A DNA stretch of 64,000 nucleotides from the NCBI GenBank assembly GCA_021791195.1, contig JAJYXB010000019.1, positions 62,001 through 126,000 of the forward strand. Reading direction: 5' to 3'. Position 1 is the first letter of the stretch. Every line of letters starts with the position of its first letter. The position numbers were made by a program, and so were the translations under genes. The notes beneath the pieces were generated by a model. It made no database searches, was not told where the DNA came from, and worked only from the letters and a program-made list of their open reading frames with translations. This stretch comes from Actinomycetes bacterium (GTDB taxonomy: Bacteria > Actinomycetota > Thermoleophilia > BMS3ABIN01). This document shows positions 1 through 64,000 of this stretch, piece by piece.

Positions 1-194
1 CGGCAGCGGCCTCCGAGCAGCAGGTAGCTGACCAGGGGAATGTTGTCATACCAGCTGACCGGCATATCGCAGTTGGGACAGTGCGAACCCGGCGACACGA
101 TCGACTCGTGCCGCGGCAGGCGGTAGATGCAGACATTGAGAAAACTGCCGATGATGGCGCCGATGATGAACAGTAAGATGATTGTGAGGATCAA
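1..194 (-). CDS. Prepilin peptidase (type IV leader peptidase), N-terminal part
   Basis: This is the N-terminus of a gene that runs off the left edge of the window. A TTG start at 194-192 is preceded by GGGAG at 5 nt spacing. The translation opens with a hydrophobic segment, then [13 protein letters not shown] and a CPNC pair, which is the signature N-terminal domain of bacterial prepilin peptidases (PilD/GspO family). These are membrane aspartyl proteases that cleave and methylate type IV prepilins. The catalytic Asp residues would lie beyond the edge and cannot be checked. It may be co-transcribed with the MBL-fold gene upstream, whose stop is at 213. Family assignment is strong; the role in pilus or secretion assembly is inference. 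Confidence 0.85.
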
Positions 195-212
195 ACAGAC
201 TCCCGCAAGCCG

Positions 213-872
213 CTAGTAGGCCGGATCAAGCACTACTATTTTCGGTCCGCCGGAAAGATTTTCCTTTACCGGTTCAAGCTCGCTGACACCCGGCGTCTCG
301 ACCCGGCTCTTGCCTTCCAGGAAAGCGGAGACGCCTTCGATGCTGAAATGGCACTTGTCATTGCGGAAATGCATGGGGATAGCCACCGCCGGCGGACCCA
401 ACTGCTGCCAGACCCGGGTGGCCCGGGCGGCGTCGATGGTAAAAACGCCGCCGACCGGCAGCAGCACGATGTCCAGCGGACCGATCTCGTCCACCTGACG
501 GCTGCTGAGCTCATGGCCGAGATCGCCCAGGTGGGCCACGGTGACGCCGTCTGCCCGGACGACGAAAACCGTGTTGCTGCCTCGCTGCGATCCCTGGGAG
601 CTGTCATGAAAAGTGGCGACGCCGCGGATATTAAACCCGTCGATGTCATATTCCCCCGTTGAGTCAAGGATGCGCGGGGCGCCGCCCAGATGCCTGACGC
701 CGGCGTGGTCGGCATGGGCATGGCTGATGGTGACGACGTCGGGGCTTAAATCCACCTGGCGGTAAAGCAAAGTCCCCTGGTAAGCTTCCGCATCGTAAGG
801 ATCCGTCAGCAGCGTAGCGCCGGAATCCCCCGTGATCAGGAAGCAGCTGTGTCCTATCCATTCGATCTTCAT
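213..872 (-). CDS. MBL-fold metal-dependent hydrolase (UlaG-like)
   Basis: This 219-aa metallo-beta-lactamase-fold protein has the metal-binding motif HAHADH at residues 51-56, a later GDLGH Asp-containing loop and a PMHF segment near residue 165, the expected order for the small 'metal-dependent hydrolase' (UlaG/YtnP-like) group. No signal peptide or membrane segment is visible, so it is cytoplasmic. The ATG start is supported by AGGAG 9 nt upstream. It lies 183 bp downstream of the last Hdr-Flx gene in the same direction and 18 bp upstream of the prepilin peptidase start. The substrate cannot be deduced. Confidence 0.85.
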   Translation of the reverse strand: MKIEWIGHSCFLITGDSGATLLTDPYDAEAYQGTLLYRQVDLSPDVVTISHAHADHAGVRHLGGAPRILDSTGEYDIDGFNIRGVATFHDSSQGSQRGSNTVFVVRADGVTVAHLGDLGHELSSRQVDEIGPLDIVLLPVGGVFTIDAARATRVWQQLGPPAVAIPMHFRNDKCHFSIEGVSAFLEGKSRVETPGVSELEPVKENLSGGPKIVVLDPAY

Positions 873-1055
873 CTGACTTTATCTCCTGCCGTTCGGAGCT
901 GCCTGTCGACGCTGGCATCGCCAGCCGCGCATATATTGTTTCTATCCAGAGGCCCGAGTCTAAAACAGCCGCCGCGGCCGCAATAAGAGAACCGGCCCGC
1001 CATTCCGGCGTGAGCCGGCAAGGAACCGCCCCGGGACGGCGGCTGCCGCCCAGCC

Positions 1056-1913
1056 TTAAAGCTCGGCCGGCAGCCGGCGCAGTTCGTCGAGGGTGAACAC
1101 CGGCCCATCGGTGCAGACGTACTTCGGGCCCACATTGCAACGGCCGCAGAGGCCGATACCACATTTCATCCGCCGCTCCAGCGTGGTGAAGATCTGCTGA
1201 TCGCCAAAGCCGAGGCGCTCGAGACTCTGCAGCGTGAACTTTATCATCACCGGCGGACCGCAGATGACCGCCACCGCGCCCGCGGCCGGCGGCTGCTCCT
1301 CCTCCAGGACGCCCGGCAGCAGCCCCACCCTGCCGGACCAGTCCGGGTGCGCGGCGTCGATGGCGGCGATGAAATCGACGTCGGCGCGCGCTTCCCAGGC
1401 GGCGCGGTCCTCCGCGTAGCAGAGGTCGGCGGGCGTGCGCGCACCGTAGAAAGCCTGGATGCGGCCAAAGTCGCCGCGGTTATCAAGCAGGTGCATTAGC
1501 AACGACCTGAGCGGCGCCATGCCGATGCCGCCGCCAGCGATGATGACATCCTTCTCCTTCCAGGAATCGACCGGAAAGGCGCAGCCCAGCGGCGCCCGCA
1601 GCGCCACCCGGTCCCCTTCAGCCAGCTCGTGGATGGCGCTGGTGACCGCGCCGGTCCTCATCACGGAGAACTGGATGTAATCCTTTTGCGACGGCGGTGA
1701 GGAGATGGCGAAGGTAGACTCGCCGGCGCCGAAGATGCTGATCAGGCCAATCTGGCCCGGCGCAAACATAAAGGCCGCCATCAGCGCCGGGTCGTCAAAT
1801 ACCAGCCGGTAGGTGCGGATGGCCGGAGTCTCCTGGATCACCGCCACCACGGTAGCCGGCTCCGGCACGAGGGGAGTTGTTGCGTTAATGCCTTTTTTTG
1901 GTATTGTGCTCAT
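1056..1913 (-). CDS. flxA: FlxA-like FAD/NAD(P)-binding oxidoreductase subunit
   Basis: This is a 285-aa ferredoxin-NAD reductase-type flavoprotein. An N-terminal FAD domain is followed by a nucleotide-binding motif GGGIGMAPLRSLL, and near the C-terminus the spacing C-x4-C-x2-C followed by a later C (CGIGLCGRC...VC) binds a 2Fe-2S cluster, as in anaerobic sulfite reductase B and dihydroorotate dehydrogenase B subunits. The ATG at 1913 overlaps the upstream stop by 4 nt (ATGA). An open frame continues to 2027, but its start would lie deep inside the neighbour. It is the last gene of the hdrCBA-flx operon, where it should accept NADH electrons for the Hdr core. The symbol is assigned from family and operon position. 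Confidence 0.85.
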   Translation of the reverse strand: MSTIPKKGINATTPLVPEPATVVAVIQETPAIRTYRLVFDDPALMAAFMFAPGQIGLISIFGAGESTFAISSPPSQKDYIQFSVMRTGAVTSAIHELAEGDRVALRAPLGCAFPVDSWKEKDVIIAGGGIGMAPLRSLLMHLLDNRGDFGRIQAFYGARTPADLCYAEDRAAWEARADVDFIAAIDAAHPDWSGRVGLLPGVLEEEQPPAAGAVAVICGPPVMIKFTLQSLERLGFGDQQIFTTLERRMKCGIGLCGRCNVGPKYVCTDGPVFTLDELRRLPAEL

Positions 1914-2977
1914 GACTCTGTTTCCTGCTGGAGGGCGCCGCCTGGCGTGGCCGGACGCGCCGCCGCCGCCTTCAGAACCTCGCGGATGTCCACACCTGCG
2001 GGGCAGCCGCGGATGCAGCGGCCGCACCCGGTGCAGAGTATCTCTCCCTGGTTGGCCGGATAGTAGCTGAACTTGTGGCCCATGCGATTGCGGTAGCGGT
2101 GAGCGATCTCCGGCCGCGGGTTATGGCCAGAAGTCTCGAGCGTATAGGTGTAGAACATGCAGGCGTCCCAGCTGCGGCAGCGCTCGCCGTCCCGGTCCCC
2201 CTGCATCTCATCGAAAATATTGAAGCAATGGCAGGTGGGACAGGCATAGGTGCAGTAACCGCACGACAGGCACTGCTCAGTCGCGCCGCGCCAGAAATCA
2301 AGATCGTCAAAAATGTCAAGCAGCTTCTGTTCCAATCCTGCCAGTTCCAGCACCGCGGTCTCGGCCAGCGCCGGCTTTTCCTGGCTGGAATCTTCAAAAA
2401 TGTCAAGCGCCGCCAGCTCGCGGCCGCGGTCGCTGAAGCCCTCCGCCAGATATCCGCCGCCGACCGGATAGAGGATGAGATCGGAGCCGGCCGTTTCCGC
2501 CGGGCCCGCACCGAAGGAAGAGCAGAAACAGGCGCTGTCACAGGTGGTGCAGGCCAGCGTGATCACCGTCAGCCCGGCGCGTCGGGTCCGGTAATGCGGG
2601 TCGTTGTAGGATTGGCCCGGGGTGGAAAGGAAGAGGGCGTCCAGCACGCCCAGCGCTTTGGCGTCACAGGCGCGCGCGCCGAAGACGACCGTCTCGCCCG
2701 CGTGCATCCCGGGCCCGGCCGCCTCGATCTCGATCTTCTCGCCTTCAGCGGTAAGACGGTAGCGATAGGCAAACAGGCGCTCGGTCGCCGGCAGCACCAG
2801 CTGCTTGGCTGACAGCGTACTGTAGGCGCCGGTCTCGATCTCGTCGCCTTCGCTCCAGGGGGAGAACAGCACCGTATTGAGCGTGTCCCTGACCACGCGC
2901 GGAGCCCAAACCTCGGCGCCGTCCTCACGCAGCCGCTCCAGCAGCCGCGGCAGGCCGTCGCTGGCGATGAACCTCAT
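1910..2977 (-). CDS. 4Fe-4S dicluster protein, FlxB-like / hydrogenase beta-type subunit
   Basis: This 355-aa protein resembles the iron-sulfur subunit of anaerobic sulfite reductase (AsrA) and of sulfhydrogenases. A long N-terminal domain is followed by two ferredoxin-type motifs, CLSCGYCTYACPTC near residue 240 and CTGCGRCIRGCP near residue 320, suited to two 4Fe-4S clusters. Additional Cys residues (CTTCDSACFC) occur near residue 150. It overlaps both neighbours by 4 nt, so it is translationally coupled within the Hdr-Flx operon. It should relay electrons between the FAD/NAD subunit and the remainder of the complex. Assignment as FlxB rests on gene order and is less certain than the iron-sulfur family call. 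Confidence 0.8.
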   Translation of the reverse strand: MRFIASDGLPRLLERLREDGAEVWAPRVVRDTLNTVLFSPWSEGDEIETGAYSTLSAKQLVLPATERLFAYRYRLTAEGEKIEIEAAGPGMHAGETVVFGARACDAKALGVLDALFLSTPGQSYNDPHYRTRRAGLTVITLACTTCDSACFCSSFGAGPAETAGSDLILYPVGGGYLAEGFSDRGRELAALDIFEDSSQEKPALAETAVLELAGLEQKLLDIFDDLDFWRGATEQCLSCGYCTYACPTCHCFNIFDEMQGDRDGERCRSWDACMFYTYTLETSGHNPRPEIAHRYRNRMGHKFSYYPANQGEILCTGCGRCIRGCPAGVDIREVLKAAAARPATPGGALQQETES

Positions 2978-3903
2978 AGCCCGCCACCTCCGGCATCCTT
3001 CCCGGCGTCAAAAGTCAGCAGCGGCGGAGTGGCCTCCGGGTCAGTGCCGGCGCGGTAGCCGAAGAGCTCCTCGATGAGCGCGTTCTGCTCCTCCAGCAGC
3101 AGCATCAGCGGGATGCCTACCGGACAGGCGCGCTCGCATTCCTCGCAGCCGGTGCAGCGGCCCGCCATGTGGCTGATGCGGATCAGCTGCGCCATCTCGG
3201 ACTGGCGGGCGTCGACGCCGCCACCGGTCCAGTGCGGCTCGCGCGTCTGCATCGCGCAGACGTCGCGGCAGAAGCAGAGCGGGCAGGCCTCGCGGCAGGC
3301 GTAGCAGCGGATGCAACGCGAGAACTGGTCGCGCCAGAACCGCCGCCGCTCGTCGACGCTCATGGAGGCAAAGCGCTTGCGGATGCCGGCCAGCTCGCCG
3401 GCAGCGGCCACACTCTGGCCCTGGACGCCGCCCACAGCGGCATCCCGGATCACCGGCACCGCGTCGCGGCAGCCGCGGCACTTGGCCAGCAGGATCTCTT
3501 CGCGCGCCACGGTCTTGCCCTCCATCGCCACCTGGCCGCCGGCGTCCTCCACCTTTTTGCCGAAGCCGAAACAGCGCCAGGCCTTTTTCACGTCGACCAT
3601 GCCGGGGCAGCGCACGCCGATCACCCGGACGCGGTCACGCTCGATCTCGCGCTCGGCGATCAGCTGCACGATGCTTTTGACATCACAGCCCTTGGCCACG
3701 ATCCCCACCCGGCGGTCCTTCAGCCGCGGCAGGTGGACGGCGAGGTTATGGACGCAGGTGGAATCAAACACGGCCGCTTCGGCTTCCCGGGGGGTATGAA
3801 AGCGCGCCGGCACGGCCACGCCCGCGGCCGCCGAGCGCGTCCAGCCGAGCACCATATCCGTCTCCGCAAGCACCTGTTTGATTGTCGCGATCAGATCATC
3901 CAT
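2974..3903 (-). CDS. 4Fe-4S protein with FrhB-like N-terminus, FlxC-like
   Basis: This is a 309-aa iron-sulfur protein. The first ~170 residues (KGCDVKSIVQLI, RCPGMVDVKK, AKCRGCRDAVP) look like the F420-hydrogenase beta-subunit (FrhB) family. A ferredoxin segment follows, with CIRCYACREACPLCFC and CTGCEECERACPVG, binding two 4Fe-4S clusters. It lies 6 bp after flxD and overlaps the next gene by 4 nt. In Hdr-Flx operons of sulfate reducers, FlxB and FlxC are both ferredoxin-like electron-transfer subunits; FlxC is assigned here only by position next to flxD. No membrane segments are seen, so the complex is expected to be cytoplasmic. Confidence 0.78.
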   Translation of the reverse strand: MDDLIATIKQVLAETDMVLGWTRSAAAGVAVPARFHTPREAEAAVFDSTCVHNLAVHLPRLKDRRVGIVAKGCDVKSIVQLIAEREIERDRVRVIGVRCPGMVDVKKAWRCFGFGKKVEDAGGQVAMEGKTVAREEILLAKCRGCRDAVPVIRDAAVGGVQGQSVAAAGELAGIRKRFASMSVDERRRFWRDQFSRCIRCYACREACPLCFCRDVCAMQTREPHWTGGGVDARQSEMAQLIRISHMAGRCTGCEECERACPVGIPLMLLLEEQNALIEELFGYRAGTDPEATPPLLTFDAGKDAGGGGL

Positions 3904-3909
3904 TAAAAT

Positions 3910-4347
3910 TTAAACCATCTTGTCAACTTCATTTGTCTGGCTGACGCTGCCGCCTCCCACCGCCTGCTTTACCTGGCCGGTGAAGCTCTCGACTACCTCA
4001 GCCCAGCGGGCGCCCTCGGAGGCGCTCACCCAGGTGTAATGGAACCGCGCGGGGTCGATGCCCAGTGCCGGCAGCATCCGCGCGAGCACTTCCAGCCGCC
4101 GCCGGGCATGGTAGTTGCCCTCATTATAATGGCAATCGCCCGGATGGCAGCCGCTCACCAGCACGCCGTCGGCGCCCTCCTGGAAAGCCTTCAGGATCAG
4201 CAGCGGGTCTACCCGGCCCGTGCACGGCAGGCGCACGATCCGCAGCTGGGCAGGCTGCCGTATCCTGGCCGTACCGGCCATGTCGGCGCCGGCGTATGAG
4301 CACCAGTTACAGAGGAATCCGACTATCTTGACGTTTTCTTTGGACAT
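3910..4347 (-). CDS. flxD: MvhD/FlxD-family electron-transfer subunit
   Basis: This 145-aa protein of the methyl-viologen-reducing hydrogenase delta-subunit family carries the expected Cys pattern: FLCNWCSYAGAD near the N-terminus, PCTGRVD, and GCHPGDCHY near residue 65, which together hold a 2Fe-2S cluster. MvhD-type subunits dock on HdrA and pass electrons from the hydrogenase or Flx module to the bifurcating flavin. The gene sits 13 bp downstream of hdrA and 6 bp upstream of the FrhB-like gene, which fits that role. The start ATG is internal to a clear operon; length is typical of stand-alone MvhD. Confidence 0.9.
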   Translation of the reverse strand: MSKENVKIVGFLCNWCSYAGADMAGTARIRQPAQLRIVRLPCTGRVDPLLILKAFQEGADGVLVSGCHPGDCHYNEGNYHARRRLEVLARMLPALGIDPARFHYTWVSASEGARWAEVVESFTGQVKQAVGGGSVSQTNEVDKMV

Positions 4348-4360
4348 CGCGACCCGCGAC

Positions 4361-6319
4361 CTAGCGCAGCACCTCCACCACTTCGGCGATCAGCTGGTTG
4401 TCTGTGTATCCTTTCAGTGATATCGTGGAGGGTGGGCAGGCGACGTTGCACAGCCCGCAGCCCTGGCAGAGCGAGTCGATCACATGCGCCACCGCGCGCC
4501 CGCCCGGCAGCTGCTCCTGCTCGACCGCGCCATAGGGGCAGACGTCACGGCATTTGAAACAGCCGACGCACCTGTTCCGGTCGACCGCCGCCACAACCGG
4601 GCTGGTTTCCAGCTCGCCGCGTGAGAGCAGGCCGATCACCTTGGCGGCGGCAGCGCTGGCCTGCGCCACCGTGGCGGGGATGTCCTTGGGACCCTGGCAG
4701 GCGCCCGCGAGGAAAACACCGCCGGTATTGGTCTCCACCGGTTTCAGCTTCGGATGCCCTTCGGTAAAGAACTCGTACCCGTCGTAGGAGATGTTGAGCT
4801 TGCGCGCCAGTTCGCCGGCGCCGCGGGCGGCGGTAAGGCCGGTGGCCAGCACCACCAGATCGGCTTCGATCTCGACCTGCTCCCCGGCCAGCGTGTCGGT
4901 GCCCATCACGATCAGCTTGCCGCCCCGCGGATAGATCTTGCCCACGCGGCCGCGGATGTAAAGTGCGCCGAACTCCGTCTGGGCGCGGCGGGAGAACTCG
5001 TCGTAGCCCTTGCCCGCGGCCCTGATGTCGATATAAAAGATGTAAGACTGAGAATCAGGTATATGTTCCTTGGTCAAAATCGCCTGCTTGGCGGTGTACA
5101 TGCAGCCGACGCTGCAGCACTGCGGCCGGCCCACCGACTCATCCCGCGAACCGATGCAGGAGATGAAGACCACCTGCTGCGGCTCAGCGCCATCGGACGG
5201 GCGCCGCACGTGGCCGCCGGTCGGCCCCGAGGCCGACAGCAGCCGCTCGTACTGCATCGAGGTGATCACGTCCGGGTAGCGCCCCATGCCGTAGGTCGGA
5301 TAGGAGCCGGTCCAGTCATAAAGGTCGTAGCCGGTGGCGACGACCACGGCGCCGAAGGCGCCGCTGACGATCTCGTCCTCCTGCTCGTAATCGATGGCGT
5401 CCGCCGGGCAGACCTTCTGGCAGACGCCGCACCTGCCCTTGACGAACTGGCGGCAGTGCTCCTTGCGCAGGCCGGCCACCAGTGGCACCGCCTGCGGGAA
5501 GGCGATCGAGATCGCTTTCGACTCGCCCATGCCGGCGTTGAACTCATCCGGCGCCCGGCTGGGGCACTTCTCCTGGCAGATCATGCAGCCGGTGCACTTC
5601 TGCTCGATGACGCAGGTGGCCTTGCGGCGGATATCGACCTCGAAACTGCCGATATGGCCACGCACCTGATCGACCTCCGCGTTGACAATGAGTTTGATAT
5701 TGTCATGATTCTTCACCTCGACCATCCTCGGCGTGAGGATGCAGGAAGAGCAGTCCAGTGTCGGGAAGGTCTTGTCCAGCCGCGCCATGTTGCCGCCGAT
5801 GGTGGGACCCTTCTCCACCAGCGTCACGGGGATGCCGGCGTCGGCCATGTCCAGCGCGGCCTGGATGCCGGCCACGCCGCCGCCGATCACCAGCGCCGCC
5901 CTGGTCACCGGCACGGTGCTGCCGCTCAGCGGCGCCTGGCGGCGGACCCGCGCCACGCCCTTGCGCACCAGGTCGATCGCCTTCAGGGTGCCCTGGTCGA
6001 TATCGGGATGGATCCAGGAGCAGTGCTCGCGGATGTTGACCATCTCCAGCATGAACGGGTTCATGCCGCCGCGCTGCACCGCCCGCCGGAAGGTGGTTTC
6101 GTGCATCCGCGGCGAGCAGCCGGCCATCACCACCCGCGTCAGATCCTTCTGCTGGATGGCGTCGATGATCGCCCGCTGCCCGGGATCGGAACAGGTGTAC
6201 TGGATGCTCTCGGCGTGGATCACGCCCAGCATCGCGCGCGCCGCCTCCACCACCCTGTCGGTGGCCACGGTGGCGGCGATGTTGGTGCCGCACTGGCAGA
6301 CGAAAACACCGATCCTCAT
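4361..6319 (-). CDS. hdrA: Heterodisulfide reductase subunit A (HdrA-like)
   Basis: This 652-aa iron-sulfur flavoprotein has domains in the classical HdrA order: an N-terminal CQCGTNI Cys pair, a Cys-rich motif with HETTFRRA, an FAD-binding GGGVAGIQAA motif near residue 146, the LDCSSCILTPRM segment, two central ferredoxin-like Cys sets (CTGCMICQEKCP and CGVCQKVCP), and two C-terminal 4Fe-4S motifs (CVGCFKCRDVCP, CQGCGLCNVACP). HdrA carries the flavin that bifurcates electrons in Hdr complexes. All Cys are ordinary codons, so no selenocysteine is needed. The product should form the core of the HdrABC-Flx complex encoded by the surrounding genes; the partner disulfide (DsrC-like or other) is not encoded in the window. 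Confidence 0.93.
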   Translation of the reverse strand: MRIGVFVCQCGTNIAATVATDRVVEAARAMLGVIHAESIQYTCSDPGQRAIIDAIQQKDLTRVVMAGCSPRMHETTFRRAVQRGGMNPFMLEMVNIREHCSWIHPDIDQGTLKAIDLVRKGVARVRRQAPLSGSTVPVTRAALVIGGGVAGIQAALDMADAGIPVTLVEKGPTIGGNMARLDKTFPTLDCSSCILTPRMVEVKNHDNIKLIVNAEVDQVRGHIGSFEVDIRRKATCVIEQKCTGCMICQEKCPSRAPDEFNAGMGESKAISIAFPQAVPLVAGLRKEHCRQFVKGRCGVCQKVCPADAIDYEQEDEIVSGAFGAVVVATGYDLYDWTGSYPTYGMGRYPDVITSMQYERLLSASGPTGGHVRRPSDGAEPQQVVFISCIGSRDESVGRPQCCSVGCMYTAKQAILTKEHIPDSQSYIFYIDIRAAGKGYDEFSRRAQTEFGALYIRGRVGKIYPRGGKLIVMGTDTLAGEQVEIEADLVVLATGLTAARGAGELARKLNISYDGYEFFTEGHPKLKPVETNTGGVFLAGACQGPKDIPATVAQASAAAAKVIGLLSRGELETSPVVAAVDRNRCVGCFKCRDVCPYGAVEQEQLPGGRAVAHVIDSLCQGCGLCNVACPPSTISLKGYTDNQLIAEVVEVLR

Positions 6320-6386
6320 CGTACGGCCTGCCTTATCACAAATATTCTTTTTATCAATAACTCCGGCCGCCGGCCGCCGGCGCTGC

Positions 6387-7274
6387 TCATGACGCCGCCC
6401 TCCGCCCCCGGATCCTGCTGATTAGCGCCCCGGCATCTACCGCATGGGCGTCGATGCCGAGATCCTCGGGTGAGTGCCCCAGCGCCAGGCCGATCGCCTG
6501 CGTCAGGTAGAGCACCGGCAGGTGGTAATCAGTGCCGAAGGCGGCGTTGATCTGCCCCTGGCGCAGGTCGAGGTTCTGGTGGCAGAGCGGGCAGACGGTC
6601 ACCAGCGCGTCGATGCCCGACTCCAGCGCCGACTCGATCACGCGCTGGCTGGCCTTGAGCACGATCTCTTTCTTGGGCAGGCCCATGTAGGAGCCGCAGC
6701 ACTCGGTCTTGAACGGGAAATGGGGGATCTCGGCGCCGGTTGCCTTAAGCAGCGGCTCCATCTCCACGGGGTCGTTGGGATCGTCATACTGGACGACTTC
6801 GGGCGGGCGGACCAGCACGCAGCCGTAATATGTGCCCAGGGAGATGCCCTCCAGGCGCCCCTGCGCCCGCGCCGCCATCTCCTCCGGAGCGATCTCGCGG
6901 TTGAGCAGCTCGACGGCATTGATCACCTCGGTGTCGTACCTGACCGGCTCATGCAGCGCCCGCTCGGTCAACTGGCGCAGCGCCGGATTGCGGCCCAGCT
7001 CATGCTGGGCGTACTTGAGCCGGTTGAAGCAGCCGGCGCACGGCGCCACCACCGAGGGATGGCTGGCGCCGGCGATGTGCAGGTTCCGGGCCGGCAGCAG
7101 GATCCCCAGCGCCCCGCCCCAATGGTGCGGCGCCGGCGAGGCCCCGCAGCAGTTCCAGTCCTCGAGCTCGTCGATGCCGATGCCGAACTCTCTGGCCACC
7201 AGGCGGAAAGAGGTGTCGTATTCGATGGCGCTGCTGGAAAGCGAGCAGCCGGGGAAGTAGGAATAAGTCGTCAT
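6387..7274 (-). CDS. hdrB: Heterodisulfide reductase subunit B (HdrB-like)
   Basis: This 295-aa protein has two CCG domains, the hallmark of HdrB: CCGASPAPHHWGG with CAGCFNRLK, and CCGSYMG with CPLCHQN. In HdrB these ligate the non-cubane 4Fe-4S clusters at which disulfide reduction occurs. The start ATG overlaps the hdrC stop by 4 nt. A gap of 67 bp separates its stop from hdrA, the largest gap inside the operon, without an evident terminator. Length and motif order match bona fide HdrB rather than glycolate oxidase subunits. Confidence 0.93.
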   Translation of the reverse strand: MTTYSYFPGCSLSSSAIEYDTSFRLVAREFGIGIDELEDWNCCGASPAPHHWGGALGILLPARNLHIAGASHPSVVAPCAGCFNRLKYAQHELGRNPALRQLTERALHEPVRYDTEVINAVELLNREIAPEEMAARAQGRLEGISLGTYYGCVLVRPPEVVQYDDPNDPVEMEPLLKATGAEIPHFPFKTECCGSYMGLPKKEIVLKASQRVIESALESGIDALVTVCPLCHQNLDLRQGQINAAFGTDYHLPVLYLTQAIGLALGHSPEDLGIDAHAVDAGALISRIRGRRAAS

Positions 7275-7864
7275 TCGCCCGCCCCGGTTTCAGGCTCCGG
7301 CGCCGGCCGGGCGTCGCCGTTGATCTCGCGGAAGATCCGTCGCATCTGACGCAGATTCTTCACTTTGGGCGGGAACAGGTGCACCTTTCGCTTGCGCAGG
7401 ATCAGCGGCACCAGTGAGATGTCGTTGGTCAGCTTCCTGGTCGCGAAGTTGTACCGGAGCAGCATGCTGGTCTCGTGCAGGCGGCCGTGCCGGCGCACGT
7501 TCCTCAGGAATTCGCGGCGGAACAGCCGCAGGTCGCGCTCGGTGTCACGCAGGCCGGCTTCGTCGGCGACCGCCTTGGCGGTCTCGATGACGCCGGCGAC
7601 GTCGATCTTCATCGGACAGCGCATCGAACAGGTCATGCAGTCGAGGCACAGCTGCGCCGTCCTGGAGGCAAGCACTTCCTGAACCAGGCCGATCTGAAGC
7701 ATGTGCATCAGCCGGTGCGGCGGAAAGTCGAAGGCATGGGCGGCGACGCAGGTGGAGGTGCAGCGGCCGCATTGCAGGCAGGCCGAGACCCTCTGCCCGC
7801 TGCGCCGCTCGATCTCGGCAACAAGGGGTGCGCCTTCCGTCACTGTTCTGGAAAGATTGATCAT
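7271..7864 (-). CDS. hdrC: Heterodisulfide reductase subunit C (HdrC-like)
   Basis: This 197-aa ferredoxin-like protein has CLQCGRCTSTC near residue 35 and CLDCMTCSMRCPMK near residue 75, the two 4Fe-4S sites that link HdrA to HdrB. It is the first gene of the hdrCBA-flxDCBA operon: the ATG at 7864 has GGAGG 7 nt upstream, and a 164-bp gap separates it from mqnC. The C-terminal 50 residues are basic and lack further motifs. The order hdrCBA followed by flxDCBA is the mirror of the flxABCD-hdrCBA order I recall from Desulfovibrio. Confidence 0.92.
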   Translation of the reverse strand: MINLSRTVTEGAPLVAEIERRSGQRVSACLQCGRCTSTCVAAHAFDFPPHRLMHMLQIGLVQEVLASRTAQLCLDCMTCSMRCPMKIDVAGVIETAKAVADEAGLRDTERDLRLFRREFLRNVRRHGRLHETSMLLRYNFATRKLTNDISLVPLILRKRKVHLFPPKVKNLRQMRRIFREINGDARPAPEPETGAGE

Positions 7865-8028
7865 GTGCCAGCCTCCGCTGCACCCTTGAGAAAAAAAACA
7901 AAAAACCCGCCGGCGCCAATTCCCTACGGCAAAAACCTCAAATCCCCTTTGCCTTGGCAGGCCGTCGAGCTCGTAAATTATTTTGTGAAAGTTTTAACAG
8001 CTATTGTTTTGCAGTCTATCAGCCCATC

Positions 8029-9120
8029 CTAGGGAAAGTCAATCAATTTATAGGCGTTGTCGCGCTGCACCGGGCGCAGGCCGGCGGCGCGGATGGCGTG
8101 CACCAGCTCGTCCTTGCCTACCCGGTAGCTGACGCCGGCGGCGGCCACCACGTTTTCCTCAATCATGGTGCTGCCCATGTCATTGGCGCCGAACGCCAGC
8201 GAGATCTGCGCTACTTTCAGCCCCTGCGTCACCCAGGAAGCCTGGATGTTGGGCACGTTGTCCAGATAGATGCGGCTGACGGCCACAGTCATGAGATAGT
8301 CGATGCCGTCGGAGCTGCTCTCACCCTCGAGGCGGGTATGCGAATCCTGGAAGGTCCAGGGAATGAACGCCGTCAGGCCGCCGGTTTCGTCCTGCAGCTC
8401 GCGGATGCGGCGCATGTGCTCGATGCGGTCGGCGAATGTCTCAACGCCGCCGAACATCATCGTCGCCGTCCCCCGGAGGCCGGCCAGATGCGCGGCGCGC
8501 ATCGTCTCCAGCCAGACATCGGCGCCGATCTTGCGCGGGCTGACACGCTGTCGCACGCGGTCGACGAGGATCTCGGCGCCGCCGCCGGGCAGCGAATCCA
8601 GGCCCGCCTCCTTCAGCCGCCGCAGCACCTCCTCAACCGGGATGTGGCTGACGCGCGCGAAATGGTGGATCTCCGGCGGCGAGAACGAATGGATGTAGAT
8701 CGGGTATCGCTCCTTGATCGCCCGCAACATATCACAATAATAATCTATATCAAGTTTGGGATGCAGCCCTCCCTGCATCATGATGCCGGTGCCTCCCAGC
8801 GCCATCGTCTCCTCGATCTTGCGGAAGATCTCGTCATGGGAAAGCAGGTAGCCCTCGTCTGAGCCGGGTTTGCGGTGGAAAGCGCAGAAATCGCAGCCGG
8901 CGATGCAGACATTGGTGTAGTTGATATTGCGGTCGATGACGAAAGTGACGTCGCTGCCGGGCTTGAGGTGCCGGCGCACGGCCGCGGCGGCCTGTCCGGC
9001 CTCGAGCAGCCCGCCGCTCTCGAACACGGCAAGCGCCTCGGCCTCGTCGATCCGCTCGCCGGCTTCCGCTTTCCCCAGCACCGCCGCCAGGACCGCGCCT
9101 GCGCTGCTTTCCCGGCTCAT
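8029..9120 (-). CDS. mqnC: Cyclic dehypoxanthinyl futalosine synthase, radical SAM
   Basis: This 363-aa radical SAM enzyme has the cluster motif C-x3-C-x2-C in CIAGCDFCAF near residue 73, then GGLHPKLDIDYY and a SLPGGGAEIL segment shared by the MqnC/MqnE group. MqnC cyclises dehypoxanthine futalosine in the futalosine route to menaquinone. Assignment as MqnC rather than MqnE rests on YTNVCIAGCDFCAF, the HSFSPPEIHHFA stretch and the company of a second, MqnE-like paralogue. The start overlaps the mqnA stop by 1 nt. Cytosolic. Confidence 0.88.
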   Translation of the reverse strand: MSRESSAGAVLAAVLGKAEAGERIDEAEALAVFESGGLLEAGQAAAAVRRHLKPGSDVTFVIDRNINYTNVCIAGCDFCAFHRKPGSDEGYLLSHDEIFRKIEETMALGGTGIMMQGGLHPKLDIDYYCDMLRAIKERYPIYIHSFSPPEIHHFARVSHIPVEEVLRRLKEAGLDSLPGGGAEILVDRVRQRVSPRKIGADVWLETMRAAHLAGLRGTATMMFGGVETFADRIEHMRRIRELQDETGGLTAFIPWTFQDSHTRLEGESSSDGIDYLMTVAVSRIYLDNVPNIQASWVTQGLKVAQISLAFGANDMGSTMIEENVVAAAGVSYRVGKDELVHAIRAAGLRPVQRDNAYKLIDFP

Positions 9121-10067
9121 CAGCGGATGAACTCCAGGTGAGGCGCCTCGGGGGCGGCGCCGACCGCAACCGCGCGCCGGTAGAATTCTTCCAGGCCGCG
9201 GCGGAATTCCGCGCCCAGGTCGTAACGCAGCTTGCCGAAATAGGAGCGCAGCAGCTCCCGCTCAAAGGGGTAGACCGCGGCTGCAGCCTCGACCACCTCG
9301 TCCCAGTGGCCGCGGCAGTAATCGAGGGAATAAAGCATCCGGTCCTGGAACTCGAGGGTCTCGTCGGGCCGTTCCTGGAAAAAGCGGCGGCGCACAGCCC
9401 AGACCGCGAACACCATCGGCAGCCCGGTCAGCTCTTTCCACAGCTCCCCGAGGTCGTAGCTTAACTCCCACTCCTGCCTGTAAAAAGCTTCCAGCGCCTG
9501 GTCGCCGATCAGCAGCACGGCGTCGCTGCCGCCGTCCAGCGCCTCGGCGACGCTGCCGGCAAGTGGCGAATATTCGGGCTCCAGGCCGTAACGCTGGCTG
9601 AGCAGGATCTTCAGCAGCACCACCGAGGTGGCGCTCTGGCCGGTGAGCGCGACCGTGCGCACCGCTTCGATCGGCTTGCGCGAGATCAGGCGGATGCTGT
9701 CCACAGCCCCGTCGGCAGTGATGGAGATACTCGGCAGCAGAATCAGATCAGCCGCGTGGGCGGCGTACTCGATCGACGAGACCGGGCTGATATCCAGCTC
9801 CCCCGCGAGCAGCAGCCCGTTCAGATAAGTGGGTACACCCCGCACCAGCTCGAAGCAGCCCCAGCCCTCGTTCTTCTCCAGGCCGTAGTACAGAGGATAG
9901 CCGTTGAGGAACTCGAAGTGGCCGATGCGGATGCCGCCCGCCGGAGCCTTGCCGGCCATGGCCACGCCCTGCCCCGCGCCGGTTGCCTGGCCAGCGCCCG
10001 GCCCGGGAATATCCGCCTGCGGGGCGGTGGAGCCATCATCGCCGGGAATGTCGCGCCCATCAATCAT
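9120..10067 (-). CDS. mqnA: Chorismate dehydratase MqnA
   Basis: This protein of up to 315 aa belongs to the MqnA/MqnD periplasmic-binding-like fold family, with IGHFEFLNGYPLYYGL at the domain start and SVVLLKILL and VLLIGDQAL further on. MqnA dehydrates chorismate to 3-enolpyruvyl-benzoate, the first futalosine-pathway step. The ATG at 10067 overlaps the end of mqnE by 8 nt but adds a 36-residue Gly/Ala/Pro-rich leader before the fold. An internal ATG at 9959 would remove it, so the true start is uncertain. It lies between mqnE and mqnC in one transcription unit. MqnB and MqnD are not in the window. Confidence 0.87.
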   Translation of the reverse strand: MIDGRDIPGDDGSTAPQADIPGPGAGQATGAGQGVAMAGKAPAGGIRIGHFEFLNGYPLYYGLEKNEGWGCFELVRGVPTYLNGLLLAGELDISPVSSIEYAAHAADLILLPSISITADGAVDSIRLISRKPIEAVRTVALTGQSATSVVLLKILLSQRYGLEPEYSPLAGSVAEALDGGSDAVLLIGDQALEAFYRQEWELSYDLGELWKELTGLPMVFAVWAVRRRFFQERPDETLEFQDRMLYSLDYCRGHWDEVVEAAAAVYPFERELLRSYFGKLRYDLGAEFRRGLEEFYRRAVAVGAAPEAPHLEFIR

Positions 10068-11178
10068 GGACCCTGATGACGTTGTAGAGCGTGTCGCGTT
10101 CCACGGGGATGCGGCCGGCGCTCCTGATCAGCCCGATGAGCTCGGCGCGCGAGAGCGCCTGCCCGGTCTGGGCGCCGGCGGCATGGGTGATCTTCTCCTC
10201 GACGACGGTGCCGTCGATGTCGTTGACGCCGAAATTGAGTGAGATCTGCGCCACCTTGATGCCGAGCATGATCCAGAAAGCCTTGATATTGGTGAAATTG
10301 TCGAGCATGAGGCGGCCCACCGCCAGCATCTTCAGATCCTCGACGCCGGTGGGGCCAGGCAGCTCCGCGAGGCCGGTGTTGGCGGGATGGAAAGCCAACG
10401 GGATGAAGCTGCCGAAGCCGCCGGTCTCGTCCTGCAGTTCCCGCAGGCGGATGAGATGGTCGATGCGCTCCGCCGGCGTCTCGACATGGCCGTACAGCAT
10501 GGTCGCATTTGATCTGATCCCCGCTTTGTGCGCCGTGCGCATCACCTCCAGCCAGCCGTCGCCGGAAATCTTGCGGCTGCACACCAGCCCGCGCACGCGC
10601 TCGGAGAAGATCTCGGCGCCGCCTCCGGGCAGCGAGCCCAGGCCCGCCTCCTTCAGCTCCAACAGCACCTCTTCGACGCTGCGTTTTGTGCGGCGGGCGA
10701 AGAAAGCGATCTCGCTGGCAGTGAAAGCCTGGATGTGCACGTCGGGGTCCAGCTCGCGCAGTGAGCTGATCATCTCCAGATAATATTCATAGGGCAGCGA
10801 CGGATGTTCGCCGCCGACGATATGCAGCTCGGTGATGCCCTCGGCCAGCGACTCGCGCGCCGCCGCCAGGATCTCATCCATCGTCATCGTATAGGCGCCG
10901 GGAGCCCCTTCCCTGGCGCTGAAGGCGCAGAACTTGCAGCTGTTGCCGCAGACGTTGGTGTGATTGATGTGACGATTATTGATGAAGTAAACGCGGTCGC
11001 CGGCGCTGCGCTGCCGGGCCAGATCGGCCATGGCGCCGATGGCAAGCAGGTCGCTAGACTCGAGCAGCGCCAGGCCATCTTCGAAAGTAAGCCGCTCGCC
11101 GGCCCGCACTTTCTCTTCAAGTGGCTCGAGCGGGGACGTTCCTTTCCTAACGTTCCTAATTTTTGAATTTCCCTGCAT
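10060..11178 (-). CDS. mqnE: Aminofutalosine synthase MqnE, radical SAM
   Basis: This 372-aa radical SAM enzyme has the CGNSCKFCAF cluster motif after HINHTNVC, then IVGGEHPSLPYEYYLEM and SLPGGGAEIFSERVR, typical of MqnE, which joins the MqnA product to SAM-derived adenosyl to give aminofutalosine. The first ~17 residues (from the ATG at 11178) are encoded by a repeat element: the ATG lies in the loop and the following codons in one arm of a perfect inverted repeat (11131-11226). The conserved protein seems to begin near LEPLEEKVRAGERL, so the N-terminus may have been replaced or extended by the insertion. A downstream GTG within EKVRAGE is a possible alternative start. Confidence 0.88.
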   Translation of the reverse strand: MQGNSKIRNVRKGTSPLEPLEEKVRAGERLTFEDGLALLESSDLLAIGAMADLARQRSAGDRVYFINNRHINHTNVCGNSCKFCAFSAREGAPGAYTMTMDEILAAARESLAEGITELHIVGGEHPSLPYEYYLEMISSLRELDPDVHIQAFTASEIAFFARRTKRSVEEVLLELKEAGLGSLPGGGAEIFSERVRGLVCSRKISGDGWLEVMRTAHKAGIRSNATMLYGHVETPAERIDHLIRLRELQDETGGFGSFIPLAFHPANTGLAELPGPTGVEDLKMLAVGRLMLDNFTNIKAFWIMLGIKVAQISLNFGVNDIDGTVVEEKITHAAGAQTGQALSRAELIGLIRSAGRIPVERDTLYNVIRVHD

Positions 11179-11226
11179 AACCTGTCCTTTTCGTAAATTA
11201 GGAACGTTAGGAAAGGAACGTCCCCG
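11131..11226. repeat. Perfect inverted repeat of a dispersed REP-like element
   Basis: The left arm 11131-11162 and the right arm 11195-11226 are exact reverse complements over 32 bp, with a 32-bp spacer. The core GGGGACGTTCCTTTCCTAA recurs in shorter or variant form at 17748, 56608, 57140, 57331 and 62401. Such paired short palindromic units resemble REP elements mobilised by RAYT-type transposases; no such transposase is in this window, so that link is inference. It lies between the M16 peptidase stop and mqnE and contributes the mqnE start codon. Confidence 0.85.
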
Positions 11227-11232
11227 AAAGCG

Positions 11233-12507
11233 CTAGCCTGCCCTGAGCAGCAGCTCCCGGCCGCCGCCGAGCGCGCCCAGCGCCTTTTCGAATACCGCGG
11301 ACTCGGAGCCAATTGCCACCGCGGTCAGATTCTCGGGCCGGTAATACCGCTCCGCCAGCGCCATCACATCCGCCGCCGTGACGCTGTCTATCTTCTCAAT
11401 GATCTCGTCGATGTCAAGAATCTCCGTGCCAGTCACGGTCAGCTTGCCCAGCCGGCTCATGCGGCTGTGGGTGGTTTCCATCCCCAGTACGACCCGGCCC
11501 TTGGCGTTCTCCTTGGCGCGGATGAGCTCGTCCTCGCCGATGGGCTGCTCGCACAGCAGCCTCAGCTGCCCGGCGACGATGCCGGAGACTTCATCGACGC
11601 TGTCGCCGCGACAGCCGAAATATACGCCCACCAGCCCGGTGTCGGAGTAAAGCGTCGAAAAAGAATATACCGAATAGGCCAGGCCGCGCTTCTCCCGCAC
11701 CTCCTGAAACAGGCGCGAGCTGGCGGTGCCGCCCAGGACCGTATCCAGTATCGACAGCGCAAACCGCTCCGGCGCATGCCGCGACATCCCCAGCCCGCCA
11801 AAACAGACATGATACTGCTGCGTCTCCTTGACGTAAAAACTGGCGCCGCTCTGGGCGACAGGCGCCGATGGCGGCTCCATCGACCGGGCCAGTGGCTGCG
11901 AGCCGTTGCCGCCCCGCAGGTGCTTGCCGGACAGTCCGACCAGTTGTGCCTGCTCGACGTTGCCGGCAGCGGCGATCACCATGTTCGGCAGGGTGTAGTG
12001 CCCCTGGTGATAGGCGCTGATCCGCTCCGGCGTCACCGAACTGATGATGGCCGATGTCCCCAGCACGCTCTTGCCCAGCGGGTGCGAGCCGAAGATGGTC
12101 TGCGTCAGGTTGTCCACGATCAGCTCCGAGGGCGAGTCCTCGTACATGGCGATCTCCTCCACCACAACCTCGCGCTCGGGATCGATGTCGGCGAACGCGG
12201 GTTTAAGCACCATGTCGGCGATCACGTCAAAAGCTTCCTCCAGATGCTGGTCGAGGAAACGGGCGTGCACGACGGTGTATTCGCGCGCCGTGGCCGCATT
12301 CAGCTCGCCGCCGAAAGAGTCGAAGATCTGGGCGATCTCGGTGGCGCCGTAGCGGGAGCTGCCCTTGAACAGCAGATGCTCGATGAAGTGACTGATGCCG
12401 CTTTCCTCGGGCTGCTCATAGCGGGACCCGGCTCCGATCCAGAGCCCGAGAGATACGGAGCGGACGGATGGCAGCTTTTCACTGACCACCCGCCCGCCGC
12501 CGGGCAA
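11233..12507 (-). CDS. M16-family zinc metallopeptidase (processing peptidase-like)
   Basis: This protein of about 424 aa has the inverted zinc motif HFIEH near residue 40 within GISHFIEHLLFKG, and a glutamate ~75 residues later in EVVVEEIAMYEDSP, as in insulinase/mitochondrial-processing-peptidase-like enzymes (M16). The second half carries the non-catalytic M16 C domain with FGGLGMSRHAPERF. Only a TTG at 12507 is available, because an in-frame stop lies just upstream and the ATG overlapping the pnp stop is in another frame. It begins about 10 bp after pnp, which is the common pnp-peptidase arrangement in Gram-positive bacteria. Substrate unknown; no signal peptide. Confidence 0.85.
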   Translation of the reverse strand: MPGGGRVVSEKLPSVRSVSLGLWIGAGSRYEQPEESGISHFIEHLLFKGSSRYGATEIAQIFDSFGGELNAATAREYTVVHARFLDQHLEEAFDVIADMVLKPAFADIDPEREVVVEEIAMYEDSPSELIVDNLTQTIFGSHPLGKSVLGTSAIISSVTPERISAYHQGHYTLPNMVIAAAGNVEQAQLVGLSGKHLRGGNGSQPLARSMEPPSAPVAQSGASFYVKETQQYHVCFGGLGMSRHAPERFALSILDTVLGGTASSRLFQEVREKRGLAYSVYSFSTLYSDTGLVGVYFGCRGDSVDEVSGIVAGQLRLLCEQPIGEDELIRAKENAKGRVVLGMETTHSRMSRLGKLTVTGTEILDIDEIIEKIDSVTAADVMALAERYYRPENLTAVAIGSESAVFEKALGALGGGRELLLRAG

Positions 12508-12517
12508 CTGTTCTAGC

Positions 12518-14698
12518 TCATATTTTTGGATTTAGGTCAACCACCTTCAGTCCGATCCGCTGCTTGCCGCGGTCTTCCTTGACCTCCATGACCTTGACCT
12601 CTACCATCTGGCCTCGCCGGACCACATCTTCGACTTTTTCCACCCGCTTGTCTGACAGGTTGGAGATGTGCACCAGGCCGTCGGTGCCCCGCTTCAGCTC
12701 GACGAAGGCGCCGAAATCAGTGGTCTTGACGACCTTGCCGACGAACACATCGCCCACCTCGACGTCCTTGGTCAGCGCGTTGATGCGGGCGATGACGCCC
12801 TCGGCATTGGCGCCGCCGGGGCTGGTGATGTAGACGGTGCCGTCCTCCTCGACGTCGATGTTGACGTCGAACTCCTCGACCAGGCCGCGAATCGTCTCGC
12901 CGCCCTTGCCGATGAGGGCTCCGATCTTGTCGGGATTGATCTGGATGGTGAGGATGCGCGGCGCGTATTCGGACAGCTCGGCGCGCGCCTCAGGCATGAC
13001 CTCGCGCATCTTGCCTAGCACGAACTCGCGGCCGCGGCGTGACTGCCGGAGCACCTCCGCCATGATGTCGGGAGTAATGCCTTCCTTGATCTTCAGGTCC
13101 ATCTGGATGGCGGTGATGCCGTTGGCCGAACCCGCCACCTTGAAATCCATGTCGCCGAGATGGTCCTCGACGCCGGCGATGTCGGTGAGGATGACGTAAT
13201 TGCGGTCGACTTCCTCCGAACCGCACTCCAGGCAACGGCGCAGGAAGACGCCAACGTTGCCGCAGCTCCTGCAGGTACTGTGCACAATCAGGCCACAGGC
13301 GATACCGCCCACCGGCGCCTTGATCTGAACGCCCGCGTCCATCAGCGCCAGGCTCGAGCCGCAGGTGCTGGCCATCGAGGAAGAGCCGTTGCTCTCCATG
13401 ATCTCGCTCACCAGGCGGATGGTGTAGGGGAAGTCCTTCTCGTCCGGGATCATCGGCCGGAGCGCCTTCTCCGCCAGGGCGCCGTGACCGATGTCGCGCC
13501 GCTTGGGACCGCGCATGAAGCCGGTCTCACCCACCGAGAACGGCGGGAAGTTGTAATGGTGGATGTAGCGCTTGCTCTCTTCGAGGCCGAGGCCATCGAT
13601 GCGCTGCTCGTCGCCGACGGCGCCCAGGGTCAGCAGGGTCATCGCCTGCGTCTGCCCCCGGGTGAAAAGAGCCGAGCCGTGCGTGCGCGGCGCCACGCCC
13701 ACCTCGCAGCTGATCTCGCGCACCTCTTCGTTGCCGCGGCCGTCGGGACGCAGCCTGTCCAGCACGATGCTGCGCCGGACCACGTCCTTCTCCACAGCCT
13801 TGACCAGCGCCAGCACCTCGCGGGCGAATTCATCGCTGGATTCCTCGGTGACCAGCTGCTCGCGCACAACAGCGCGCACCTTTTCGATGCGGGCGGTGCG
13901 CTCCAGCTTGTCGGTAATGCGGTTGGCTTCCTCCAGGCCCGCCCGCGCCAGTTGATCGACCTTGGCAGCCAGCTCCCTGTCCGGCTTTGGCTCCTCGAAG
14001 GGCCACTTTTCCTTGCCGGCGGCCTCGCGGAATTCTTCCTGCAGCTGGCAGAGCTGACGGATCGGCTCACGCGCCATCTCCACCGCCTGCATCGCCAGCT
14101 CCTCGCTAACCTCATTGGCGCCGGCCTCCAGCATCAGGATCGAATCCGAAGTGCCAGCGATGATCAGGTCGAGCTCACAGGCGGGATCATGCAACTGCTG
14201 CATTGTCGGGTTGAGGATCAGCTCGCCGCCGATGCTGCCGACGCGGACCGCCGCGATCGGTCCCTGGAACGGGACCTCCGAGATCGTCAGCGCCGCCGAG
14301 GCGCCATTGAGCGCCAGGATGTCGTAGGCATTTTCCTGATCGGTTGACAGGATGGTGGCGATCAGCTGCACTTCGTTGGAAAAGCCCTTGGGGAAGCGCG
14401 GCCGCACCGGCCGGTCGATCAGGCGCGCGGTCAGGATGGCCTTCTCGCTCGGCCGTGCCTCGCGCTTGATGAAACCGCCCGGGATCTTGCCGGCGGCATA
14501 CATTCTTTCCTCGATGTCGACCGTGAGGGGGAAGAAGTCGATCCCTTCCCTGGCCTCGGTGCGGGCGGTGGCGGTGACCAGCACCATCGTGTCGCCCCAG
14601 CGCACCAGGACGGCACCGTTGGCCTGTTTGGCCAGCCGGCCCGTCTCCAGCGATATCGTCTTGCCGCCGATCTCGATACTCTTGTTGATAACAGTCAA
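12518..14698 (-). CDS. pnp: Polyribonucleotide nucleotidyltransferase (PNPase) with a Cys-rich insertion
   Basis: This 726-aa 3'-5' phosphorolytic exoribonuclease has two RNase PH domains, a KH domain (IGALIGKGGETIRGL) and a C-terminal S1 domain (VGDVFVGKVVKTTDFGAFVEL). The TTG at 14698 is chosen because AAGGAG lies 9 nt upstream and INKSIEIGGKTISLETGRLA is the normal family start; the open frame to 14806 is leader. Unusually, the second RNase PH domain has about 23 extra residues with CRSC (476-479) and CLEC (489-492) in a C-x2-C-x9-C-x2-C pattern, inserted between the conserved AGIA-type and LTDI-x-GxEDHLGDMDFKVAG motifs. It follows rpsO, the classic rpsO-pnp order. Confidence 0.95.
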   Translation of the reverse strand: MTVINKSIEIGGKTISLETGRLAKQANGAVLVRWGDTMVLVTATARTEAREGIDFFPLTVDIEERMYAAGKIPGGFIKREARPSEKAILTARLIDRPVRPRFPKGFSNEVQLIATILSTDQENAYDILALNGASAALTISEVPFQGPIAAVRVGSIGGELILNPTMQQLHDPACELDLIIAGTSDSILMLEAGANEVSEELAMQAVEMAREPIRQLCQLQEEFREAAGKEKWPFEEPKPDRELAAKVDQLARAGLEEANRITDKLERTARIEKVRAVVREQLVTEESSDEFAREVLALVKAVEKDVVRRSIVLDRLRPDGRGNEEVREISCEVGVAPRTHGSALFTRGQTQAMTLLTLGAVGDEQRIDGLGLEESKRYIHHYNFPPFSVGETGFMRGPKRRDIGHGALAEKALRPMIPDEKDFPYTIRLVSEIMESNGSSSMASTCGSSLALMDAGVQIKAPVGGIACGLIVHSTCRSCGNVGVFLRRCLECGSEEVDRNYVILTDIAGVEDHLGDMDFKVAGSANGITAIQMDLKIKEGITPDIMAEVLRQSRRGREFVLGKMREVMPEARAELSEYAPRILTIQINPDKIGALIGKGGETIRGLVEEFDVNIDVEEDGTVYITSPGGANAEGVIARINALTKDVEVGDVFVGKVVKTTDFGAFVELKRGTDGLVHISNLSDKRVEKVEDVVRRGQMVEVKVMEVKEDRGKQRIGLKVVDLNPKI

Positions 14699-14865
14699 GT
14701 TATTGTTCTCCTTAGGATCAGGGGCCAGATTGCCCCTCCGATGTAATGTCCGGTAACCGCGGTGCGGTTCCGGCGAGGTTGCCCGCATTGGGGTTTTTTC
14801 CCGCATGGGCGTGATTTAATCATTGTCCGGGTCAAGAACCGGAGCAAACTTCGCGCCGCGCATGC

Positions 14866-14899
14866 AAAAAGGCCACGGGCTGACAACACTCCCGTGGCC
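14866..14899 (-). terminator. Intrinsic terminator between rpsO and pnp
   Basis: On the minus strand a perfect 9-bp stem (GGCCACGGG at 14871-14879 with its complement at 14891-14899, 11-nt loop) is followed by five Ts. It lies about 200 bp after the rpsO stop and 170 bp before the pnp start, so rpsO and pnp are at least partly separate units. The rest of the 14,700-15,096 gap contains no convincing gene; a promoter for pnp is expected in 14,710-14,860 but no clear box was recognised. Confidence 0.8.
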
Positions 14900-15096
14900 C
14901 GCTCTAGGCTCAAGGCTCAGAATCCGTTGTATTCCCTTCATCCGGAGATTTGATGGCTCGGGAAAGCCAGTCCGGTTAATGGGGGAGATTCTGCAGGAAC
15001 AAGACGGATCCTCAGCCTCAGGCCTAGAGTGCTTGGTTCCAGGCACGGCAAGCGTTTCTGCGCCGAAGCGCAAGAAGAAGGTCGAACCGTATCCGC

Positions 15097-15366
15097 TTAC
15101 TTCCTCAGACCCAGCTCCTTGACCAAAGCGCGGTAGCGGGTCACTTCCTTATTCTGCAGATAGGTAAGCAAACGGCGCCTCTTCCCCACCATCTTCAACA
15201 ACCCTCTGCGTGAATGATGATCTTTCTTGTGGGTTTTCAGATGTTCGGTCAGGCCGTTGATGCGCTCCGTCAGCAGTGCGATCTGCACCTCCGGAGAACC
15301 GGTGTCCTTCTCATGGGAGCTGTATTTGCCGATGACCTGTCCCTTGTCTTCCTTGCTCAGTGTCAA
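15097..15366 (-). CDS. rpsO: 30S ribosomal protein S15
   Basis: This 89-aa protein has the S15 signature: [45 protein letters not shown] and a basic C-terminus. It binds 16S rRNA and helps assemble the central domain of the 30S subunit. The TTG at 15366 has a strong AAAAGGAGG 7 nt upstream and gives the universal 89-residue length; the upstream in-frame ATG at 15426 would add 20 unrelated residues. Confidence 0.96.
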
Positions 15367-15768
15367 GCTGTCACCTCCTTTTAAACACTTGACGTGGGGA
15401 AACCAACTTCCGTCAAAGCTTATCATATTTGGCGTTTAAAACGCGAACAGGGCCGCCGTCAGTCCGGCGACTCCTTTCCCTTTATTAACCGTTGAAACTG
15501 CCGATGTTATTTCCACTGCAGCTACCAGGGGATTCAAGATGAGCACGACCATGGCAGACGCGAATGCGACTACCGGCAACCATCTATCATTGCGCCGGAT
15601 CCTGACGGATTTCGGACCGGGCGCGCTGCCGAGCATGACCTCATTCTATCTGATTATTCTGCCGGGCACGAAGCTGCCGGGAGTCCGCCGCGGCACCGGC
15701 CGGCTGGGCCGTCGCGAGCATCGCCTTCCTGTTTGCCCCGGTGCGGCTGCTATCGTTGCGAGGATTCC
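15367..15768. other. Intergenic stretch between rpsO and a divergent kinase
   Basis: This 400-bp stretch must hold the rpsO promoter (TATGAT at about 15,423 on the minus strand is a candidate -10) and that of the kinase. A 66-codon minus-strand frame (15436-15636) with one hydrophobic segment and a 77-codon plus-strand frame (15539-15772) overlap here. Neither has a recognisable family or good ribosome site, and I do not call either as a gene. Confidence 0.4.
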
Positions 15769-17742
15769 GTGAAGCTCTCCTTAAAGCGCAGGAGAAGCAT
15801 CTTCCGCAAAACCGCGGTCGTCTTCGTGATCGTGGCCCTGGTGCCCATCACCATCCTCGGTCTCAGGAGCTACAGTTTATTTGGCAACGACCTGCAGCAG
15901 CTGGTCAACGCCGGCAAGATCTCTTCCCAGCGGCGCGACGACCTGCTGCATCAGACCGAAGTGCATTCGCTGATAGACGCCGGCTATGGCCTGGCCGTGG
16001 CGCTGGCGCTGGGATATTTCTTCGCCGCCAGCGTAGTCGGGCCGATCCGCACTTTGCAGGAAGGCGCCCGTCGCATCGGCGAGGGCGACCTCGATTTCCG
16101 CGTCGAGACCGACAGCGAAGACGAACTCGGGGAGCTGGCGGCGACGATCAACAACATGGCCAACTTGCTACAGGCGCGCGCGGTGGAGGTAAACAAACGC
16201 AACCGCGACCTGCAGGTGCTCTACGAAATCGCCCACGCCATGTCAGAAGCGCGCGATCCGAACCAGCTGCTGGACAAGGCTCTGGACAAGGCCCTGGTTA
16301 TCAACGGTTCGGTGATGGGCTGCGTGCTGCTGATGGGAAAGGGCGGCAAGCTCGAACCCGTCATCTGCCGCGTCAGCAACGGCGGCGATTCCGACGGGGT
16401 CTTCGAGCACGCGGCCGGCATGGCGATGACATCCGGCGAAACGGTAGTCCTGGACTATTCCCAGGAAGGTGACAAGAGCTTTGACTCCGTCGTCTGTGTG
16501 CCGCTGAAGTTCGAAGACAGCCTGCGGGGGGCGCTGTGCCTGACGATCACGCGGCATGAGTTCTCGCCGGAGAAGTTCGAACTGCTATCCGCCATCGGCA
16601 GCGAAGTGGCGGTGGCGATCGAGAACGCGCGCCTGTTCAAGCAGATGGAGACCACCAACAGGGAGCTGGCCGAAGCGACCGCGGAAATCGCCAGCCTCTT
16701 CTCGGAAGCCGAATCGCACAAGAGTTTCGGCACCAGATACCAAAACCAAAATCTGGTCAAGTGCTGGGAAGTCAAACGTTGCCAGTCCAGGGAATGCCCG
16801 GCATACGGCTCCACAAACCTGCGCTGCTGGCAGATAGCCGGTACCCATTGCGACTGCGAGGAGCACGGCCTGTTCGCGCAGAAGCTGGGCCGCTGCGAAA
16901 AGTGCGCGGTATTCATGCGGGCCTGCCCCGACAAGATCACGCTCATGGGTGAGACGTTCAACAATATGATGGCGATGCTGGAGCAGCGCGTTAAGGAACA
17001 GGAAGAGCTGCAGCGGCGCCTGTTCAGTTCATCCAAGCTGGCGGCCGTCGGCGAGCTCGCCGCGGGTGTGGCGCACGAGATCAACAACCCGCTCACCGGC
17101 ATCCTCGGCAGCGCCATGCTACTGAAGTCAATCGATCCCGCGAACGAGGAGCTGCAGAAGCGCCTTTCGGTGATCGAGAGCGAGACGATGCGGGCGCGCG
17201 ATATTGTCCGCGGGCTGCTGGACTTCGCCCGCCAGGGGAACCATATGAAGACAGCGCCGACGTCCATCCGGCAACTGATTGAGAACACGCTCTTCCTCGT
17301 GCGTCACCAGACGGACCTCTCGCGCATCCAGGTGCGCACCCATTTTGCCGCCGGAATACCGGAGCTGGCGGTGGACGCCAACAAGCTAAAACAGGTCTTC
17401 CTCAACATCATTCACAACGCCGTGCAGTCGATGTCCGCGGACGGCGAACTTGACATTACAGCTATTGTGTCAACCATGCGGGGAGGCGGCAAGACGGTGG
17501 AGATCAGATTCAAGGATACCGGCTGCGGCATGGATGACGCGGCGATGGCCCGTATCTTCGACCCGTTCTATACGACCAAGCGCGTGGGCGAGGGCACCGG
17601 CCTGGGCCTGTCGGTCTCACATCGCTTCGTCAGCGAGCATGGCGGTGAGATCAGGGTGGAGTCCGAGCCGGGCGCCGGCTCGACTTTCATCGTGGTGCTG
17701 CCAGTCAACAGCTGTGCGCTCACCGAGCGCCACGTGGCCTGA
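15769..17742 (+). CDS. Membrane sensor histidine kinase with HAMP, GAF and two-CW domains
   Basis: This is a 657-aa kinase. Two membrane helices (about residues 13-32 and 65-85) flank a very short extracytoplasmic loop, followed by HAMP, a GAF-like domain (residues ~140-300), and a Cys-rich block starting at C332 with CWEVKRC, ECPAYG, CWQIAGTHC and CEKCAVFMRACPD, which matches the 'two-CW' metal- or redox-binding domain. The H-box is AGVAHEINNPLTG with His436, followed by an HATPase domain (DTGCGMDD, GTGLGLSV). The GTG at 15769 with GCGAGG upstream starts just before the first helix. No response regulator is adjacent. It stands opposite to, and between, ribF and rpsO. Confidence 0.85.
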   Translation: MKLSLKRRRSIFRKTAVVFVIVALVPITILGLRSYSLFGNDLQQLVNAGKISSQRRDDLLHQTEVHSLIDAGYGLAVALALGYFFAASVVGPIRTLQEGARRIGEGDLDFRVETDSEDELGELAATINNMANLLQARAVEVNKRNRDLQVLYEIAHAMSEARDPNQLLDKALDKALVINGSVMGCVLLMGKGGKLEPVICRVSNGGDSDGVFEHAAGMAMTSGETVVLDYSQEGDKSFDSVVCVPLKFEDSLRGALCLTITRHEFSPEKFELLSAIGSEVAVAIENARLFKQMETTNRELAEATAEIASLFSEAESHKSFGTRYQNQNLVKCWEVKRCQSRECPAYGSTNLRCWQIAGTHCDCEEHGLFAQKLGRCEKCAVFMRACPDKITLMGETFNNMMAMLEQRVKEQEELQRRLFSSSKLAAVGELAAGVAHEINNPLTGILGSAMLLKSIDPANEELQKRLSVIESETMRARDIVRGLLDFARQGNHMKTAPTSIRQLIENTLFLVRHQTDLSRIQVRTHFAAGIPELAVDANKLKQVFLNIIHNAVQSMSADGELDITAIVSTMRGGGKTVEIRFKDTGCGMDDAAMARIFDPFYTTKRVGEGTGLGLSVSHRFVSEHGGEIRVESEPGAGSTFIVVLPVNSCALTERHVA

Positions 17743-17745
17743 ATT

Positions 17746-17760
17746 TGGGGACGTTCCTTC
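17746..17760. repeat. Short REP-like unit between convergent genes
   Basis: TTGGGGACGTTCCTTC lies directly after the kinase stop and matches the core of the inverted repeat at 11131-11226. It is in the short gap between the convergent kinase and ribF genes and may be a solitary or truncated copy. Confidence 0.6.
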
Positions 17761-17773
17761 GCCCCCTGCCCGT

Positions 17774-18745
17774 TTAACCCCGCGCCAGCTCCTGCCCGCG
17801 GCGAACCGCAAATCCGTCATACGCGCGTGCGGCAGCGATATCCTGCTTTATCTGCGCGATCAGATCCTGGGGATCGTCGAATTTCATCTCATCACGCAGG
17901 CGCTTGAGAAAATCGATGCGGACGTTGAAGCCATAGAGATTGCGGTCGAAATCGAGGATGTGCGCCTCGATGCGCATCTTTTCCTTCACGTCTTCGTCAG
18001 TTGAGCAAAAAGTGGGGTTGTGGCCGATGTTCACCAGGCAGGCATAGGCGTCGTTGCCGATATAGAGATCGGCCAGATAGACGCCGCGGCCGGGAAAGAT
18101 GCACTCCACCATCGCCTCTACGTTGGCCGTCCGCACTCCCATGGTGCGGCCGCGTTTGTCGCCATGGACAACCTTGCCATGCGTCGACGGCGGCCGGCTG
18201 AGAATCTCCCGCACCTCTTCGAGGCTGCCCTCGACCAGCAGATTGCGGATGCGCGTGGAGGATATCGGCTTGCCGCCGGCGGTGATCAGCGGCTCGGCCC
18301 TCACCTCCATGCCCTGCTGCCTGCCATACTCGCGCAGGTAATCGGTATCGCCGCCGGCCTTGAAGCCGAAACGGAAGTTGCTGCCGACGATCACTTCCCT
18401 GGCGCCCAGGTTCGAGGAGAACAGCATCGCGCAGAACTGCTCGCGGGGCAGGTGGGAAAATTCATCCGTGAAGGGGATGATCAGCAGCTCATCGACATCC
18501 AGCTGCCCGATCAGGTCGGTCTTGACGTTCAGCGGCGTCAGGATCGGCGGACATTTATCCGGCGCGATGACGCACAGCGGATGCGGATGGAAGGTGATGA
18601 CCATGCTGCGGAGGCCCTGCTTGCGAGCCGCGTCGACCGCATCGCCGATGATGTGCTGATGGCCGACGTGAACGCCGTCGAAGGTGCCGATCGCCACCAC
18701 CCGCGCGTCGGCGGGAACCTCGTCTATGCTGCGGTACACCCTCAT
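17774..18745 (-). CDS. ribF: Bifunctional riboflavin kinase / FAD synthetase
   Basis: This 323-aa protein has an N-terminal nucleotidyltransferase motif GTFDGVHVGHQ (FMN adenylyltransferase) and an SSTRIRNLL motif, followed by a C-terminal riboflavin kinase domain (GKVVHGDKRGR, LYGFNVRIDFLKRLRDEMKF). It makes FMN and FAD. The usual kinase motif GFPTAN reads GVRTAN here, so the proline is replaced by arginine; the Thr and Asn that contact metal and nucleotide remain. The start overlaps the truB stop by 4 nt. It is the last gene of the rimP-to-ribF operon. Confidence 0.93.
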   Translation of the reverse strand: MRVYRSIDEVPADARVVAIGTFDGVHVGHQHIIGDAVDAARKQGLRSMVITFHPHPLCVIAPDKCPPILTPLNVKTDLIGQLDVDELLIIPFTDEFSHLPREQFCAMLFSSNLGAREVIVGSNFRFGFKAGGDTDYLREYGRQQGMEVRAEPLITAGGKPISSTRIRNLLVEGSLEEVREILSRPPSTHGKVVHGDKRGRTMGVRTANVEAMVECIFPGRGVYLADLYIGNDAYACLVNIGHNPTFCSTDEDVKEKMRIEAHILDFDRNLYGFNVRIDFLKRLRDEMKFDDPQDLIAQIKQDIAAARAYDGFAVRRGQELARG

Positions 18746-19638
18746 GAAAGCACCACCAGCGGCCGCAGCTGTCCCGCTTCCGCGGCGGGTCCGTAGACCG
18801 CCAGCAGCCTGCCGCCACTCGCCAGCCTGACCGGTCCCTCAGCTTCACCCGCAATAAAACGGCCGTTGCCGACTGCAGCGGCCTCTCTTGGATCTAATTC
18901 TCTCACGGGAAGGAAATATAGCGCACTCAAACAGGAAAGGAAAGACGGACTGGCCGGCCCCGGCAGATCCGCCGGGCTTAAGTCAGACAGGCTGTCAAGC
19001 GATGCTGCCCGGCTCACAGTGAATTCACCGACCGCGGTGCGCCTGAGCGCGGCGGCATAAGCGCCGCTGCCCAGAACACGGCCGATATCCTCGCAAAGAG
19101 CGCGGATGTACGTCCCCTTCGAGCAGCTGACCAGTAGCTCTGCCTGCTGCGAGGCGGCGTCGAAAGCCAGAAGCTGGAGCCGGTGGATCCGCACCCGCCG
19201 CAGTGGCGCCACGACGCTTTCACCCCGCCGCGCCTTGCGGTAAAGCCGCTCGCCTCCCTGCTTCACGGCCGAGTAGGCCGGCACCCGCTGCTCGATCTCG
19301 CCGCTGAAATCCGGCAGCACCGCTTCCAGCGCCGCGCGGGTCACTGCCGGCGCGCTGACGGCCGGCGTTACTTCGCCGTCGCTGTCTCCGGTGGTCGACA
19401 CGGCGCCGAACCTGACTGTGACCCGGTATTCCTTCCTCAGCGTTATCAGCAGATCGAACAGGCGCGTGGCCCGGCCAACCAGTATCAGCAACAGGCCGGT
19501 GGCGAAGGGGTCGAGGGTGCCGCCGTGACCGACCTTGCGGATGCCGGTGAGCCGCCGCACCGCCGCCACCACATCATGAGAGGTCATGCCGGCCTGCTTG
19601 TCAACCAGTATCACGCCGCAGACGGCCGCGCTATTCAT
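18742..19638 (-). CDS. truB: tRNA pseudouridine(55) synthase TruB
   Basis: This 298-aa enzyme has the catalytic motif GGTLDPFATGLL, with Asp as nucleophile, after the typical GVILVDKQAGMTSHDVV start, and KGTYIRALCEDIG further on. It isomerises U55 in the T-loop of tRNAs. The C-terminal ~80 residues contain a PUA-like domain. The ATG lies inside the end of rbfA (8-nt overlap). The DHH phosphoesterase gene often found between rbfA and truB is missing. Confidence 0.94.
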   Translation of the reverse strand: MNSAAVCGVILVDKQAGMTSHDVVAAVRRLTGIRKVGHGGTLDPFATGLLLILVGRATRLFDLLITLRKEYRVTVRFGAVSTTGDSDGEVTPAVSAPAVTRAALEAVLPDFSGEIEQRVPAYSAVKQGGERLYRKARRGESVVAPLRRVRIHRLQLLAFDAASQQAELLVSCSKGTYIRALCEDIGRVLGSGAYAAALRRTAVGEFTVSRAASLDSLSDLSPADLPGPASPSFLSCLSALYFLPVRELDPREAAAVGNGRFIAGEAEGPVRLASGGRLLAVYGPAAEAGQLRPLVVLS

Positions 19639-19975
19639 CCTCGATGTCTTTCAGGATCTTTTCGATGTGAAACCCGTAGTCGATGCTCTCGTCGCGGATG
19701 AAGGTGAGCTGCGGCGTGCGCTTCAGCGTCAGCTGCCGGGCGATCAGCGACTGCAGAAAGCCGTGCGAGCATTCCAGGCCCGCCAGCGTCTCCTCGGTCT
19801 CCTCTTCGCCGCCCAGCACACTGACATAGACCTTGGCTGTCCGCAGATCGGCGGCAGTATCAACTGAGGTGACCGTGACAAAACCGATACGCGGGTCTTT
19901 CAGCCCTTCGGCGATTGCCTCGCTGAGCACCTCGCGCACGGCTTCGTTGACCCGCCGCATCCGCTGACCGGCCAT
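19631..19975 (-). CDS. rbfA: 30S ribosome-binding factor RbfA
   Basis: This 114-aa KH-like assembly factor has MRRVNEAVREVLSEAIAEGLKDPRIGFVTVTSV at its start and a C-terminal TPQLTFIRDESIDYGFHIEKIL, both family hallmarks. It aids 30S maturation and cold adaptation. The ATG at 19975 is preferred over an open frame reaching 20053 because GGGAGG lies 8 nt upstream and the upstream gene stops 1 bp before it. Confidence 0.94.
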   Translation of the reverse strand: MAGQRMRRVNEAVREVLSEAIAEGLKDPRIGFVTVTSVDTAADLRTAKVYVSVLGGEEETEETLAGLECSHGFLQSLIARQLTLKRTPQLTFIRDESIDYGFHIEKILKDIEDE

Positions 19976-19976
19976 G

Positions 19977-20378
19977 TCACTCGCCTCCCGCGGCGGCAAG
20001 GTCATCCCGCCAGAACCGCTCTGTCTCGCCGGGATAGCCGCACGCCTCGCCACCGCCCACCTTGACGATCTCGCGGTGCACGCCCGCCAGCATCAGGTCG
20101 CGCGCTTCGAGAAAGCGGACAGCAAGATCCAGCGCGCGCTCGACCTCGGGAAAGGATGGGGAGCAGACGGAGAGCACCAGGCGCGAACGCTGCCACATGT
20201 CATGGTAGCCGACTTCGGCGACGGACGCGCCCAGGCGGCGGGCCAGGCCCGCCTTCAGACTGCGGAGATACTGGCGTTTGTCCTTGAGGGAACCGTTTTC
20301 CGGAAAGTGGATATCTGCCGCCAGGATTCCGACATAGCCGTCAGCTTGGCTTGACTTCTTTCGTCTCGTAGAACTCAA
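19977..20378 (-). CDS. ylxP: DUF503 / YlxP-like protein
   Basis: This small protein carries the DUF503 pattern YVGILAADIHFPENGSLKDKR and VAEVGYHDMWQRS. Its family is found between infB and rbfA in many Gram-positive bacteria, and its biochemical function is not established. No ATG stands in frame near the conserved start. The best candidate is a TTG at 20378, inside the end of infB, with GAGGG 8 nt upstream, giving about 133 residues of which the first 14 are outside the domain. The stop lies 1 bp before rbfA. Confidence 0.8.
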   Translation of the reverse strand: MSSTRRKKSSQADGYVGILAADIHFPENGSLKDKRQYLRSLKAGLARRLGASVAEVGYHDMWQRSRLVLSVCSPSFPEVERALDLAVRFLEARDLMLAGVHREIVKVGGGEACGYPGETERFWRDDLAAAGGE

Positions 20379-22758
20379 GGACGTCGCCCTCTTTGATGTC
20401 ATTGAAGTCTTCCAGGAGGATGCCACATTCGTAGCCCTCCTCGACTTCACGCGAATCTTCCTTAAACCGTTTCAGTGAGCCCAGCCTGCCGTTCCAGACG
20501 ATCGTACCATCGCGCACGACACGCACCTGCGCGTTGCGGGTGGCCTTGCCGCGCGTAACGTAGCAGCCGGCAATGGTGCCCAGCTTGGAGGCCTTGAAAA
20601 TCTGGCGCACCTCCGCCTCGCCCAGCTCTTCTTCCACATACGTGGGCGCCAGCATGCCGATAAGCGCCGCCTTCACGTCCTCGGTCACCTTGTAGATGAT
20701 GCCGTAGGTGCGCACATCGACGCCCTCCAGGTCAGCGACGGTCTTGGCGGCCGAATTGGGCCGCACATTGAAACCGATGACGATCGCCTGCGAGGCGGCC
20801 GCCAGCATCACGTCGGACTCGTTGATGGCGCCGACGCCGCTGTGGATGATGTTGACCTTTACTTCCGCGTGCTTGATCTGCCGGAGCGCCTCCTCCAGCG
20901 CCTCGACCGAGCCGGCCACATCCGCCTTGATGATCAGATTGAGGTCCTTGACCTCGCCTTCCTTGATCTTGGCGAAGACGTCGTCGAGCGTGATGGCGCG
21001 GCGCTTGGCCAGCATCTCCGCCTTGAGGCGATCGGCGCGCTGGCTGGCGAGGGTGCGGGCGCGGCGTTCGTCCTCAACCACGCGGCAGTACTCGCCCGCC
21101 TGCGGGATCGAATCAAAGCCGAGGATCTCGACCGGCACCGAGGGCCCGGCCGCCTTGAGCGGCCGGCCTTTGAAGTCGTTCATCGCTTTCACCTTGCCAG
21201 CCGCCTGGCCGGCGACGATGGCGTCTCCCACATGCATCGTGCCGCGGTTGATGAGCACGGTGGCAACCACGCCGCGGCCGGGGTCCAGCTTCGACTCGAT
21301 GACGACGCCGCTGGCATGAGCTTCGGAATTGGCCTTGAGCTCCTGTACCTCGGCCACCAGCAGGATCATCTCCATCAGACTGTCGAGGCCGATACGCTGC
21401 TTGGCGCTGACGTCGACGAAAATCGTCTCGCCACCCCAGCTTTCCGGGATGAGCCCCTGCTCTGAAAGTTCCTGACGCACCCGGTCGGGGTTGGCCTCGG
21501 GCTTGTCGATCTTGTTGACCGCTACGACAACAGGGACGCCGGCGGCCTTGGAATGGTCGATGGCCTCGATGGTCTGCGGCATGACGCCGTCATCGGCGGC
21601 CACGACCAGCACGGCGACGTCGGTCACCTTGGCGCCGCGGGCGCGCATGGCGGTAAAGGCCTCATGGCCGGGAGTATCCAGGAAAGTGATCCGCTTGCCC
21701 TTGTGCTCGACCTGGTAGGCGCCGATGTGCTGCGTGATGCCGCCCACCTCGGTGGCCGTGACTTCAGTCTCGCGGATGGCGTCCAGCAGCGAGGTCTTGC
21801 CGTGGTCGACGTGACCCATGATCGTGACCACCGGCGCCCGGGGAACCAGATCCTCTGGCCGGTCGACGGCTTCGACCTGCTCCTCCTCGTCGGCGGCGTG
21901 GACGATCTCGACCTTACGGCCCATGTCGTCGGCCAGCGTGGAGACGGCTTCATCGCCCAGCGACTGGGTAATGGTGGCCATCTCGCCATAACTCATCAGC
22001 CGCTTCATGATGTCGGCGGTGGACGCCCCCAGCAGTGACGAGAGCTCCTTGACGGTGACGCCGGAATTTACCTTGACGACTTCGTCGGTCGCTACGGGCG
22101 CCTCCACCGGTCGCTCGGCGACGGCGGCGGCATCCTTGCGGCCGCCCTTGTGGCGCACGCGCTGATGGCGGCCGGAAGGCACGAAGCTCCGCCGTTTGGC
22201 CGCACTCGGATCGATGATCACACGGCGGCGCTTGCCCTGAGCGGCCGGCGCCACCGGCGCCTTGCGCAGCTTCTTCGGCGGCGCGCCCTGGGTCACTTCA
22301 TGCTTGACATTTCCGCCTGCTTTTGGGGCATCCGCCTTCGGTTTGGCGCTCTCCTTGCCTACGGCAGGCCCGGCGCCCGGCTTCGGTGCGGAGCCGGCGG
22401 CCGGGGAACCCGCGGCCGGAGGCTTCGCGGCCGGCTTGGCGCCTGGTTTCCTGGCAGCCCGCTCAGCTGCCGGCTTTTTCGCCACCGCAGCCGCGGTTGC
22501 CGGCGCAGCCTTGCCCGCCTTGACGTTCTTCGCCGCAGCGGTCTTCTTGCCGCCGCCGGCCTTGCCGGAATCTTTTCCGTTACCGGATACTTTTCCGGTG
22601 TCCGGCGCGGCTCCCGCAAGCACCTTCCGGGCCTGCGTTTCCTCGACACTGGCGAAATTGCCGCTGACTTCGACGCCAGCTGCCCGCAGACGCTCGACCA
22701 CCTCGGCGCTGGCCAGGTTATTCTCTTTTGCTATTTCGTAGACTCTCTTTTTTGCCAT
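20341..22758 (-). CDS. infB: Translation initiation factor IF-2
   Basis: This 805-aa GTPase has an N-terminal IF2-N helical domain ([20 protein letters not shown]), a long Lys/Ala/Pro-rich linker at about residues 55-200, a second IF2-N-like segment ([22 protein letters not shown]), then the G domain with [23 protein letters not shown] and [11 protein letters not shown], and the C-terminal domains that bind initiator tRNA. It delivers fMet-tRNA to the 30S subunit. It is 8 bp downstream of ylxR. The charged linker is longer than in E. coli, as is common in high-GC Gram-positives. Confidence 0.97.
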
Positions 22759-22766
22759 GTTTATCG

Positions 22767-23060
22767 TTACCCCCGGGCGCGTTCCTCAAGCACCCGCTGA
22801 AATTCTTCCATTAGATTTGGAGAGACGGCCGCCGCCCTCAACCTGCTGACAAGCGCCCGCTTCTTGATGGCCTTCTCGAGGCAGTCAGGATTTAGACAGG
22901 TGTAGGCGCCTCGCCCCCGGGAGCCACTGCGGTCCAGCACGACCGTCCGGCCGGAACTTTGCTCAAACACAGTAAAGCGAACCAGCGAGCCTTTGGCAAA
23001 TCTGCCGCCGCAGCCCGCACACATCCGCAGCGGCACATGGCCGCGGCCGCCCAAACTCAA
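22767..23060 (-). CDS. ylxR: YlxR-family RNA-binding protein (DUF448)
   Basis: This 97-aa protein starts with [20 protein letters not shown] and carries the [22 protein letters not shown] motif typical of YlxR, a small basic protein encoded between nusA and infB. The TTG at 23060 overlaps the nusA stop by 4 nt (TTGA). Family members bind RNA and have been linked to gene regulation and RNase P; the exact role here is unknown. The ylxQ (L7Ae-like) gene that often follows is absent. Confidence 0.9.
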
Positions 23061-24556
23061 GACCCCGACTTGGCCGCCTCCGATCGGGCCGCATCGGTCC
23101 CGGATCCCCCGGACCCTTCCGTGCCGCCATCCGCGGCCGTTTCTTCGGCGGATGAGGTTTCCGCGGTTGAGTCGTCGGCAGCTTCCCCTCCGGATTCATT
23201 CCCGGCTTCAGCTTCCCCGCCAGATTCATCCCCGGCTTCAGCTTCCTCACCGGCCAGCGCCGCCGCTGCTTCTTCCTCCGCCAACTTCTGGTGTGACGGA
23301 ATGCCGCAGAACCTGGAGCCAGGCAGCGCCGCGTTGGGACAGCGCTTGCCGCCCTTGGTCAGCGCGCAGCAGCGTCCCGCCAGCTCTTCGGCCTCCTCGT
23401 CGGAGAAGACCATCGCCGACTCTTCCTCCGACATCTGGCTTTCGCTCTTGATGTCGATGCGCCACCCGGTCAGCTTGTTCGCCAGGCGGGCGTTCTGGCC
23501 CTCCTTGCCAATGGCCAGCGACAGCTGGTCGTCGGGCACCACGACAGTAGCAGATTTTTCCTCATCGTCAACAAGAACCTCGCGCACCATCGCCGGGCTG
23601 AGCGCCTTGGCGACAAACCGCGCTGGCTCGTCGTTGTAAGGGATGATGTCGATCTTCTCGCCGCGCAGCTCGCTGACGACCATGCGCACGCGGGAGCCCC
23701 GCGGGCCGACGCAGGCGCCCACCGGATCGATGCCATCTTCCTTGGACTCTACGGCGATCTTGGAACGGAAGCCCGGCTCGCGGGCGACGTTTCTGATGAC
23801 GACCAGCCCGTCGGCGACCTCGGGAACTTCGAGCTCGAAAAGCTTGCGGATCAATTCGTCGCTGCGTCTGGACACGATAACCTGCGGCCCCTTGGTATGC
23901 TCCCGCACATCGACGATCACTGCCTTGATGCGGGAACCGTGGTCGTAACGCTCGTGGTCGACCTGCTCACTCTCGGGAAGCAACGCCTCTACCTTACCCA
24001 GGTCCACGAGAGTGTAACGCTGGTCGCTCTGCTGAACGATGCCCGTGATGATCTCGCCGACGCGGCCGGCATACTCGTCGTACATCATGTCGCGCTCGGC
24101 TTCGCGAATACGCTGGAAGATGACCTGCTTCGCCGTCTGTGCCGCGATGCGGCCGAAATCCTCCGGCGTCTCGATCGGCACCTTCTCGATCTCGCTCTCG
24201 TCGTACATGGAGAGGTCGAATTCCTCTTCCTCTTTCTCTTCCTCAGCCGCCGCGGCTTCTGCAGCGCCTGCCTCGGCGGTTGCCTCTGCGCCTGCCTCTG
24301 CTTCTGCCGTCCCGCCAGCTTCGCCCGCCTCGGCTTCCGCCGCGATTGCGGCGGCCGGGCGCTCCGGCAGGATCAGCTCATAGATTCTGATCTCCCCGTC
24401 GTCCGGATCGATCTCCACCCTGGCATGCTGAACCGCATCCGGAGTCTTCTTGTAGGCAGACAGAAGAGCATCCTCCAGGGCTGCCAGCAGCACCTTGAAG
24501 TCGATTCCCTTCTCTTCTTCCAGAAGCCTGAGGGCTTCTACGATTTCCCTGCTCAC
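23057..24556 (-). CDS. nusA: Transcription elongation factor NusA with inserted acidic tract and Cys-rich tail
   Basis: This 499-aa NusA has an N-terminal RNA polymerase-binding domain, an S1 domain ([33 protein letters not shown]), and KH1 and KH2 ([25 protein letters not shown]). The N-terminal domain is interrupted at about residues 66-112 by a Glu/Ala/Gly-rich tract. The C-terminus has a Cys-rich motif (C396, C397, C406, C417, H422), possibly metal-binding, followed by an ~65-residue Ala/Glu/Gly tail with two near-identical EAEAG(D/N)ESGGEA units. NusA controls pausing, termination and antitermination. Gene order rimP-nusA-ylxR-infB is standard. Confidence 0.95.
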
Positions 24557-24574
24557 GATGGACTCCTTTAATCA

Positions 24575-25072
24575 TCAGCCCGCCCTTTTCCGCGGCTTTT
24601 TCTTTTTCGCTGCGCCGCCCTTGCGCGGGCCCTGCTTTTCAAATTCGAATACGGTGCGAGCCCGCGATACTTCTTTTAGCGGAATCGTCACCACGCGCCC
24701 CTCGTCCTCCAGAGTCAGCGACTGCCTGTCTGACGAGACTAAAAAACCGGTGAAGTTGCGCTGTCCTTGCACCGGGCTGAAAGTTCTAACGATGATCTTT
24801 TTTCCGGCGGCGGCCTGAAAATGTTCAGGTTTGCGCAGCCGTCTCTCCAAACCCGGCGATGAGACCTCGATTCTGTGATCTTCCTGGTAACGGCCGAGCA
24901 GGCCTGTTACCCGGACACACAAATCGTGATCGACGCCCTCCGGGTGGTCGATGAAAACCCGCAATATGCGGTTTCCACCAGCGCCCCCCACCTCGACATC
25001 CACAACATCGACCTCGGGCAGGTTCTCCGCCAGGGTCTTCTCAACATCGGTGATTGTGCTTGTCTTATCCAC
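24575..25072 (-). CDS. rimP: Ribosome maturation factor RimP
   Basis: This protein of about 165 aa has the RimP motifs LRVFIDHPEGVDHDLCVRVTGLLG and IEVSSPGLERRLRKPEHF. It promotes 30S subunit maturation. The GTG at 25072 is chosen because the family domain begins a few residues later (ITDVEKTLAENLP); a longer frame to 25204 runs through the promoter and a hairpin. No clear ribosome-binding site precedes the GTG, and the T-tract of the leader hairpin lies there instead. It is the first gene of the rimP-ribF operon, with a basic C-terminal tail. Confidence 0.9.
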   Translation of the reverse strand: MDKTSTITDVEKTLAENLPEVDVVDVEVGGAGGNRILRVFIDHPEGVDHDLCVRVTGLLGRYQEDHRIEVSSPGLERRLRKPEHFQAAAGKKIIVRTFSPVQGQRNFTGFLVSSDRQSLTLEDEGRVVTIPLKEVSRARTVFEFEKQGPRKGGAAKKKKPRKRAG

Positions 25073-25080
25073 TGCGCTGC

Positions 25081-25108
25081 AAATAAAAAGTGGGTTCTCG
25101 AACCCACT
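25081..25108 (-). promoter_or_regulatory. Terminator-like hairpin in the rimP-nusA leader
   Basis: On the minus strand a perfect 9-bp stem with a 2-nt loop (25108-25089) is followed by TTTTATTT, and the rimP GTG is only 9 nt further on. An upstream GAGGTTC stretch in the leader could pair with the 3' arm and compete with the stem. NusA-dependent termination in the leader of the rimP-nusA operon is described for Bacillus subtilis; a similar autoregulatory attenuator here is inference. Confidence 0.6.
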
Positions 25109-25136
25109 CCCGGAATGAACCTCGCAGTTTAACGAG

Positions 25137-25166
25137 ATTATATCACACGGCCAAAAAGAGCCGCAA
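25137..25166 (-). promoter_or_regulatory. Promoter of the rimP-nusA-infB operon
   Basis: On the minus strand TTGCGG (25166-25161) and a perfect TATAAT (25142-25137) are separated by 18 bp. A start near 25130 would give a leader of about 58 nt that contains the hairpin at 25089-25108. Confidence 0.65.
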
Positions 25167-25230
25167 GTAAAACCAGGGCTGCGATGGCACCCCCGGGCCC
25201 ACAAAAATCCTATAATTTAGAGGACTTTTT

Positions 25231-25959
25231 TTACAGGGGCCTGGGCCCTGTCCGCGCTGAGCGGCAGTAGCGCTGCTTATCGTTTACGCACGACCGCCCC
25301 ATGGTAAACATTCGAATCGTGAGCAGCCCCAGGGCGAATCCGCCGATGTGGGCAAAATAGGCGATGCCACCGCTAGTGGCGCCGCTGATGCCCAACGCTC
25401 CCGAGACTACCTGAATGCCTATCCAGAACACAAGCACGGCCACGGCGGGCAGCTCTACGAACGTGACGAATATTCCCAGAAAGATCAGGGTCAACACCCG
25501 CGCCCGCGGGAACAGGAGCAGATAGGCGCCGAGCACCCCGGCGATGGCGCCGCTGGCGCCGACGTTGGGGATGGGCGATGAAGGCATGACGGCGATCTGG
25601 GCGGCGGTGGCCGCCAGCCCGCACAATAAATAAAAGGCGATAAACCGCGGCCGGCCCATGGAATCCTCCACGTTGTTTCCGAAGATCCAGAGGAAGAGCA
25701 TGTTGCCTCCCACGTGCAGCCAGCCGGCATGAACGAACATCGAGGTGAAGACCGTCAGCAGGATCGGCAGCCCGCCGCGCGGATAGAGCGTCACCCCATG
25801 CGTGACCTCATATGGCGTCATGCCGTACTGCGCCATGAACCGGTCCATCACTGGACCGAGCGACTGCTCGTAAAGAAATACCGCTACATTTGCGACGATC
25901 AGCATCACCGTGATAACCGGGAACCGGATCGTGGGAATGTTGTCTTTAAGCGGCAGCAT
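25231..25959 (-). CDS. Rhomboid-family intramembrane serine protease
   Basis: This 242-aa protein has six to seven hydrophobic segments. The catalytic serine motif GASGAIAGVLGAYL and the later histidine in YFAHIGGFALG form the rhomboid Ser-His dyad, and HVGGNMLFLWIFGNNVED is the conserved helix 2 motif. It cleaves transmembrane substrates, which are unknown here. It lies upstream of, and in the same direction as, rimP, but a separate promoter lies between them. The last ~25 residues are polar and basic. Confidence 0.93.
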   Translation of the reverse strand: MLPLKDNIPTIRFPVITVMLIVANVAVFLYEQSLGPVMDRFMAQYGMTPYEVTHGVTLYPRGGLPILLTVFTSMFVHAGWLHVGGNMLFLWIFGNNVEDSMGRPRFIAFYLLCGLAATAAQIAVMPSSPIPNVGASGAIAGVLGAYLLLFPRARVLTLIFLGIFVTFVELPAVAVLVFWIGIQVVSGALGISGATSGGIAYFAHIGGFALGLLTIRMFTMGRSCVNDKQRYCRSARTGPRPL

Positions 25960-26127
25960 TTGATATCGGTGATTATTTGCGGCAAGAAAAGACCGATGCT
26001 CTTCTCACACAGCAGGATATCAAATGCCGTGCCCGTGGACATCGGGACAACATCCGGCCGGAGCCCGGCGAGATCATGGCGCCAGACGCATCAAGGGCGG
26101 CCCGGCTGGCGGCTGCCTTGACAGCAG

Positions 26128-27600
26128 CTAGCCAGGCGGCTGCTCGGGAAACCAGACCTGTGAGCCGGAGCCGTCCTTGCAGCCGGCATAGAGGGTGGTG
26201 CTGAACCGGGTGACACCGCTGGGAACCTGATAGTGCAACAGCAGTTCGGTGCTGCCTCCGGGCTCGATCGCCGGCATCGACAACGGCAGCGCATCCGTGA
26301 CCGCGACTTGCGAAGGGCTGCTGACCACCTCGTTCAGCGATACTTCCGTCGCTGCCCCGTCGCCCGGGTTCGCGACCATGTATCTCACACTCAGAGAGCC
26401 GGCCTCGAATTCAGCCAGGCTCCCCCAGTAAACATCTTCGATTGAGAGAGTCAGCTCGGGCATGACTTCAGCGGTCTCGAGCTCGGCCGAATAGACATCC
26501 CAATCGCCACCGCGGTTGTCCTGCCAGACCACGGTGTTGCCTTTCAACACGGGATTGACCTGATCGCCCGCCGCGGTGCAGACCGGCTGCTCGCCGCCGG
26601 TGGTCAGGTCCTTGACGTAGATGTTCCAGTCATCGACCCATTTGCCGGTTTCATCGAAATGCCCGTTGCGATTATCCTGATAGGCGACAAGGTCGCCGCT
26701 CAGGGAGGGATTGACCTGATCGCCCTGTTCCTGCACCACCGGAACCCCGAAAGTCGCGACATCGGCGCTATAGATATCCCATTGCTCCCCGGCTTCGTTG
26801 AGCTTTTGCTGATATAGCACGCGGCCGCCGCTCAGGCTGGGATGCCGGCGAAGATACCTGCTGCCGCCTCCCGACGATGTGCCTCCGCCCGTCGCGGTCA
26901 GGTAGGCGCTGGCGCTGCTGGCCAGGTCATATGAGGTGATCAGGGGTTCATAGTACTTTCCGGCATAGCCGCGCTCCTTGACCCACACCGCCTGGCCGCC
27001 GTCGATGACAGGATCAAAGCGCATGTCGGGAAGATCGTAGCTGTCGAGCATGCGGCTGCGCATCACATCGAAGTCCAGCAACCTGATGGTGCTGCCACTG
27101 TCGTGGATGAGAGCCTTGCCGCCAGACAGCGACAGCGCCTCGGCCTGCGGCGCGGCGATGCACCGTTCGGCCGCCCCACTTAGTTCGCGCAGGCAGGCCT
27201 GCCCGCCGGACGTCTGCCACGCCACCCTGCCGTCATCGATGGCCGGACCGGCCCACACGGTGGCCTCCGAAAGCAACTCCTGGACTTCGCCGCTGCCCAG
27301 GTTTTTCGTGATCACGCTGTCGCCCGTGGCGCCCCGGTCCAGAAATACGACCTGATCGCCGTCCAGAGCGGGCAACATCTGGTCACCCGGCCCGGTAGCG
27401 ACCGGCGTCTCCGTGAGCCGCCAGGGCAAGGCGGCATCAGCCCTGGATTCGCCCGGAAAAAACCAGCAAAACAGCGCCGTCGCAATCAATACACTAAACG
27501 TTAACTTAAGCCTTAGATTTGTGCCCCGCGCGAATATTTCACCCGGCGCGGTCCGTCCCCTCGGAAATGCCCCATCGCTTTCAAACAATAGCCTCCGCAT
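26128..27600 (-). CDS. Exported TolB-like beta-propeller protein with a C-terminal Ig-like domain
   Basis: This 490-aa protein has a basic N-terminal stretch followed by a signal-like segment (LKLTFSVLIATALFCWFFPG) near residue 32. Repeats of the 'periplasmic WD40/TolB' type follow, for example VYQDNRNGH, VWQDNRGGDWDVYSAEL and YQQKLNEAGEQWDIYSADV, at about residues 60-395. The last ~90 residues resemble a CARDB-like adhesion domain (VRYMVANPGDGAATEVSLNEVV). It is probably cell-surface or secreted; ligand unknown. It is divergently oriented to the next exported protein. The ATG has GAGGAG close upstream. Confidence 0.7.
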   Translation of the reverse strand: MRRLLFESDGAFPRGRTAPGEIFARGTNLRLKLTFSVLIATALFCWFFPGESRADAALPWRLTETPVATGPGDQMLPALDGDQVVFLDRGATGDSVITKNLGSGEVQELLSEATVWAGPAIDDGRVAWQTSGGQACLRELSGAAERCIAAPQAEALSLSGGKALIHDSGSTIRLLDFDVMRSRMLDSYDLPDMRFDPVIDGGQAVWVKERGYAGKYYEPLITSYDLASSASAYLTATGGGTSSGGGSRYLRRHPSLSGGRVLYQQKLNEAGEQWDIYSADVATFGVPVVQEQGDQVNPSLSGDLVAYQDNRNGHFDETGKWVDDWNIYVKDLTTGGEQPVCTAAGDQVNPVLKGNTVVWQDNRGGDWDVYSAELETAEVMPELTLSIEDVYWGSLAEFEAGSLSVRYMVANPGDGAATEVSLNEVVSSPSQVAVTDALPLSMPAIEPGGSTELLLHYQVPSGVTRFSTTLYAGCKDGSGSQVWFPEQPPG

Positions 27601-28198
27601 CGCTCCTCGCTTTCCGCATCAACGCTCGCATATCCACTCGAATTCACTCGAACCGGAATCTCCACAAGAATGCTTGCTGGCCAGACCAGGCGATCGGTCC
27701 GGCAATATTCGGTTTTGTGATCTTCTGTCGTTCACCTCCTCTTCGGCAGCGGGTTTGCCCGGCATGTTCGGGGCCAACCTATCATCACGGGACGATCTTG
27801 CCATCAAACTTTGGTTGTATATTTGCTTAGGGAGGGACCCGCATTTCATGCAATATCCGTGATTTTTCTGGTCCACGGTCAGCAGCCACCTCCGGGGATT
27901 CGACCGCCCGCCGGATCGCCTGACGCTCATCCACAGCTGAAACGCGTTCCGGTTTCAGCACCCCCGGCAGCCGCCCGTCAGGGATGTCGACCGCGACGAT
28001 TTCATCGACATATCGCCTGCACATATGGGATCTCAACCCGCATCACTTCAGTCCAGGGGAGCCCGGCATGTTGACAACCGGCGAAAAAACTACCTTTCCA
28101 GGCCCGCCGCGATCTATAATTAGGCAGAATCAGGCAGAGCTTCAGGGAATAAACCATGGCGCGGCTGTTCGGCGCCAGGTCACGATCCGGAGTGACTT
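27601..28198. other. Intergenic stretch between divergent exported-protein genes
   Basis: The 600 bp between two divergent starts contain TATAAT at 28115-28120, a possible -10 for the plus-strand gene with no good -35. A 69-codon minus-strand frame (27827-28036, VDEIVAVDIPDGRLPGVLKP) might be a small gene or remnant, but no family or ribosome site supports it. Nothing else recognised. Confidence 0.35.
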
Positions 28199-30451
28199 AT
28201 GAGTGCGGGACAGAAAAACATCTTCGTCTCCCTGGTTTTCATGCTGGCGCTGGTGCTGGCCGGCCTTCTGGCCTTGGTCGCGTTCGTCGGCACAGGCAAC
28301 GGCCCGGGCCGGGAGCTGTCGGCCACCGCCGGCTCGAACTTCACGGGCACGCCCGGGACGCCTTCAGCTCCCGCTCCCTCCGCACCCGCAACTTCAGACT
28401 CCGGCCAGGACCAGCAGCCTGCCACCGGGTCCGGTTCCCTCACCACGCCGCTGCTGACCGGCGGCGGCGCCCTGGCCGCCTACTTCGCCGTGGGCGGAAA
28501 CACGACCGGACAATCCGGTGCGCCCGCTCAGGGACAGAATCCACCAGCGCCGCCGGCGACGCCCCCTGGCGACGGACAGCCGCCGCTGGGCGCCGGCGAG
28601 CAGACCTGGACTGACCGGCCAGACAACAGCATCCAGCGGGGCAGTGGCAATGGTCCCATTTCCGGCCGGGTAACCGATCCCTGGGGAAATGGCGCGCCCG
28701 GAGTCAGGATCTATGTCGACGCATACCGGCGGACCTGTGGCCAGGGCGGCTGCGTCGATGGGACCCCGGATGCCGTCACCGACGCCCAGGGATACTATTC
28801 CGTCGCCTTCACCTCGGTCTGGGATGCCGGCAGCAAGAGCGAGCTCCATGTCCCGCTCTCCGGCCCGCATCTGCTTTATTTCACGGGTAACGTCGACGGC
28901 TTCGCGGCCCGCAGTGAATGGTACAACGATGTCTCAAGCCAGAAAGACGCGTGGCCGGTGACCGCCGGCTCCAGCAGCGTCAACGCTGTGCTGGTGCCCT
29001 CAGGGTCGCTGGTGGGAACGGTGACCGGCAGCGCCGCCAGCGCTGACATCACCGTATTTCGCGCCGACCGCCCGCAGGCGATCGCCAGCAGCACCGAGTG
29101 CGGCACCGGCTGTCCCGGTGGCGGGCCGGCAACCTTCTCCTTCAATCTCGCTCCGGGGGATTACAAGCTGGTGGCGGTCCCCGGGCACAACCAGAATGGG
29201 CCGGACGTCCTGCCGCGGCCGACCTGGTACGACCGGGCGGCCAGCTGGAGCGCGGCCAGGATAATCCACGTGCCCGCGGCGGGGACGATCAGCGTCCGGC
29301 TGCGGCTGCTGCCCTCGCAGCCCCCGGCGGCCGCGAGCATCTTCGGCTCCCTCACGGTCGGCGGCCTGCCGCCGGCGCCCGGCACCGTCATCTCGCTGGT
29401 AGCCGCTGACGACCCGGACACGGTGCTGGCCAGCCAGACCACCTCGGCCAATGACTATTCCTTCGATTTCACCAACCTGCCCCCGCAGGGATACAAGCTG
29501 GAGTGCACCCTGCCCGGCAACGGGCACACACTGTGGTACTCCGCCACCGGCAGCGGGATTGCCGGCACCGTCCACCCTGCTACAAGCGCGGTTGATTTCC
29601 GCGCCTATCCTCCCGGCGCCAGCGTCAGCGGACGGGTCCTCCGGCCCGACGGGACGGCCGTCCCCTGGGCGCATGTGACGGCCGAGCGCTACCCCGGCGA
29701 CACCTACGCTCCGGGCACCTATTCGCAGAAAGAGGGGAAATATGCTTTCAGCGGTTACCAGTCGCTGGCGGCCGGCGCCTATCAGCTCTGTGTGGAAGAC
29801 GGCTCCGGTTCGCAGCCTCACCGGTACTGTTCCGCGGAGGTGGCTCTGGACTGGTACGGCGTGCTCACCGGCATCAACATCACGGTGCCGCAAGACTTCG
29901 GCCTGCCGATCGAGCTCTCCGGCAGGGTGACCGAGACCGACGGCAGCCCCGCGGCTGGCGCGGCGGTGGTGTTGACGCCGCTGGACGGCGGGGCGGCGCT
30001 GACCGTTTACGCCGGCAACGATGGCAGCTACCTGTTCGACGCCGCCAATGGCTTGACCGTCGGCATGTTCACGGTGTCGGCTTCCGACAGCGCCGGAAAC
30101 AGTTCCGGCAACATGCCCGTTACCAGCATTTCCTGGTATGACGTCATTCGCAACACCGATCTTGTGCTTTCTATAAGCGGCGCTCCGCCGGACATCGGCA
30201 TTCCCGGCTTCAAGGCCGGCCCGCCAGCGGTTTCCCGGAAGGAGGGCAGCGGCCTGAAAGTGGGCAGCAGCCTGGAGGCGGGCGCCGGCCTGCCGCCAAT
30301 TGAAGGATCGCCGCCGGCCGGCCCGGTCAGCGGCGGTTCAGCGGGAGCCTGCAAGGCGCCGCGCGCCGCCGGTTGCGATCAGTACGGCGCGGATGCGCCC
30401 GCAACCCCGCCGGACAGGACTCCGGCCGCGCGCCGGCGAAATAATCCGTAA
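28199..30451 (+). CDS. Membrane-anchored surface protein with carboxypeptidase-regulatory-like repeats
   Basis: This 750-aa protein has an N-terminal hydrophobic anchor (residues ~10-31), a low-complexity Ala/Pro/Gly linker to about residue 145, then about five beta-sandwich modules of the CarboxypepD_reg/CnaB type: GRVTDPWGNGAPGVRIYV, VGTVTGSAASADITVF, GSLTVGGLPPAPGTVISLV, GRVLRPDGTAVPWAHVTA and GRVTETDGSPAAGAAVVL. A disordered Gly/Pro/Ala tail ends it, without an LPXTG motif. It is expected on the cell surface with a structural or adhesive role. The ATG has CGGAG about 8 nt upstream. No enzyme domain is seen. Confidence 0.75.
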   Translation: MSAGQKNIFVSLVFMLALVLAGLLALVAFVGTGNGPGRELSATAGSNFTGTPGTPSAPAPSAPATSDSGQDQQPATGSGSLTTPLLTGGGALAAYFAVGGNTTGQSGAPAQGQNPPAPPATPPGDGQPPLGAGEQTWTDRPDNSIQRGSGNGPISGRVTDPWGNGAPGVRIYVDAYRRTCGQGGCVDGTPDAVTDAQGYYSVAFTSVWDAGSKSELHVPLSGPHLLYFTGNVDGFAARSEWYNDVSSQKDAWPVTAGSSSVNAVLVPSGSLVGTVTGSAASADITVFRADRPQAIASSTECGTGCPGGGPATFSFNLAPGDYKLVAVPGHNQNGPDVLPRPTWYDRAASWSAARIIHVPAAGTISVRLRLLPSQPPAAASIFGSLTVGGLPPAPGTVISLVAADDPDTVLASQTTSANDYSFDFTNLPPQGYKLECTLPGNGHTLWYSATGSGIAGTVHPATSAVDFRAYPPGASVSGRVLRPDGTAVPWAHVTAERYPGDTYAPGTYSQKEGKYAFSGYQSLAAGAYQLCVEDGSGSQPHRYCSAEVALDWYGVLTGINITVPQDFGLPIELSGRVTETDGSPAAGAAVVLTPLDGGAALTVYAGNDGSYLFDAANGLTVGMFTVSASDSAGNSSGNMPVTSISWYDVIRNTDLVLSISGAPPDIGIPGFKAGPPAVSRKEGSGLKVGSSLEAGAGLPPIEGSPPAGPVSGGSAGACKAPRAAGCDQYGADAPATPPDRTPAARRRNNP

Positions 30452-30495
30452 AGCCGGAACGTATCGTTATATAACAAATCCCGGAGTTTTATTAA

Positions 30496-30909
30496 ATGAA
30501 AGCAAGATATCTGCCGGCGCTGGCAATGGCAGCCGTCGCGGTCGCAGCATGTCTGCCCGCTGGCTGCGGCAGCGGCGCCGGCCAGCAGACCCAGACGGTT
30601 ACGCCCGCCGCCGCAACTTCCACCTTCGGTACGGACGATGCGGCCGCACAGCTGGCGGCCCAGACACTGCTCAGGAATACCCAGGCGGGAGAGGAATCAT
30701 ACTTCGCCGCGCACGGCGCGTATCCCGCCACCGCCGCACAACTCAGGAGCGCCGATCCCCGGCTGAGTCCCCAGGTAAGCGTCATCAGCGGCGACGCCGG
30801 CGGTTACCAGATCAGCGTCACCGCCAGCGACTCCGGGAGAACGGTCTACACCATCCGCAAATCGGGCGGCCGCGTCACTTACGTTGACAACAACGGAAAC
30901 CCTTGGTAA
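30496..30909 (+). CDS. Small lipoprotein with a pilin-like C-terminal region
   Basis: This 137-aa protein has a lipoprotein signal peptide ending LPAGC, a short Thr/Ala linker, then LRNTQAGEESYFAAHGAYPATAAQLRSADPRL, which resembles the post-helix part of type IV pilin-like proteins. It would be anchored outside the membrane by its lipid. It begins 44 bp after the surface-protein gene with TATATAAC and CGGAG in between, so it may have its own promoter. Function unknown; the pilin resemblance is by eye only. Confidence 0.65.
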   Translation: MKARYLPALAMAAVAVAACLPAGCGSGAGQQTQTVTPAAATSTFGTDDAAAQLAAQTLLRNTQAGEESYFAAHGAYPATAAQLRSADPRLSPQVSVISGDAGGYQISVTASDSGRTVYTIRKSGGRVTYVDNNGNPW

Positions 30910-30925
30910 TAATGGCCGGAACCGC

Positions 30926-32260
30926 TCACTGACCGCCAGCGCCAGTGCTTGTCCCCGTGTTTATGCCGGCGGATGCCTCCGGCCGTTCCAGCCGGTACTT
31001 TTTCTTCATGTCCAGGATCCGCTCGACCGACTTGTTGATCTGATCCTCACTCAGCTTGCCGGACCTGACCGCGGCGACGATGGCATCGTAAGCCTGCTGC
31101 TGCTTGTCCGGCGTATCGGCGAACATGACGATGTCGGCGCCGGCGGCGATGGCCGCCACGGCAGCGTCGCCCGGCTTCTGGCTGATGGCGGCCATCCCCA
31201 GGTCATCGGTGATGATCACGCCCTGAAATCCAAGCTGACCGCGCAGCAGATCTGTCATGATTGGCCGCGACAGCGAAGCCGGCGTCCTGGACGGATCCAG
31301 CGCCGGATAGGCGACGTCCGCCACCATGATCATCGGCGCGCCGTCCTTGATCGCTTCCCTGAAGGGGGGCAGATCCTGGCTGTCGATCGTGGCGCGGTCG
31401 GAGTGAATCGTCGGCAGCTTCTTCTCTGGGCTGGTCTCAGCCGATCCCAGCCCCGGGAAATACTTGGTGCATGAAATGGTAGTGGCATTGTTGTATCCCT
31501 TGACGGCGGCGCCGGTCAGCTCGGCCACCACCTGGGGGTCGTTGCCGTAGCTGCGCGTATCGATGATCGATTGCCAGCCGATGGTAACGTCCGCGTCCGG
31601 CGTCAGGTCGGTGTTGATGCCGATCCGCTTCAGCTGGCGCGCCGCCTCCGATGCGGTCTGTTGCGACGCGATCGCGCCGGCTCCGCCGCGCATGTTGCCG
31701 ATGAACGGCTCGGAATAGTTTGGACCGATATTCTGAAACAGGCGCGTCTTGCCGCCTTCCTGCGCAGCGGCGATCATCATCCTGGCTGGCTGGTTGGCGG
31801 AAACCGCCAGCTGCTGCAACGATGCGGCCAGGGCCGCGACCTGCTGGTCCGAATCGACGTTACCGGCGTCGATTACCACATTGCCGACATGATCGGCGGT
31901 AATCAGCTTCCGGAGGGAATCATCGACGCTCTTGCCGCTGAAGCCGACCATCATCATCTGGCCGACTTTCTCTTCCACCGACATCGCCGCGATCTGCTGA
32001 CTGGTTGAGGAGAAAGGAGAGTCGACAATGTTGTCCGAGGTGGTGCCGGTGCCAGTCGTGACTGCCGCCTGCGCATCACTGCCGGTAGAACCGCGCAGTT
32101 TCACCGCCAGCACGCCGGCCGCCGCGATGACGATCAGAAATGCCGCCAGCCCCACGAGCAGGAAGGGGTTTTTGTACCAGCTTCTGCGCCTGTCCGCACG
32201 CCTGCTACCGTTCCCTGTTTCTTCAGTCTCGTTGTTGATGCGGTCGTCTTTTTCTGCCAA
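30926..32260 (-). CDS. Membrane-anchored glycoside hydrolase family 3 protein with altered active-site motifs
   Basis: This 444-aa protein starts at a TTG with AGGAGG just upstream, a cytoplasmic Arg-rich stretch, one anchor helix (WYKNPFLLVGLAAFLIVIAAAGVLAV) and a GH3 fold similar to NagZ-type beta-N-acetylhexosaminidases. The nucleophile region TDDLGMAAI is intact, but KHFPGHG reads KYFPGLG, the D-S-H acid/base segment before LP reads SPEKK, and the substrate-binding DxEGG reads AQEGG. Activity on muropeptides is therefore doubtful. The longer open frame to 32443 enters the RNase P RNA and is rejected. Confidence 0.82.
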   Translation of the reverse strand: MAEKDDRINNETEETGNGSRRADRRRSWYKNPFLLVGLAAFLIVIAAAGVLAVKLRGSTGSDAQAAVTTGTGTTSDNIVDSPFSSTSQQIAAMSVEEKVGQMMMVGFSGKSVDDSLRKLITADHVGNVVIDAGNVDSDQQVAALAASLQQLAVSANQPARMMIAAAQEGGKTRLFQNIGPNYSEPFIGNMRGGAGAIASQQTASEAARQLKRIGINTDLTPDADVTIGWQSIIDTRSYGNDPQVVAELTGAAVKGYNNATTISCTKYFPGLGSAETSPEKKLPTIHSDRATIDSQDLPPFREAIKDGAPMIMVADVAYPALDPSRTPASLSRPIMTDLLRGQLGFQGVIITDDLGMAAISQKPGDAAVAAIAAGADIVMFADTPDKQQQAYDAIVAAVRSGKLSEDQINKSVERILDMKKKYRLERPEASAGINTGTSTGAGGQ

Positions 32261-32422
32261 GACCCCTCCTGTATGCCTGGTTGCCTTTCCCGCGCAGCCC
32301 CGAATGCAGGCGGTAAGAGATCCTCCGCCGGACGAACCCGGCCGAACGACTGATTCTAATGCAAAAACAGTGGAGCGGTAAAGACGGTACCCGTAAATCG
32401 CGCCAAACATTCCTGAAACGCC

Positions 32423-32441
32423 AAAGGCTCCCGAAGGAGCC
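32423..32441 (-). terminator. Terminator of RNase P RNA
   Basis: GGCTCC-TTCG-GGAGCC on the minus strand forms a stable UUCG tetraloop hairpin followed by TTTGG, immediately after the 3' end of rnpB. It lies about 165 bp upstream of the GH3 start. Confidence 0.75.
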
Positions 32442-32445
32442 AAGG

Positions 32446-32880
<435 letters not shown>

Positions 32881-32972
32881 ATATTTTACCAGCCTGAGCA
32901 GGATGATTAAACACCCGGGTTGCACCGGCTGGCTTCCGGCGCCGGCAAGCCCGCCCGGTTCGATTGCACCGG

Positions 32973-33836
32973 CTAGACATCGGGCGCCGGCAAGTCCACC
33001 CGCTCGGGATGTTTGAGCCGGCCGTCACGCCACTCGCGCCACATGATGTTGATCTCCGCGCCGATGAGGAAGGTTATGGCGCTGATCCACATCCACGTCA
33101 GCAGCACGATCACCGACCCCAGGCTGCCATAGATATTCTGATAGGAGCTGAAATTGTTGACATAATACCCGAATCCCAACGTCGCGATCAGCCACGACGC
33201 CGTAGCGAACAGCGTCCCCGGACTGAGCAGGCCGAACTTCAGCCGGCCGCAGGGCGCATAGCGGTAAGTGCTTTCGATACCCAGCAGCGCCAGGACGACG
33301 ATGGCCGGCCAGCGCAGCCGGCCCAGCCACAGGCCGGCGGTGAGATTGAATCCCTTGTCGTCGGTGAGCGCGTTCACGATCAGCGGCGCTACCAGCGCCA
33401 TCGCGAGGGCGGAGATGATGAAAAAGGCGGCGATAACACTCAGGATCAGCGCCTGCAGGCGCACCCGCAGCCAACCGCGGTTCTCATCAAACCCGTAGAT
33501 GCGGTTGAGCGAGCTGATCAGCCCCGCGTAACCGTTGTTCATGACGTACAGAGCGCCCAGCAGCGACAGCAGCACCGTCGGCACCGTCTCCGATCCCTGC
33601 CGGAGAGACTGCCGCAGCACGCGCGTCAGCAGGCTGAGCACGTCGCCCGGCACCAGGACGGAAAGCTGCTTTGTAATCTCGTCGACGATGTCGCCCACGG
33701 GCAGCAGCGCCAGCACGGAAGCAACCAGGATCAGCACGATCGGCAGCGCCAGGAAGAAATTGTAGGCAATCATGCCGGCCAGGCCGGTAGCCCCGTCACT
33801 ACGGGCGCGCTGGATTAGCTTCCAGATAATTCTCAT
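32973..33836 (-). CDS. YihY/BrkB-family inner-membrane protein
   Basis: This protein of about 287 aa has six hydrophobic segments and motifs of the YihY/UPF0761 family: GLAGMIAYNFFLALPIVLILVAS, the conserved NNGYAGLISSLNRIYG, and TWMWISAITFLIGAEINIMW at the end. The ATG at 33836 begins MRIIWKL, the usual type of start; the frame to 33950 adds a non-conserved stretch. Despite old annotations as RNase BN, these are membrane proteins of unknown function. Confidence 0.88.
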   Translation of the reverse strand: MRIIWKLIQRARSDGATGLAGMIAYNFFLALPIVLILVASVLALLPVGDIVDEITKQLSVLVPGDVLSLLTRVLRQSLRQGSETVPTVLLSLLGALYVMNNGYAGLISSLNRIYGFDENRGWLRVRLQALILSVIAAFFIISALAMALVAPLIVNALTDDKGFNLTAGLWLGRLRWPAIVVLALLGIESTYRYAPCGRLKFGLLSPGTLFATASWLIATLGFGYYVNNFSSYQNIYGSLGSVIVLLTWMWISAITFLIGAEINIMWREWRDGRLKHPERVDLPAPDV

Positions 33837-34032
33837 GCCAGATGTATTCCCGCTGGCGGAAAAACATCCTTGCGGGAATTTCAGGGGATCCCCCGGGCGC
33901 CACCCTGAAACTTCCGGGACGCCGGCGGCGTCGCAATCGCAAAGGGGCATTCCCCGGCCCAGTTACGAACAGGAGGCACAGATGTTGCCAAGTCCGCTTT
34001 CGTCCGTGTCCGGTCTGCTGAAACCAGTTATC

Positions 34033-34061
34033 TTGCCCACGGCACGCGCTTTCCCTATAAT
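34033..34061 (+). promoter_or_regulatory. Promoter of tRNA-Leu
   Basis: TTGCCC (34033-34038) and a perfect TATAAT (34056-34061) are separated by 17 bp, ending 32 bp before the mature tRNA. Confidence 0.7.
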
Positions 34062-34093
34062 CCAATCTCGGGCAGAAGCCCCGTTCATCCCCC

Positions 34094-34182
34094 GTCGGAG
34101 TGGCGGAATTTGGTAGACGCGCTAGGTTGAGGGCCTAGTGAGCTAATAGCTCATGGGGGTTCAAGTCCCCCCTCCGACACCA
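34094..34182 (+). tRNA. tRNA-Leu (anticodon GAG), CCA encoded
   Basis: This is a class II tRNA with a 7-bp acceptor stem (GTCGGAG / CTCCGAC), a D-arm with GGTAGACGC, an anticodon loop TTGAGGG flanked by CTAGG/CCTAG, a long variable arm (TGAGCTAATAGCTCA) and a T-arm GGGGG-TTCAAGT-CCCCC. The CCA end is encoded (34180-34182) and followed by a T-run. The right-hand flank changes to accessory DNA immediately after it. Confidence 0.97.
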
Positions 34183-34264
34183 GTGTTTTTTTTACCATTG
34201 CCGGCTGCGGCTTGCGAAATTCGATATACAGCGTATCGGTATCTTCAAAGTACTCCATTTTCAC
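34151..34264 (-). pseudogene. Truncated DUF2283 gene ending inside tRNA-Leu
   Basis: On the minus strand a GTG at 34264 with GGAGGG 7 nt upstream opens VKMEYFEDTDTLYIEFRKPQ, the start of a DUF2283 protein. The frame continues into the 3' end of tRNA-Leu and stops there after 37 codons, so the usual C-terminal half is missing. This is what an integration or recombination event at the tRNA 3' end would leave. DUF2283 genes are small proteins of unknown function often near toxin-antitoxin genes. Confidence 0.7.
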
Positions 34265-34350
34265 GGCTTAACCCTCCGGTCAAAGAAAGCGTTTCAAAAT
34301 AGGTTGTTGTCTTCATGCCGCCCCGCCAGCTTCGCTGCTTCTCGTGACAT

Positions 34351-34818
34351 TTACGCTCCCTTTGCCCTTACAACCAGGTCTACTTCGCAGTCGAGGACCC
34401 TGAGCAGAAGCAGCAATTTATCAAGTGATTTGCGATAATTGGTCTGATCCAAAAGGCGGTAAAACTGCGCCGGGGAGGTATTGAGGCGCCGAATGATCTC
34501 CCTTTTGGAAAGTGGGCTCGCCTCCAGGCGTTGCTGCGCTTCCAGCGTCAGTTTGTAAAGCAGCAGGTCGCGCATATAGGCTGGATCCTCGTTATACTCA
34601 AGCACCTGCTCGACGTGCACCGTGCCTTCCCGACCCGATTCCAGCACATATGAGAAAGCTTCACGGCCAAGTTCGCCATCCACCAAAACGGACACGACGG
34701 CGTCCGCGGCGGTTGGCACGGGCTCGGCCCTGACATACGGGAATATATATTTGTCGCGCCAGGTGCTTACCTCGAAAGCGCGTTTGTGCTTGTTCGGTTT
34801 TACAGACCTGATTTTCAC
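34351..34818 (-). CDS. HTH-type protein paired with DUF4160
   Basis: This 155-aa protein has a beta-rich N-terminus (HKRAFEVSTWRDKYIFPYVRAEP) and a C-terminal helix-turn-helix (SPLSKREIIRRLNTSPAQFYRLLDQTNYRKSLDKLLLLLRVLDCEV). The GTG at 34818 overlaps the stop of the DUF4160 gene by 4 nt, so the pair is translationally coupled. By analogy with two-gene modules in such islands it may be the antitoxin or autorepressor; this is inference. The stretch between its stop and the DUF2283 remnant (34265-34350) holds only an 18-codon frame. Confidence 0.7.
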   Translation of the reverse strand: MKIRSVKPNKHKRAFEVSTWRDKYIFPYVRAEPVPTAADAVVSVLVDGELGREAFSYVLESGREGTVHVEQVLEYNEDPAYMRDLLLYKLTLEAQQRLEASPLSKREIIRRLNTSPAQFYRLLDQTNYRKSLDKLLLLLRVLDCEVDLVVRAKGA

Positions 34819-35009
34819 AGCTTGCCTTCCGATTCGAGTTCGTCGATCAATCCGATGAGCCTCCGCGTCCCGCTCCCCAGCATGGATTTCCGGTTCTCCA
34901 TATCCCACTTGAGAACCAGTTTGCCGTCACGGTATACATGTACATGCCTGGGAGAATGGTCGCCCTTCCATTCAAGGAATACATAACCACCCCGCCTGAC
35001 CTTTGTCAT
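34815..35009 (-). CDS. DUF4160 family small protein
   Basis: This 64-aa protein has the family pattern FLEWKGDHSPRHVHVYRDGKLVLKWDMEN, with two His residues in the HxPxHxHV-like motif. It is the first gene of a two-gene unit with the HTH gene. DUF4160 proteins are frequent in toxin-antitoxin-like cassettes but have no settled activity. Confidence 0.72.
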   Translation of the reverse strand: MTKVRRGGYVFLEWKGDHSPRHVHVYRDGKLVLKWDMENRKSMLGSGTRRLIGLIDELESEGKL

Positions 35010-35014
35010 TATAT

Positions 35015-35032
35015 GTTACCGCACATGGTAAC
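35015..35032. promoter_or_regulatory. Palindromic operator upstream of the DUF4160-HTH unit
   Basis: GTTACC-N6-GGTAAC is a perfect 6-bp inverted repeat 5 bp from the DUF4160 start codon. It is a likely binding site for the HTH partner. The remainder of the 35,033-35,368 gap has no gene that I can support. Confidence 0.55.
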
Positions 35033-35352
35033 GTTTATGAAGGTGTTAGCGCGGAGTTCGCAAGTCGGTGAGGAGCTCTTCTGATTGGTCTTGGGGGAAT
35101 CCTGCAGCCGCTGTCCCGACACGCGAAGTCCCGGCCGGTTCCTTCCCAATCCTTGCTCGGGAACTTTTCTTCTTGCTCAATTATCGCCACCTCCGCGAGT
35201 CGCCGGAGTGGGAGAAATGGCGAGGTGGGGAAGCTCGAAGCGAATATATCAGATGCGGCGGACGGAAAAACTTTCCCACCAAAAATATCTCCCTGTGTAA
35301 AACCCCGCCTTTTCTAATAAAATGATCCCTGCGAAGCACGCCAAGATAACAA

Positions 35353-35368
35353 TATAACCCCACTCCAT
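35353..35368 (+). promoter_or_regulatory. Candidate -10 box for the hsd operon
   Basis: TATAAC at 35353-35358 lies 10 nt before the hsdR ATG, and no ribosome-binding site is visible between them, so transcription may start at or close to the start codon. The -35 box is not clear. Confidence 0.4.
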
Positions 35369-38200
35369 ATGCCGAACCTGACCTCTGAACAAGAGGCGCG
35401 AGAGAAGATTGATGAGCTGCTGACGGCGGCAGGCTGGCTGGTACAAAACGCGAAGGAAGTCAGCATAAATGCTGGCCTGGGCGTCGCCATCCGCGAGTTC
35501 CCGCTGAAGTCGGGTCACGGGCATGCGGATTATCTGCTTTACGTGGACGGCAAAGCGGCCGGTGTCATTGAGGCCAAGAAAAAGGGCGCCACGCTTATTG
35601 GCGTGGAGACCCAGTCAGACAAATACACCAAGGGGCTACCTGAAAGCCTTCCCACCTGGCGAAATCCACTGCCTTTCTCTTACGAGTCCACCGGCGTTGA
35701 AACCAGATTCACCAATGGGCTGGAGCCCGACGCCAGGTCGCATCTGGTTTTTGCGTTTCACCGGCCGGAAATGCTCGCCGATTGGCTCGAGATCTTAAGC
35801 GCCACAGGAAGTGACAAAGTCGCCGATGGTAAAGTTGAGTACCTGGCATCTGGTCCCATCCTCGAACGGCTCCGTCAATTGCCGCCCCTCGAAACGCAAG
35901 GCCTCTGGCCCGCCCAGATCACCGCCATCCAAAATCTGGAGCTCTCGCTCGCCGACAACCGCCCCCGCTCGCTCATCCAGATGGCGACCGGCTCTGGCAA
36001 AACTTTCACCGCCATCACTTCCATATATAGACTGATCAAGTTCGCCGGCGCCCGCCGCGTCCTCTTTCTGGTAGACCGCGGCAACCTCGCCGATCAGACG
36101 CTCAAGGAATTTCAGCAGTACGTCTCGCCGTACAACAACTTCAAGTTCAGCGAGGAGTACATCATCCAGCGCCTGACCAGCAACACAATCGACACCACTG
36201 CCCGCGTCTGCATCTGCACCCTGCAGCGCATGTACTCCATGCTCAAGGGCCGCGAGCTGGCCGAGGAAGATGAGGAGACGCCGCTCGATGACATGGGCCC
36301 TCTCCCTCGGGAGCCCGAGCTGATCGAGTACAACCCGGCTATACCTATCGAGACCTTCGATATCATCATCACCGACGAGTGCCACCGCTCTATCTATAAC
36401 CTCTGGGCGCAGGTGCTGGACTACTTCGACGCCAGGCTGATCGGGCTCACCGCCACGCCCAACAAACAGACCTTCGGCTTCTTCAACCAGAACCTGGTGA
36501 TGGAGTATCCGCACGAGGCCGCCGTGGCCGACAACGTCAATGTCAATTACGATGTCTACCGCATCCGCACCAATATCACCGAGGCCGGCTCCCGGGTAGA
36601 CGCCGGCTACTACGTGGAGAAGCGCGACCGCGAGACCCGCCAAACCCGCTGGGAGGAGTTGGACGAAGACTTCCAGTACGACCCCAACCAGCTGGACCGC
36701 GACGTGGTCGCGCCCGACCAGATCCGCAAGATCGTGCAGACCTTTCGCGACAATCTGTTTGGCGAGATTTTCCCCGGACGCACCGAAGTGCCGAAGACAC
36801 TTATTTTCGCCAAGGATGACAACCATGCCGAGACCATCGTCGAGATCATCCGTGAGGAGTTCGGCAAGGGCAACGACTTCGCCCAGAAGATCACCTATCG
36901 CACCACCGGCGCCAACCCCAAGGATCTGATCAAGGCGTTTCGCAACAGCTACAACCCGCGCATCGCCGTCACCGTGGACATGGTCGCCACCGGCACCGAC
37001 ATCAAGCCGGTGGAGATAGTGTTTTTCATGCGCGCGGTCAAGTCCCGCTCGTTCTTTGAGCAGATGAAGGGACGCGGCGTGCGCGTGATCCGGCCGGATG
37101 ACCTCAAGGCCGTCACCCCCGACGCCATCCTCAAGGACCACTTCGTGATTGTAGATGCCGTGGGCGTCTGCGAGCAGGACAAGACCGATTCGCGTCCCAT
37201 GGAGAAGAAGCCCAGCGTCGCCTTTGAAAGCCTGCTGCAGGCCGTTGCTTTCGGGAACGTCGAGGAAGATGTGCTCACCACCATCGCCGGGCGCCTGGCC
37301 CGCATGGAGCACCGGCTAAGCGAGGAGGACGAGCGGCGCATCCACGAAGTGAGCGGCGGCCTGACGGTTAGGGATATAAGCCACCGGCTGGTCGATGCCG
37401 TGAACCCCGATCTGCAGCTGGCGCAGGCGCGGGCCGATGCCGGCCTGGCGCCAGATTCAGAGGAACCGGTGAGCGCTGATGCGGTGCAGGAAGCGGCAAA
37501 GAAACTGATCGAGGCAGCCGTGACTCCGCTGCATGACCCAGCTCTGCGCGGCCTGCTGGTTGAGATAAAGAAGAAGAACGAGATCACCATCGACCACGTG
37601 AGCCAGGATCAGGTGATCGAGGCGGGGTTTAGCCTGGACGCGCTGGACCGCGCCCGCGGCGTCGTGGAGTCTTTCGAGAAGTTCATCGAGGATAACAAGG
37701 ACGAGATCACCGCCCTGCAGGTTTTATACAGCAAGCCCTATCGGGCGCGGTTGAAGTTCGAGGATGTGCGAGACCTGGCGGAAGCTATTGAGCGACCGCC
37801 ATATCTGTGGAGTGAATCCCAGCTCTGGCAAGCTTATGCGGCGCTGGATAAATCGAAAGTGAAAGGCGCCAGTGGCAAGCGGATACTCACCGACCTGGTG
37901 TCGCTAGTCCGCTTCGCCATTCACCAGGATAACGAACTGGTGCCATTCCCCGAGCGCGTGGACGCCAACTATAGCGCATGGCTCGCCAGCCAAGAGCAGG
38001 GTGGCCGCAAGTTCACGGATGAGCAGCGGCGCTGGCTGGAAATGATCAGGGATCATATCGCTGCCAATCTGAGTATTACACGCGACGACTTCGAGGATGT
38101 GCCGTTTATACAGCAGGGCGGTCTCAGTCAAGTGTATGAAGTGTTCGGAGATGAGCTGGATGAGATTATTGAGGAATTGAGTGAGGCGTTGGTGGCGTGA
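35369..38200 (+). CDS. hsdR: Type I restriction enzyme R subunit
   Basis: This 943-aa subunit has an N-terminal PD-(D/E)XK nuclease with Asp54 (HADYLLYVD) and Glu68-Ala-Lys70, then an SF2 helicase with Walker A MATGSGKTFTAI (near residue 207), DECH at ~335 (ITDECHRSIYNLW), LTATP, and QMKGRGVRVIRPDD as motif VI. The C-terminal ~250 residues match the EcoEI-type R C-terminal domain. It translocates and cuts unmodified DNA together with HsdM and HsdS. hsdS overlaps by 4 nt. Confidence 0.95.
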   Translation: MPNLTSEQEAREKIDELLTAAGWLVQNAKEVSINAGLGVAIREFPLKSGHGHADYLLYVDGKAAGVIEAKKKGATLIGVETQSDKYTKGLPESLPTWRNPLPFSYESTGVETRFTNGLEPDARSHLVFAFHRPEMLADWLEILSATGSDKVADGKVEYLASGPILERLRQLPPLETQGLWPAQITAIQNLELSLADNRPRSLIQMATGSGKTFTAITSIYRLIKFAGARRVLFLVDRGNLADQTLKEFQQYVSPYNNFKFSEEYIIQRLTSNTIDTTARVCICTLQRMYSMLKGRELAEEDEETPLDDMGPLPREPELIEYNPAIPIETFDIIITDECHRSIYNLWAQVLDYFDARLIGLTATPNKQTFGFFNQNLVMEYPHEAAVADNVNVNYDVYRIRTNITEAGSRVDAGYYVEKRDRETRQTRWEELDEDFQYDPNQLDRDVVAPDQIRKIVQTFRDNLFGEIFPGRTEVPKTLIFAKDDNHAETIVEIIREEFGKGNDFAQKITYRTTGANPKDLIKAFRNSYNPRIAVTVDMVATGTDIKPVEIVFFMRAVKSRSFFEQMKGRGVRVIRPDDLKAVTPDAILKDHFVIVDAVGVCEQDKTDSRPMEKKPSVAFESLLQAVAFGNVEEDVLTTIAGRLARMEHRLSEEDERRIHEVSGGLTVRDISHRLVDAVNPDLQLAQARADAGLAPDSEEPVSADAVQEAAKKLIEAAVTPLHDPALRGLLVEIKKKNEITIDHVSQDQVIEAGFSLDALDRARGVVESFEKFIEDNKDEITALQVLYSKPYRARLKFEDVRDLAEAIERPPYLWSESQLWQAYAALDKSKVKGASGKRILTDLVSLVRFAIHQDNELVPFPERVDANYSAWLASQEQGGRKFTDEQRRWLEMIRDHIAANLSITRDDFEDVPFIQQGGLSQVYEVFGDELDEIIEELSEALVA

Positions 38201-39681
38201 ATATAAAAACAATCGCCAAATTGCCAAAGCAAGAATTACCGGCGGAATGGCAATGGTCTAAGCTCGGAGATGTTGCTGATATCGTAGCAGGTAATCCAGC
38301 GCCGCAGGGTGAGCAATTTTTTGAGAACGGAACTTATCCATTTGTCCGCGTGCAAGATATGGGCCGCCTTGGAACACAGGTACGCATGACTGATACACAT
38401 GATCGAGTGAATGAGACAGCTATACCAAAGTTGAAGCTGTTTCCGGCCGGGAGCGTTTTATTCACAAAAAGTGGCGCATCAACGCTCCTGAATCAAAGAG
38501 CAATACTCGCGCGTGATATGTACGTTGTGAGCCATATTGCCGCTGCGATTCCAAGCGATACAATTTTGAGCGAATGGCTTTATTATTGGTTGAAAGTCAT
38601 AGACTTTAACCAATTGGCTCACGCAACAACATTGCCATCTCTTCCTCTATCACAAGCCAAAGAAATCCCCGTTCCTATTGCTCCTAAAGAAGTGCAAGCA
38701 AATGTTATCGCCGAAATCGAAATACAATTCTCCCGGCTCGACGAGGCTGTCACCAGCCTAAAGAGAGCCAAAGCCAACCTCAAACGCTACAAAGCCGCCT
38801 TCCTCAAAGCCGCCGTCGAAGGCAAGCTGACGGAAGAGTGGCGCAAACAACACCCCGACGTCGAACCCGCCACCGAACTCCTAAAACGCATCCTCATCGA
38901 ACGCCGCCAAAAATGGGAAGAAGCCGAGCTCGCCAAAATGCGCGCGAAAGGCAAAGAGCCGAAGGATGATAAGTGGAAGGCAAGATATAAAGAGCCAATT
39001 ATCACCGATACGGAACATCTACAAGAACTACCGAGCGAATGGATGTGGGTATCACTTTTAACAGTGGCGGTAAAAATACAAACTGGTCCATTTGGTTCTC
39101 TACTACATAAAGAAGAATATGTCAAACGTGGTGTACCTCTGGTAAATCCTACCCATATTAGTGGCCAGCGTATACTCGCAGATTGGGATCTAACAGTTCT
39201 TCCGAATAAGGCAAACTCCCTAAGTAAATACAGGATGGAGATGGGTGATATCGTAATGGGACGAAGGGGTGAAATGGGGCGTTGTGCATCGGTTTCGGAA
39301 AAACAGGATGGATGGCTTTGCGGAACAGGTAGTCTATTCATCAGGCTTATACCACATATGAACTCTTTGTTTTACAGTCATTTTCTAAGTTCAAAAGTGA
39401 TTCGAGATTACTTGGGTGAAAATAGCATTGGAACAACAATGAGTAACTTAAATCAAAATATTTTGCGCTCACTTCCTATTCCTCTATGTTCAGAAGCTGA
39501 ACAAGACAGAATCATGCAGGATGTCAATTATAAAATATCGATTATTGATAAATTAGAAACTTATACTTCCAGTAACTTGCAAGAAATTGAAATATTACGC
39601 CAATCAATCCTCAATAAAGCCTTTTCGGGCAACCTAAAGAGCAAGTATGAAAAACTCATTACGGGATTGAAGACAAAATGA
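38197..39681 (+). CDS. hsdS: Type I restriction-modification specificity subunit
   Basis: This 494-aa subunit has two target-recognition domains (about residues 15-170 and 285-440), each followed by a helical conserved region (FSRLDEAVTSLKRAKANLKRYKAAFLKAAVEGKL; LQEIEILRQSILNKAFSGNL). The GTG start overlaps the hsdR stop (GTGA). The TRD parts are clearly AT-richer than the neighbours, whereas the central conserved region is GC-rich, the usual pattern when TRDs are exchanged. It reads a bipartite DNA sequence that cannot be predicted here. Confidence 0.93.
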   Translation: MNIKTIAKLPKQELPAEWQWSKLGDVADIVAGNPAPQGEQFFENGTYPFVRVQDMGRLGTQVRMTDTHDRVNETAIPKLKLFPAGSVLFTKSGASTLLNQRAILARDMYVVSHIAAAIPSDTILSEWLYYWLKVIDFNQLAHATTLPSLPLSQAKEIPVPIAPKEVQANVIAEIEIQFSRLDEAVTSLKRAKANLKRYKAAFLKAAVEGKLTEEWRKQHPDVEPATELLKRILIERRQKWEEAELAKMRAKGKEPKDDKWKARYKEPIITDTEHLQELPSEWMWVSLLTVAVKIQTGPFGSLLHKEEYVKRGVPLVNPTHISGQRILADWDLTVLPNKANSLSKYRMEMGDIVMGRRGEMGRCASVSEKQDGWLCGTGSLFIRLIPHMNSLFYSHFLSSKVIRDYLGENSIGTTMSNLNQNILRSLPIPLCSEAEQDRIMQDVNYKISIIDKLETYTSSNLQEIEILRQSILNKAFSGNLKSKYEKLITGLKTK

Positions 39682-40499
39682 CTGATGACATAAATGATAC
39701 TCAGAAGCATCTTGAAAGAGTGAATAGGTCAGGATTTCCGCTTCAGATTGGTCTGGAATATCTGCTTCAAAAAAATCCTGGTCGGCGCCATTGGCATTCA
39801 CTTGTTTCAGAGTATCCATGGAATTACGAAGAATCTAAAACGAATGGTTTTATAGACCTTGTCATCGAGGATATCCACCAAGTGGGAATAATGGTGATCG
39901 AATGTAAAAGAGTTCGTGATACCGAATGGATTTTTTTAATCCCGCCGGGTGAGGAATCCAGAACACATACGAACGCCTGGGTTTCTTGGAAAAAGAGCCC
40001 AGAGGCACGGCGCATATTTGACTGGCACGATATCCAAACTGAACCCAACTCGCCAGAAGCGGCATTCTGTATTGTTGCTGGACAAGATGCAAAAAGTAGA
40101 CCAATGCTTGAAAAAGTAGCATCGCAGCTAATTGATGCCACTGAAGCGTTAGCGAGAGAAGAAATGCAAATATATCAACTCCATGGAAAGGAATTTTGGA
40201 GCGCCAGAACATATTTTCCGACCATAATAACCACTGCAGAGTTAAAAGTTTGCAAATTTGATCTCGCAAAAATCGATATCGATAATGGCGACCTTTTAGA
40301 TGCCGAATTTGTAACAGTTCCTTTCCTTCGTTTTAGAAAAGCATTTTCGATAAGAGCTTCAAAACTTCTATCTGCTGGAAACATAGCGCATGTATCAACA
40401 GCGTCAGAGAGAACAGTTTATGTAGTTAATTCTAGCTCCTTTGAATCATTTTTAAGCCAATGGGATCTGCCAGTAAATTCATTAAATAGTTTAAGATAA
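39678..40499 (+). CDS. PD-(D/E)XK nuclease-like protein embedded in the hsd operon
   Basis: This 273-aa protein has a possible restriction-endonuclease-like core: Glu45 (SEYPW), Asp60 in NGFIDLVIED and Glu75-x-Lys77 in IMVIECKRVRD. The remainder has no recognised domain. It is AT-rich like the hsdS TRDs. The ATG overlaps the hsdS stop by 4 nt, which indicates coordinated expression with the restriction system. It may be an accessory nuclease or a protein of another defence unit; no known family name came to mind. The motif reading is by eye. Confidence 0.65.
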   Translation: MTDDINDTQKHLERVNRSGFPLQIGLEYLLQKNPGRRHWHSLVSEYPWNYEESKTNGFIDLVIEDIHQVGIMVIECKRVRDTEWIFLIPPGEESRTHTNAWVSWKKSPEARRIFDWHDIQTEPNSPEAAFCIVAGQDAKSRPMLEKVASQLIDATEALAREEMQIYQLHGKEFWSARTYFPTIITTAELKVCKFDLAKIDIDNGDLLDAEFVTVPFLRFRKAFSIRASKLLSAGNIAHVSTASERTVYVVNSSSFESFLSQWDLPVNSLNSLR

Positions 40500-40505
40500 G
40501 GGTTC

Positions 40506-40680
40506 AATCACGCCTCAAATCGTCCAAGAACTCTGGATCTACTGCAATGTCCTCCGTGACGACGGGATGAGCTACGGCGATTACGTCGAGCAGCTCACAT
40601 ATCTGCTCTTCCTCAAAGGCGGAAGACCGCATGTGCAGAGCATCGTTACGGCTGGCCAGTCGCCAATTTCTCACGGCTTA
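40506..40680 (+). pseudogene. 5' fragment of an hsdM gene
   Basis: Bases 40519-40617 match the start of the intact hsdM (43153-43251) with 7 differences in 99 bp, and the frame reads IVQELWIYCNVLRDDGMSYGDYVEQLTYLLFLK. Homology ends abruptly and the frame closes about 20 codons on. The ATG is missing. It marks where hsdM would be expected directly after the accessory gene and shows that the AbiE pair was inserted or that two related operons recombined here. Bases 40,681-40,890 are AT-rich with no gene. Confidence 0.85.
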
Positions 40681-40897
40681 AATTAGCCGATGGCATAACT
40701 TTCAATTGGACGATAATGAAACCTTCATTTGGCTGATAGAAAAAATAAACTCTGGGCCACCAGCGGATCTTCCTCAACTACATAATTAGCGTAATAATTC
40801 CGCCAAAATAGGAAAATTTACGCATATAATATAGTTTTCTTTCTAACTTAGTATATAATCTGTGCATTAATTCTTATAAAATATGAAATATGACTCT

Positions 40898-40908
40898 TAG
40901 AATATAGC
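40898..40908 (+). promoter_or_regulatory. Leaderless-type -10 box of abiEi
   Basis: TAGAAT (40898-40903) ends 5 nt before the abiEi ATG, without any ribosome-binding site. Another TATAAT lies near 40,852 in the same AT-rich block. Either would give the AbiE pair its own promoter inside the hsd operon. Confidence 0.45.
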
Positions 40909-41727
40909 ATGAATACACTAGCTGGCCTTGGAAAAACTGATCGCGCCCGCCTGGCGCTGGTTTTGCGTGGCACAAAAGGTACAGTCTCGGTTAGCGAGGC
41001 GGCCGAGCTTTTGGGCGTCCCTGCAAATATTGCGGCCAAGATGCTGTCCCGCTGGGCGCAGGCTGGCTGGTTGTCACGCATTCGCCGTGGTCTGTATGTT
41101 CCTGTTTCCCTAGAATCACGCACGGCGGATATCCCCTTGGAAGATCCGTGGACAGTTGCCGCCCGTCTTTATGAGCCCTGCTATATCGGCGGTTGGAGCG
41201 CGGCCGAGTATTGGGATCTTACCGAGCAAATATTTCGCACTGTTCTGGTTATGACAACCCGGAAACCCCGGCAAAGAAAAACAAAGATTAAGGGAACGGA
41301 CTTTCTCCTGCGAACGGTTTCTGACAAGGCGCTCTTTGGCCTAAAACCTGTCTGGCGAGGGCAAGTCAAAGTTAATCTGTCCGACCCGGCACGTACAATT
41401 ATCGACATGCTTGGTGAGCCCAAACTGGGTGGCGGCATCCGTTCTGTCACAGATATGTTTGTGGCTTATTTGAAATCTGAAAAAAAAGACCTCGACCTGC
41501 TGGTTAATTATGCAGAGCAATCGGGCAACGGCGCTGTTTTCAAAAGAATGGGGTTTCTTCTGGAAGGACTCGGCTGTGGGGATGAAGCAATCATCAACAG
41601 ATGTCAGGAAAAGCTGACGACAGGTTATGCCAAGCTGGATACCAGCCTGCCAGCCGAGAGGCTGGTTACCAGGTGGCGGCTATGGGTTCCGGAGCGGTGG
41701 CTGAAAGAGATTCCGGTTGATAGATAA
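40909..41727 (+). CDS. abiEi: AbiEi-type antitoxin, type IV toxin-antitoxin
   Basis: This 272-aa protein has an N-terminal winged helix (VSVSEAAELLGVPANIAAKMLSRWAQAGWLSRIRRGLYV) and the AbiEi C-terminal domain (YIGGWSAAEYWDLTEQ, VNLSDPARTIIDMLGEP). In AbiE systems this protein represses the operon and neutralises the toxin without direct binding. It overlaps the toxin gene by 11 nt. The adjacent AT-rich leader probably contains its binding sites. Confidence 0.9.
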   Translation: MNTLAGLGKTDRARLALVLRGTKGTVSVSEAAELLGVPANIAAKMLSRWAQAGWLSRIRRGLYVPVSLESRTADIPLEDPWTVAARLYEPCYIGGWSAAEYWDLTEQIFRTVLVMTTRKPRQRKTKIKGTDFLLRTVSDKALFGLKPVWRGQVKVNLSDPARTIIDMLGEPKLGGGIRSVTDMFVAYLKSEKKDLDLLVNYAEQSGNGAVFKRMGFLLEGLGCGDEAIINRCQEKLTTGYAKLDTSLPAERLVTRWRLWVPERWLKEIPVDR

Positions 41728-43135
41728 ACAGGAAGTGCTGGAGTTCGCACGGGAATTTTCACTGGATCCGCACGTTATTGAAAAGGATTACGTTCTGGGC
41801 TGGATCCTTGCGGGTATCGCCAGCCATGATGGGCTCAGATCCACATGGATATTCAAAGGCGGAACCTGTCTTAAGAAATGCTACTTTGAAACCTATCGCT
41901 TCTCGGAAGACCTGGATTTCACGTTAACTGACCCCGCGCATATAAATGCGGAATTCCTTGGTGAGACTTTCCCAACAATCGCTGACTGGGTTTATGATCA
42001 AGCAGGCATTGAAATACCACAAGACACACTTCGCTTCAAGGTCTATAAAAACTCTCATGGCGGCGAATCGGTTGAAGGGCGAATTGGATATCGGGGTCCC
42101 TTGCAGCGACGGGGCGACGCTCCGCGAATCAAACTCGATCTCACTGCAAACGAAATCCTGGTCCTGGAACCATCTGCAAGAGCTGTTCACCACCCATATT
42201 CCGACGGACCCGCCGAAGGGATTAGAATCTCCTGCTACTCATTTGAGGAAGTTTTCGCTGAAAAGGTTCGGGCATTGGCGGAACGAGAACGACCTCGTGA
42301 CCTATATGATGTCGTGCATCTCCATCGCCACGACGAGCTAACACCAGATCGAGAAATTGTCTTTAACACCTTGGAGAAAAAATGCTCTTTTAAAGGAATT
42401 CCCATGCCAACTTTCGCCGCTTTGGAAGCACAGCCAGCGCGAGCCGAACTGGAAGCTGAATGGGAGAATATGCTAGGACATCAATTACCTGCACTTCCCC
42501 CTTTTGAACAATTCTGGAATGAACTGCCGGCAGTTTTTGACTGGTTGCAAGGCGCGGCTGCGAAGGTCGCGAAACTATCTGTAGCGGTAGGCAATAATAT
42601 TGATGAAACGTGGCGGCCTCCTTCAATGGCGCAGGCCTGGCACACCACCGCGCCGCTGGAGATAATTCGTTTTGCGGCAGCCAACCGGCTCTGTGTCACG
42701 TTGGCTTATCAAGGCAGCACCCGTCTGATAGAACCATACTCCCTCAGGCGAACAAGGGCAGGGAATCTTCTCTTATATGCAGTCAAGCACGGAACCGGCG
42801 AGATAAGGGCATACCGAGTCGATCGCATCCATGGCGCCGAAGTATCACAAGAGGCATTTATTCCAAAATACGCTGTTGAGCTTACGCCTGCCGGTTCGAT
42901 GGCGGCTCCGCCCGTGCAAAATCGGCTAACCTTGGGTTTGCCATATCGCTCGCGAGGTACTCGCACCCGGCGCACCGTCAGCAGCGGACCTAGATACGTG
43001 ATTGAATGTCCTTACTGCGGAAAGAAATTCACAAGGAAGAAAAGAGGCACAAGGTTGAACAAACACAATGACCAATACGGCAACAGATGTTCAGGTTCTT
43101 TCCGAACCGGTACATTGGTTGATACCATATACTGA
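41717..43135 (+). CDS. abiEii: AbiEii nucleotidyltransferase toxin fused to WYL and zinc-finger-like domains
   Basis: This 472-aa protein begins at a TTG inside the end of abiEi. Residues 1-~240 are an AbiEii/AbiGii-type nucleotidyltransferase: IFKGGTCLKK (45-54), EDLDFT (64-69), and EKVRALAERERPRDLYDV (182-199). Residues ~312-388 look like a WYL domain (PLEIIRFAAANRLCVTLAYQG, RLIEPYSLRRTRAGNLLL, IRAYRVDRIHGAEV). A C-terminal C-x2-C-x15-H-x7-C set (C431, C434, H450, C458) suggests a zinc finger. Canonical AbiEii lacks the last two. The stop is 2 bp before hsdM, so the pair is joined to the restriction operon. Confidence 0.85.
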   Translation: MIDKQEVLEFAREFSLDPHVIEKDYVLGWILAGIASHDGLRSTWIFKGGTCLKKCYFETYRFSEDLDFTLTDPAHINAEFLGETFPTIADWVYDQAGIEIPQDTLRFKVYKNSHGGESVEGRIGYRGPLQRRGDAPRIKLDLTANEILVLEPSARAVHHPYSDGPAEGIRISCYSFEEVFAEKVRALAERERPRDLYDVVHLHRHDELTPDREIVFNTLEKKCSFKGIPMPTFAALEAQPARAELEAEWENMLGHQLPALPPFEQFWNELPAVFDWLQGAAAKVAKLSVAVGNNIDETWRPPSMAQAWHTTAPLEIIRFAAANRLCVTLAYQGSTRLIEPYSLRRTRAGNLLLYAVKHGTGEIRAYRVDRIHGAEVSQEAFIPKYAVELTPAGSMAAPPVQNRLTLGLPYRSRGTRTRRTVSSGPRYVIECPYCGKKFTRKKRGTRLNKHNDQYGNRCSGSFRTGTLVDTIY

Positions 43136-43137
43136 TT

Positions 43138-44679
43138 ATGAATCCCGCCTCCATCGTCCAAAAACTCTGGAACTACTGTAACGTCCTCCGCGACGACGGC
43201 ATGAGCTACGGCGATTACGTCGAGCAGCTCACCTATCTGCTCTTCCTCAAAATGGCGGACGAGCGCACGCAGAAACCCTATAAACAAAAGAGCATCGTTC
43301 CGGATGAGTACAGTTGGCAGAGTCTCATCAAGCGCGACGGTGACGAGCTTTTCGATCACTACCGCCACATCCTCGAAGCCCTGGGCCGTGAGAAGGGATT
43401 GCTCGGCCTTATCTTTGGCAAGTCCCAGAACAAGTTCCAGGACCCCGCCAAGCTTCGTCGGCTGATCGTCGATCTCATCGACAAGGAGAACTGGTCGCGC
43501 ATGAGCGCGGACGTCAAGGGCGATGCCTACGAGGGGCTCCTCAACAAAAACGCCGTGGAGTCGCCCAAGGGAGCGGGGCAATACTTCACCCCGCGCCCGC
43601 TCATCCGCGCTATCGTCGATGCCGTGGCGCCCCAGCCCGGCGAGCAGATCTGCGACCCGGCCTGCGGTACCGGCGGCTTCCTGCTCGCCGCGCACGACTA
43701 TATCGTCGCCAACAACGAACACCTCACCAGCGCCGAGAAGAAAAAGCTCAAGGAGAACACCTTCAAGGGCTGCGAGCTGGTGCCGGGCGTGGCGCGCCTT
43801 TGCGCCATGAACATGCTCCTGCACGGCATCGGCAGCCCGGAGTATGAGCCGGTCGTGGTGAGCGACTCGCTCGCGGCCGACCCCCAGGAGCGCTTCCAGC
43901 TGGTGCTCACCAATCCGCCTTTCGGCAAGAAAAGCAGCGTCACCATTGTTGGCGAGGACGGCCGGGCCGCGAAAGAGCGCGAGAGTTACGAGCGTGATGA
44001 TTTCTGGACCACGACCTCCAACAAGCAGCTCAACTTTTTGCAGCATGTGAAGACTCTGCTGGCTATCAACGGGCGGGCCGCGGTTGTGGTGCCGGATAAC
44101 GTGCTGTTTGAGGGCGGTGCTGGTGAGACGATCCGGCGGCGCCTGCTGGATGAGTGCGATGTGCATACGCTGCTGCGGTTGCCGACAGGGCTGTTTTATG
44201 CGCAGGGCGTGAAGGCTAATGTCTTGTTCTTTGACAAGAAGCCCGCGAGCGAGGAGCCGTGGACGCGGAAACTGTGGATATATGATCTGCGGACTAACAT
44301 GCACTTTACGCTGAAGACGAATCCGCTCAAGCGGTCTGATCTTGATGATTTTGTGAAGTGCTATAAGACTGATGCTCGGGCGCGGCGCAAGGATACGTGG
44401 TCAGTGGACTTGAAAGAACTTTCACCTGGGCAGACCGAATATAAAGGGCGCTGGCGCGGCTTTTCCTATGACGAGATCGTCGCGCGCGATAAAGCCAGCC
44501 TGGATATCTTCTGGCTGCGGGATGAAAGCCTGGAAGATTCTGATAACTTGCCCGAGCCGGGCGTGATAGCTCAGGAGATTGTGGCTGATCTTGAGGCGGC
44601 GTTAGTGCAGTTTAAGGAGATTGCGATGGATTTGGGGGTTGAAGATATTACGGAAGAACTTGAAAGCGCGTCGGATTAG
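43138..44679 (+). CDS. hsdM: Type I restriction-modification methyltransferase subunit
   Basis: This 513-aa N6-adenine methyltransferase has an HsdM N-terminal helical domain (VQKLWNYCNVLRDDGMSYGDYVEQLTYLLFLKM), the SAM-binding DPACGTGGFLLAAHDY near residue 172 and the catalytic NPPFG near residue 259. Together with HsdS it methylates the host recognition site. The ATG is 2 bp after the abiEii stop. Its N-terminal coding region is duplicated as a fragment at 40519-40617. Confidence 0.95.
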   Translation: MNPASIVQKLWNYCNVLRDDGMSYGDYVEQLTYLLFLKMADERTQKPYKQKSIVPDEYSWQSLIKRDGDELFDHYRHILEALGREKGLLGLIFGKSQNKFQDPAKLRRLIVDLIDKENWSRMSADVKGDAYEGLLNKNAVESPKGAGQYFTPRPLIRAIVDAVAPQPGEQICDPACGTGGFLLAAHDYIVANNEHLTSAEKKKLKENTFKGCELVPGVARLCAMNMLLHGIGSPEYEPVVVSDSLAADPQERFQLVLTNPPFGKKSSVTIVGEDGRAAKERESYERDDFWTTTSNKQLNFLQHVKTLLAINGRAAVVVPDNVLFEGGAGETIRRRLLDECDVHTLLRLPTGLFYAQGVKANVLFFDKKPASEEPWTRKLWIYDLRTNMHFTLKTNPLKRSDLDDFVKCYKTDARARRKDTWSVDLKELSPGQTEYKGRWRGFSYDEIVARDKASLDIFWLRDESLEDSDNLPEPGVIAQEIVADLEAALVQFKEIAMDLGVEDITEELESASD

Positions 44680-44689
44680 ACCGGCCTGT

Positions 44690-45034
44690 TCAAGAGGCAA
44701 TCTTTTCTTTCTGCCGCCGTTTTGGGGCCGCAAGTGTCTTAGCTAGATCCATCCGCGACGCACCAAGCACAAAGAGAGCTCGAACCAAAAGATCGATTGA
44801 AACAGATGGATCCCCCGCCTCCATCTTGGCAACCCGTGACTGGCTGGATTTCAGCATTTTTGCCAGTTTAGCCTGGGTGAAATGCTTTCCCTGCCTCCGC
44901 TCCTTTAAACTCTGAGCAAGCTCGAGTTTCGTGTCAACGTAGGCCATCTCTTCGTCAGAAAGTTCCAGAAAATCCTGGGTGCTGCCAATCTTCCAGCCCT
45001 TCGCTTCCAGTGCTTTCCTTTTGTTCTTATCCAT
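44690..45034 (-). CDS. XRE-family antitoxin (HigA-like)
   Basis: This 114-aa protein has an XRE-type helix-turn-helix (FTQAKLAKMLKSSQSRVAKMEAGDPSVSIDLLVRALFVLGAS). The ATG at 45034 follows the toxin stop by 19 bp; the longer frame to 45100 lies inside the toxin gene. It is the second gene of a toxin-first pair, the HigBA order. It converges with hsdM, 10 bp apart. Confidence 0.85.
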   Translation of the reverse strand: MDKNKRKALEAKGWKIGSTQDFLELSDEEMAYVDTKLELAQSLKERRQGKHFTQAKLAKMLKSSQSRVAKMEAGDPSVSIDLLVRALFVLGASRMDLAKTLAAPKRRQKEKIAS

Positions 45035-45053
45035 TCGGGTTTCAGCCCCTAAC

Positions 45054-45389
45054 TTAAGATAAATGGTCGTATTGCCCAATTCTTTTCTTACAAATATCAA
45101 TAATATTCTTTGGCGTTTGCTGTGTCTTCTTGGAGAATACTTCTAAAATCAGAATTGCATCATTATCGATACGGTAGACGATTCGCCATGTTACATCCTC
45201 ATCATTTATTTTTATCTCATGACACCTTGTGCCAATGTTAGGCATAGGTCTTGACATCGGCAGGGAAAGATTTTTTCCTTTCTGGAGCAGTCTTAGGTAA
45301 TGTCCCGCCTCCACTCTGGCGTCTTGTGAAAATGGCGGAGTCCGGACTTCGCCATGCAACCAGACCAAGGGTTTTTCAACTCCAGTCAC
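45054..45389 (-). CDS. RelE/HigB-type (Gp49-like) toxin
   Basis: This 111-aa protein has the phage-derived Gp49-like/HigB pattern: VWLHGEVRTPPFS, the core IGTRCHEIKINDEDVTWRIVYRIDNDAILILEVFSKKTQQTP, and a basic C-terminal helix. Such toxins are ribosome-dependent mRNA interferases. The GTG at 45389 has no ribosome site. On the minus strand TTGAAA, a 17-bp spacer and TAAAAT end 5 nt before it, suggesting a leaderless transcript. Confidence 0.85.
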   Translation of the reverse strand: MTGVEKPLVWLHGEVRTPPFSQDARVEAGHYLRLLQKGKNLSLPMSRPMPNIGTRCHEIKINDEDVTWRIVYRIDNDAILILEVFSKKTQQTPKNIIDICKKRIGQYDHLS

Positions 45390-45394
45390 CGGTA

Positions 45395-45422
45395 GATTTT
45401 ATGTCATATATGATATATTTTC
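45395..45422 (-). promoter_or_regulatory. Promoter of the HigBA-like pair, leaderless type
   Basis: On the minus strand TTGAAA and TAAAAT are spaced by 17 bp, and the -10 ends 5 nt before the GTG start of the toxin. The spacer contains the imperfect palindrome ATATATCATATATGA, a possible operator. Confidence 0.55.
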
Positions 45423-45449
45423 AAGTTTTTATTATTCTAAACTTTATCC

Positions 45450-45765
45450 TCAGGGTGCTTGTGGACCGCCCAAGGGTTTCTTCCAGCATTCTGGTTCTGG
45501 GCAGCGCTTCTCCCGAACTTCTGCGCCGGGTTCCGAATCGCTGGGCGGCCGCATCGTTTATCATGAGTTCAAGGGGTTTTCCCTGGACGAGGTCGGCATT
45601 GCAAACCACCGGCGGCTGTGGTTGCGAGGCGGATTTCCCCGGTCCTACCTTGCCTCATCTGCGCGGAGCTGGATCTGCTTGTGGTCAGGGGCAGGAAGGC
45701 GGCTGGGCTATGAGGTCATGCTCGATGCTCTTATTAGGGTCGATTTGACCCGGCCGGGTAAAGCG
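45450..45765 (+). pseudogene. Decayed AAA/DUF4143 ATPase gene
   Basis: Two frames carry pieces of one protein. The first has DRPRVSSSILVLGSASPELLR; after a frameshift near 45,530 comes SLGGRIVYHEFKGFSLDEVG, RRLWLRGGFPRSYLA, and then, after an internal deletion, AELDLLVVRGR. These are ordered motifs of AAA_14/DUF4143 ATPases, which are normally ~380 aa. The N-terminal Walker A part is absent. No intact copy is in the window. Confidence 0.75.
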
Positions 45766-45766
45766 C

Positions 45767-45799
45767 GAGGGGCGTGGCGCCGTAGGCGCCACGCCCCTC
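45767..45799. terminator. Strong perfect hairpin, likely terminator
   Basis: A 15-bp perfect stem (arms 45767-45781 and 45785-45799) with a GTA loop is followed on the plus strand by TCTTTATT. It stands 55 bp after the stop of the large minus-strand exported protein and may serve transcription from either side, but the T-run suits the plus strand best. Confidence 0.6.
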
Positions 45800-45854
45800 T
45801 CTTTATTCTCACCGCTGTCCTTACTTTCGCCAGAACCGCGGTCTTTCTGTCAGC

Positions 45855-48800
45855 TTAGGTAATCGGGTTACCGAATACCTCATTGAAGCTGTCGTAGTAC
45901 AGTGTCCTCTGCGTCGCGATTATCTTCTTGCCGTTAGTGGACACAACCTTCACCGGTCCACCCATCATTGCCGGATTGATCTGGAACGCGTCCACTGCTC
46001 CAGGAGCAATCGTCTTTGTGGCTTCCAGATTTGCTCCGACGTAGATCTCCACCTGTGCGTTGTCGCTGTCAACGTTGGCGATGGCAATCCAGTCTCCGTT
46101 CATTCCGGCGCTGGAATTGTCATACCAGGACCAGGCATATGCCGTTGCGGCCATAGTCGAGTCCAGGAAGTTCGTCTCGTTGAACGACTTCTTGTACGTC
46201 GTACGCTCAGATACGGTCAGTTTGTCACCGTTGGTCAGGCCATTCGGTATTCTAACGTATACCGGCCCGCCTCTGAGATCTGGCCACGACTTAACCGACA
46301 CATTACCAGCCGGAATCGTCACGTTGCCCTGAGACACCCCGCCGGCCACAATCTCAGCAGTGATGCTGTGATTGCTCTGGTTGCTCATGACGATCCAGGC
46401 TTGCAAGCCAGCGGCTGCCGTGGAGTCGTACCATGGGGTGTAGTAGTACCTGTCACCGACAGTGCCAGTGGTATTGACCGTGAACCAGTCATAACCTTGG
46501 CCGAGGTTCCCGGCGTTATCCTTGACATCAACCTCGACATCGTGCTTGCCGTTGGTAAGGCCAGTAGCCGTACAGCTGATACTGGTTGCCGTTACCGTGC
46601 AGCCAGACAGCGGCACTGAATCGACCTTGATAACTGCCGTTCCGGTATTGATACCACTGCCGCCAACATTGTCGCTAAAGTTGGCGTATACCACAGTACT
46701 CGCGCTGGTAACGGTGTCGTACTGGTTCGGCTGAATACCGGTCACTGTCGGCGGGGTCGTATCGGTCATTGCCGTCGGCTGGAATATCAGCTTGAGGAGA
46801 CCGCTCGTCAGATGCCCGGCTCCACTTGCGTTGTCCGCATAGGAAAGACCGAAATCATACGGTCCATTGTTGCTCCCGTAGGAGGAACCTGGTGAGAAGA
46901 TGACATCCTCGGCAGGATTCCCCGTGTCCAGGGCGCGGCTGTATTCATACGTCCAGACCCCGTCTTTCCAGGTCGCAGACATTATCACGTCAGACCTGCT
47001 GCCCGAGGGGCCTTTGGGGCCTTCAGAACCAGCAGCATTCATCAGGATGCTTTCCGGCACAACTGCTTTCAGGTCGGTGTAGTTTTTCCATGCGGCCTGT
47101 AGAGCAGCCGGGGTCAAGCTACTAACCAGCACAGCAGAACCACCAGTTATATCACTCTGCGTGATAGTCATGGCATCTACAAAGTTAGCCGGAGCCGGTT
47201 TGATGTATTTGGGCGCTCCCGTCGCGGCAACAACGTTGCTGGCGGTGGCGTCATTTCCGCCGTCAGGATGGATACCGCCAGTAGGGGTGTTTGGCCCGAC
47301 CCAGTTGTCATCTGAGAATCCGGTGAACGTGATTTTCCCAGCAGTCACCGCATGAGTATTCGGATCAACTGTCAGCGGGGGAGTCTCGCCGCGGGTGGTG
47401 ACAGGCAGGAATTGTGCTGCTTTTCCACTCCACAGATCTGCCGTGCCATCAGCCAGCCAGGAAGTACTATCGCCTGCGTGGCATTTGGTCCCGCAGCCGC
47501 TGGTGTCAAAGCCCGGCGTACCCATGCTCCACATCCATCCCAGCCGATCCTGGTTTTGACCCTGAACCCGTGCCCATTGGCTGATAGTGACAGTGGGAGG
47601 GCCAGCGAGATAGTCGTAGCCAGAGCCACCGTTAGTAAGCGTGAGTCCTGTAACCACACCACCGGTGATGGTTGATGTAGCCAGAGCGGTAGTACCGCTG
47701 GCCGGCGGAGCGATAGTGACTGCAGGGGCGGAGACATAACCGGAGCCGCCGTATGTAAGCGTCAGGCTAGCTATGCTGGTTGTTTTCAGCGTACCCGTTG
47801 CGGTGGCTGCTGTGGTGCCGCCAGGGAAGGTGAAGTGCGGGTTTGCCGAGTAGTTGGAACCCGGATTCGTTACGGTGATGGCCGTAAGGCTGCCGCCGGC
47901 GAAGGTGCCGGTGCACGTAGCGCCTGTGCCGGTAGTGTCCGCGGGGTCGTTAACTACGGTACACGCACCAGTACCATCCGGATAACCTGTGCCCGCATTA
48001 GTGACGGTATACGAGGTCCCAAATACGTTCGCATCATTGACACCCGGCTTGGCCAGCACGGCCGTTGCCGTAGCGGTGGAGCCGGTAGTCGGGGGTCCCA
48101 GGGTGATCGTGGGAACCGTGGTGTAGTCAGAGTTCCCGCTGGTAACAGTGACACCCGAAACTGCGCCGCCGCCTATCGTGGCTGTACAGGTAGCACCAGT
48201 GCCGCCGCCGCCCGTGACTGTACAAGCAGGAACGGCGGTGTAACCCGTCCCCGCCTGCGTGATAGTGGCTGCCGTAACGAGTCCGGTAGCCGCCAGATTC
48301 ACTGTACCCTTAAAACCGGTACCGCCCCCGGCGCCGGTAACGGTGACGGTCGGTTCCATGTGATAGCCGGAGCCGGCGCCGCCAGGACTAACAGTGACGC
48401 TGTCGATCACACCACCGGTTTGGTGGGCGGTGCACGTGGCGGTTGTTGTGATCGTATCCGCGGGGTCTTTAACTACGGTGCAGGTAAGTGCGCCGGAGTA
48501 CGAGCTGCCCCCGTTCACAATCGTGAACGAACTGACGGAGGTGGCTTGCAGGGTAGTCGTTGCCGTGGCCTGCGTGCCGGTGCCAGCCAGTGACCAGGCT
48601 GAGCCCGTGAAGCTGGCCGTCGTATCCGGTACGGTAGCCAGGAAGTATACCCTACCGCCGGTAAATACCGATTTCAAAGTGGCGCCCGGCGTGGTCAAAG
48701 TCAGCGGAGTCGCGGCTGCCCAGGCAGGGTCTGTTCCGGTACCAGTCATTGCCGGAGCAGTGTCGACCTGAGCAGAAATGAGGGTGTCGCCCCCACTGAT

Positions 48801-48911
48801 CGCACTGTTAACCGGACTGGATGCCAAACCCATGGATATCCCGGCAATTAGTAAAACCAAAACTACCGCAAGTCCCACCAAGGCGGGCCCTAATTTAATA
48901 ACTCTCTCCAT
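45855..48911 (-). CDS. Large exported protein: EB_dh-like c-type heme domain split by Gly/Thr-rich repeats
   Basis: This 1018-aa protein starts at ATG 48911 with GGAGG 7 nt upstream and has a signal peptide (residues ~6-30). Residues ~45-110 (DTAPAMTGTGTDPAWAAATPL, SVFTGGRVYFLATVPD) resemble the start of an ethylbenzene-dehydrogenase-type heme domain, and residues ~448-480 (QDRLGWMWSMGTPGFDTSGCGTKCHAG) its continuation, with a c-heme motif CGTKCH at 473-478. Between them (residues ~123-443) are about eight repeats of ~40 residues (ITVTNxGSGYxxxPxxTxxG). An Ig-like domain (~residues 725-820) and two C-terminal units with YxxxWYD follow. No sorting signal is seen. Heme attachment and electron transfer are inference. 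Confidence 0.75.
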   Translation of the reverse strand: MERVIKLGPALVGLAVVLVLLIAGISMGLASSPVNSAISGGDTLISAQVDTAPAMTGTGTDPAWAAATPLTLTTPGATLKSVFTGGRVYFLATVPDTTASFTGSAWSLAGTGTQATATTTLQATSVSSFTIVNGGSSYSGALTCTVVKDPADTITTTATCTAHQTGGVIDSVTVSPGGAGSGYHMEPTVTVTGAGGGTGFKGTVNLAATGLVTAATITQAGTGYTAVPACTVTGGGGTGATCTATIGGGAVSGVTVTSGNSDYTTVPTITLGPPTTGSTATATAVLAKPGVNDANVFGTSYTVTNAGTGYPDGTGACTVVNDPADTTGTGATCTGTFAGGSLTAITVTNPGSNYSANPHFTFPGGTTAATATGTLKTTSIASLTLTYGGSGYVSAPAVTIAPPASGTTALATSTITGGVVTGLTLTNGGSGYDYLAGPPTVTISQWARVQGQNQDRLGWMWSMGTPGFDTSGCGTKCHAGDSTSWLADGTADLWSGKAAQFLPVTTRGETPPLTVDPNTHAVTAGKITFTGFSDDNWVGPNTPTGGIHPDGGNDATASNVVAATGAPKYIKPAPANFVDAMTITQSDITGGSAVLVSSLTPAALQAAWKNYTDLKAVVPESILMNAAGSEGPKGPSGSRSDVIMSATWKDGVWTYEYSRALDTGNPAEDVIFSPGSSYGSNNGPYDFGLSYADNASGAGHLTSGLLKLIFQPTAMTDTTPPTVTGIQPNQYDTVTSASTVVYANFSDNVGGSGINTGTAVIKVDSVPLSGCTVTATSISCTATGLTNGKHDVEVDVKDNAGNLGQGYDWFTVNTTGTVGDRYYYTPWYDSTAAAGLQAWIVMSNQSNHSITAEIVAGGVSQGNVTIPAGNVSVKSWPDLRGGPVYVRIPNGLTNGDKLTVSERTTYKKSFNETNFLDSTMAATAYAWSWYDNSSAGMNGDWIAIANVDSDNAQVEIYVGANLEATKTIAPGAVDAFQINPAMMGGPVKVVSTNGKKIIATQRTLYYDSFNEVFGNPIT

Positions 48912-49260
48912 AAATAGTCCTCCATTCATTCAGGTTATTTAACCCACAATTATTAAGCTTAAGACCCCAGCGCCATAATCCTCCAATCTTTATTATTTAT
49001 TCTTAATTTTTTATTCCTCTTATCCTCTGGTTTCGAACCCTATCATATCCCGACATACCACACAATATTTAACAAATATTTAACACCACGGGCATAAAAG
49101 ATCAAGTCCCAACCGTGCTGTAAATTCGCTTTCCGACAGTGTTTCTCTCGCTTGACGTGGCCTGGTAAAAATGGACATCCATGACAAGTTATTGTCAAGG
49201 AAAACGGGGGTTTGGCGCTGCGCCCATTTCCCCGCACCAGTTCGGCCATGGCCAAAGAGT
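48912..49260. other. AT-rich leader of the exported cytochrome-like gene
   Basis: This low-GC stretch precedes the exported-protein gene. On the minus strand it has GGAGG followed by a five-codon frame (ATGGCGCTGGGGTCTTAA) about 70 nt before the true start, possibly a leader peptide by chance. No riboswitch or gene recognised. Confidence 0.35.
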
Positions 49261-49264
49261 GGTT

Positions 49265-49600
49265 CGGTTGTTGCTCCTGTTTTCCAATATTGTTGATATA
49301 CGCATTGGGGTTCAGATAGTCAAGCGCCGAGTGGAGCCGGTCCTCGTTGCGGGCGCTCATGGCCTGATCGATAAGTTCTATCACCTCCTGTTCGGTGTCT
49401 GCCTGGGCAAAGGTGGGGCCCCCCTCCTCCTTGCGACGGCCACCTGCCTGCCGAGCGCCTTGCGGCTGTTGTCGTCCATGGCCGGCGCCAGATAGGCTTT
49501 GCTCCGCTTGTAGAGGATCTCGGTAACACCGGAGCGAATGAGGCCTAAGCTCGTGTTTCGACGCCAAGGGGGTAACTCCTTTGTAATCGACCTACCGGCC
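49265..49600 (-). pseudogene. Remnant of an IS3-family transposase
   Basis: On the minus strand two frames carry parts of an integrase-core transposase: VTEILYKRSKAYLAPAMDDNSRKALG, and after a frameshift near 49,400, EQEVIELIDQAMSARNEDRLHSALDYLNPNAYINN, the typical C-terminus of IS3-type OrfB. Most of the gene and the inverted ends are missing. It is the only transposase trace in the window. Confidence 0.75.
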
Positions 49601-49687
49601 GGGGGACGGCATAAATGCCAGAGCTCCTGTTTCCACGGCAACGGGTAACTCCAACCGCACTACTCCGGCGCAGGGGCTAATGCCCGC

Positions 49688-50155
49688 CTACTGCTTTCGC
49701 TTCAGAATACGGTCGTCGAAATTAAAGGGCAGTGGCCGGCTGGCCCTGACCTTCCTGAAGGCAGCCTGAAGGGGGTTGATGATGAAATTATATTCCCCCG
49801 GCACGATCACTGAAGGCACGCGCAGGATCAGGGTTCTGGCAGACCTGGCCCACTCGCTGCCGATCCGGACTGTTTCAGCCTGGAAAGGCATGGCGTCCCA
49901 ACCGGGTGACAGGGCCGTTCGGGGGAGATTCGTAACCCTTGTATCGTCAGGAACGCTGAAGCTGCGATATTTCAGGTCAGGCGGGGCTAACACCAGCGGC
50001 AAATGGACAAGATACTCCAGCGCGGCCAGTGAGAGACTCTCCGCGGTGTAAATAACGGAGATGCCTTTTTCATTCCAGCGGCCGCCGTTGACGCGCGCGC
50101 CCTCGCCGGTTAAATCCCCGATGTGCCCGGCCTTGGCTATCCGGAAGAATTTCAC
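49688..50155 (-). CDS. RES-domain toxin
   Basis: This 155-aa protein has the RES family pattern: FFRIAKAGHIGDLTGEGARVNGGRWNEKGISVIYTAESLSLAALEYLVHL, with the conserved Arg, Tyr, Glu and Ser spaced as in NAD-degrading RES toxins (Res/MbcT). The GTG at 50155 shares one nucleotide with the antitoxin stop. It should deplete NAD when unneutralised. A 2-gene module with the Xre antitoxin upstream. Confidence 0.92.
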   Translation of the reverse strand: MKFFRIAKAGHIGDLTGEGARVNGGRWNEKGISVIYTAESLSLAALEYLVHLPLVLAPPDLKYRSFSVPDDTRVTNLPRTALSPGWDAMPFQAETVRIGSEWARSARTLILRVPSVIVPGEYNFIINPLQAAFRKVRASRPLPFNFDDRILKRKQ

Positions 50156-50625
50156 TATGCGGGGATGCCGTGAGCAATCCGTCCCAGTTCGTCAACAACC
50201 AGTTCTATGCCAAACCGGGAGCTTAGTAACTCGATTGGCTTTCGGCCTCCGAGCGCAGTGGACGGCATCGACAACCAGGTGAGAAAATTACCGCGATCTG
50301 CAAATACATCTATACCAATTGCCACCACTTCAGCCAACTGCAGCGCCTGCTCACTGACAATCTGATTCATTAATTTCTGCGTTTGATATCGTTGCAGGGT
50401 TCTCTCGGTAATTGGCAATAGTTTTGCCATGTCTCGCCAGGTGAGCGACATACTGGCAGCAAGATGCCGCACAGCGCTCTTTTTGATTCCCTGCCTGCCG
50501 AGCTCAATAAAGTCATTGATGCTCTTTATCTTCCGCCCTAAAACTTCTTCGCCACCAAGTATTTCTTCTACGTGAGCGTAACTCATCTGAATCACACCTT
50601 CCCACCGGCTTACGTCATTTGTCAT
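50155..50625 (-). CDS. Xre/MbcA/ParS-family antitoxin
   Basis: This 156-aa partner of RES toxins has an N-terminal helical Xre-like region (AVRHLAASMSLTWRDMAKLLPITERTLQRYQ) and a C-terminal DUF2384 toxin-binding region (AEVVAIGIDVFADRGNFLTWLSMPSTALGGRKPIELLSSRFGIELVVDELGRIAHGIPA). Antitoxin-first order is usual for RES-Xre. A possible alternative start is the internal ATG in VIQMSYAHVEEILGG, which has a GGTGTG-type site. Confidence 0.92.
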   Translation of the reverse strand: MTNDVSRWEGVIQMSYAHVEEILGGEEVLGRKIKSINDFIELGRQGIKKSAVRHLAASMSLTWRDMAKLLPITERTLQRYQTQKLMNQIVSEQALQLAEVVAIGIDVFADRGNFLTWLSMPSTALGGRKPIELLSSRFGIELVVDELGRIAHGIPA

Positions 50626-50736
50626 ACATTATAACGACAAATGTCTTTCATTTCCATGGATATTTCCCGACCTTGGCCTTCGATAAACCCGGCCGATTCA
50701 GTATGGCTCGCTGTTTGGATGATACGCTTCCCTGGT

Positions 50737-50771
50737 TTGAAAAGCACCGGTTCGCCTATATAGTCATCCCC
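50737..50771 (+). promoter_or_regulatory. Leaderless-type promoter of the MFS gene
   Basis: TTGAAA (50737-50742), a 16-bp spacer and TATAGT (50759-50764) end 7 nt before the ATG at 50772. No ribosome-binding site is present. Confidence 0.5.
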
Positions 50772-52073
50772 ATGGACAGACCGGAGAACGCCAGCGACGA
50801 CACCTTCACCCTCGAGGCCGAAACCGAGACGGCGCCGGCGCGGCGCGGCAATCCGTTCGCCTCGCTCCGGCACCGCGACTACCGTTATTTCTGGATGGGG
50901 GCGCTGGTCTCCAACGTCGGCACCTGGATGCAGAACGTCGGCATCGGCTGGGTGGTCTTCGACCTCACCCGCAACGGCGACCCGTCGCTGGCGCTGGGCG
51001 TGATCAACTTCCTGACCCTCATCCCCATGACCGTGCTGACCCTGTTCGCCGGCGTCATCGCCGACCGCTTCGACCGCAAGCGGCTCATCGTCATCTCGCA
51101 GGTGCTGCTGATGTTGCAGGCTTTCGTGCTGGCGCGGCTGACACAGGTGGGCGCGGCCACGGTGATGATCATCGGCGCGCTGGCCTTGCTGGGCGGCATC
51201 TTCACCGCCTTCGTTTTCCCCGCCTGGCAGGCGATGATGCCGGACATCGTGCCGAAGCGGTCGCTGATGAACGCCATCGCCCTCAACGCCGCGCAGTTCA
51301 ACAGCGCCCGGCTGCTGGGCCCGCTGCTAGGCGGGCTGGTGTTCGCCCGCTGGGGCGCTGCCGAAGTCTTCTACATCAACGGCGTCAGTTTCCTGTTCGT
51401 CATCTGGGCGCTGGCGCTCATCCATCCGCGGCAGGAGCGGCACCGGCCCAGCGGCCAGGGCGCCCTGGCGACGCTGACGGCGGGCGTGCGCTACGCGCGC
51501 GAGAACATCCACATCGGCTGGATGCTGATCAGCGCCTTCATGCTCTCCCTGCTGGGAATGCCGTACGTGACGCTGATGCCGGTGATGGCCGCCGAGGTGC
51601 TCGGCCGGGGCGCCTCCGGCTATTCGATGCTGATGGCGGCCGGCGGCCTCGGCGCCGTGGGCGGCGCGCTGTTCGTCGCCAGTTGCCCGGCCAGTGTCGG
51701 CCGCGACCTTTTGCTGCGCTCCGGGCTGATGGGGATGGGCGCGTCGCTGCTGCTGTTCTCGATCTCGCGCAGCTTCTACCTGTCGCTGGTATTCGTGGCG
51801 GCGGCGGGTTTCTCGTTCCTGGTGGGGATGTCGGCCAGCACTACCGGCCTGCAGGCGACCACGCCGGCGCGGCTGCGCGGCCGGGTGATGGCGCTGTTCG
51901 TGCTCTGCTTCGCCGGCATCCAGCCGTTCTCGGCGCTCGGCTTCGGCTCGCTGGGCGAGGTCATCGGCGTACCGCTGGCCATCGGCGCCGGCGCCGCCCT
52001 GCTGATGGTTTACGCCGGCTACCAGTTCCTGCGGCCAGGGCTGCTGCGGGTGCGGGACGATGCTGTTTCCTAA
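50772..52073 (+). CDS. MFS transporter, EntS/MFS_3-type exporter
   Basis: This 433-aa protein has about 11-12 membrane segments, with ASLRHRDYRYFWMGALVSNVGTWMQNVGIGW as the first helices and the loop motif GVIADRFDRKRLIV of the MFS_3 (enterobactin/macrolide exporter) group. The ATG at 50772 follows a promoter directly; the longer frame from 50619 overlaps the antitoxin start. Substrate unknown. It is outside the island by composition, and it precedes the queuosine genes. Confidence 0.88.
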   Translation: MDRPENASDDTFTLEAETETAPARRGNPFASLRHRDYRYFWMGALVSNVGTWMQNVGIGWVVFDLTRNGDPSLALGVINFLTLIPMTVLTLFAGVIADRFDRKRLIVISQVLLMLQAFVLARLTQVGAATVMIIGALALLGGIFTAFVFPAWQAMMPDIVPKRSLMNAIALNAAQFNSARLLGPLLGGLVFARWGAAEVFYINGVSFLFVIWALALIHPRQERHRPSGQGALATLTAGVRYARENIHIGWMLISAFMLSLLGMPYVTLMPVMAAEVLGRGASGYSMLMAAGGLGAVGGALFVASCPASVGRDLLLRSGLMGMGASLLLFSISRSFYLSLVFVAAAGFSFLVGMSASTTGLQATTPARLRGRVMALFVLCFAGIQPFSALGFGSLGEVIGVPLAIGAGAALLMVYAGYQFLRPGLLRVRDDAVS

Positions 52074-52166
52074 CCGTTTCGTAGCCTGTCGGGACTGGCT
52101 CCTTGGACTGGCTCCTTCCGAGGCCGGCACAGCTGACTTTCCCGATTTCTGGATTCCGCCGGATAG

Positions 52167-52280
52167 CAGGAGAAGCCGTCCGGACGACATTTCTTCCAGC
52201 TCGATGAGACCATGATCGCGTTCGTGGCATATCGGTTGCAGGAGGAGCCGTCCGCACGACGTTTCTTCCAGCTCGATGAG
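52167..52280. repeat. Two 42-bp direct repeats upstream of queD
   Basis: Units at 52167-52208 and 52239-52280 agree in 39 of 42 positions at a 72-bp period. They end 45 bp before queD. No hairpin typical of a preQ1 riboswitch is seen. A shorter repeat GGACTGGCTCCTT also occurs twice at about 52,090-52,116. Confidence 0.7.
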
Positions 52281-52325
52281 GTACAATCTTCTGCAGCGCC
52301 ACTGCTAAATTTTTGTGAGACGGAC

Positions 52326-52721
52326 ATGCGGATTTTCAAGGCTTTTTCCATCGAGGCAGCCCATTACCTGCCGAACCTGCCGGAGGAACACAAGTGCCGG
52401 CGGCTGCACGGCCATTCATTCCGGGTCGAGATCCACCTCAGCGGTGATATCGGCGCCGGCAGCGGCTGGGTGGTCGATTTCGCTTTCATCAAGGAGGCTT
52501 TCCGGCCGCTTTACGAGCAGCTGGACCATCGCTGCCTGAACGACGTCGCCGGGCTGGAAAATCCCACCAGCGAGAACATCGCCCGCTGGATCTGGGAGCG
52601 GCTGGCGCCGAGCCTGCCGGGACTTTGCCGCATCGTTGTCCAGGAGACCGCCAGCGCCGGCTGCGTTTATGACGGCCCCGGCGGCGAAGGTGGCGGCGCG
52701 GGAGTTGCTGATGCCTCGTAG
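52326..52721 (+). CDS. queD: 6-carboxy-5,6,7,8-tetrahydropterin synthase
   Basis: This 131-aa enzyme has the zinc ligands His in AAHYLPN and HGH in RRLHGHSF, and the LDHRCLNDV and PTSENIARWIWERL motifs of QueD. It converts dihydroneopterin triphosphate to the carboxy-tetrahydropterin in 7-deazaguanine synthesis. The ATG at 52326 begins the conserved fold; an open frame from 52212 reads through one repeat. It overlaps queC by 11 nt. Confidence 0.92.
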   Translation: MRIFKAFSIEAAHYLPNLPEEHKCRRLHGHSFRVEIHLSGDIGAGSGWVVDFAFIKEAFRPLYEQLDHRCLNDVAGLENPTSENIARWIWERLAPSLPGLCRIVVQETASAGCVYDGPGGEGGGAGVADAS

Positions 52722-53352
52722 GACGGTCTGCGTTTTTTCCGGCGGCATGGATTCCACCACGCTGCTTTATCAGCTGTTTGACGCAGGTGACGAAGTGCTG
52801 GCAGTCTCATTCGACTACGGCCAGCGGCACCGCAAGGAACTGGAGTTCGCCGCGCGCACCGCTGCCCGCCTGGAAATCGAACACCGGATCACCGATATCA
52901 GCGCCGTCAGCGGGCTGCTGCAGGGCAACGCGCTGACATCAGGCAGCGTCGCGGTCCCGCACGGCCACTATCAGGACGAGTCGATGCGTGTGACAGTCGT
53001 TCCCAACCGCAACATGATCATGATGGCGATCGCCGGCGGCTATGCCGTCGCCCGCGGCTGCGACCGGCTGGCAGTGGCGGTGCACGCCGGCGACCACGCA
53101 GTCTATCCCGACTGCCGGCCGGAATTTATCCGCAATTTCGAAGCGGCGCTCAGGTCAGGCAACTATGAGCCGGTAGCGGTCTACGCGCCTTTTACCGGCT
53201 GGACGAAGACTGATATTGTGCGCCTGGGGCTGAAGCTGGGTATAGACTACGAGCGCGATACCTGGAGCTGCTACGAGGGCGGCGCCGAGCCGTGCGGCCG
53301 CTGCGGCACCTGCGTGGAGCGGGCCGAGGCGCTGGCAGCGGCAGCAGGCTGA
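52711..53352 (+). CDS. queC: 7-cyano-7-deazaguanine synthase
   Basis: This 213-aa enzyme has the PP-loop SGGMDSTTLLY, FDYGQRH, and a C-terminal zinc site CYEGGAEPCGRCGTCVERAEA. It makes preQ0 from carboxy-deazaguanine and ammonium with ATP. The ATG at 52711 has GGGAG 6 nt upstream and lies inside the end of queD. Confidence 0.95.
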   Translation: MPRRTVCVFSGGMDSTTLLYQLFDAGDEVLAVSFDYGQRHRKELEFAARTAARLEIEHRITDISAVSGLLQGNALTSGSVAVPHGHYQDESMRVTVVPNRNMIMMAIAGGYAVARGCDRLAVAVHAGDHAVYPDCRPEFIRNFEAALRSGNYEPVAVYAPFTGWTKTDIVRLGLKLGIDYERDTWSCYEGGAEPCGRCGTCVERAEALAAAAG

Positions 53353-53439
53353 TCGGACCGCTGGGGCAGGGCCAGACAGCCCGGCCTGAACAACAGCGGC
53401 GCTTTGACTGTTAATGACACTGACCTGAGGGAGAAGGAG

Positions 53440-53871
53440 ATGACCGAAGACTGGCAATTTGAAAACAGGATCGAAGATATGACCGACGCGCAGCTTCAGG
53501 AGCGCATCGAGGCCGCCATGAGCTTCGAGAACGCCTATCCGATCCGGACCATCCCCTATGCCGGCAAGGTCTCCCAGGTTGTCAGCTACGACTTTGCCGA
53601 GCTGGTGGCGCGCTGCCCGGTGACAGGCTATCTGGATTTCTACCGGGCGAAGATCGATTTCATCCCCGGCAACCTGCTGCCGGAGCTGAAGTCGCTGAAG
53701 CTGTATTACTTCGGCTTTGCCGATCTGCCGATCTCGCACGAACACCTGGCGGCGCGAATTTATACCGAATTTTGCGATGTGGTCAAGCCGGTGGTCTGCC
53801 GGCTGGTGATCACCGCCGGCATCCGGGGCGGGATCGAGACCACGGTGCTGGTCGGGGAAAAAGAACTTTAA
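53440..53871 (+). CDS. queF: NADPH-dependent preQ0 reductase
   Basis: This 143-aa protein of the short (type I) QueF family has the catalytic Cys in RCPVTGYLDFY and the ESKSLK-like ELKSLKLYYFGF, followed by HE in ISHEHLA. It reduces preQ0 to preQ1. GAGGGAGAAGGAG precedes the ATG at 53440; a TTG at 53404 is an alternative. Its presence shows that the pathway goes on to queuosine rather than stopping at preQ0. Confidence 0.93.
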   Translation: MTEDWQFENRIEDMTDAQLQERIEAAMSFENAYPIRTIPYAGKVSQVVSYDFAELVARCPVTGYLDFYRAKIDFIPGNLLPELKSLKLYYFGFADLPISHEHLAARIYTEFCDVVKPVVCRLVITAGIRGGIETTVLVGEKEL

Positions 53872-53875
53872 GCCT

Positions 53876-53896
53876 GCCCGGCGGACGCCGCCGGGC
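53876..53896. terminator. Hairpin between convergent queF and queE
   Basis: A perfect 9-bp GC-rich stem (GCCCGGCGG / CCGCCGGGC) with an ACG loop fills the gap between the two stop codons. No T-run follows on either side, so it may be a 3' stabilising or weak terminating structure. Confidence 0.5.
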
Positions 53897-54516
53897 TAGC
53901 GGATCCCCAGCAGCACCTGCAGCCGCGGCAGCAGCCGCCAGCCGCGTGCCCGCACCGGCTCCGCCAGCAGCGCCATCTTTTCCAGCATCAGCCGCGCATC
54001 AGTGCCCAGCGGCATGACGATGACGTCGCGGCCGGGATGCAGCCCCGCCAGCCACGCGATTTCATCCAGATCCTCAACCGTATCCACCGCGAACTTCAGC
54101 GGCCCCGGCGGCAACCCCGGCGCCAACTCGCGCCGGGAGGCCGGCACACCGGAATTTGACAGCTTGGGCGAGATGACGAAGTTTTCCACCAATTCCGCCA
54201 GCCCCGCGGGCGGAGCGATCGTACCGTTGGTCTCGATGTCCACCCGGCCGCCGCTGCCGCGGATGGCCCGCGCCAGCTCGACCAGCTGCTCGCCGGCCAG
54301 CATAGGTTCGCCGCCGGTGATCACCACCCTGCCGGGACCGCCGGCCGCCGCCGCCAGAACGGCGCCGGTCGCCATCGGCCGGCCGCTTTCATGCGCGGTA
54401 TCGCAGTAAGAGCAGTCCAGATTGCAGCCGGCCAGGCGAACGAAAGTGGCCGGTGCCCCCAGTGCCGGCCCTTCCCCCTGCAAAGACTGAAATATCTCAT
54501 TGACCGTCAGCGGCAT
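53896..54516 (-). CDS. queE: 7-carboxy-7-deazaguanine synthase
   Basis: This 206-aa radical SAM enzyme has CNLDCSYCDT (C-x3-C-x2-C), VNEIFQSLQGEG at the start and VITGGEPML and DIETNGTIAPP downstream, as in QueE. It catalyses ring contraction to 7-carboxy-7-deazaguanine. It converges with queF and completes the queDCEF set; tgt, queA and the epoxyqueuosine reductase are not in the window. Confidence 0.94.
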   Translation of the reverse strand: MPLTVNEIFQSLQGEGPALGAPATFVRLAGCNLDCSYCDTAHESGRPMATGAVLAAAAGGPGRVVITGGEPMLAGEQLVELARAIRGSGGRVDIETNGTIAPPAGLAELVENFVISPKLSNSGVPASRRELAPGLPPGPLKFAVDTVEDLDEIAWLAGLHPGRDVIVMPLGTDARLMLEKMALLAEPVRARGWRLLPRLQVLLGIR

Positions 54517-54525
54517 GCCCTGATT

Positions 54526-55272
54526 TTACTCCCATTTGCCGGCGGCTTCGCGCCGGATGGCCTGGAATTTGTAGCCGAAGCCGTAAGAGGTGTGCAGGAA
54601 TTTATACTGTGGCAGCTTCGCCTTCAGTTTTTTCCGCAGCCGGCGGACGAAGACATCCACTGACCGGTCGCCCGGCATGAACTCATAGCCCCAGACCGTG
54701 CGATAGATCTCGTCGCGCGGCACGATTCGCGGCGAACAGGCAGCCAGGTGGTGGAGAATCGCGAATTCCTTGCGGGTTAACTCGACCGCCTCGCCATCCG
54801 CCAGCACCTCCCTGCTGCCGGGGTCGATGACCAGCGGCGCGGCGACAATCCGCTCAGCCGCCGCAGGCTCACGCTCGCCGCGGGCCCGCCTCAGATTGGC
54901 GCCCACCCGCGCCACCAGCTCGGCCATGCCAAACGGCTTGGTGATGAAATCGTCGGCTCCCAGCGACAGGCCCGTCACCTTGTCGGATTCGGCCGTCCTG
55001 GCGCTGCAGATGATGATAGGGAAGCGGTAATCCTCGCGGCGGATCTGCTCACAAAGCTTCCACCCGTCCAGTAGCGGCAGCATCAGGTCGAGGATGAGCA
55101 GGTCGGGGTCCTGGCGCCGGACCTGGCGCAGGCCCTCCAGCCCGTCCAGCGCCGTACGGCACAGGTAGCCCTGCCGCTTCAGGTTATAGACGATGGCTTC
55201 CGAGATGATTTCATCGTCCTCCACCAGCAGCACCCGCGCAGGTTGATGCTGTGGCTGCAATGTCATCATCAC
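54526..55272 (-). CDS. OmpR/PhoB-family response regulator next to pstS
   Basis: This 248-aa regulator has a receiver domain with VLLVEDDE, DLLILDLMLP (phosphorylated Asp), CSARTAESDKV and TKPFG, and a winged-helix DNA-binding domain ending in RSVDVFVRRLRKKL and YGFGYKF. It lies 97 bp downstream of pstS in the same direction, separated by a hairpin. It is a close paralogue of the regulator at 62427. GGAAAGG precedes two adjacent ATG codons. Confidence 0.92.
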   Translation of the reverse strand: MMMTLQPQHQPARVLLVEDDEIISEAIVYNLKRQGYLCRTALDGLEGLRQVRRQDPDLLILDLMLPLLDGWKLCEQIRREDYRFPIIICSARTAESDKVTGLSLGADDFITKPFGMAELVARVGANLRRARGEREPAAAERIVAAPLVIDPGSREVLADGEAVELTRKEFAILHHLAACSPRIVPRDEIYRTVWGYEFMPGDRSVDVFVRRLRKKLKAKLPQYKFLHTSYGFGYKFQAIRREAAGKWE

Positions 55273-55303
55273 ACCCTTTCCTTGTTGCCGGAATAACGGG
55301 CAC

Positions 55304-55326
55304 GGGCCCGCCGATGTGGCGGGCCC
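55304..55326. terminator. Hairpin between pstS and the response regulator
   Basis: A perfect 9-bp stem (GGGCCCGCC / GGCGGGCCC, loop GATGT) in the pstS-regulator gap. No T-run follows, so it may attenuate or stabilise the pstS transcript rather than end it fully. Confidence 0.5.
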
Positions 55327-55369
55327 GCGACCAGGTCTGGCTTGACGTACGCCATGAATCGTGATTGTT

Positions 55370-56476
55370 CTACGAAGCGGGTGCCAGGCTCTGGCCTTTG
55401 TAATTGATCTTGCGGATCTGCGCCTCCACCTTGGTCACCATTTGCGGCGGCTGGGCCACGTAATCGAGGCTGGCCCCGAACTGCTGGCCGTCATGGATGC
55501 CCCACCAGAGGAAGTCGACCAGCGCTTTGCCCTTGGCCTGATCCTGCTGGTCCTTGTACACCAGGATGTAGGTGAAGCCGGAGATGGGATAGGCGTTGGC
55601 GCCGTCCGGGTTGCCGACCGAGCCCGACCGGAAGTCGGCCGGCATGTTGGCCACCGCGGTCTGGATCGCCGCCTTGGTGTTGTCCAGCGTCGGCTCGACA
55701 AAGTTGCCGGCCTTGTTCTTGATCAACGCATAGGGCAGGTTGTTCTGCTTGGCATATGACAGCTCCACATAGCCGATCGAGCCCTCTGACTGCTTCACCT
55801 GGCCCGTAACGCCCTCGCTGCCCTTGCCGCCCAGGCCCACCGGCCACTTCACATCGGTGCTGGCGCCGACCTGGCTCTTCCAGTCGGGACTGACCGCGGA
55901 GAGATAGCTGGTGTAGATGTTGGTGGTGCCGCTGCCGTCAGAACGGTGCACGGTGACGATGGGCTCATCGGGGAAGTTGACACCGGGGTTGTCCGCCTTG
56001 AGCGCCGGATCGTTCCAGTTCTTGATCTGGCCCAGATAGATCCTGGACAGCACATCCGGGGAGAGCTTCAGCTTGTTGGGCACGCCCTTGACGTTGTAAG
56101 TGATGGCGACCGCGCCAGCGACCGTGGGGATATGCAGCACTTCCCGCGGCGCCTTGGCGATCTGCGAGTCGGTCATGGGAGCATCCGTGGCGCCCCAGTC
56201 GACCGTCTCGGCGGTGAACTGCTGGATGCCGGCGCCGCTGCCGATCGACTGATAATTGATGGTCACGCCGGGCTGCACCTTGCTGTATTCATCAAACCAC
56301 TTCGAATAAATCGGGTAGGCAAACGTCGAGCCGGCGCCAGTCAGCTGGGCGCTGTCGGAGCCGCCGCCCGTGGAGCTGCCGCTGCTGCCGCATCCCGCAG
56401 CCACCGCGATCACCCCGATCGCGGAGAGCAGGGCCGCGACCACCGCAATGATTTTGATAATTCCCTTGTTTTTCAA
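55370..56476 (-). CDS. pstS: Phosphate ABC transporter substrate-binding lipoprotein
   Basis: This 368-aa protein has a lipobox (VAAGC) and the PstS fold: GAGSTFAYPIYSKWFDEY, SGAGIQQFTAETVDWGATDAPM, HRSDGSGTTNIYTSYL and GSIGYVELSYA. The TTG at 56476 is chosen for AGGAGG upstream. It binds phosphate outside the membrane. A PHO box of four 11-bp repeats lies 73-112 bp upstream. Confidence 0.95.
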   Translation of the reverse strand: MKNKGIIKIIAVVAALLSAIGVIAVAAGCGSSGSSTGGGSDSAQLTGAGSTFAYPIYSKWFDEYSKVQPGVTINYQSIGSGAGIQQFTAETVDWGATDAPMTDSQIAKAPREVLHIPTVAGAVAITYNVKGVPNKLKLSPDVLSRIYLGQIKNWNDPALKADNPGVNFPDEPIVTVHRSDGSGTTNIYTSYLSAVSPDWKSQVGASTDVKWPVGLGGKGSEGVTGQVKQSEGSIGYVELSYAKQNNLPYALIKNKAGNFVEPTLDNTKAAIQTAVANMPADFRSGSVGNPDGANAYPISGFTYILVYKDQQDQAKGKALVDFLWWGIHDGQQFGASLDYVAQPPQMVTKVEAQIRKINYKGQSLAPAS

Positions 56477-56548
56477 ACCGATCAATCCTCCTGAACTTGA
56501 TATTTTTTCCTTTGACGGCATCAGGCTAGCAGAACGAAGAACTCCGCA

Positions 56549-56588
56549 GGTTACAAAGTGGTAAATAATTTGTGAACAAAAGGTTAAC
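56549..56588 (-). promoter_or_regulatory. PHO box of pstS (four 11-bp repeats)
   Basis: On the minus strand GTTAACC-TTTT, GTTCACA-AATT, ATTTACC-ACTT and TGTAACC follow at 11-bp steps, the arrangement recognised by PhoP/PhoB-type regulators in actinobacteria. It is 40 nt long, like the box upstream of pstC. Confidence 0.8.
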
Positions 56589-56607
56589 GCCCCGGGATGC
56601 GGACATT

Positions 56608-56640
56608 GAGGGACGTTGCTTTCCTAACGATCCTAAATAG
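56608..56640. repeat. Left REP-like unit of a bracketed 750-bp segment
   Basis: GAGGGACGTTGCTTTCCTAA and following bases to 56640 match, in reverse complement, the unit at 57331-57357 with 1 difference in 26 bp. They form terminal inverted repeats around the small HTH gene. The remaining part of the 56,641-56,800 gap has no gene. Confidence 0.75.
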
Positions 56641-56817
56641 GCCTCATCCTGGAACACGGACTCGCCCATCCTCAAGGCACGGCAGCCACAGTATCCGCGC
56701 ACCATCCCTTCTCAACAAAAAAGCAACATAAATGTCCCTATTTTTTAACACCGGCGCAGATAAATGTTGCTAGCATGGCAGCGACATTCAATCCGGATGA
56801 TGAAAGGAGGGATGCAT

Positions 56818-57063
56818 TTGAATACCGTCTTTGAGGAGATGAAGGGCGTCCACACAAACAGCAAGCTGGAGATCATCTGCTGTCTGCTGGCTCACCAGGA
56901 CGAGCCGGTCCGGCTCGATGAGATCGTCGAGAGCACCGGCCTGCCGCTGGAGAAAGTCGAGCGCGAGCTGGACGAGCTGGAAGGACCGTTCGGTTCCGCG
57001 GAAACCGGCGGCGGTTACATCCACCGCGCCCGCTGTAGCAGCCAGGCCGTGTTCATTGCCTAG
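56818..57063 (+). CDS. Small winged-helix-like protein in the pst locus
   Basis: This 81-aa protein has a helix-rich HTH-like pattern (SKLEIICCLLAHQDEPVRLDEIVESTGLPLEKVERELDELEG) followed by a short strand pair and a Cys-containing tail. The TTG at 56818 has a perfect AAGGAGG 7 nt upstream. No family recognised. It lies between the divergent PHO boxes of pstS and pstC and is bracketed by inverted REP-like units. Confidence 0.65.
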   Translation: MNTVFEEMKGVHTNSKLEIICCLLAHQDEPVRLDEIVESTGLPLEKVERELDELEGPFGSAETGGGYIHRARCSSQAVFIA

Positions 57064-57139
57064 ACGGCCGCGCAGCGTCCCGGACAGTGCTGTGTCCGGA
57101 CGGCATGCAGCTTCGCGCAATGCCGGCGGCGCCGTTCAC

Positions 57140-57167
57140 GAACGTCCCCCGCAGGGAGGGGACGTTC
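57140..57167. repeat. Short palindromic REP-like unit
   Basis: GAACGTCCCC and GGGGACGTTC are perfect inverted arms around an 8-nt spacer. It shares the GGGGACGTTC core of the family and lies inside the segment bracketed by the units at 56608 and 57331. Confidence 0.65.
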
Positions 57168-57330
57168 CCGTGGCCGGGCAAGACCTGCCACCGATTGATC
57201 GGCCATCCGTCAGCCAGTTCCAAACTTCTTTCCATATGGCAAGTTTCGCCGCACTCCGCATTGTCCACCCTCCCAAGCCCAGGTTTTCGCCCCTACTGCA
57301 GGCATGATGAAGAGGGACGGCAGCTGAAAG

Positions 57331-57357
57331 TAGGATCGGTAGGAAAGCAACGTCCCC
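57331..57357. repeat. Right REP-like unit of the bracketed segment
   Basis: TAGGATCGGTAGGAAAGCAA to 57357 is the inverted partner of the unit at 56608-56640. It ends 8 bp before the pstC PHO box. The gap 57,064-57,330 contains the palindrome at 57140 and nothing else recognised. Confidence 0.75.
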
Positions 57358-57365
57358 GTTCGCGC

Positions 57366-57405
57366 GTTCACATTTTTGTAACAACTTTTTAACCGCTCTG
57401 TAACC
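57366..57405 (+). promoter_or_regulatory. PHO box of pstC (four 11-bp repeats)
   Basis: GTTCACA-TTTT, TGTAACA-ACTT, TTTAACC-GCTC and TGTAACC at 11-bp spacing, the same 40-nt layout as the box upstream of pstS. It should drive pstC-pstA-pstB-phoU under phosphate limitation. Confidence 0.8.
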
Positions 57406-57430
57406 TGTATCCGGCGCCAATCTGTTACGG

Positions 57431-58555
57431 TTGGCTAAAGTCCCCGGCCGGGAACGGCTGCAGCGGCCTGTTCCCCATTTTCCTGGTTTATCCATCCCTG
57501 ACAGAGCAAGGAAAACCAGACGCAGGCGGGACGGACCTGACTCGCCGGAAAGGCATCCCATAACTGACAGCACGCCAACAACCACCAGCGGCATCCGCGG
57601 CAAACTCGCCTCGGCGGTAAAGCCGGCGCGCGGCCGCCTGGGTGATTCACTTTTCGCCGCCATCACACTGCTGGCAGTAGCCACCATCATCATCCTGATG
57701 GCGCTGTTGATCTACGAACTGGTGCAGCAGGCGCTGCCGGCGATCCGGGCTTTCGGCGCCGGCTTCCTGATCTCGACCAACTGGGATCCGGTAAACAATA
57801 TCTACGGCGCCCTGCCGTTCATTTTCGGCACGGTCGTCTCGTCGCTGCTGGCGCTGCTGATGGCGGTGCCGCTGAGCCTGGGGATCGCGATCTATCTGAG
57901 CCAGTTCGCGCCCAAATGGCTCCGCTCGCCACTGGGATTCGTGGTCGAGCTGCTGGCGGCCATTCCCAGCGTCGTCTACGGCCTCTGGGGGATCTTCGTG
58001 CTGGCTCCCTTTCTGGGCCGGACGGTGGAGCCTTTTCTCTCCGGCCATCTGGGCAGCATCCCATTTTTCGCCGGCCCGGTCTACGGCGTCGGCCTGTTCG
58101 CCGCCTCGGTGGTGCTCGCGATCATGATCATTCCCACGATCTCGGCAATCTCCCGCGAGTCGATGCTCAACGTTTCCCGCGATCAAAAAGAGGCGGCGCA
58201 GGCGCTGGGGGCGACGCCCTGGGAGACAGTGAAGATGGCGGTGCTGCCGCTGTCGCGGCCGGGCATCATCGGCGCGGTCATCCTGGGGCTGGGACGCGCA
58301 CTGGGCGAGACGATGGCGGTGACGATGCTGATCGGCAACAGCCCCAAGATCTCCGCGTCGATCTTCGCGCCCGCCTACTCGATCGCCAGCGTTATCGCCA
58401 GCGAGTTCCAGGAGGTGACAGCGGGCGTGCATATGGCGGCGCTGATCGAGATGGCGCTCATCTTGCTGGTGATCACCCTGATGCTCAACCTGCTGGCGCG
58501 CCTGCTGATCCAGAAAACGGGCGGCCGGGCGCTCAAGTCCAGAGGGCGGTCATGA
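57431..58555 (+). CDS. pstC: Phosphate ABC transporter permease PstC
   Basis: This protein of up to 374 aa has six membrane helices and the ABC permease loop EAAQALGATPWETVKMAVLPLSRPGIIGAVILGLGRALGETMAV. The hydrophobic part begins near residue 72. The upstream part is polar and basic, and no ATG is available, so the TTG at 57431 is taken with low certainty; a shorter protein is likely. pstA overlaps by 4 nt. Confidence 0.9.
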   Translation: MAKVPGRERLQRPVPHFPGLSIPDRARKTRRRRDGPDSPERHPITDSTPTTTSGIRGKLASAVKPARGRLGDSLFAAITLLAVATIIILMALLIYELVQQALPAIRAFGAGFLISTNWDPVNNIYGALPFIFGTVVSSLLALLMAVPLSLGIAIYLSQFAPKWLRSPLGFVVELLAAIPSVVYGLWGIFVLAPFLGRTVEPFLSGHLGSIPFFAGPVYGVGLFAASVVLAIMIIPTISAISRESMLNVSRDQKEAAQALGATPWETVKMAVLPLSRPGIIGAVILGLGRALGETMAVTMLIGNSPKISASIFAPAYSIASVIASEFQEVTAGVHMAALIEMALILLVITLMLNLLARLLIQKTGGRALKSRGRS

Positions 58556-59592
58556 ACCTGAACCTGAACCGGGATCCGGGGGAAGAAGTGCGCGCGGCCG
58601 ATCCGGAGCCGGAAACAGCGGCCGCGACCGAACCGTCCGCCGTGGAGGCAGCACCGGACGATGCGCTGACGGCTCCGCGGGAGCCGGAGCAGGAGCCGCA
58701 GGAGCGTGGCGCGCTTGGCCGCGACGGCGAGCTGCGCCGGCATAGCGAGCTGCACCGCCGCAGCCGCATCATCCGCAGCGACCTGGCGCATATCCTCTGC
58801 GCCCTGTCAACGCTTATCGCGATGATCCCGCTTGTGCTAATTCTTTTTTATGTCATTTACCAGGGCGCCGGCGCCCTCAACCTCGATTTCATCACGCAGC
58901 TGCCCAAGCCGGTAGGCGAACCCGGCGGCGGCATGGGCAACGCCATCGTCGGCTCGCTGATGCTGATGGGCATCGCCGCCGTCATCGGTCTGCCGGTGGG
59001 CGTGCTGGCCGGGACCTTCCTGGCAGAGTTCCGCAGCCCGCGGCTGAGCTGGTTCGTGCGGCTGCTGGCTGACATCCTAAGCGGCGTGCCTTCCATCATC
59101 GTCGGCGTGTTTGTCTATACACTGCTGGTGCTGACCTTCAAACAGTTCTCGGCGCTGGCCGGCGGCCTGGCGCTGGGCATTCTGATGCTCCCCACCGTCG
59201 CGCGCACCACCGAGGAGATGCTGCGGATGGTGCCCGACTCGCTGCGGGAAGCCTCGCTGGCGCTGGGCATCCCCCGCTGGCGCACGATCATCAGCGTCAT
59301 CATCAAGACCGCCGGCGGCGGCATCATGACCGGCGTGATGCTAGCGATCGCGCGCATCGCCGGCGAGACGGCGCCGCTGCTGTTCACGGCGCTCAACAGC
59401 CGCACCTGGCCCACCGGCATCGACAAGCCGGTGGCTTCGCTGCCAGTGCAGATATATCAGTACGCCATCTCGCCGTTTGACGCCTGGCATCAGCAGGCGT
59501 GGGCGGGCTCGCTGGTGCTGGTGCTGATGGTGCTAATATTGAGCGTCGGATCAAAGCTTTACTTTGGCAGAAAAATGCAGAGAGCAAGATAA
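58552..59592 (+). CDS. pstA: Phosphate ABC transporter permease PstA
   Basis: This 346-aa permease has an unusual ~80-residue Glu/Pro/Ala-rich cytoplasmic N-terminus before the first helix. Six helices and the loop motif REASLALGIPRWRTIISVIIKTAGGGIMTGVMLAIARIAGETAPL identify PstA. The ATG overlaps the pstC stop (ATGA); the open frame further upstream is a shadow within pstC. Confidence 0.93.
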   Translation: MNLNLNRDPGEEVRAADPEPETAAATEPSAVEAAPDDALTAPREPEQEPQERGALGRDGELRRHSELHRRSRIIRSDLAHILCALSTLIAMIPLVLILFYVIYQGAGALNLDFITQLPKPVGEPGGGMGNAIVGSLMLMGIAAVIGLPVGVLAGTFLAEFRSPRLSWFVRLLADILSGVPSIIVGVFVYTLLVLTFKQFSALAGGLALGILMLPTVARTTEEMLRMVPDSLREASLALGIPRWRTIISVIIKTAGGGIMTGVMLAIARIAGETAPLLFTALNSRTWPTGIDKPVASLPVQIYQYAISPFDAWHQQAWAGSLVLVLMVLILSVGSKLYFGRKMQRAR

Positions 59593-59607
59593 GAGAGTGA
59601 GTCACTA

Positions 59608-60387
59608 ATGGCAGGATGCATTACCACAAAACATCTGAGCGCTTCCTTCGGCGATATCCACGCGATCGAAGATGTCTCGGTCGAGATCATGGCCAACAAG
59701 GTCACGGCGATCATCGGCCCCTCCGGCTGCGGCAAATCCACATTCCTGCGCTGCCTCAACCGGATGCACGAACTCGTCCCGGGCGCCAGGGTAACTGGCG
59801 AAGTCTCCTGGGATGGCCGCAACATCTATGCCCCGGAGATGGACGCCACCCTGGTGCGGCGCGGCATCGGCATGGTCTTCCAGAAGCCGAACCCGTTCCC
59901 CCTGATGTCGATTGAGGACAACGTCAGCGCGGGCCTCAGGCTGGCCGGCGGCAGGATGCGCAAGGCCAAGGTCGCCGAGATCGTTGAGCGCAGCCTGCGA
60001 CTGTCAGCTTTGTGGGACGAGGTCAAGAACAAGCTGCATAAACCGGGTGGCAGCCTCTCCGGCGGCCAGCAGCAGCGGCTGTGCATCGCCCGGGCGCTGG
60101 CGGTGGAGCCGGACATCATCCTCATGGACGAGCCCTGCTCGGCGCTGGACCCCGCCTCGACGCAGAAGATAGAGGATACGATGGAGAAGCTGAAGAAGGA
60201 TTACACCATCGTCATCGTCACGCACAACATGCAGCAGGCGGCGCGCGTCTCCGACATGACCGGCTTCATGCTGTCCACCGAGATGGGCGAGCCGGGACGC
60301 ATGATCGAGTTCGGCCTCACGAACAAGATCTTCACCATGCCCGACCGGAAGGAAACGGAAAATTACATCACGGGGAGGTTCGGCTAG
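59608..60387 (+). CDS. pstB: Phosphate ABC transporter ATP-binding protein
   Basis: This 259-aa ATPase has Walker [31 protein letters not shown]-loop QKPNPFP, signature [19 protein letters not shown] and Walker [13 protein letters not shown]. It powers phosphate import with PstC/PstA. It starts 15 bp after pstA, with GAGTGAG upstream. Confidence 0.96.
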
Positions 60388-60389
60388 CA

Positions 60390-61091
60390 ATGACGCGGCA
60401 AACGTTTCATGAAGGCCTCAACCAGCTAAACCAGGAAGTGCTGCATCTGGGCAGCCTGGTGGTGGAAGCGGTCGACCTTTCCACCCAGTCCCTTTTCAAC
60501 GGAGACCGGAAGCTGGCCAACAGCGTCATCGCCGGCGACGATGACATCAACGAGCTGACCCTGCGGATCGAGGGGCAGTGCCTGGCGCTGCAGGCCCGCC
60601 AGCAGCCGGTGGCCAAGGATCTGCGGCTGCTGCACGTCTGCCTGCTGGTCAGCCTGCATCTGGAGCGGATCGGCGACCTGGCGGTGAACATCGCCAAGAT
60701 CGCCAAGCGGCTGGAGCGCACCAGCGCCGCCGAGCCGTATTTCGACCTGCTGAGGAAGATGTCAGCGCAGGCGCTCGAGGTGCTCCGGCAGGGTATCAAG
60801 GCTTTTGCCGACCGCGATGTCGGACTGGCGAATTCACTGGAGACGATCGATGAGCCGATCGACGAGATGTTCAAGGAGATCCTGTCGCGGCTGCTGCATC
60901 CCGAGGTGACCAAGGAGGAAACCTCGGCGGAGTGGGCGACGCACATCGCGCTTGCCAGCCGTTACATCGAGCGCATCGCCGATCAGGTGGTGGACATGGG
61001 AGGCCGGGTCGCCTTCCTGGTCACCGGCCAGCTGGACGGCCAGTACTTTGACCGGCCGGAGCCGGATCTCAACCGGCAGTTTGGCGAATAG
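60390..61091 (+). CDS. phoU: Phosphate signalling protein PhoU
   Basis: This 233-aa protein folds as two three-helix PhoU repeats: INELTLRIEGQCLALQARQQPVAKDLRLL and the ERIGDLAVNIAK/ERIADQVVDMG motifs that bind metal clusters. It transmits Pst status to the sensor kinase. The ATG at 60390 follows the pstB stop by 2 bp. Confidence 0.95.
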   Translation: MTRQTFHEGLNQLNQEVLHLGSLVVEAVDLSTQSLFNGDRKLANSVIAGDDDINELTLRIEGQCLALQARQQPVAKDLRLLHVCLLVSLHLERIGDLAVNIAKIAKRLERTSAAEPYFDLLRKMSAQALEVLRQGIKAFADRDVGLANSLETIDEPIDEMFKEILSRLLHPEVTKEETSAEWATHIALASRYIERIADQVVDMGGRVAFLVTGQLDGQYFDRPEPDLNRQFGE

Positions 61092-61154
61092 CGCCGATGA
61101 GACTGTGATAGCGGCCGCCGGGAAGAACAGGGCGTCCGGGGCAACCACGGCGGG

Positions 61155-62387
61155 ATGGTCTGGATGAGCAGCTTGTCACTCTTTCTGATTGCAATCACGG
61201 CGGCGCTGCTGCTGGCGGCGGCGCTGCTGGCAGCTTTCCTGCTGCGGCTGCTGAAGGAGCGCTCGGGACTGGTCGCGGTCCTGGATCCCCCTCGGCCGGA
61301 GTTGCTGCTGGAAACGGCGCGCCAGCTGCATGAAGCGGCAGCCGCCGCGGAGCGCTGCGACCGCGCCGAGCAACGCCTGAGCCAGCTGGTGATCAACTCG
61401 CCGATGCCGGTGCTGCTGGTCGATGAGGCGCGCGAGATCGTCGCCCTGAGCGCTTCGGCCGAGGAAGAGCTGGATCAGCCGCGCATCCGCCGCGGGCTGC
61501 TGGAGACCCTGGGTAGCCATGAGCTGGATGAAGCCGCCAGCCAGGCGCTGACGTCCCTGAAACCATCGCAGCTGACGGTGAGACTCTACGCCAAGGGACG
61601 CCGGTCCTTTGTAGCGCAACTCTACCCCTACCGCAACGGTCCCCGGCATGAATGCCTGATCTTCCTGCAGAATGCGGCCGCCACCGTGGAGTTCGGCGAG
61701 TTGCGCTCACAGTTCGCCGCCACTGTCTCCCACGAGCTGCGCACGCCGCTGGCCGGCATCCGGGCGCTGGTGGAGAGCCTGCGCGATCCGGACATCGGTG
61801 CGGAAGACGCCAGCCGGTTCCTCGAACGCCTCGATCACGAGACCAGCCGCCTGGGGCAGCTGATCGATGACATCCTCTTCCTCTCGTCGCTCGAATCCGG
61901 CGGCGCCGAGATCCAGGGCGTATCCGATCTGAGGTCCGTGATCGAAAAGGTGATGGAGAAGCTGGAGCCGCAGACGCGGCGCTTTGGCGTCCGCCTCGAG
62001 ATCGGCATTCCCGCCGGCCTGCAGATCCCCCTGCCGGAGCGGATGGCCAGCACGGTGATGGGCAACCTGATGGAGAACGCCGTCAAGTACAGCGGCCGCG
62101 GCTCGCGGGTGAGCGTGAACGCCCAGCGGGAAGCGACCACGGTCAATATCACGGTGAAGGATGACGGCATCGGCATCGACGCCGAACACCTGCCCCACAT
62201 CTTCGAGCGCTTCTACCGCGTCGACAAGTCGCGCAGCCGGCATCTGGGCGGCACCGGCCTGGGTTTGTCAATCGTCAAACATGTGATAGAAAGCGCCGGC
62301 GGCCAGATCCGGGCCGAAAGCCGCGAAGGGTTCGGCACCGAGATCTCCTTCCGGCTGCCGCTGGCGGCAGGCAGGCAGTCCGGCTGA
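61155..62387 (+). CDS. phoR: PhoR-type sensor histidine kinase
   Basis: This 410-aa kinase has one N-terminal membrane helix, a short PAS-like domain (VINSPMPVLLVDEAREIVALSASAEEEL), the H-box FAATVSHELRTPLAGIRALVESL, and an HATPase domain with NLMENAVKYS, DDGIGIDAEHLPHIFERFYRVD and GTGLGLSIVKHV. It is encoded in the pst-phoU series, so it is assigned as PhoR. Its regulator is probably the one encoded convergently at 62427 or that at 54526. Confidence 0.9.
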   Translation: MVWMSSLSLFLIAITAALLLAAALLAAFLLRLLKERSGLVAVLDPPRPELLLETARQLHEAAAAAERCDRAEQRLSQLVINSPMPVLLVDEAREIVALSASAEEELDQPRIRRGLLETLGSHELDEAASQALTSLKPSQLTVRLYAKGRRSFVAQLYPYRNGPRHECLIFLQNAAATVEFGELRSQFAATVSHELRTPLAGIRALVESLRDPDIGAEDASRFLERLDHETSRLGQLIDDILFLSSLESGGAEIQGVSDLRSVIEKVMEKLEPQTRRFGVRLEIGIPAGLQIPLPERMASTVMGNLMENAVKYSGRGSRVSVNAQREATTVNITVKDDGIGIDAEHLPHIFERFYRVDKSRSRHLGGTGLGLSIVKHVIESAGGQIRAESREGFGTEISFRLPLAAGRQSG

Positions 62388-62400
62388 CCGCTGGCGCGAA

Positions 62401-62429
62401 TCAGGAACTTTAGGAAAGCAACGTCCCTA
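62401..62429. repeat. REP-like unit overlapping the end of a response regulator gene
   Basis: TTAGGAAAGCAACGTCCCTA matches the right unit at 57331 and covers the stop codon of the minus-strand regulator. It sits in the gap between convergent genes. Confidence 0.65.
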
Positions 62430-63137
62430 GGATTTTACTTCGAAGCGGTAGCCGAAGCCGTGGTGGGTATGCAGGAACCTGTACTCTGGCAGCCGCTCGG
62501 CCAGCTTTTTCCGCAGCCGGCGCACAAAAACATCCACCGCCCGGTCGCCGTGCAGCATCTCATAGCCCCAGACGCCGCGATAAATCTGTTCGCGTGAGAC
62601 CGGCGCCGGCGATTTCCGCACCAGCAGAAGAAGCAGCGCAAACTCCTTGGGGGTCAGCCCCAGGGAGACGCCGCCGGTGAAAGCTTCCTTGCGGGAAGGA
62701 TCGATGGTGATCGGCCCCGCTTCCAGGCGGCCGGCAGGCTCCGCCGGACCGCTGCGAGCCCGGCGCAAATGCGCGCGGACGCGGGCCAGCAGCTCCTGCA
62801 TTCCGAACGGCTTGGTCATGTAGTCATCGGCGCCCAGCGACAGGCACTGCACCTTGTCGAACTCGCTGGTGCGGGCGCTGAGGATGATGATCGGCAGATC
62901 GAAGCCTTCCTGCCGCGCCTGCTCGCAAAGCTTCCAGCCGTCCAGCGAGGGCAGCATCAGGTCCAGGATCAGCAGGTCGGGCTTCATGCGCCTGAGCAGC
63001 CTGAGGCCTTCCAGGCCATCGCCGGCGCGCAGAGGAGAAAATCCCTGCTTCTTCAGGTTGTATTCGATGCTCTCGGCGATGCTTTCGTCGTCTTCGACCA
63101 GAAGCACGCGGGCGCCGGTTTCACTGTTCCTGTCCAT
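62427..63137 (-). CDS. PhoB/PhoP-type response regulator
   Basis: This 236-aa regulator has a receiver domain (VLLVEDDES, DLLILDLMLPSLDGWKLCEQ, LSARTSEFDKV, TKPFGMQEL) and a winged helix (LTPKEFALLLLLV, RAVDVFVRRLRKKL, HHGFGYRFEV). The ATG at 63137 is preferred: TACAAT ends 6 nt upstream, giving a leaderless transcript, and the frame to 63188 is not conserved. It is convergent with phoR and a close paralogue of the regulator beside pstS. Confidence 0.92.
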   Translation of the reverse strand: MDRNSETGARVLLVEDDESIAESIEYNLKKQGFSPLRAGDGLEGLRLLRRMKPDLLILDLMLPSLDGWKLCEQARQEGFDLPIIILSARTSEFDKVQCLSLGADDYMTKPFGMQELLARVRAHLRRARSGPAEPAGRLEAGPITIDPSRKEAFTGGVSLGLTPKEFALLLLLVRKSPAPVSREQIYRGVWGYEMLHGDRAVDVFVRRLRKKLAERLPEYRFLHTHHGFGYRFEVKS

Positions 63138-63149
63138 GGCACGATTGTA
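63138..63149 (-). promoter_or_regulatory. -10 box of the response regulator, leaderless type
   Basis: On the minus strand TACAAT is followed by CGTGCC and the ATG. No ribosome site is seen. Confidence 0.45.
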
Positions 63150-63288
63150 ACAAAAAGCCGCGGCGGTCCCGGCAGCCGGCTGGAGCATTTCCCTCTGCCA
63201 GATATCTGCCGGCGGCCCCTAACGTAACCTTTGCAACAAAGGCCTCATCCTGCTACAGTTTATTGGCGTTGAATCTTCGCGAGCGACA

Positions 63289-63996
63289 TTGCACCGGAAC
63301 AATACCATCATTCAGGGGAAAACCAGACGCAGGCGCCTGATCCTCCCGGGCGTTGCGGTTCTTGTCATCTTTGCTACCGCAGCGGCAGCCGGTTGCGGTA
63401 GTTCGTCTGATGCGCAATCAGGCCAGAACGCGACTTCGCCCGCGTTGAACGTGGAGTCCCGGCCCTCAGCGGGCGTGGTGGAAGCGATCGACGGCATGGG
63501 CGACACGGTAGATCCAAACGGCAATCCGGTTTCCGCCCCGCGCGAGGTCGACATCACGGATGCGTCTGTCTCCAAGGATGGCCAGAACCTGAAGTTCACG
63601 ATGGAAGTTTCCGGCCGGCTGCCCAACACCCGTCCGGCTGACACCGGCGCCGCCGAATGGGGATTCCTGCTCGATACCAACGGCGACGGCAAGCCCGACT
63701 GGGGCGTGTATGCCGAGCTCCCCCCTGGCCAGAACGGCTGGTCGTACGGCCTGTACAACCAGAGCACCAAGGCGCGCCAGGCGGACAAGCAGTTCCCCGG
63801 CAGCTTCTCGCGCGATGGCTCCACCCTGACACTGACAATCAACCAGTCCGCGTTCGGTTCCCCCGCAAACTTCAAATGGACTGCTTATTCCGATGACATC
63901 GCCGCCACGGCAGTGGCACGACAGGCACAGCAGGGCGGGGACCATGTGCCTAACGATGCCTGGCCGCTGGGCAAGCACTGGCTTGATTACCCCTAG
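63289..63996 (+). CDS. Exported lipoprotein of unknown function
   Basis: This 235-aa protein has a basic N-terminus (KTRRRRL), a hydrophobic stretch and a lipobox AAAGC near residue 35. The rest (EAIDGMGDTVDPNGNPV, DITDASVSKDGQNLKFTMEV, WGFLLDTNGDGKPDWGVYAELPPGQNGW) looks like an all-beta domain of the kind found in secreted dockerin- or DOMON-like proteins, but no family is certain. TTG at 63289 is the only reasonable start. It ends 4 bp before the window edge. Confidence 0.65.
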   Translation: MHRNNTIIQGKTRRRRLILPGVAVLVIFATAAAAGCGSSSDAQSGQNATSPALNVESRPSAGVVEAIDGMGDTVDPNGNPVSAPREVDITDASVSKDGQNLKFTMEVSGRLPNTRPADTGAAEWGFLLDTNGDGKPDWGVYAELPPGQNGWSYGLYNQSTKARQADKQFPGSFSRDGSTLTLTINQSAFGSPANFKWTAYSDDIAATAVARQAQQGGDHVPNDAWPLGKHWLDYP

Positions 63997-64000
63997 GCCC

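Follow-up and report, generated by a model that had tools for sequence, protein, structure and literature searches.

The AbiEi/AbiEii pair that lies inside a type I restriction operon in the 64,000-nt stretch of DNA analysed here (the window, part of a draft genome) is probably an autonomous, autorepressed type IV toxin-antitoxin pair, its toxin extended by a WYL domain and a zinc-finger-like tail, that serves as one interchangeable cassette of a defence slot lying between hsdS and hsdM and driven by recombination. The sequences themselves carry the features on which this reading is built, namely a three-domain toxin with intact nucleotidyltransferase (NTase) residues, an hsdM 5'-end fossil upstream of abiEi, the same stub pattern beside other cargo, and stubs arranged in series. 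The window's hsdR, hsdS and hsdM are all present and intact as judged by their open reading frames and Pfam, and the gene order is hsdR, hsdS, a 273-aa ORF, the hsdM stub, abiEi, abiEii and hsdM, with the defence genes on the same strand as the hsd genes and between them (Table 1). GC3 is 0.77 in hsdR and 0.76 in hsdM versus 0.32-0.54 in the 273-aa ORF and abiE. The AT-rich 273-aa ORF, between hsdS and the stub, is itself a possible new nuclease cargo, and among 299 genomes of the class its homologues were found in the window and in one relative (G004) only. Beyond the operon, a HigBA-like pair (44690-45389, - strand; a Gp49-like toxin, 7e-13, and an HTH antitoxin) lies convergent to hsdM and 10 nt past it, and two adjoining ORFs at 49688-50625 (- strand) resemble, by reading alone, a RES-domain toxin and an Xre-type antitoxin.

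Table 1 Features of the window's operon and cargo of the hsdS-hsdM slot in related loci
Feature	Position or locus	Strand	Evidence
hsdR, type I restriction subunit, 943 aa	35369..38200	+	EcoEI_R_C 1e-44, ResIII 2.8e-35, HSDR_N 2.8e-8
hsdS, specificity subunit, 494 aa	38197..39681	+	Methylase_S 1.8e-21, two stretches
273-aa ORF (X), putative earlier slot occupant	39678..40499	+	weak PD-(D/E)XK similarity (PDDEXK_9 0.037, below cut-off)
Fossil stub from the start of hsdM (about codons 1-57), lacking the start codon and with small deletions	40503..40660	+	nucleotide and tblastn matches to own hsdM
Putative distal AbiEi operator, inverted repeat centred about -103/-104 of abiEi	40790..40822	.	position common to G018, G017, L020, L021; repeat itself no stronger than shuffles
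Putative proximal AbiEi operator, centred -30	40864..40894	.	perfect or near-perfect in L016, L020, L028, L048; weak in window
abiEi, antitoxin/putative autorepressor, 272 aa	40909..41727	+	AbiEi_4 3.8e-10; PADLOC AbiEi PDLC02271 7e-112
abiEii, toxin of 472 aa bearing a WYL domain and a zinc-finger tail, starts with TTG	41717..43135	+	AbiEii 1e-40, WYL 2.9e-7; PADLOC PDLC02317 1.8e-188 over residues 1-396
NTase domain, residues 29-268	41801..42520	+	invariant motif residues; fold matches MenT3, MenT4
WYL domain, residues 313-390	42653..42886	+	Pfam; fold matches DriD, PafBC, CapW, BrxR
C2HC zinc-finger-like tail, residues 431-458	43007..43090	+	ligands invariant 29/29; pLDDT 84-94
hsdM, intact methylase subunit, 513 aa	43138..44679	+	N6_Mtase 1.5e-70, HsdM_N 2.2e-14
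Slot cargo: retron type II-A (NDT + RT) and OLD nuclease	G016 (window's own family)		
Slot cargo: VapBC-like Phd/PIN	G001 (window's own genus)		
Slot cargo: Septu PtuA	L157		
Slot cargo: DRT UG19	L156		
Slot cargo: Fic	L154, L243, L252, L256, L261		
Slot cargo: RhuM	L161, L164		
Slot cargo: AAA_14/DUF4143	L160		
Slot cargo: Ppl	L162		
Slot cargo: HEPN and adjoining nucleotidyltransferase-like ORF (HEPN-MNT)	L163		
Slot cargo: Schlafen AlbA_2	L168, L250		
Slot cargo: DarT and macro-domain DarG	L235; relatives in L239, L245, L259		
Slot cargo: DUF6883	L236, L245		

The first-pass annotation had described an AbiEii-like protein of about 470 aa with a WYL domain at about 42,650-42,880 and a C-x2-C-x15-H-x7-C tail at 43,007-43,090, and this description held, the tail falling at exactly these positions. 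Pfam assigns residues 29-268 to AbiEii (PF08843, 140.6 bits against a curated cut-off of 22.5) and residues 314-376 to WYL (PF13280, 2.9e-7, 30.8 bits against 21.8), and it detects the WYL domain in 32 of 38 AbiEii relatives. In the alignment of the 38 sequences, G48, G49, R61, D65, D67, K183, R190, D195 and D198 are invariant; these belong to NTase motifs I-IV, whose roles (GG, R..D.D, K..R, D) we took from PMC3985639. The mean information of the WYL region in this alignment is 2.73 bits, versus 2.77 for the NTase domain and 1.6-1.8 for the linkers. The tail is absent from 9 of the 38 relatives; in the 29 that bear it, no variation is seen at the four ligands, C431, C434, H450 and C458. Zinc-finger families scored below the Pfam cut-off in the window toxin (C2H2/BED type, 15.9 bits against 20.6, E 0.013), and the L256 toxin just reached this cut-off with 20.6 bits.

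The AlphaFold2 model of the toxin has a mean pLDDT of 87.6 and three confident domains, with values of 88-96 over the WYL region and 84-94 over the tail, while the linker at residues 391-420 is disordered. Foldseek searches against the PDB matched the N-terminal part to MenT3 and MenT4 with E-values of 1e-6 to 5e-8 and, at E 1e-4 to 1e-2, the middle part to DriD, PafBC, CapW and BrxR. A family profile, using sequence only, reaches AbiGII (9hlo) and MenT4 (6y56), and an NCBIfam search assigned no toxin family. The Mycobacterium tuberculosis toxins MenT3/TglT and MenT4 share the NTase fold (E down to 5e-8) at 12-17% identity and, unlike the window toxin, have neither a WYL domain nor a zinc tail. 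DriD, PafBC, CapW and BrxR share their fold with toxin residues 313-390, and the DriD and CapW structures are bound to ssDNA; these proteins are transcription factors with a C-terminal WYL-extension, whereas the WYL domain of the window sits on a toxin, lacks the extension and leads into a disordered linker and then a zinc finger. Because the nearest solved relatives of the WYL fold include ssDNA-bound proteins, ssDNA is the foremost candidate ligand. The WYL domain and the zinc tail may be nucleic-acid-binding extra domains, and we infer a sensor role for this part of the toxin.

Sequence comparison makes the window toxin a member of a widespread AbiEii-WYL-zinc subfamily, an architecture already in databases. 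The PADLOC AbiEii model PDLC02317 (396 positions) represents the same subfamily and covers residues 1-396 including the WYL domain with 624 bits, but it ends before the zinc tail and describes neither WYL nor zinc finger. Full-length relatives occur in many phyla, among them Thermodesulfobacteriota, Myxococcota, Acidobacteriota, Verrucomicrobiota, Omnitrophota, Pseudomonadota and Actinomycetota, and also on plasmids and, in two cases, on putative viral contigs (IMG/VR; L096 and L097). No paper linking AbiEii to a WYL domain was found in the part of the literature open to our searches, in which two papers contain both terms. The AbiEi/AbiEii system of Streptococcus agalactiae (PMC3985639) shares with the window an antitoxin gene that comes first, an overlapping toxin, NTase motifs I-IV, a wHTH antitoxin and, putatively, upstream inverted repeats, but its toxin has about 300 aa, whereas that of the window has 472 aa with WYL and zinc tail and is directly followed by hsdM. 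In the close relatives G004 and G018 the toxin genes are frameshifted, and internal deletions are found in the hsdM genes of G018 and L103. These broken toxin frames may mean that the cassette is in decay in both genomes; the frameshifts and the G018 hsdM deletion may reflect either decay or assembly error.

AbiEi adjoins the toxin in nearly all WYL-family loci. In the window the two genes overlap by 11 nt, and the hsdM ATG at 43138 follows the abiEii stop by two bases, in agreement with the earlier statement that the toxin starts inside abiEi and ends 2 bp before hsdM. The sequence upstream of hsdM has no evident ribosome-binding site and, given that the start lies only two bases past the toxin stop, hsdM translation is probably coupled to abiEii, in which case AbiEi would also set the supply of HsdM. 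AbiEi is reported to repress its own transcription through paired inverted repeats upstream, and AbiEii to cause reversible growth arrest and to have NTase activity (PMC3985639; PMC7319586). In the window, abiEi is preceded by an AT-rich region of its own that holds putative inverted repeats of the AbiEi type. The repeat positions, at -30 and about -104, recur in relatives with a mean score of 9.0 versus 8.6 for shuffles; the repeats are near-perfect at L016 and L020 and individually weak in the window, and a promoter and terminator scan gave signals no better than shuffled sequence. Given this AT-rich region and the stub, both missing from the first-pass annotation, abiE is probably not transcribed by simple read-through from hsdS. 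Of the co-expression proposed there for the restriction system and the toxin, the part concerning the toxin and hsdM is likely.

The stub before abiEi is a recognisable copy of the start of the window's own hsdM. Positions 40519-40617 match hsdM positions 43153-43251 at 93% over 99 nt, a longer match to hsdM nt 4-130 reaches 89% over 128 nt (E 3e-43), and degraded similarity runs on to codon 57 (tblastn, own HsdM codons 6-57). Equivalent stubs precede abiEi in G018, where the start codon is retained, in G004 and in L017; the L017 stub is interrupted by stops, and those of G004 and L256 contain frameshifts or inserts. In G004 the stub begins within the stop codon of the 273-aa ORF (TAATG), implying that this ORF once abutted hsdM and that abiE arrived between them. 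A search through the homologues of the 273-aa ORF in the 299 genomes of the class found no empty hsdR-hsdS-X-hsdM allele. The window stub could in principle have come from other recombination events or have been retained for a role.

We surveyed 80 HsdM-family loci for such stubs by comparing each hsdM, in 80-codon segments, with its own upstream 8 kb at an E-value of 1e-4. Codons 1-80 were matched upstream in 24 of the 80 loci, a lower bound set by this threshold; the stubs of L017 and G004 were found by other searches. Codons 81-160 were matched in one locus (L261, the continuation of its stub), codons 401-480 in one (27 nt) and the other three segments in none. An upstream copy of the first segment was found for hsdR in 0 of 57 cases and for hsdS in 1 of 55 (30 nt), and most hsdR and hsdS matches, in which the last query segment ran past the stop codon, were discounted. 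The loci, mostly from draft or metagenome-assembled genomes, were picked for their resemblance to the HsdM of the window, and the stub frequency therefore holds for that HsdM family only.

Stubs also occur in series, in four places in L239, two in L250 and at least two in L256. The clearest serial array is that of L239 (G1308; a 4.6 Mb contig, a near-complete chromosome), where four stub matches lie between DarTG and hsdM. The order in L256 is stub, a 229-aa ORF, abiEi, an abiEii that has both the WYL domain and the zinc tail, another stub, Fic and hsdM, so that a later insertion, that of Fic, separates the AbiE-WYL pair from hsdM. In this locus the stub in the 144-nt region after abiEii, and hsdM itself, carry small inserted repeats (CCTGCCT..GGCGCAGGC) within coding sequence. 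The DUF6883 cassette has the same stub-to-cassette junction in L239 and L245. The right ends of the stubs are spread over hsdM nt 59 to about 300, those of the window, L154, L160, L239 and L245 falling at nt 125-130. Stubs of the L154 or L164 type, with 96-97% identity, count as young. Strict site-specific insertion at hsdM codon 42 was rejected in view of this range and of L154, which resumes hsdM further on; tandem duplication of the whole unit was rejected as well, the repeats spanning the hsdM 5' end only.

The order in the relatives is hsdR-hsdS-cargo-hsdM. An hsdS or hsdR could be recognised upstream in 60 loci; the gap from that gene to hsdM exceeds 500 nt in 48 of them and is 150 nt or less in 10, and the cargo identified by Pfam or PADLOC is diverse (Table 1). 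DarTG adjoins hsdM in L235 and lies farther upstream, behind later material, in L239 and L245. In L120 (G016; 7850-11905, - strand) the slot holds the type II-A retron (NDT + RT) together with a frameshifted OLD-like nuclease. In L195, hsdS lies at -7557 to -6034 of hsdM and two partial copies of the hsdS C-terminus follow downstream, possibly reflecting hsdS shuffling. Defence genes inside type I operons have been reported before, as for DarTG2 of EPEC, embedded between hsdS and hsdR (PMC12255303), and for TgvAB in the VPI-2 operon (PMC11411939). Both resemble the window in this respect, and DarTG itself also takes the hsdS-hsdM slot (L235, L239, L245, L259). The passages available from these two papers make no mention of hsdM 5' stubs, nor did literature searches for hsdM fragments, pseudogenes and duplications bring up the pattern in titles or abstracts, most subscription papers and bioRxiv lying outside their scope.

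The first-pass annotation had proposed a restriction-linked abortive module with its own sensor, firing when the restriction complex fails or is inhibited. As a dedicated module of this kind, AbiEii-WYL would be an evolved partner of the restriction enzyme, and its WYL domain would detect products of cleavage, or restriction that is blocked, and set off the toxin. The toxin is indeed packed against hsdM, its WYL fold matches the ssDNA-bound DriD and CapW, and the AbiE-WYL pair occupies the hsdS-hsdM slot in three groups (window/G004/G018, L017 and L256); this placement is not a one-off. However, when HMMs built from 41 HsdM, 27 HsdS and 24 HsdR sequences were applied to 50 WYL-family AbiEii loci with their flanks (684 kb, the window's own clade excluded from the hit count) and to 43 short-AbiEii loci, a type I subunit was found near AbiEii in 1 of the 50 (L017) versus 2 of the 43 without WYL (L066 and L077), showing no enrichment of the WYL type beside restriction genes. 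Three weaker methylase-like matches, more distant, were seen among the 50 loci. In the other 49, AbiEii-WYL stands without restriction genes, and so AbiEii-WYL proteins elsewhere largely show no link to them. L017 has hsdM 9 bp downstream of AbiE-WYL but neither hsdR nor hsdS nearby, the three closest full-length plasmid relatives have no restriction genes within 8 kb, and unrelated defences fill the slot equally well. In L077 (Hufsiella arboris; 9183-17072, + strand) abiEi and a short abiEii without WYL lie directly before hsdR-hsdM-hsdS. In the larger AbiEii tree the hsdM-linked members require two gains, forced by well-supported branches; the best count in a reduced tree including L256 is three gains, and a single origin with losses is also possible there. 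Judged from these comparisons, the association with restriction belongs to the slot and not to the WYL domain. We consider a restriction partnership highly improbable, and the firing of the toxin upon failed restriction is the least supported step of the proposed function.

The stubs, in turn, might be functional, as a leader, a regulator or a site of recombination that selection maintains before each cargo; this would agree with their recurrence in 24 of the 80 loci and with the long reading-frame stretches that persist in the stubs of G018, L154, L243 and L261. The window stub has lost its start codon, however, those of L017, G004 and L256 are broken as described above, and most cargo-filled slots have no detectable stub, all of which makes such a function distinctly unlikely. 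Another possible account is ordinary accretion of a defence island through illegitimate recombination or the action of a classical mobile element, the bias towards the hsdM 5' end needing no special mechanism. This would fit the known embedding in type I operons, the description of such a site as a possible recombination hotspot in PMC12255303, and the spread of the stub right ends. It sits less well with the fact that every real stub derives from the initial 300 nt of a gene of 1500 nt and with the recurrence of serial stubs, and no integrase or transposase was found in the window or in the inserts inspected; we regard this account as rather doubtful. Recombination at the hsdM 5' end, which we prefer, would yield stubs solely from the hsdM start, serial stubs and cassettes that keep their junctions.

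On the preferred reading, the ancestral operon would have been hsdR-hsdS-X-hsdM, X being the 273-aa ORF, and abiE would have entered at the hsdM 5' end by homologous recombination, which rebuilt a complete hsdM downstream and left the old 5' end stranded upstream. AbiEi would use the paired inverted repeats to repress its own promoter, and hsdM would now be read behind abiEii, probably by translational coupling. A shortage of AbiEi during infection or stress would free AbiEii to modify its target, perhaps tRNA by the precedent of the MenT toxins, and growth would be arrested. The WYL domain and the zinc tail would bind nucleic acid, possibly ssDNA, and thereby tune the activity of the toxin or position it. 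The AbiE pair would work alone, with the restriction enzyme as its address rather than its partner, and short direct repeats would let the cassette exit as a circle and re-enter elsewhere. A more far-reaching form of this idea, which we put forward tentatively as a possibility, is that defence cassettes circulate as a pool and dock at the hsdM 5' end, integron-like but without an integrase. Each cassette would combine cargo with one copy of the opening 60-300 nt of hsdM. Recombination of the stub with hsdM would set the cassette free in circular form, and a single crossover in any related hsdM would reinsert it, rebuild hsdM and leave a stub. Repeated rounds would give hsdR-hsdS-(stub-cargo)n-hsdM, an array preserving earlier defences as fossils, with the AbiE-WYL pair of the window as one such cassette.

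The embedding of defence genes in restriction operons is already known. The hsdM stubs would provide a sequence signature of insertion that marks the borders of cassettes and orders serial insertions, and they point to homologous recombination at hsdM as a route by which defences may be swapped. The interval from stub to hsdM may thus serve as a simple guide to new defence genes. In addition, a toxin carrying an ssDNA-type WYL domain and a zinc finger is a candidate for direct control by a nucleic-acid ligand, instead of control at the promoter.

Follow-up and report, generated by a model that had tools for sequence, protein, structure and literature searches.

A predicted exported EB_dh-type heme protein from an actinobacterium with a phage-virion-type repeat array inserted in its putative heme domain

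Introduction

Tailed phages carry promiscuous Ig-like domains on many unrelated proteins. Among members of the EB_dh family (Pfam PF09459), the gamma subunits of ethylbenzene dehydrogenase and NXR (NXR-C) bind heme b through Met and Lys as part of a molybdoenzyme complex (PMC8840923, PMC8387239). A different motif, CX3CH, has been termed an atypical heme motif in ImcH and in some CymA homologues (PMC6295460). We found no description in the open-licence literature of CX3CH in EB_dh proteins, nor of the type of repeat described below.

Here we analyse a gene that combines an EB_dh-type domain, CX3CH and such repeats, located at positions 45855..48911 on the minus strand of a 64,000-nucleotide stretch ('the window') of an actinobacterial draft genome. 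Its product, a predicted exported protein of 1018 amino acids, contains the sole EB_dh match in its genome. Genes for a molybdenum alpha subunit and an Fe-S beta subunit do not adjoin it; its neighbours are restriction-modification, AbiE-type and other toxin-antitoxin genes.

Results

Gene boundaries and domain organization

The start of the gene is supported by a GGAGG at 48919-48923, seven bases before the ATG at 48911, and the reading frame is uninterrupted across all 1018 residues. Residues 1-31 (48819..48911; minus strand, as for all features of the protein given below) display by eye a positive N terminus and a hydrophobic stretch, are predicted to form a signal peptide or N-terminal membrane anchor, and align with the N terminus of array-less homologues. 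They are followed by the N half of an EB_dh-type domain (residues 35-108; 48588..48809), which ends past a conserved tryptophan (Trp106), an inserted array of eight GxGY repeats (residues ~109-445; 47577..48587), and the C half of the EB_dh-type domain (residues 446-714; 46770..47576), the first residue of which is a second conserved tryptophan (Trp446).

The C-terminal region, which an earlier sequence-only reading of this DNA had likened to surface-display units, resolved into three parts: one Ig-like domain (residues 717-809; 46485..46763), for which the Big_5 Pfam match of 19.7-22.4 bits lies just under the cut-off of 23.6, and two modules of ~100 residues of a 'WYD/FNE' type (residues ~820-918, 46158..46454, and residues ~922-1016, 45864..46148). 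The Big_5-like domain is also repeated in other proteins of the same genome. The WYD/FNE-type modules have many copies there as well, being present in at least a dozen other proteins, where they usually stand several in tandem, at or close to the C-terminal end.

The GC content of the array is 0.62 versus 0.57 for its flanks, with GC2 accounting for most of the difference, and the gene as a whole has a lower GC3 (0.58-0.68) than most of its neighbours (0.74-0.89). The composition therefore looks atypical for the whole gene and not for the array alone.

An EB_dh-type domain in two halves

PF09459 matched the intact chain with a score of 34 bits (cut-off 33.3) over residues 450-678, corresponding to profile positions 62-217. 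Since this match enters the profile at position 62, the first part of the domain is absent from that segment. The sequence-only reading had proposed that the flanks of the array are the two halves of a single EB_dh domain, and that the profile should be applied to the halves once joined. When residues 117-446 were taken out, the score rose to 46.4 bits and the match began at profile position 33; the protein is thus above the Pfam gathering score for EB_dh in both its intact and its array-less form.

A separate profile, built from five homologues with the window protein left out, was matched by each half individually (35.7 bits for the N half and 33.5 bits for the C half), and the intact chain entered it twice, with residues 4-124 aligned to profile positions 4-128 and residues 450-713 to positions 148-375. 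The array itself scored -3.4 bits. The joined halves scored 61.4 bits versus at most 37.2 bits for 200 joins made with a shuffled N half and at most 34.2 bits for 78 joins made with other stretches of the protein. On the strength of the difference from the shuffled joins, we conclude that the predicted EB_dh-type domain is split by the array beyond chance, in agreement with the earlier proposal.

Trp106 and Trp446 align with strongly conserved tryptophans (found in 12/13 and 13/13 homologues, respectively). The gap between them is a short turn of about 6-12 residues in relatives and 339 residues in the window protein, and the second strand and the heme motif lie 381 residues apart, as compared to 48-90 in heme-type homologues. 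By this alignment, the array occupies the turn of one predicted beta hairpin, between Trp106 and Trp446. An AlphaFold2 (AF2) model of residues 40-714, computed with three homologues (four sequences in all), had a pLDDT of 38.5, too low for the model to be used, and a sequence search of solved structures with the core and the array gave nothing meaningful.

The CX3CH motif and the capacity for heme attachment

The CGTKCH motif at residues 473-478 (47478..47495) had been taken for a CxxCH heme motif. It is present and conserved, but three residues separate its cysteines, so that it is a CX3CH motif and not the canonical CX2CH of c-type cytochromes. Its cysteines and histidine (C473, C477 and H478), together with His700 (46812..46814), are invariant across all 13 aligned heme-type homologues and are kept in the window protein, which speaks against a location in an unconserved surface loop, one of the two findings that would have counted against the earlier reading. 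The histidine of CX3CH and His700, the latter as the candidate distal ligand, are putative axial ligands of a heme. These four residues and both of the tryptophans that bracket the array are among the 28 (of 34) strongly conserved core columns that the protein retains. EB_dh proteins of the phylum that are more distantly related (L065-L069, L074) do not have the motif.

Adjacent ResB and CcsA-type genes for cytochrome c maturation are found on contig C9 of the same genome, which also encodes several multiheme c-type candidates, one of which matches the MtrC/MtrF domain II/IV family above its cut-off. The protein with this match (G000 contig C9, L050 6024-6851) is exported, contains five CXXCH motifs and one CX3CH motif, and is encoded near the ResB/CcsA genes. 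Given this maturation pair and these multiheme candidates, the organism very likely makes c-type cytochromes, and covalent heme on the window protein would be plausible, with the caveat that CX3CH is non-canonical for attachment by a ResB/CcsA system.

The inserted array and its relationship to phage virion proteins

The array comprises eight units of ~41 residues, with tyrosine anchors at residues 138, 183, 224, 263, 310, 354, 392 and 432. It starts and stops in the same repeat phase, corresponding to a whole number of repeats. The insertion had previously been placed at 47,583-48,545 with about eight repeats; the number of units stands, whereas the extent is slightly longer and best described by the boundaries given above. 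Three of the eight repeats contain a cysteine pair at equivalent places (residues 143-159, 230-242 and 317-332), which could form intra-repeat disulfides. No other protein of the same genome matches the array.

Comparison with PHROGs placed the array among virion structural, head closure, baseplate wedge and tail fibre families (best score 81 bits), and when viral contigs were scanned using a related bacterial array as query, 213 relatives were confirmed, of which 80 were kept. Hidden Markov models trained on viral units alone recognized eight domains in the window array (156 bits), with phase C as the best-fitting circular phase. A tblastn search of the array against a phage collection gave no match, possibly due to low-complexity filtering; viral contigs and PHROGs hold many. 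Pfam analysis of the neighbouring genes revealed no virion genes; the array is part of a cellular EB_dh gene and not of a virion structural gene or a prophage.

AF2 modeling of the array with 34 viral arrays gave a mean pLDDT of 79.1, with 128 residues at or above 90, and a pTM of 0.38; the array is thus predicted to consist of well-formed small beta units, the mutual arrangement of which is not fixed. The array might conceivably close upon itself by way of its first and last strands, but the first strand has a pLDDT below 50 in this model. Of the 57 matches that a Foldseek search against BFVD gave at E ≤ 0.001, most of those with a name were phage structural or baseplate proteins; a search against the PDB returned none that were significant (the top match being a T4 tail sheath fragment, with an E value of 0.87).

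The same repeats in other exported proteins of Thermoleophilia

The array was matched in 17 of 119 related genomes. Within one multicopper oxidase family, arrays are found at three positions (an N-terminal site in L092 and L096, a mid site in L098 and a third site in L093 and L103), and for each position there are members without an array. YCF48-type propellers have two array sites (one in L099, the other in L101 and L104), each of which is empty in other members; a third propeller family has a single site common to L095 and L102; and in L094 and L100 two related propeller halves flank the array. The independence of these insertions was judged from alignments with and without the array, and not from a tree. 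The arrays are best fit as whole numbers of units in differing circular phases: phase C in the window protein, L101 and L104, phase A in L094, L099 and L100, and phase B in L095 and L102, with the phase being less clear-cut for L092, L096, L093, L098 and L103.

At the N-terminal oxidase site, where L092 and L096 have a GxGY array, L093 has four modules of the same WYD type that ends the window protein, so that two module types use one insertion site. L093 (G013 C15) and L080 (G104 C202), array-bearing multicopper oxidases from two genomes placed in different families, are both encoded by open frames of 1762 amino acids and have near-identical match scores, a likeness that may reflect either recent transfer or contamination.

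The array is therefore not unique to the window protein: it belongs to a widespread phage-virion-type repeat that is also inserted in other predicted exported proteins of related genomes. Copper oxidases are among the several other secreted proteins in which related bacteria have these repeats, so the array looks like a portable surface attachment and not a one-off oddity.

Genomic context and distribution

Type I restriction-modification genes, interrupted by an AbiE-type pair, lie near the gene, as do two further pairs, one HigB/HigA-like and one RES-Xre. The restriction-modification system (window positions 35369-44679) comprises hsdR, hsdS and hsdM, the last two of which are separated by the AbiEi/AbiEii-type pair; the AbiEii-like member of this pair further contains a WYL domain and has a C terminus that is zinc-finger-like. 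The toxin-antitoxin pairs flank the gene, with Gp49/HTH (HigB/HigA-like) genes at 44690-45389 and RES/Xre genes at 49688-50625.

The gene is accessory in this lineage, since five same-genus genomes are without EB_dh and four other genomes of the family have an array-less relative. In those four genomes the array-less relative lies just downstream of genes for a sensor kinase and a NarL-type response regulator (Pfam assignments having been made on one pair); no two-component genes are found next to the window gene. A search for a second array-split EB_dh domain found none, leaving the architecture in one draft genome only, and a scan of genome contigs returned three relatives, all among those from the genome search. 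In another actinobacterial class (G400, G415 and G429; L061-L063 and L071-L076) we observed clusters of genes for EB_dh-type, lipoprotein-like CX3CH proteins, one of which adjoins a gene for a six-CXXCH protein.

Discussion

We consider it probable that the gene encodes an exported, single-heme c-type cytochrome with an EB_dh fold, tethered at the cell surface, and that a portable phage-type array in the turn of one of its hairpins serves it for adhesion or as a spacer. The Ig-like and WYD-type modules at its C terminus would tether or display the cytochrome. The eight-unit beta array would have been gained in the turn between Trp106 and Trp446, leaving the heme motif and core residues intact, and would represent a surface decoration that bacteria of this class also put in loops of other exported proteins. 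Its most likely contribution would be adhesion or spacing, such that the heme domain meets a surface or a partner. This role is read from the company that the array keeps: surface contact or spacing would be the simplest function common to its settings, because the exported proteins that have it are functionally unrelated, and in phages it is found on particle components.

A broader proposal, which we offer tentatively, is that the array is an insertion cassette within this bacterial class, in which unrelated exported proteins would acquire and lose whole-unit arrays, in any of three circular phases, at their surface turns (here within a heme-type domain that keeps its conserved residues). Such arrays would equip surface redox proteins with a shared means of adhesion or spacing.

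The sequence-only reading had instead suggested that the protein could act in extracellular electron transfer, with a stalk-like insertion; in such a chain the heme would relay electrons between multiheme cytochromes and minerals or partner cells. The organism's own multiheme cytochromes, including the MtrC/MtrF-type candidate encoded close to ResB/CcsA, would be consistent with such a chain, as would the clustered CX3CH paralogues of another actinobacterial class with their six-CXXCH neighbour. We nevertheless regard it as unlikely: the protein has a single heme motif, its gene lies between restriction-modification and toxin-antitoxin genes and not beside cytochromes, and EB_dh is missing from five genomes of its genus. 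A redox protein with a regulated or sensing role, in which an extracellular redox signal or ligand is reported by the heme domain, is an equal candidate beside electron transfer, and similarly improbable in our estimation. It is suggested by the position of the array-less relative downstream of a sensor kinase and response regulator in four genomes, but that adjacency could equally reflect control of cytochrome expression, and the window gene has no such neighbours.

The insertion might alternatively have ended heme binding, such that the protein is now solely a surface display scaffold. The core has diverged, sharing 27-33% identity with relatives whose identity to one another is 56-68%, and is missing the CHW and DDQYID motifs of close relatives; this low identity would also fit drift. 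We find such degeneration rather doubtful, in view of the four out of four putative heme-contact residues and the conserved columns that are retained, as well as the open frame. An assembly artefact that joined an EB_dh gene to an unrelated repeat gene, for which the presence of the architecture in only one draft genome might argue, is highly improbable given two precise in-frame junctions at the same two conserved tryptophans, an array comprising a whole number of repeats, and insertions of this kind in several further genomes and proteins.

The preferred reading, of a surface-tethered cytochrome with a portable array in one turn, makes the protein a clear example from nature of a redox domain that holds a large repeat array, with the site narrowed to a single hairpin turn and array-less relatives available for comparison. 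That a phage-type repeat occurs in copper oxidases, in propellers and in a heme-type protein suggests a testable route from a phage-shared repeat to bacterial surface decoration, and the analysis adds a family in which CX3CH, and not CX2CH, is the invariant heme-type motif.

As compared to the gamma subunits of PF09459, the window protein falls in the same Pfam family over its cut-off and would share, by homology, the fold of an exported heme domain; it differs in having CX3CH and a histidine, no molybdoenzyme neighbours and an insertion of 337 residues. The CX3CH EB_dh proteins of related Actinomycetota (L022-L025, L060-L063, L071-L073, L075 and L076) have the same core, C-X3-C-H motif and distal histidine, but are all array-less. 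The GxGY arrays of phage virions (phrog_701, 460, 19630, 708 and 719, and cyanophage structural proteins) consist of the same ~40-residue repeat in sequence and predicted structure, but are located in virion, baseplate or neck proteins, whereas here the array lies inside a heme-type domain of a cellular protein. The array-bearing multicopper oxidases and propellers of Thermoleophilia (L092-L104) share the repeat, predicted export and bacterial class with the window protein, and differ in their host folds and insertion sites. Finally, although its fold and repeat are different, the array resembles the promiscuous Ig-like domains of tailed phages in appearing to be a surface-exposed beta module that has been added to many unrelated proteins.
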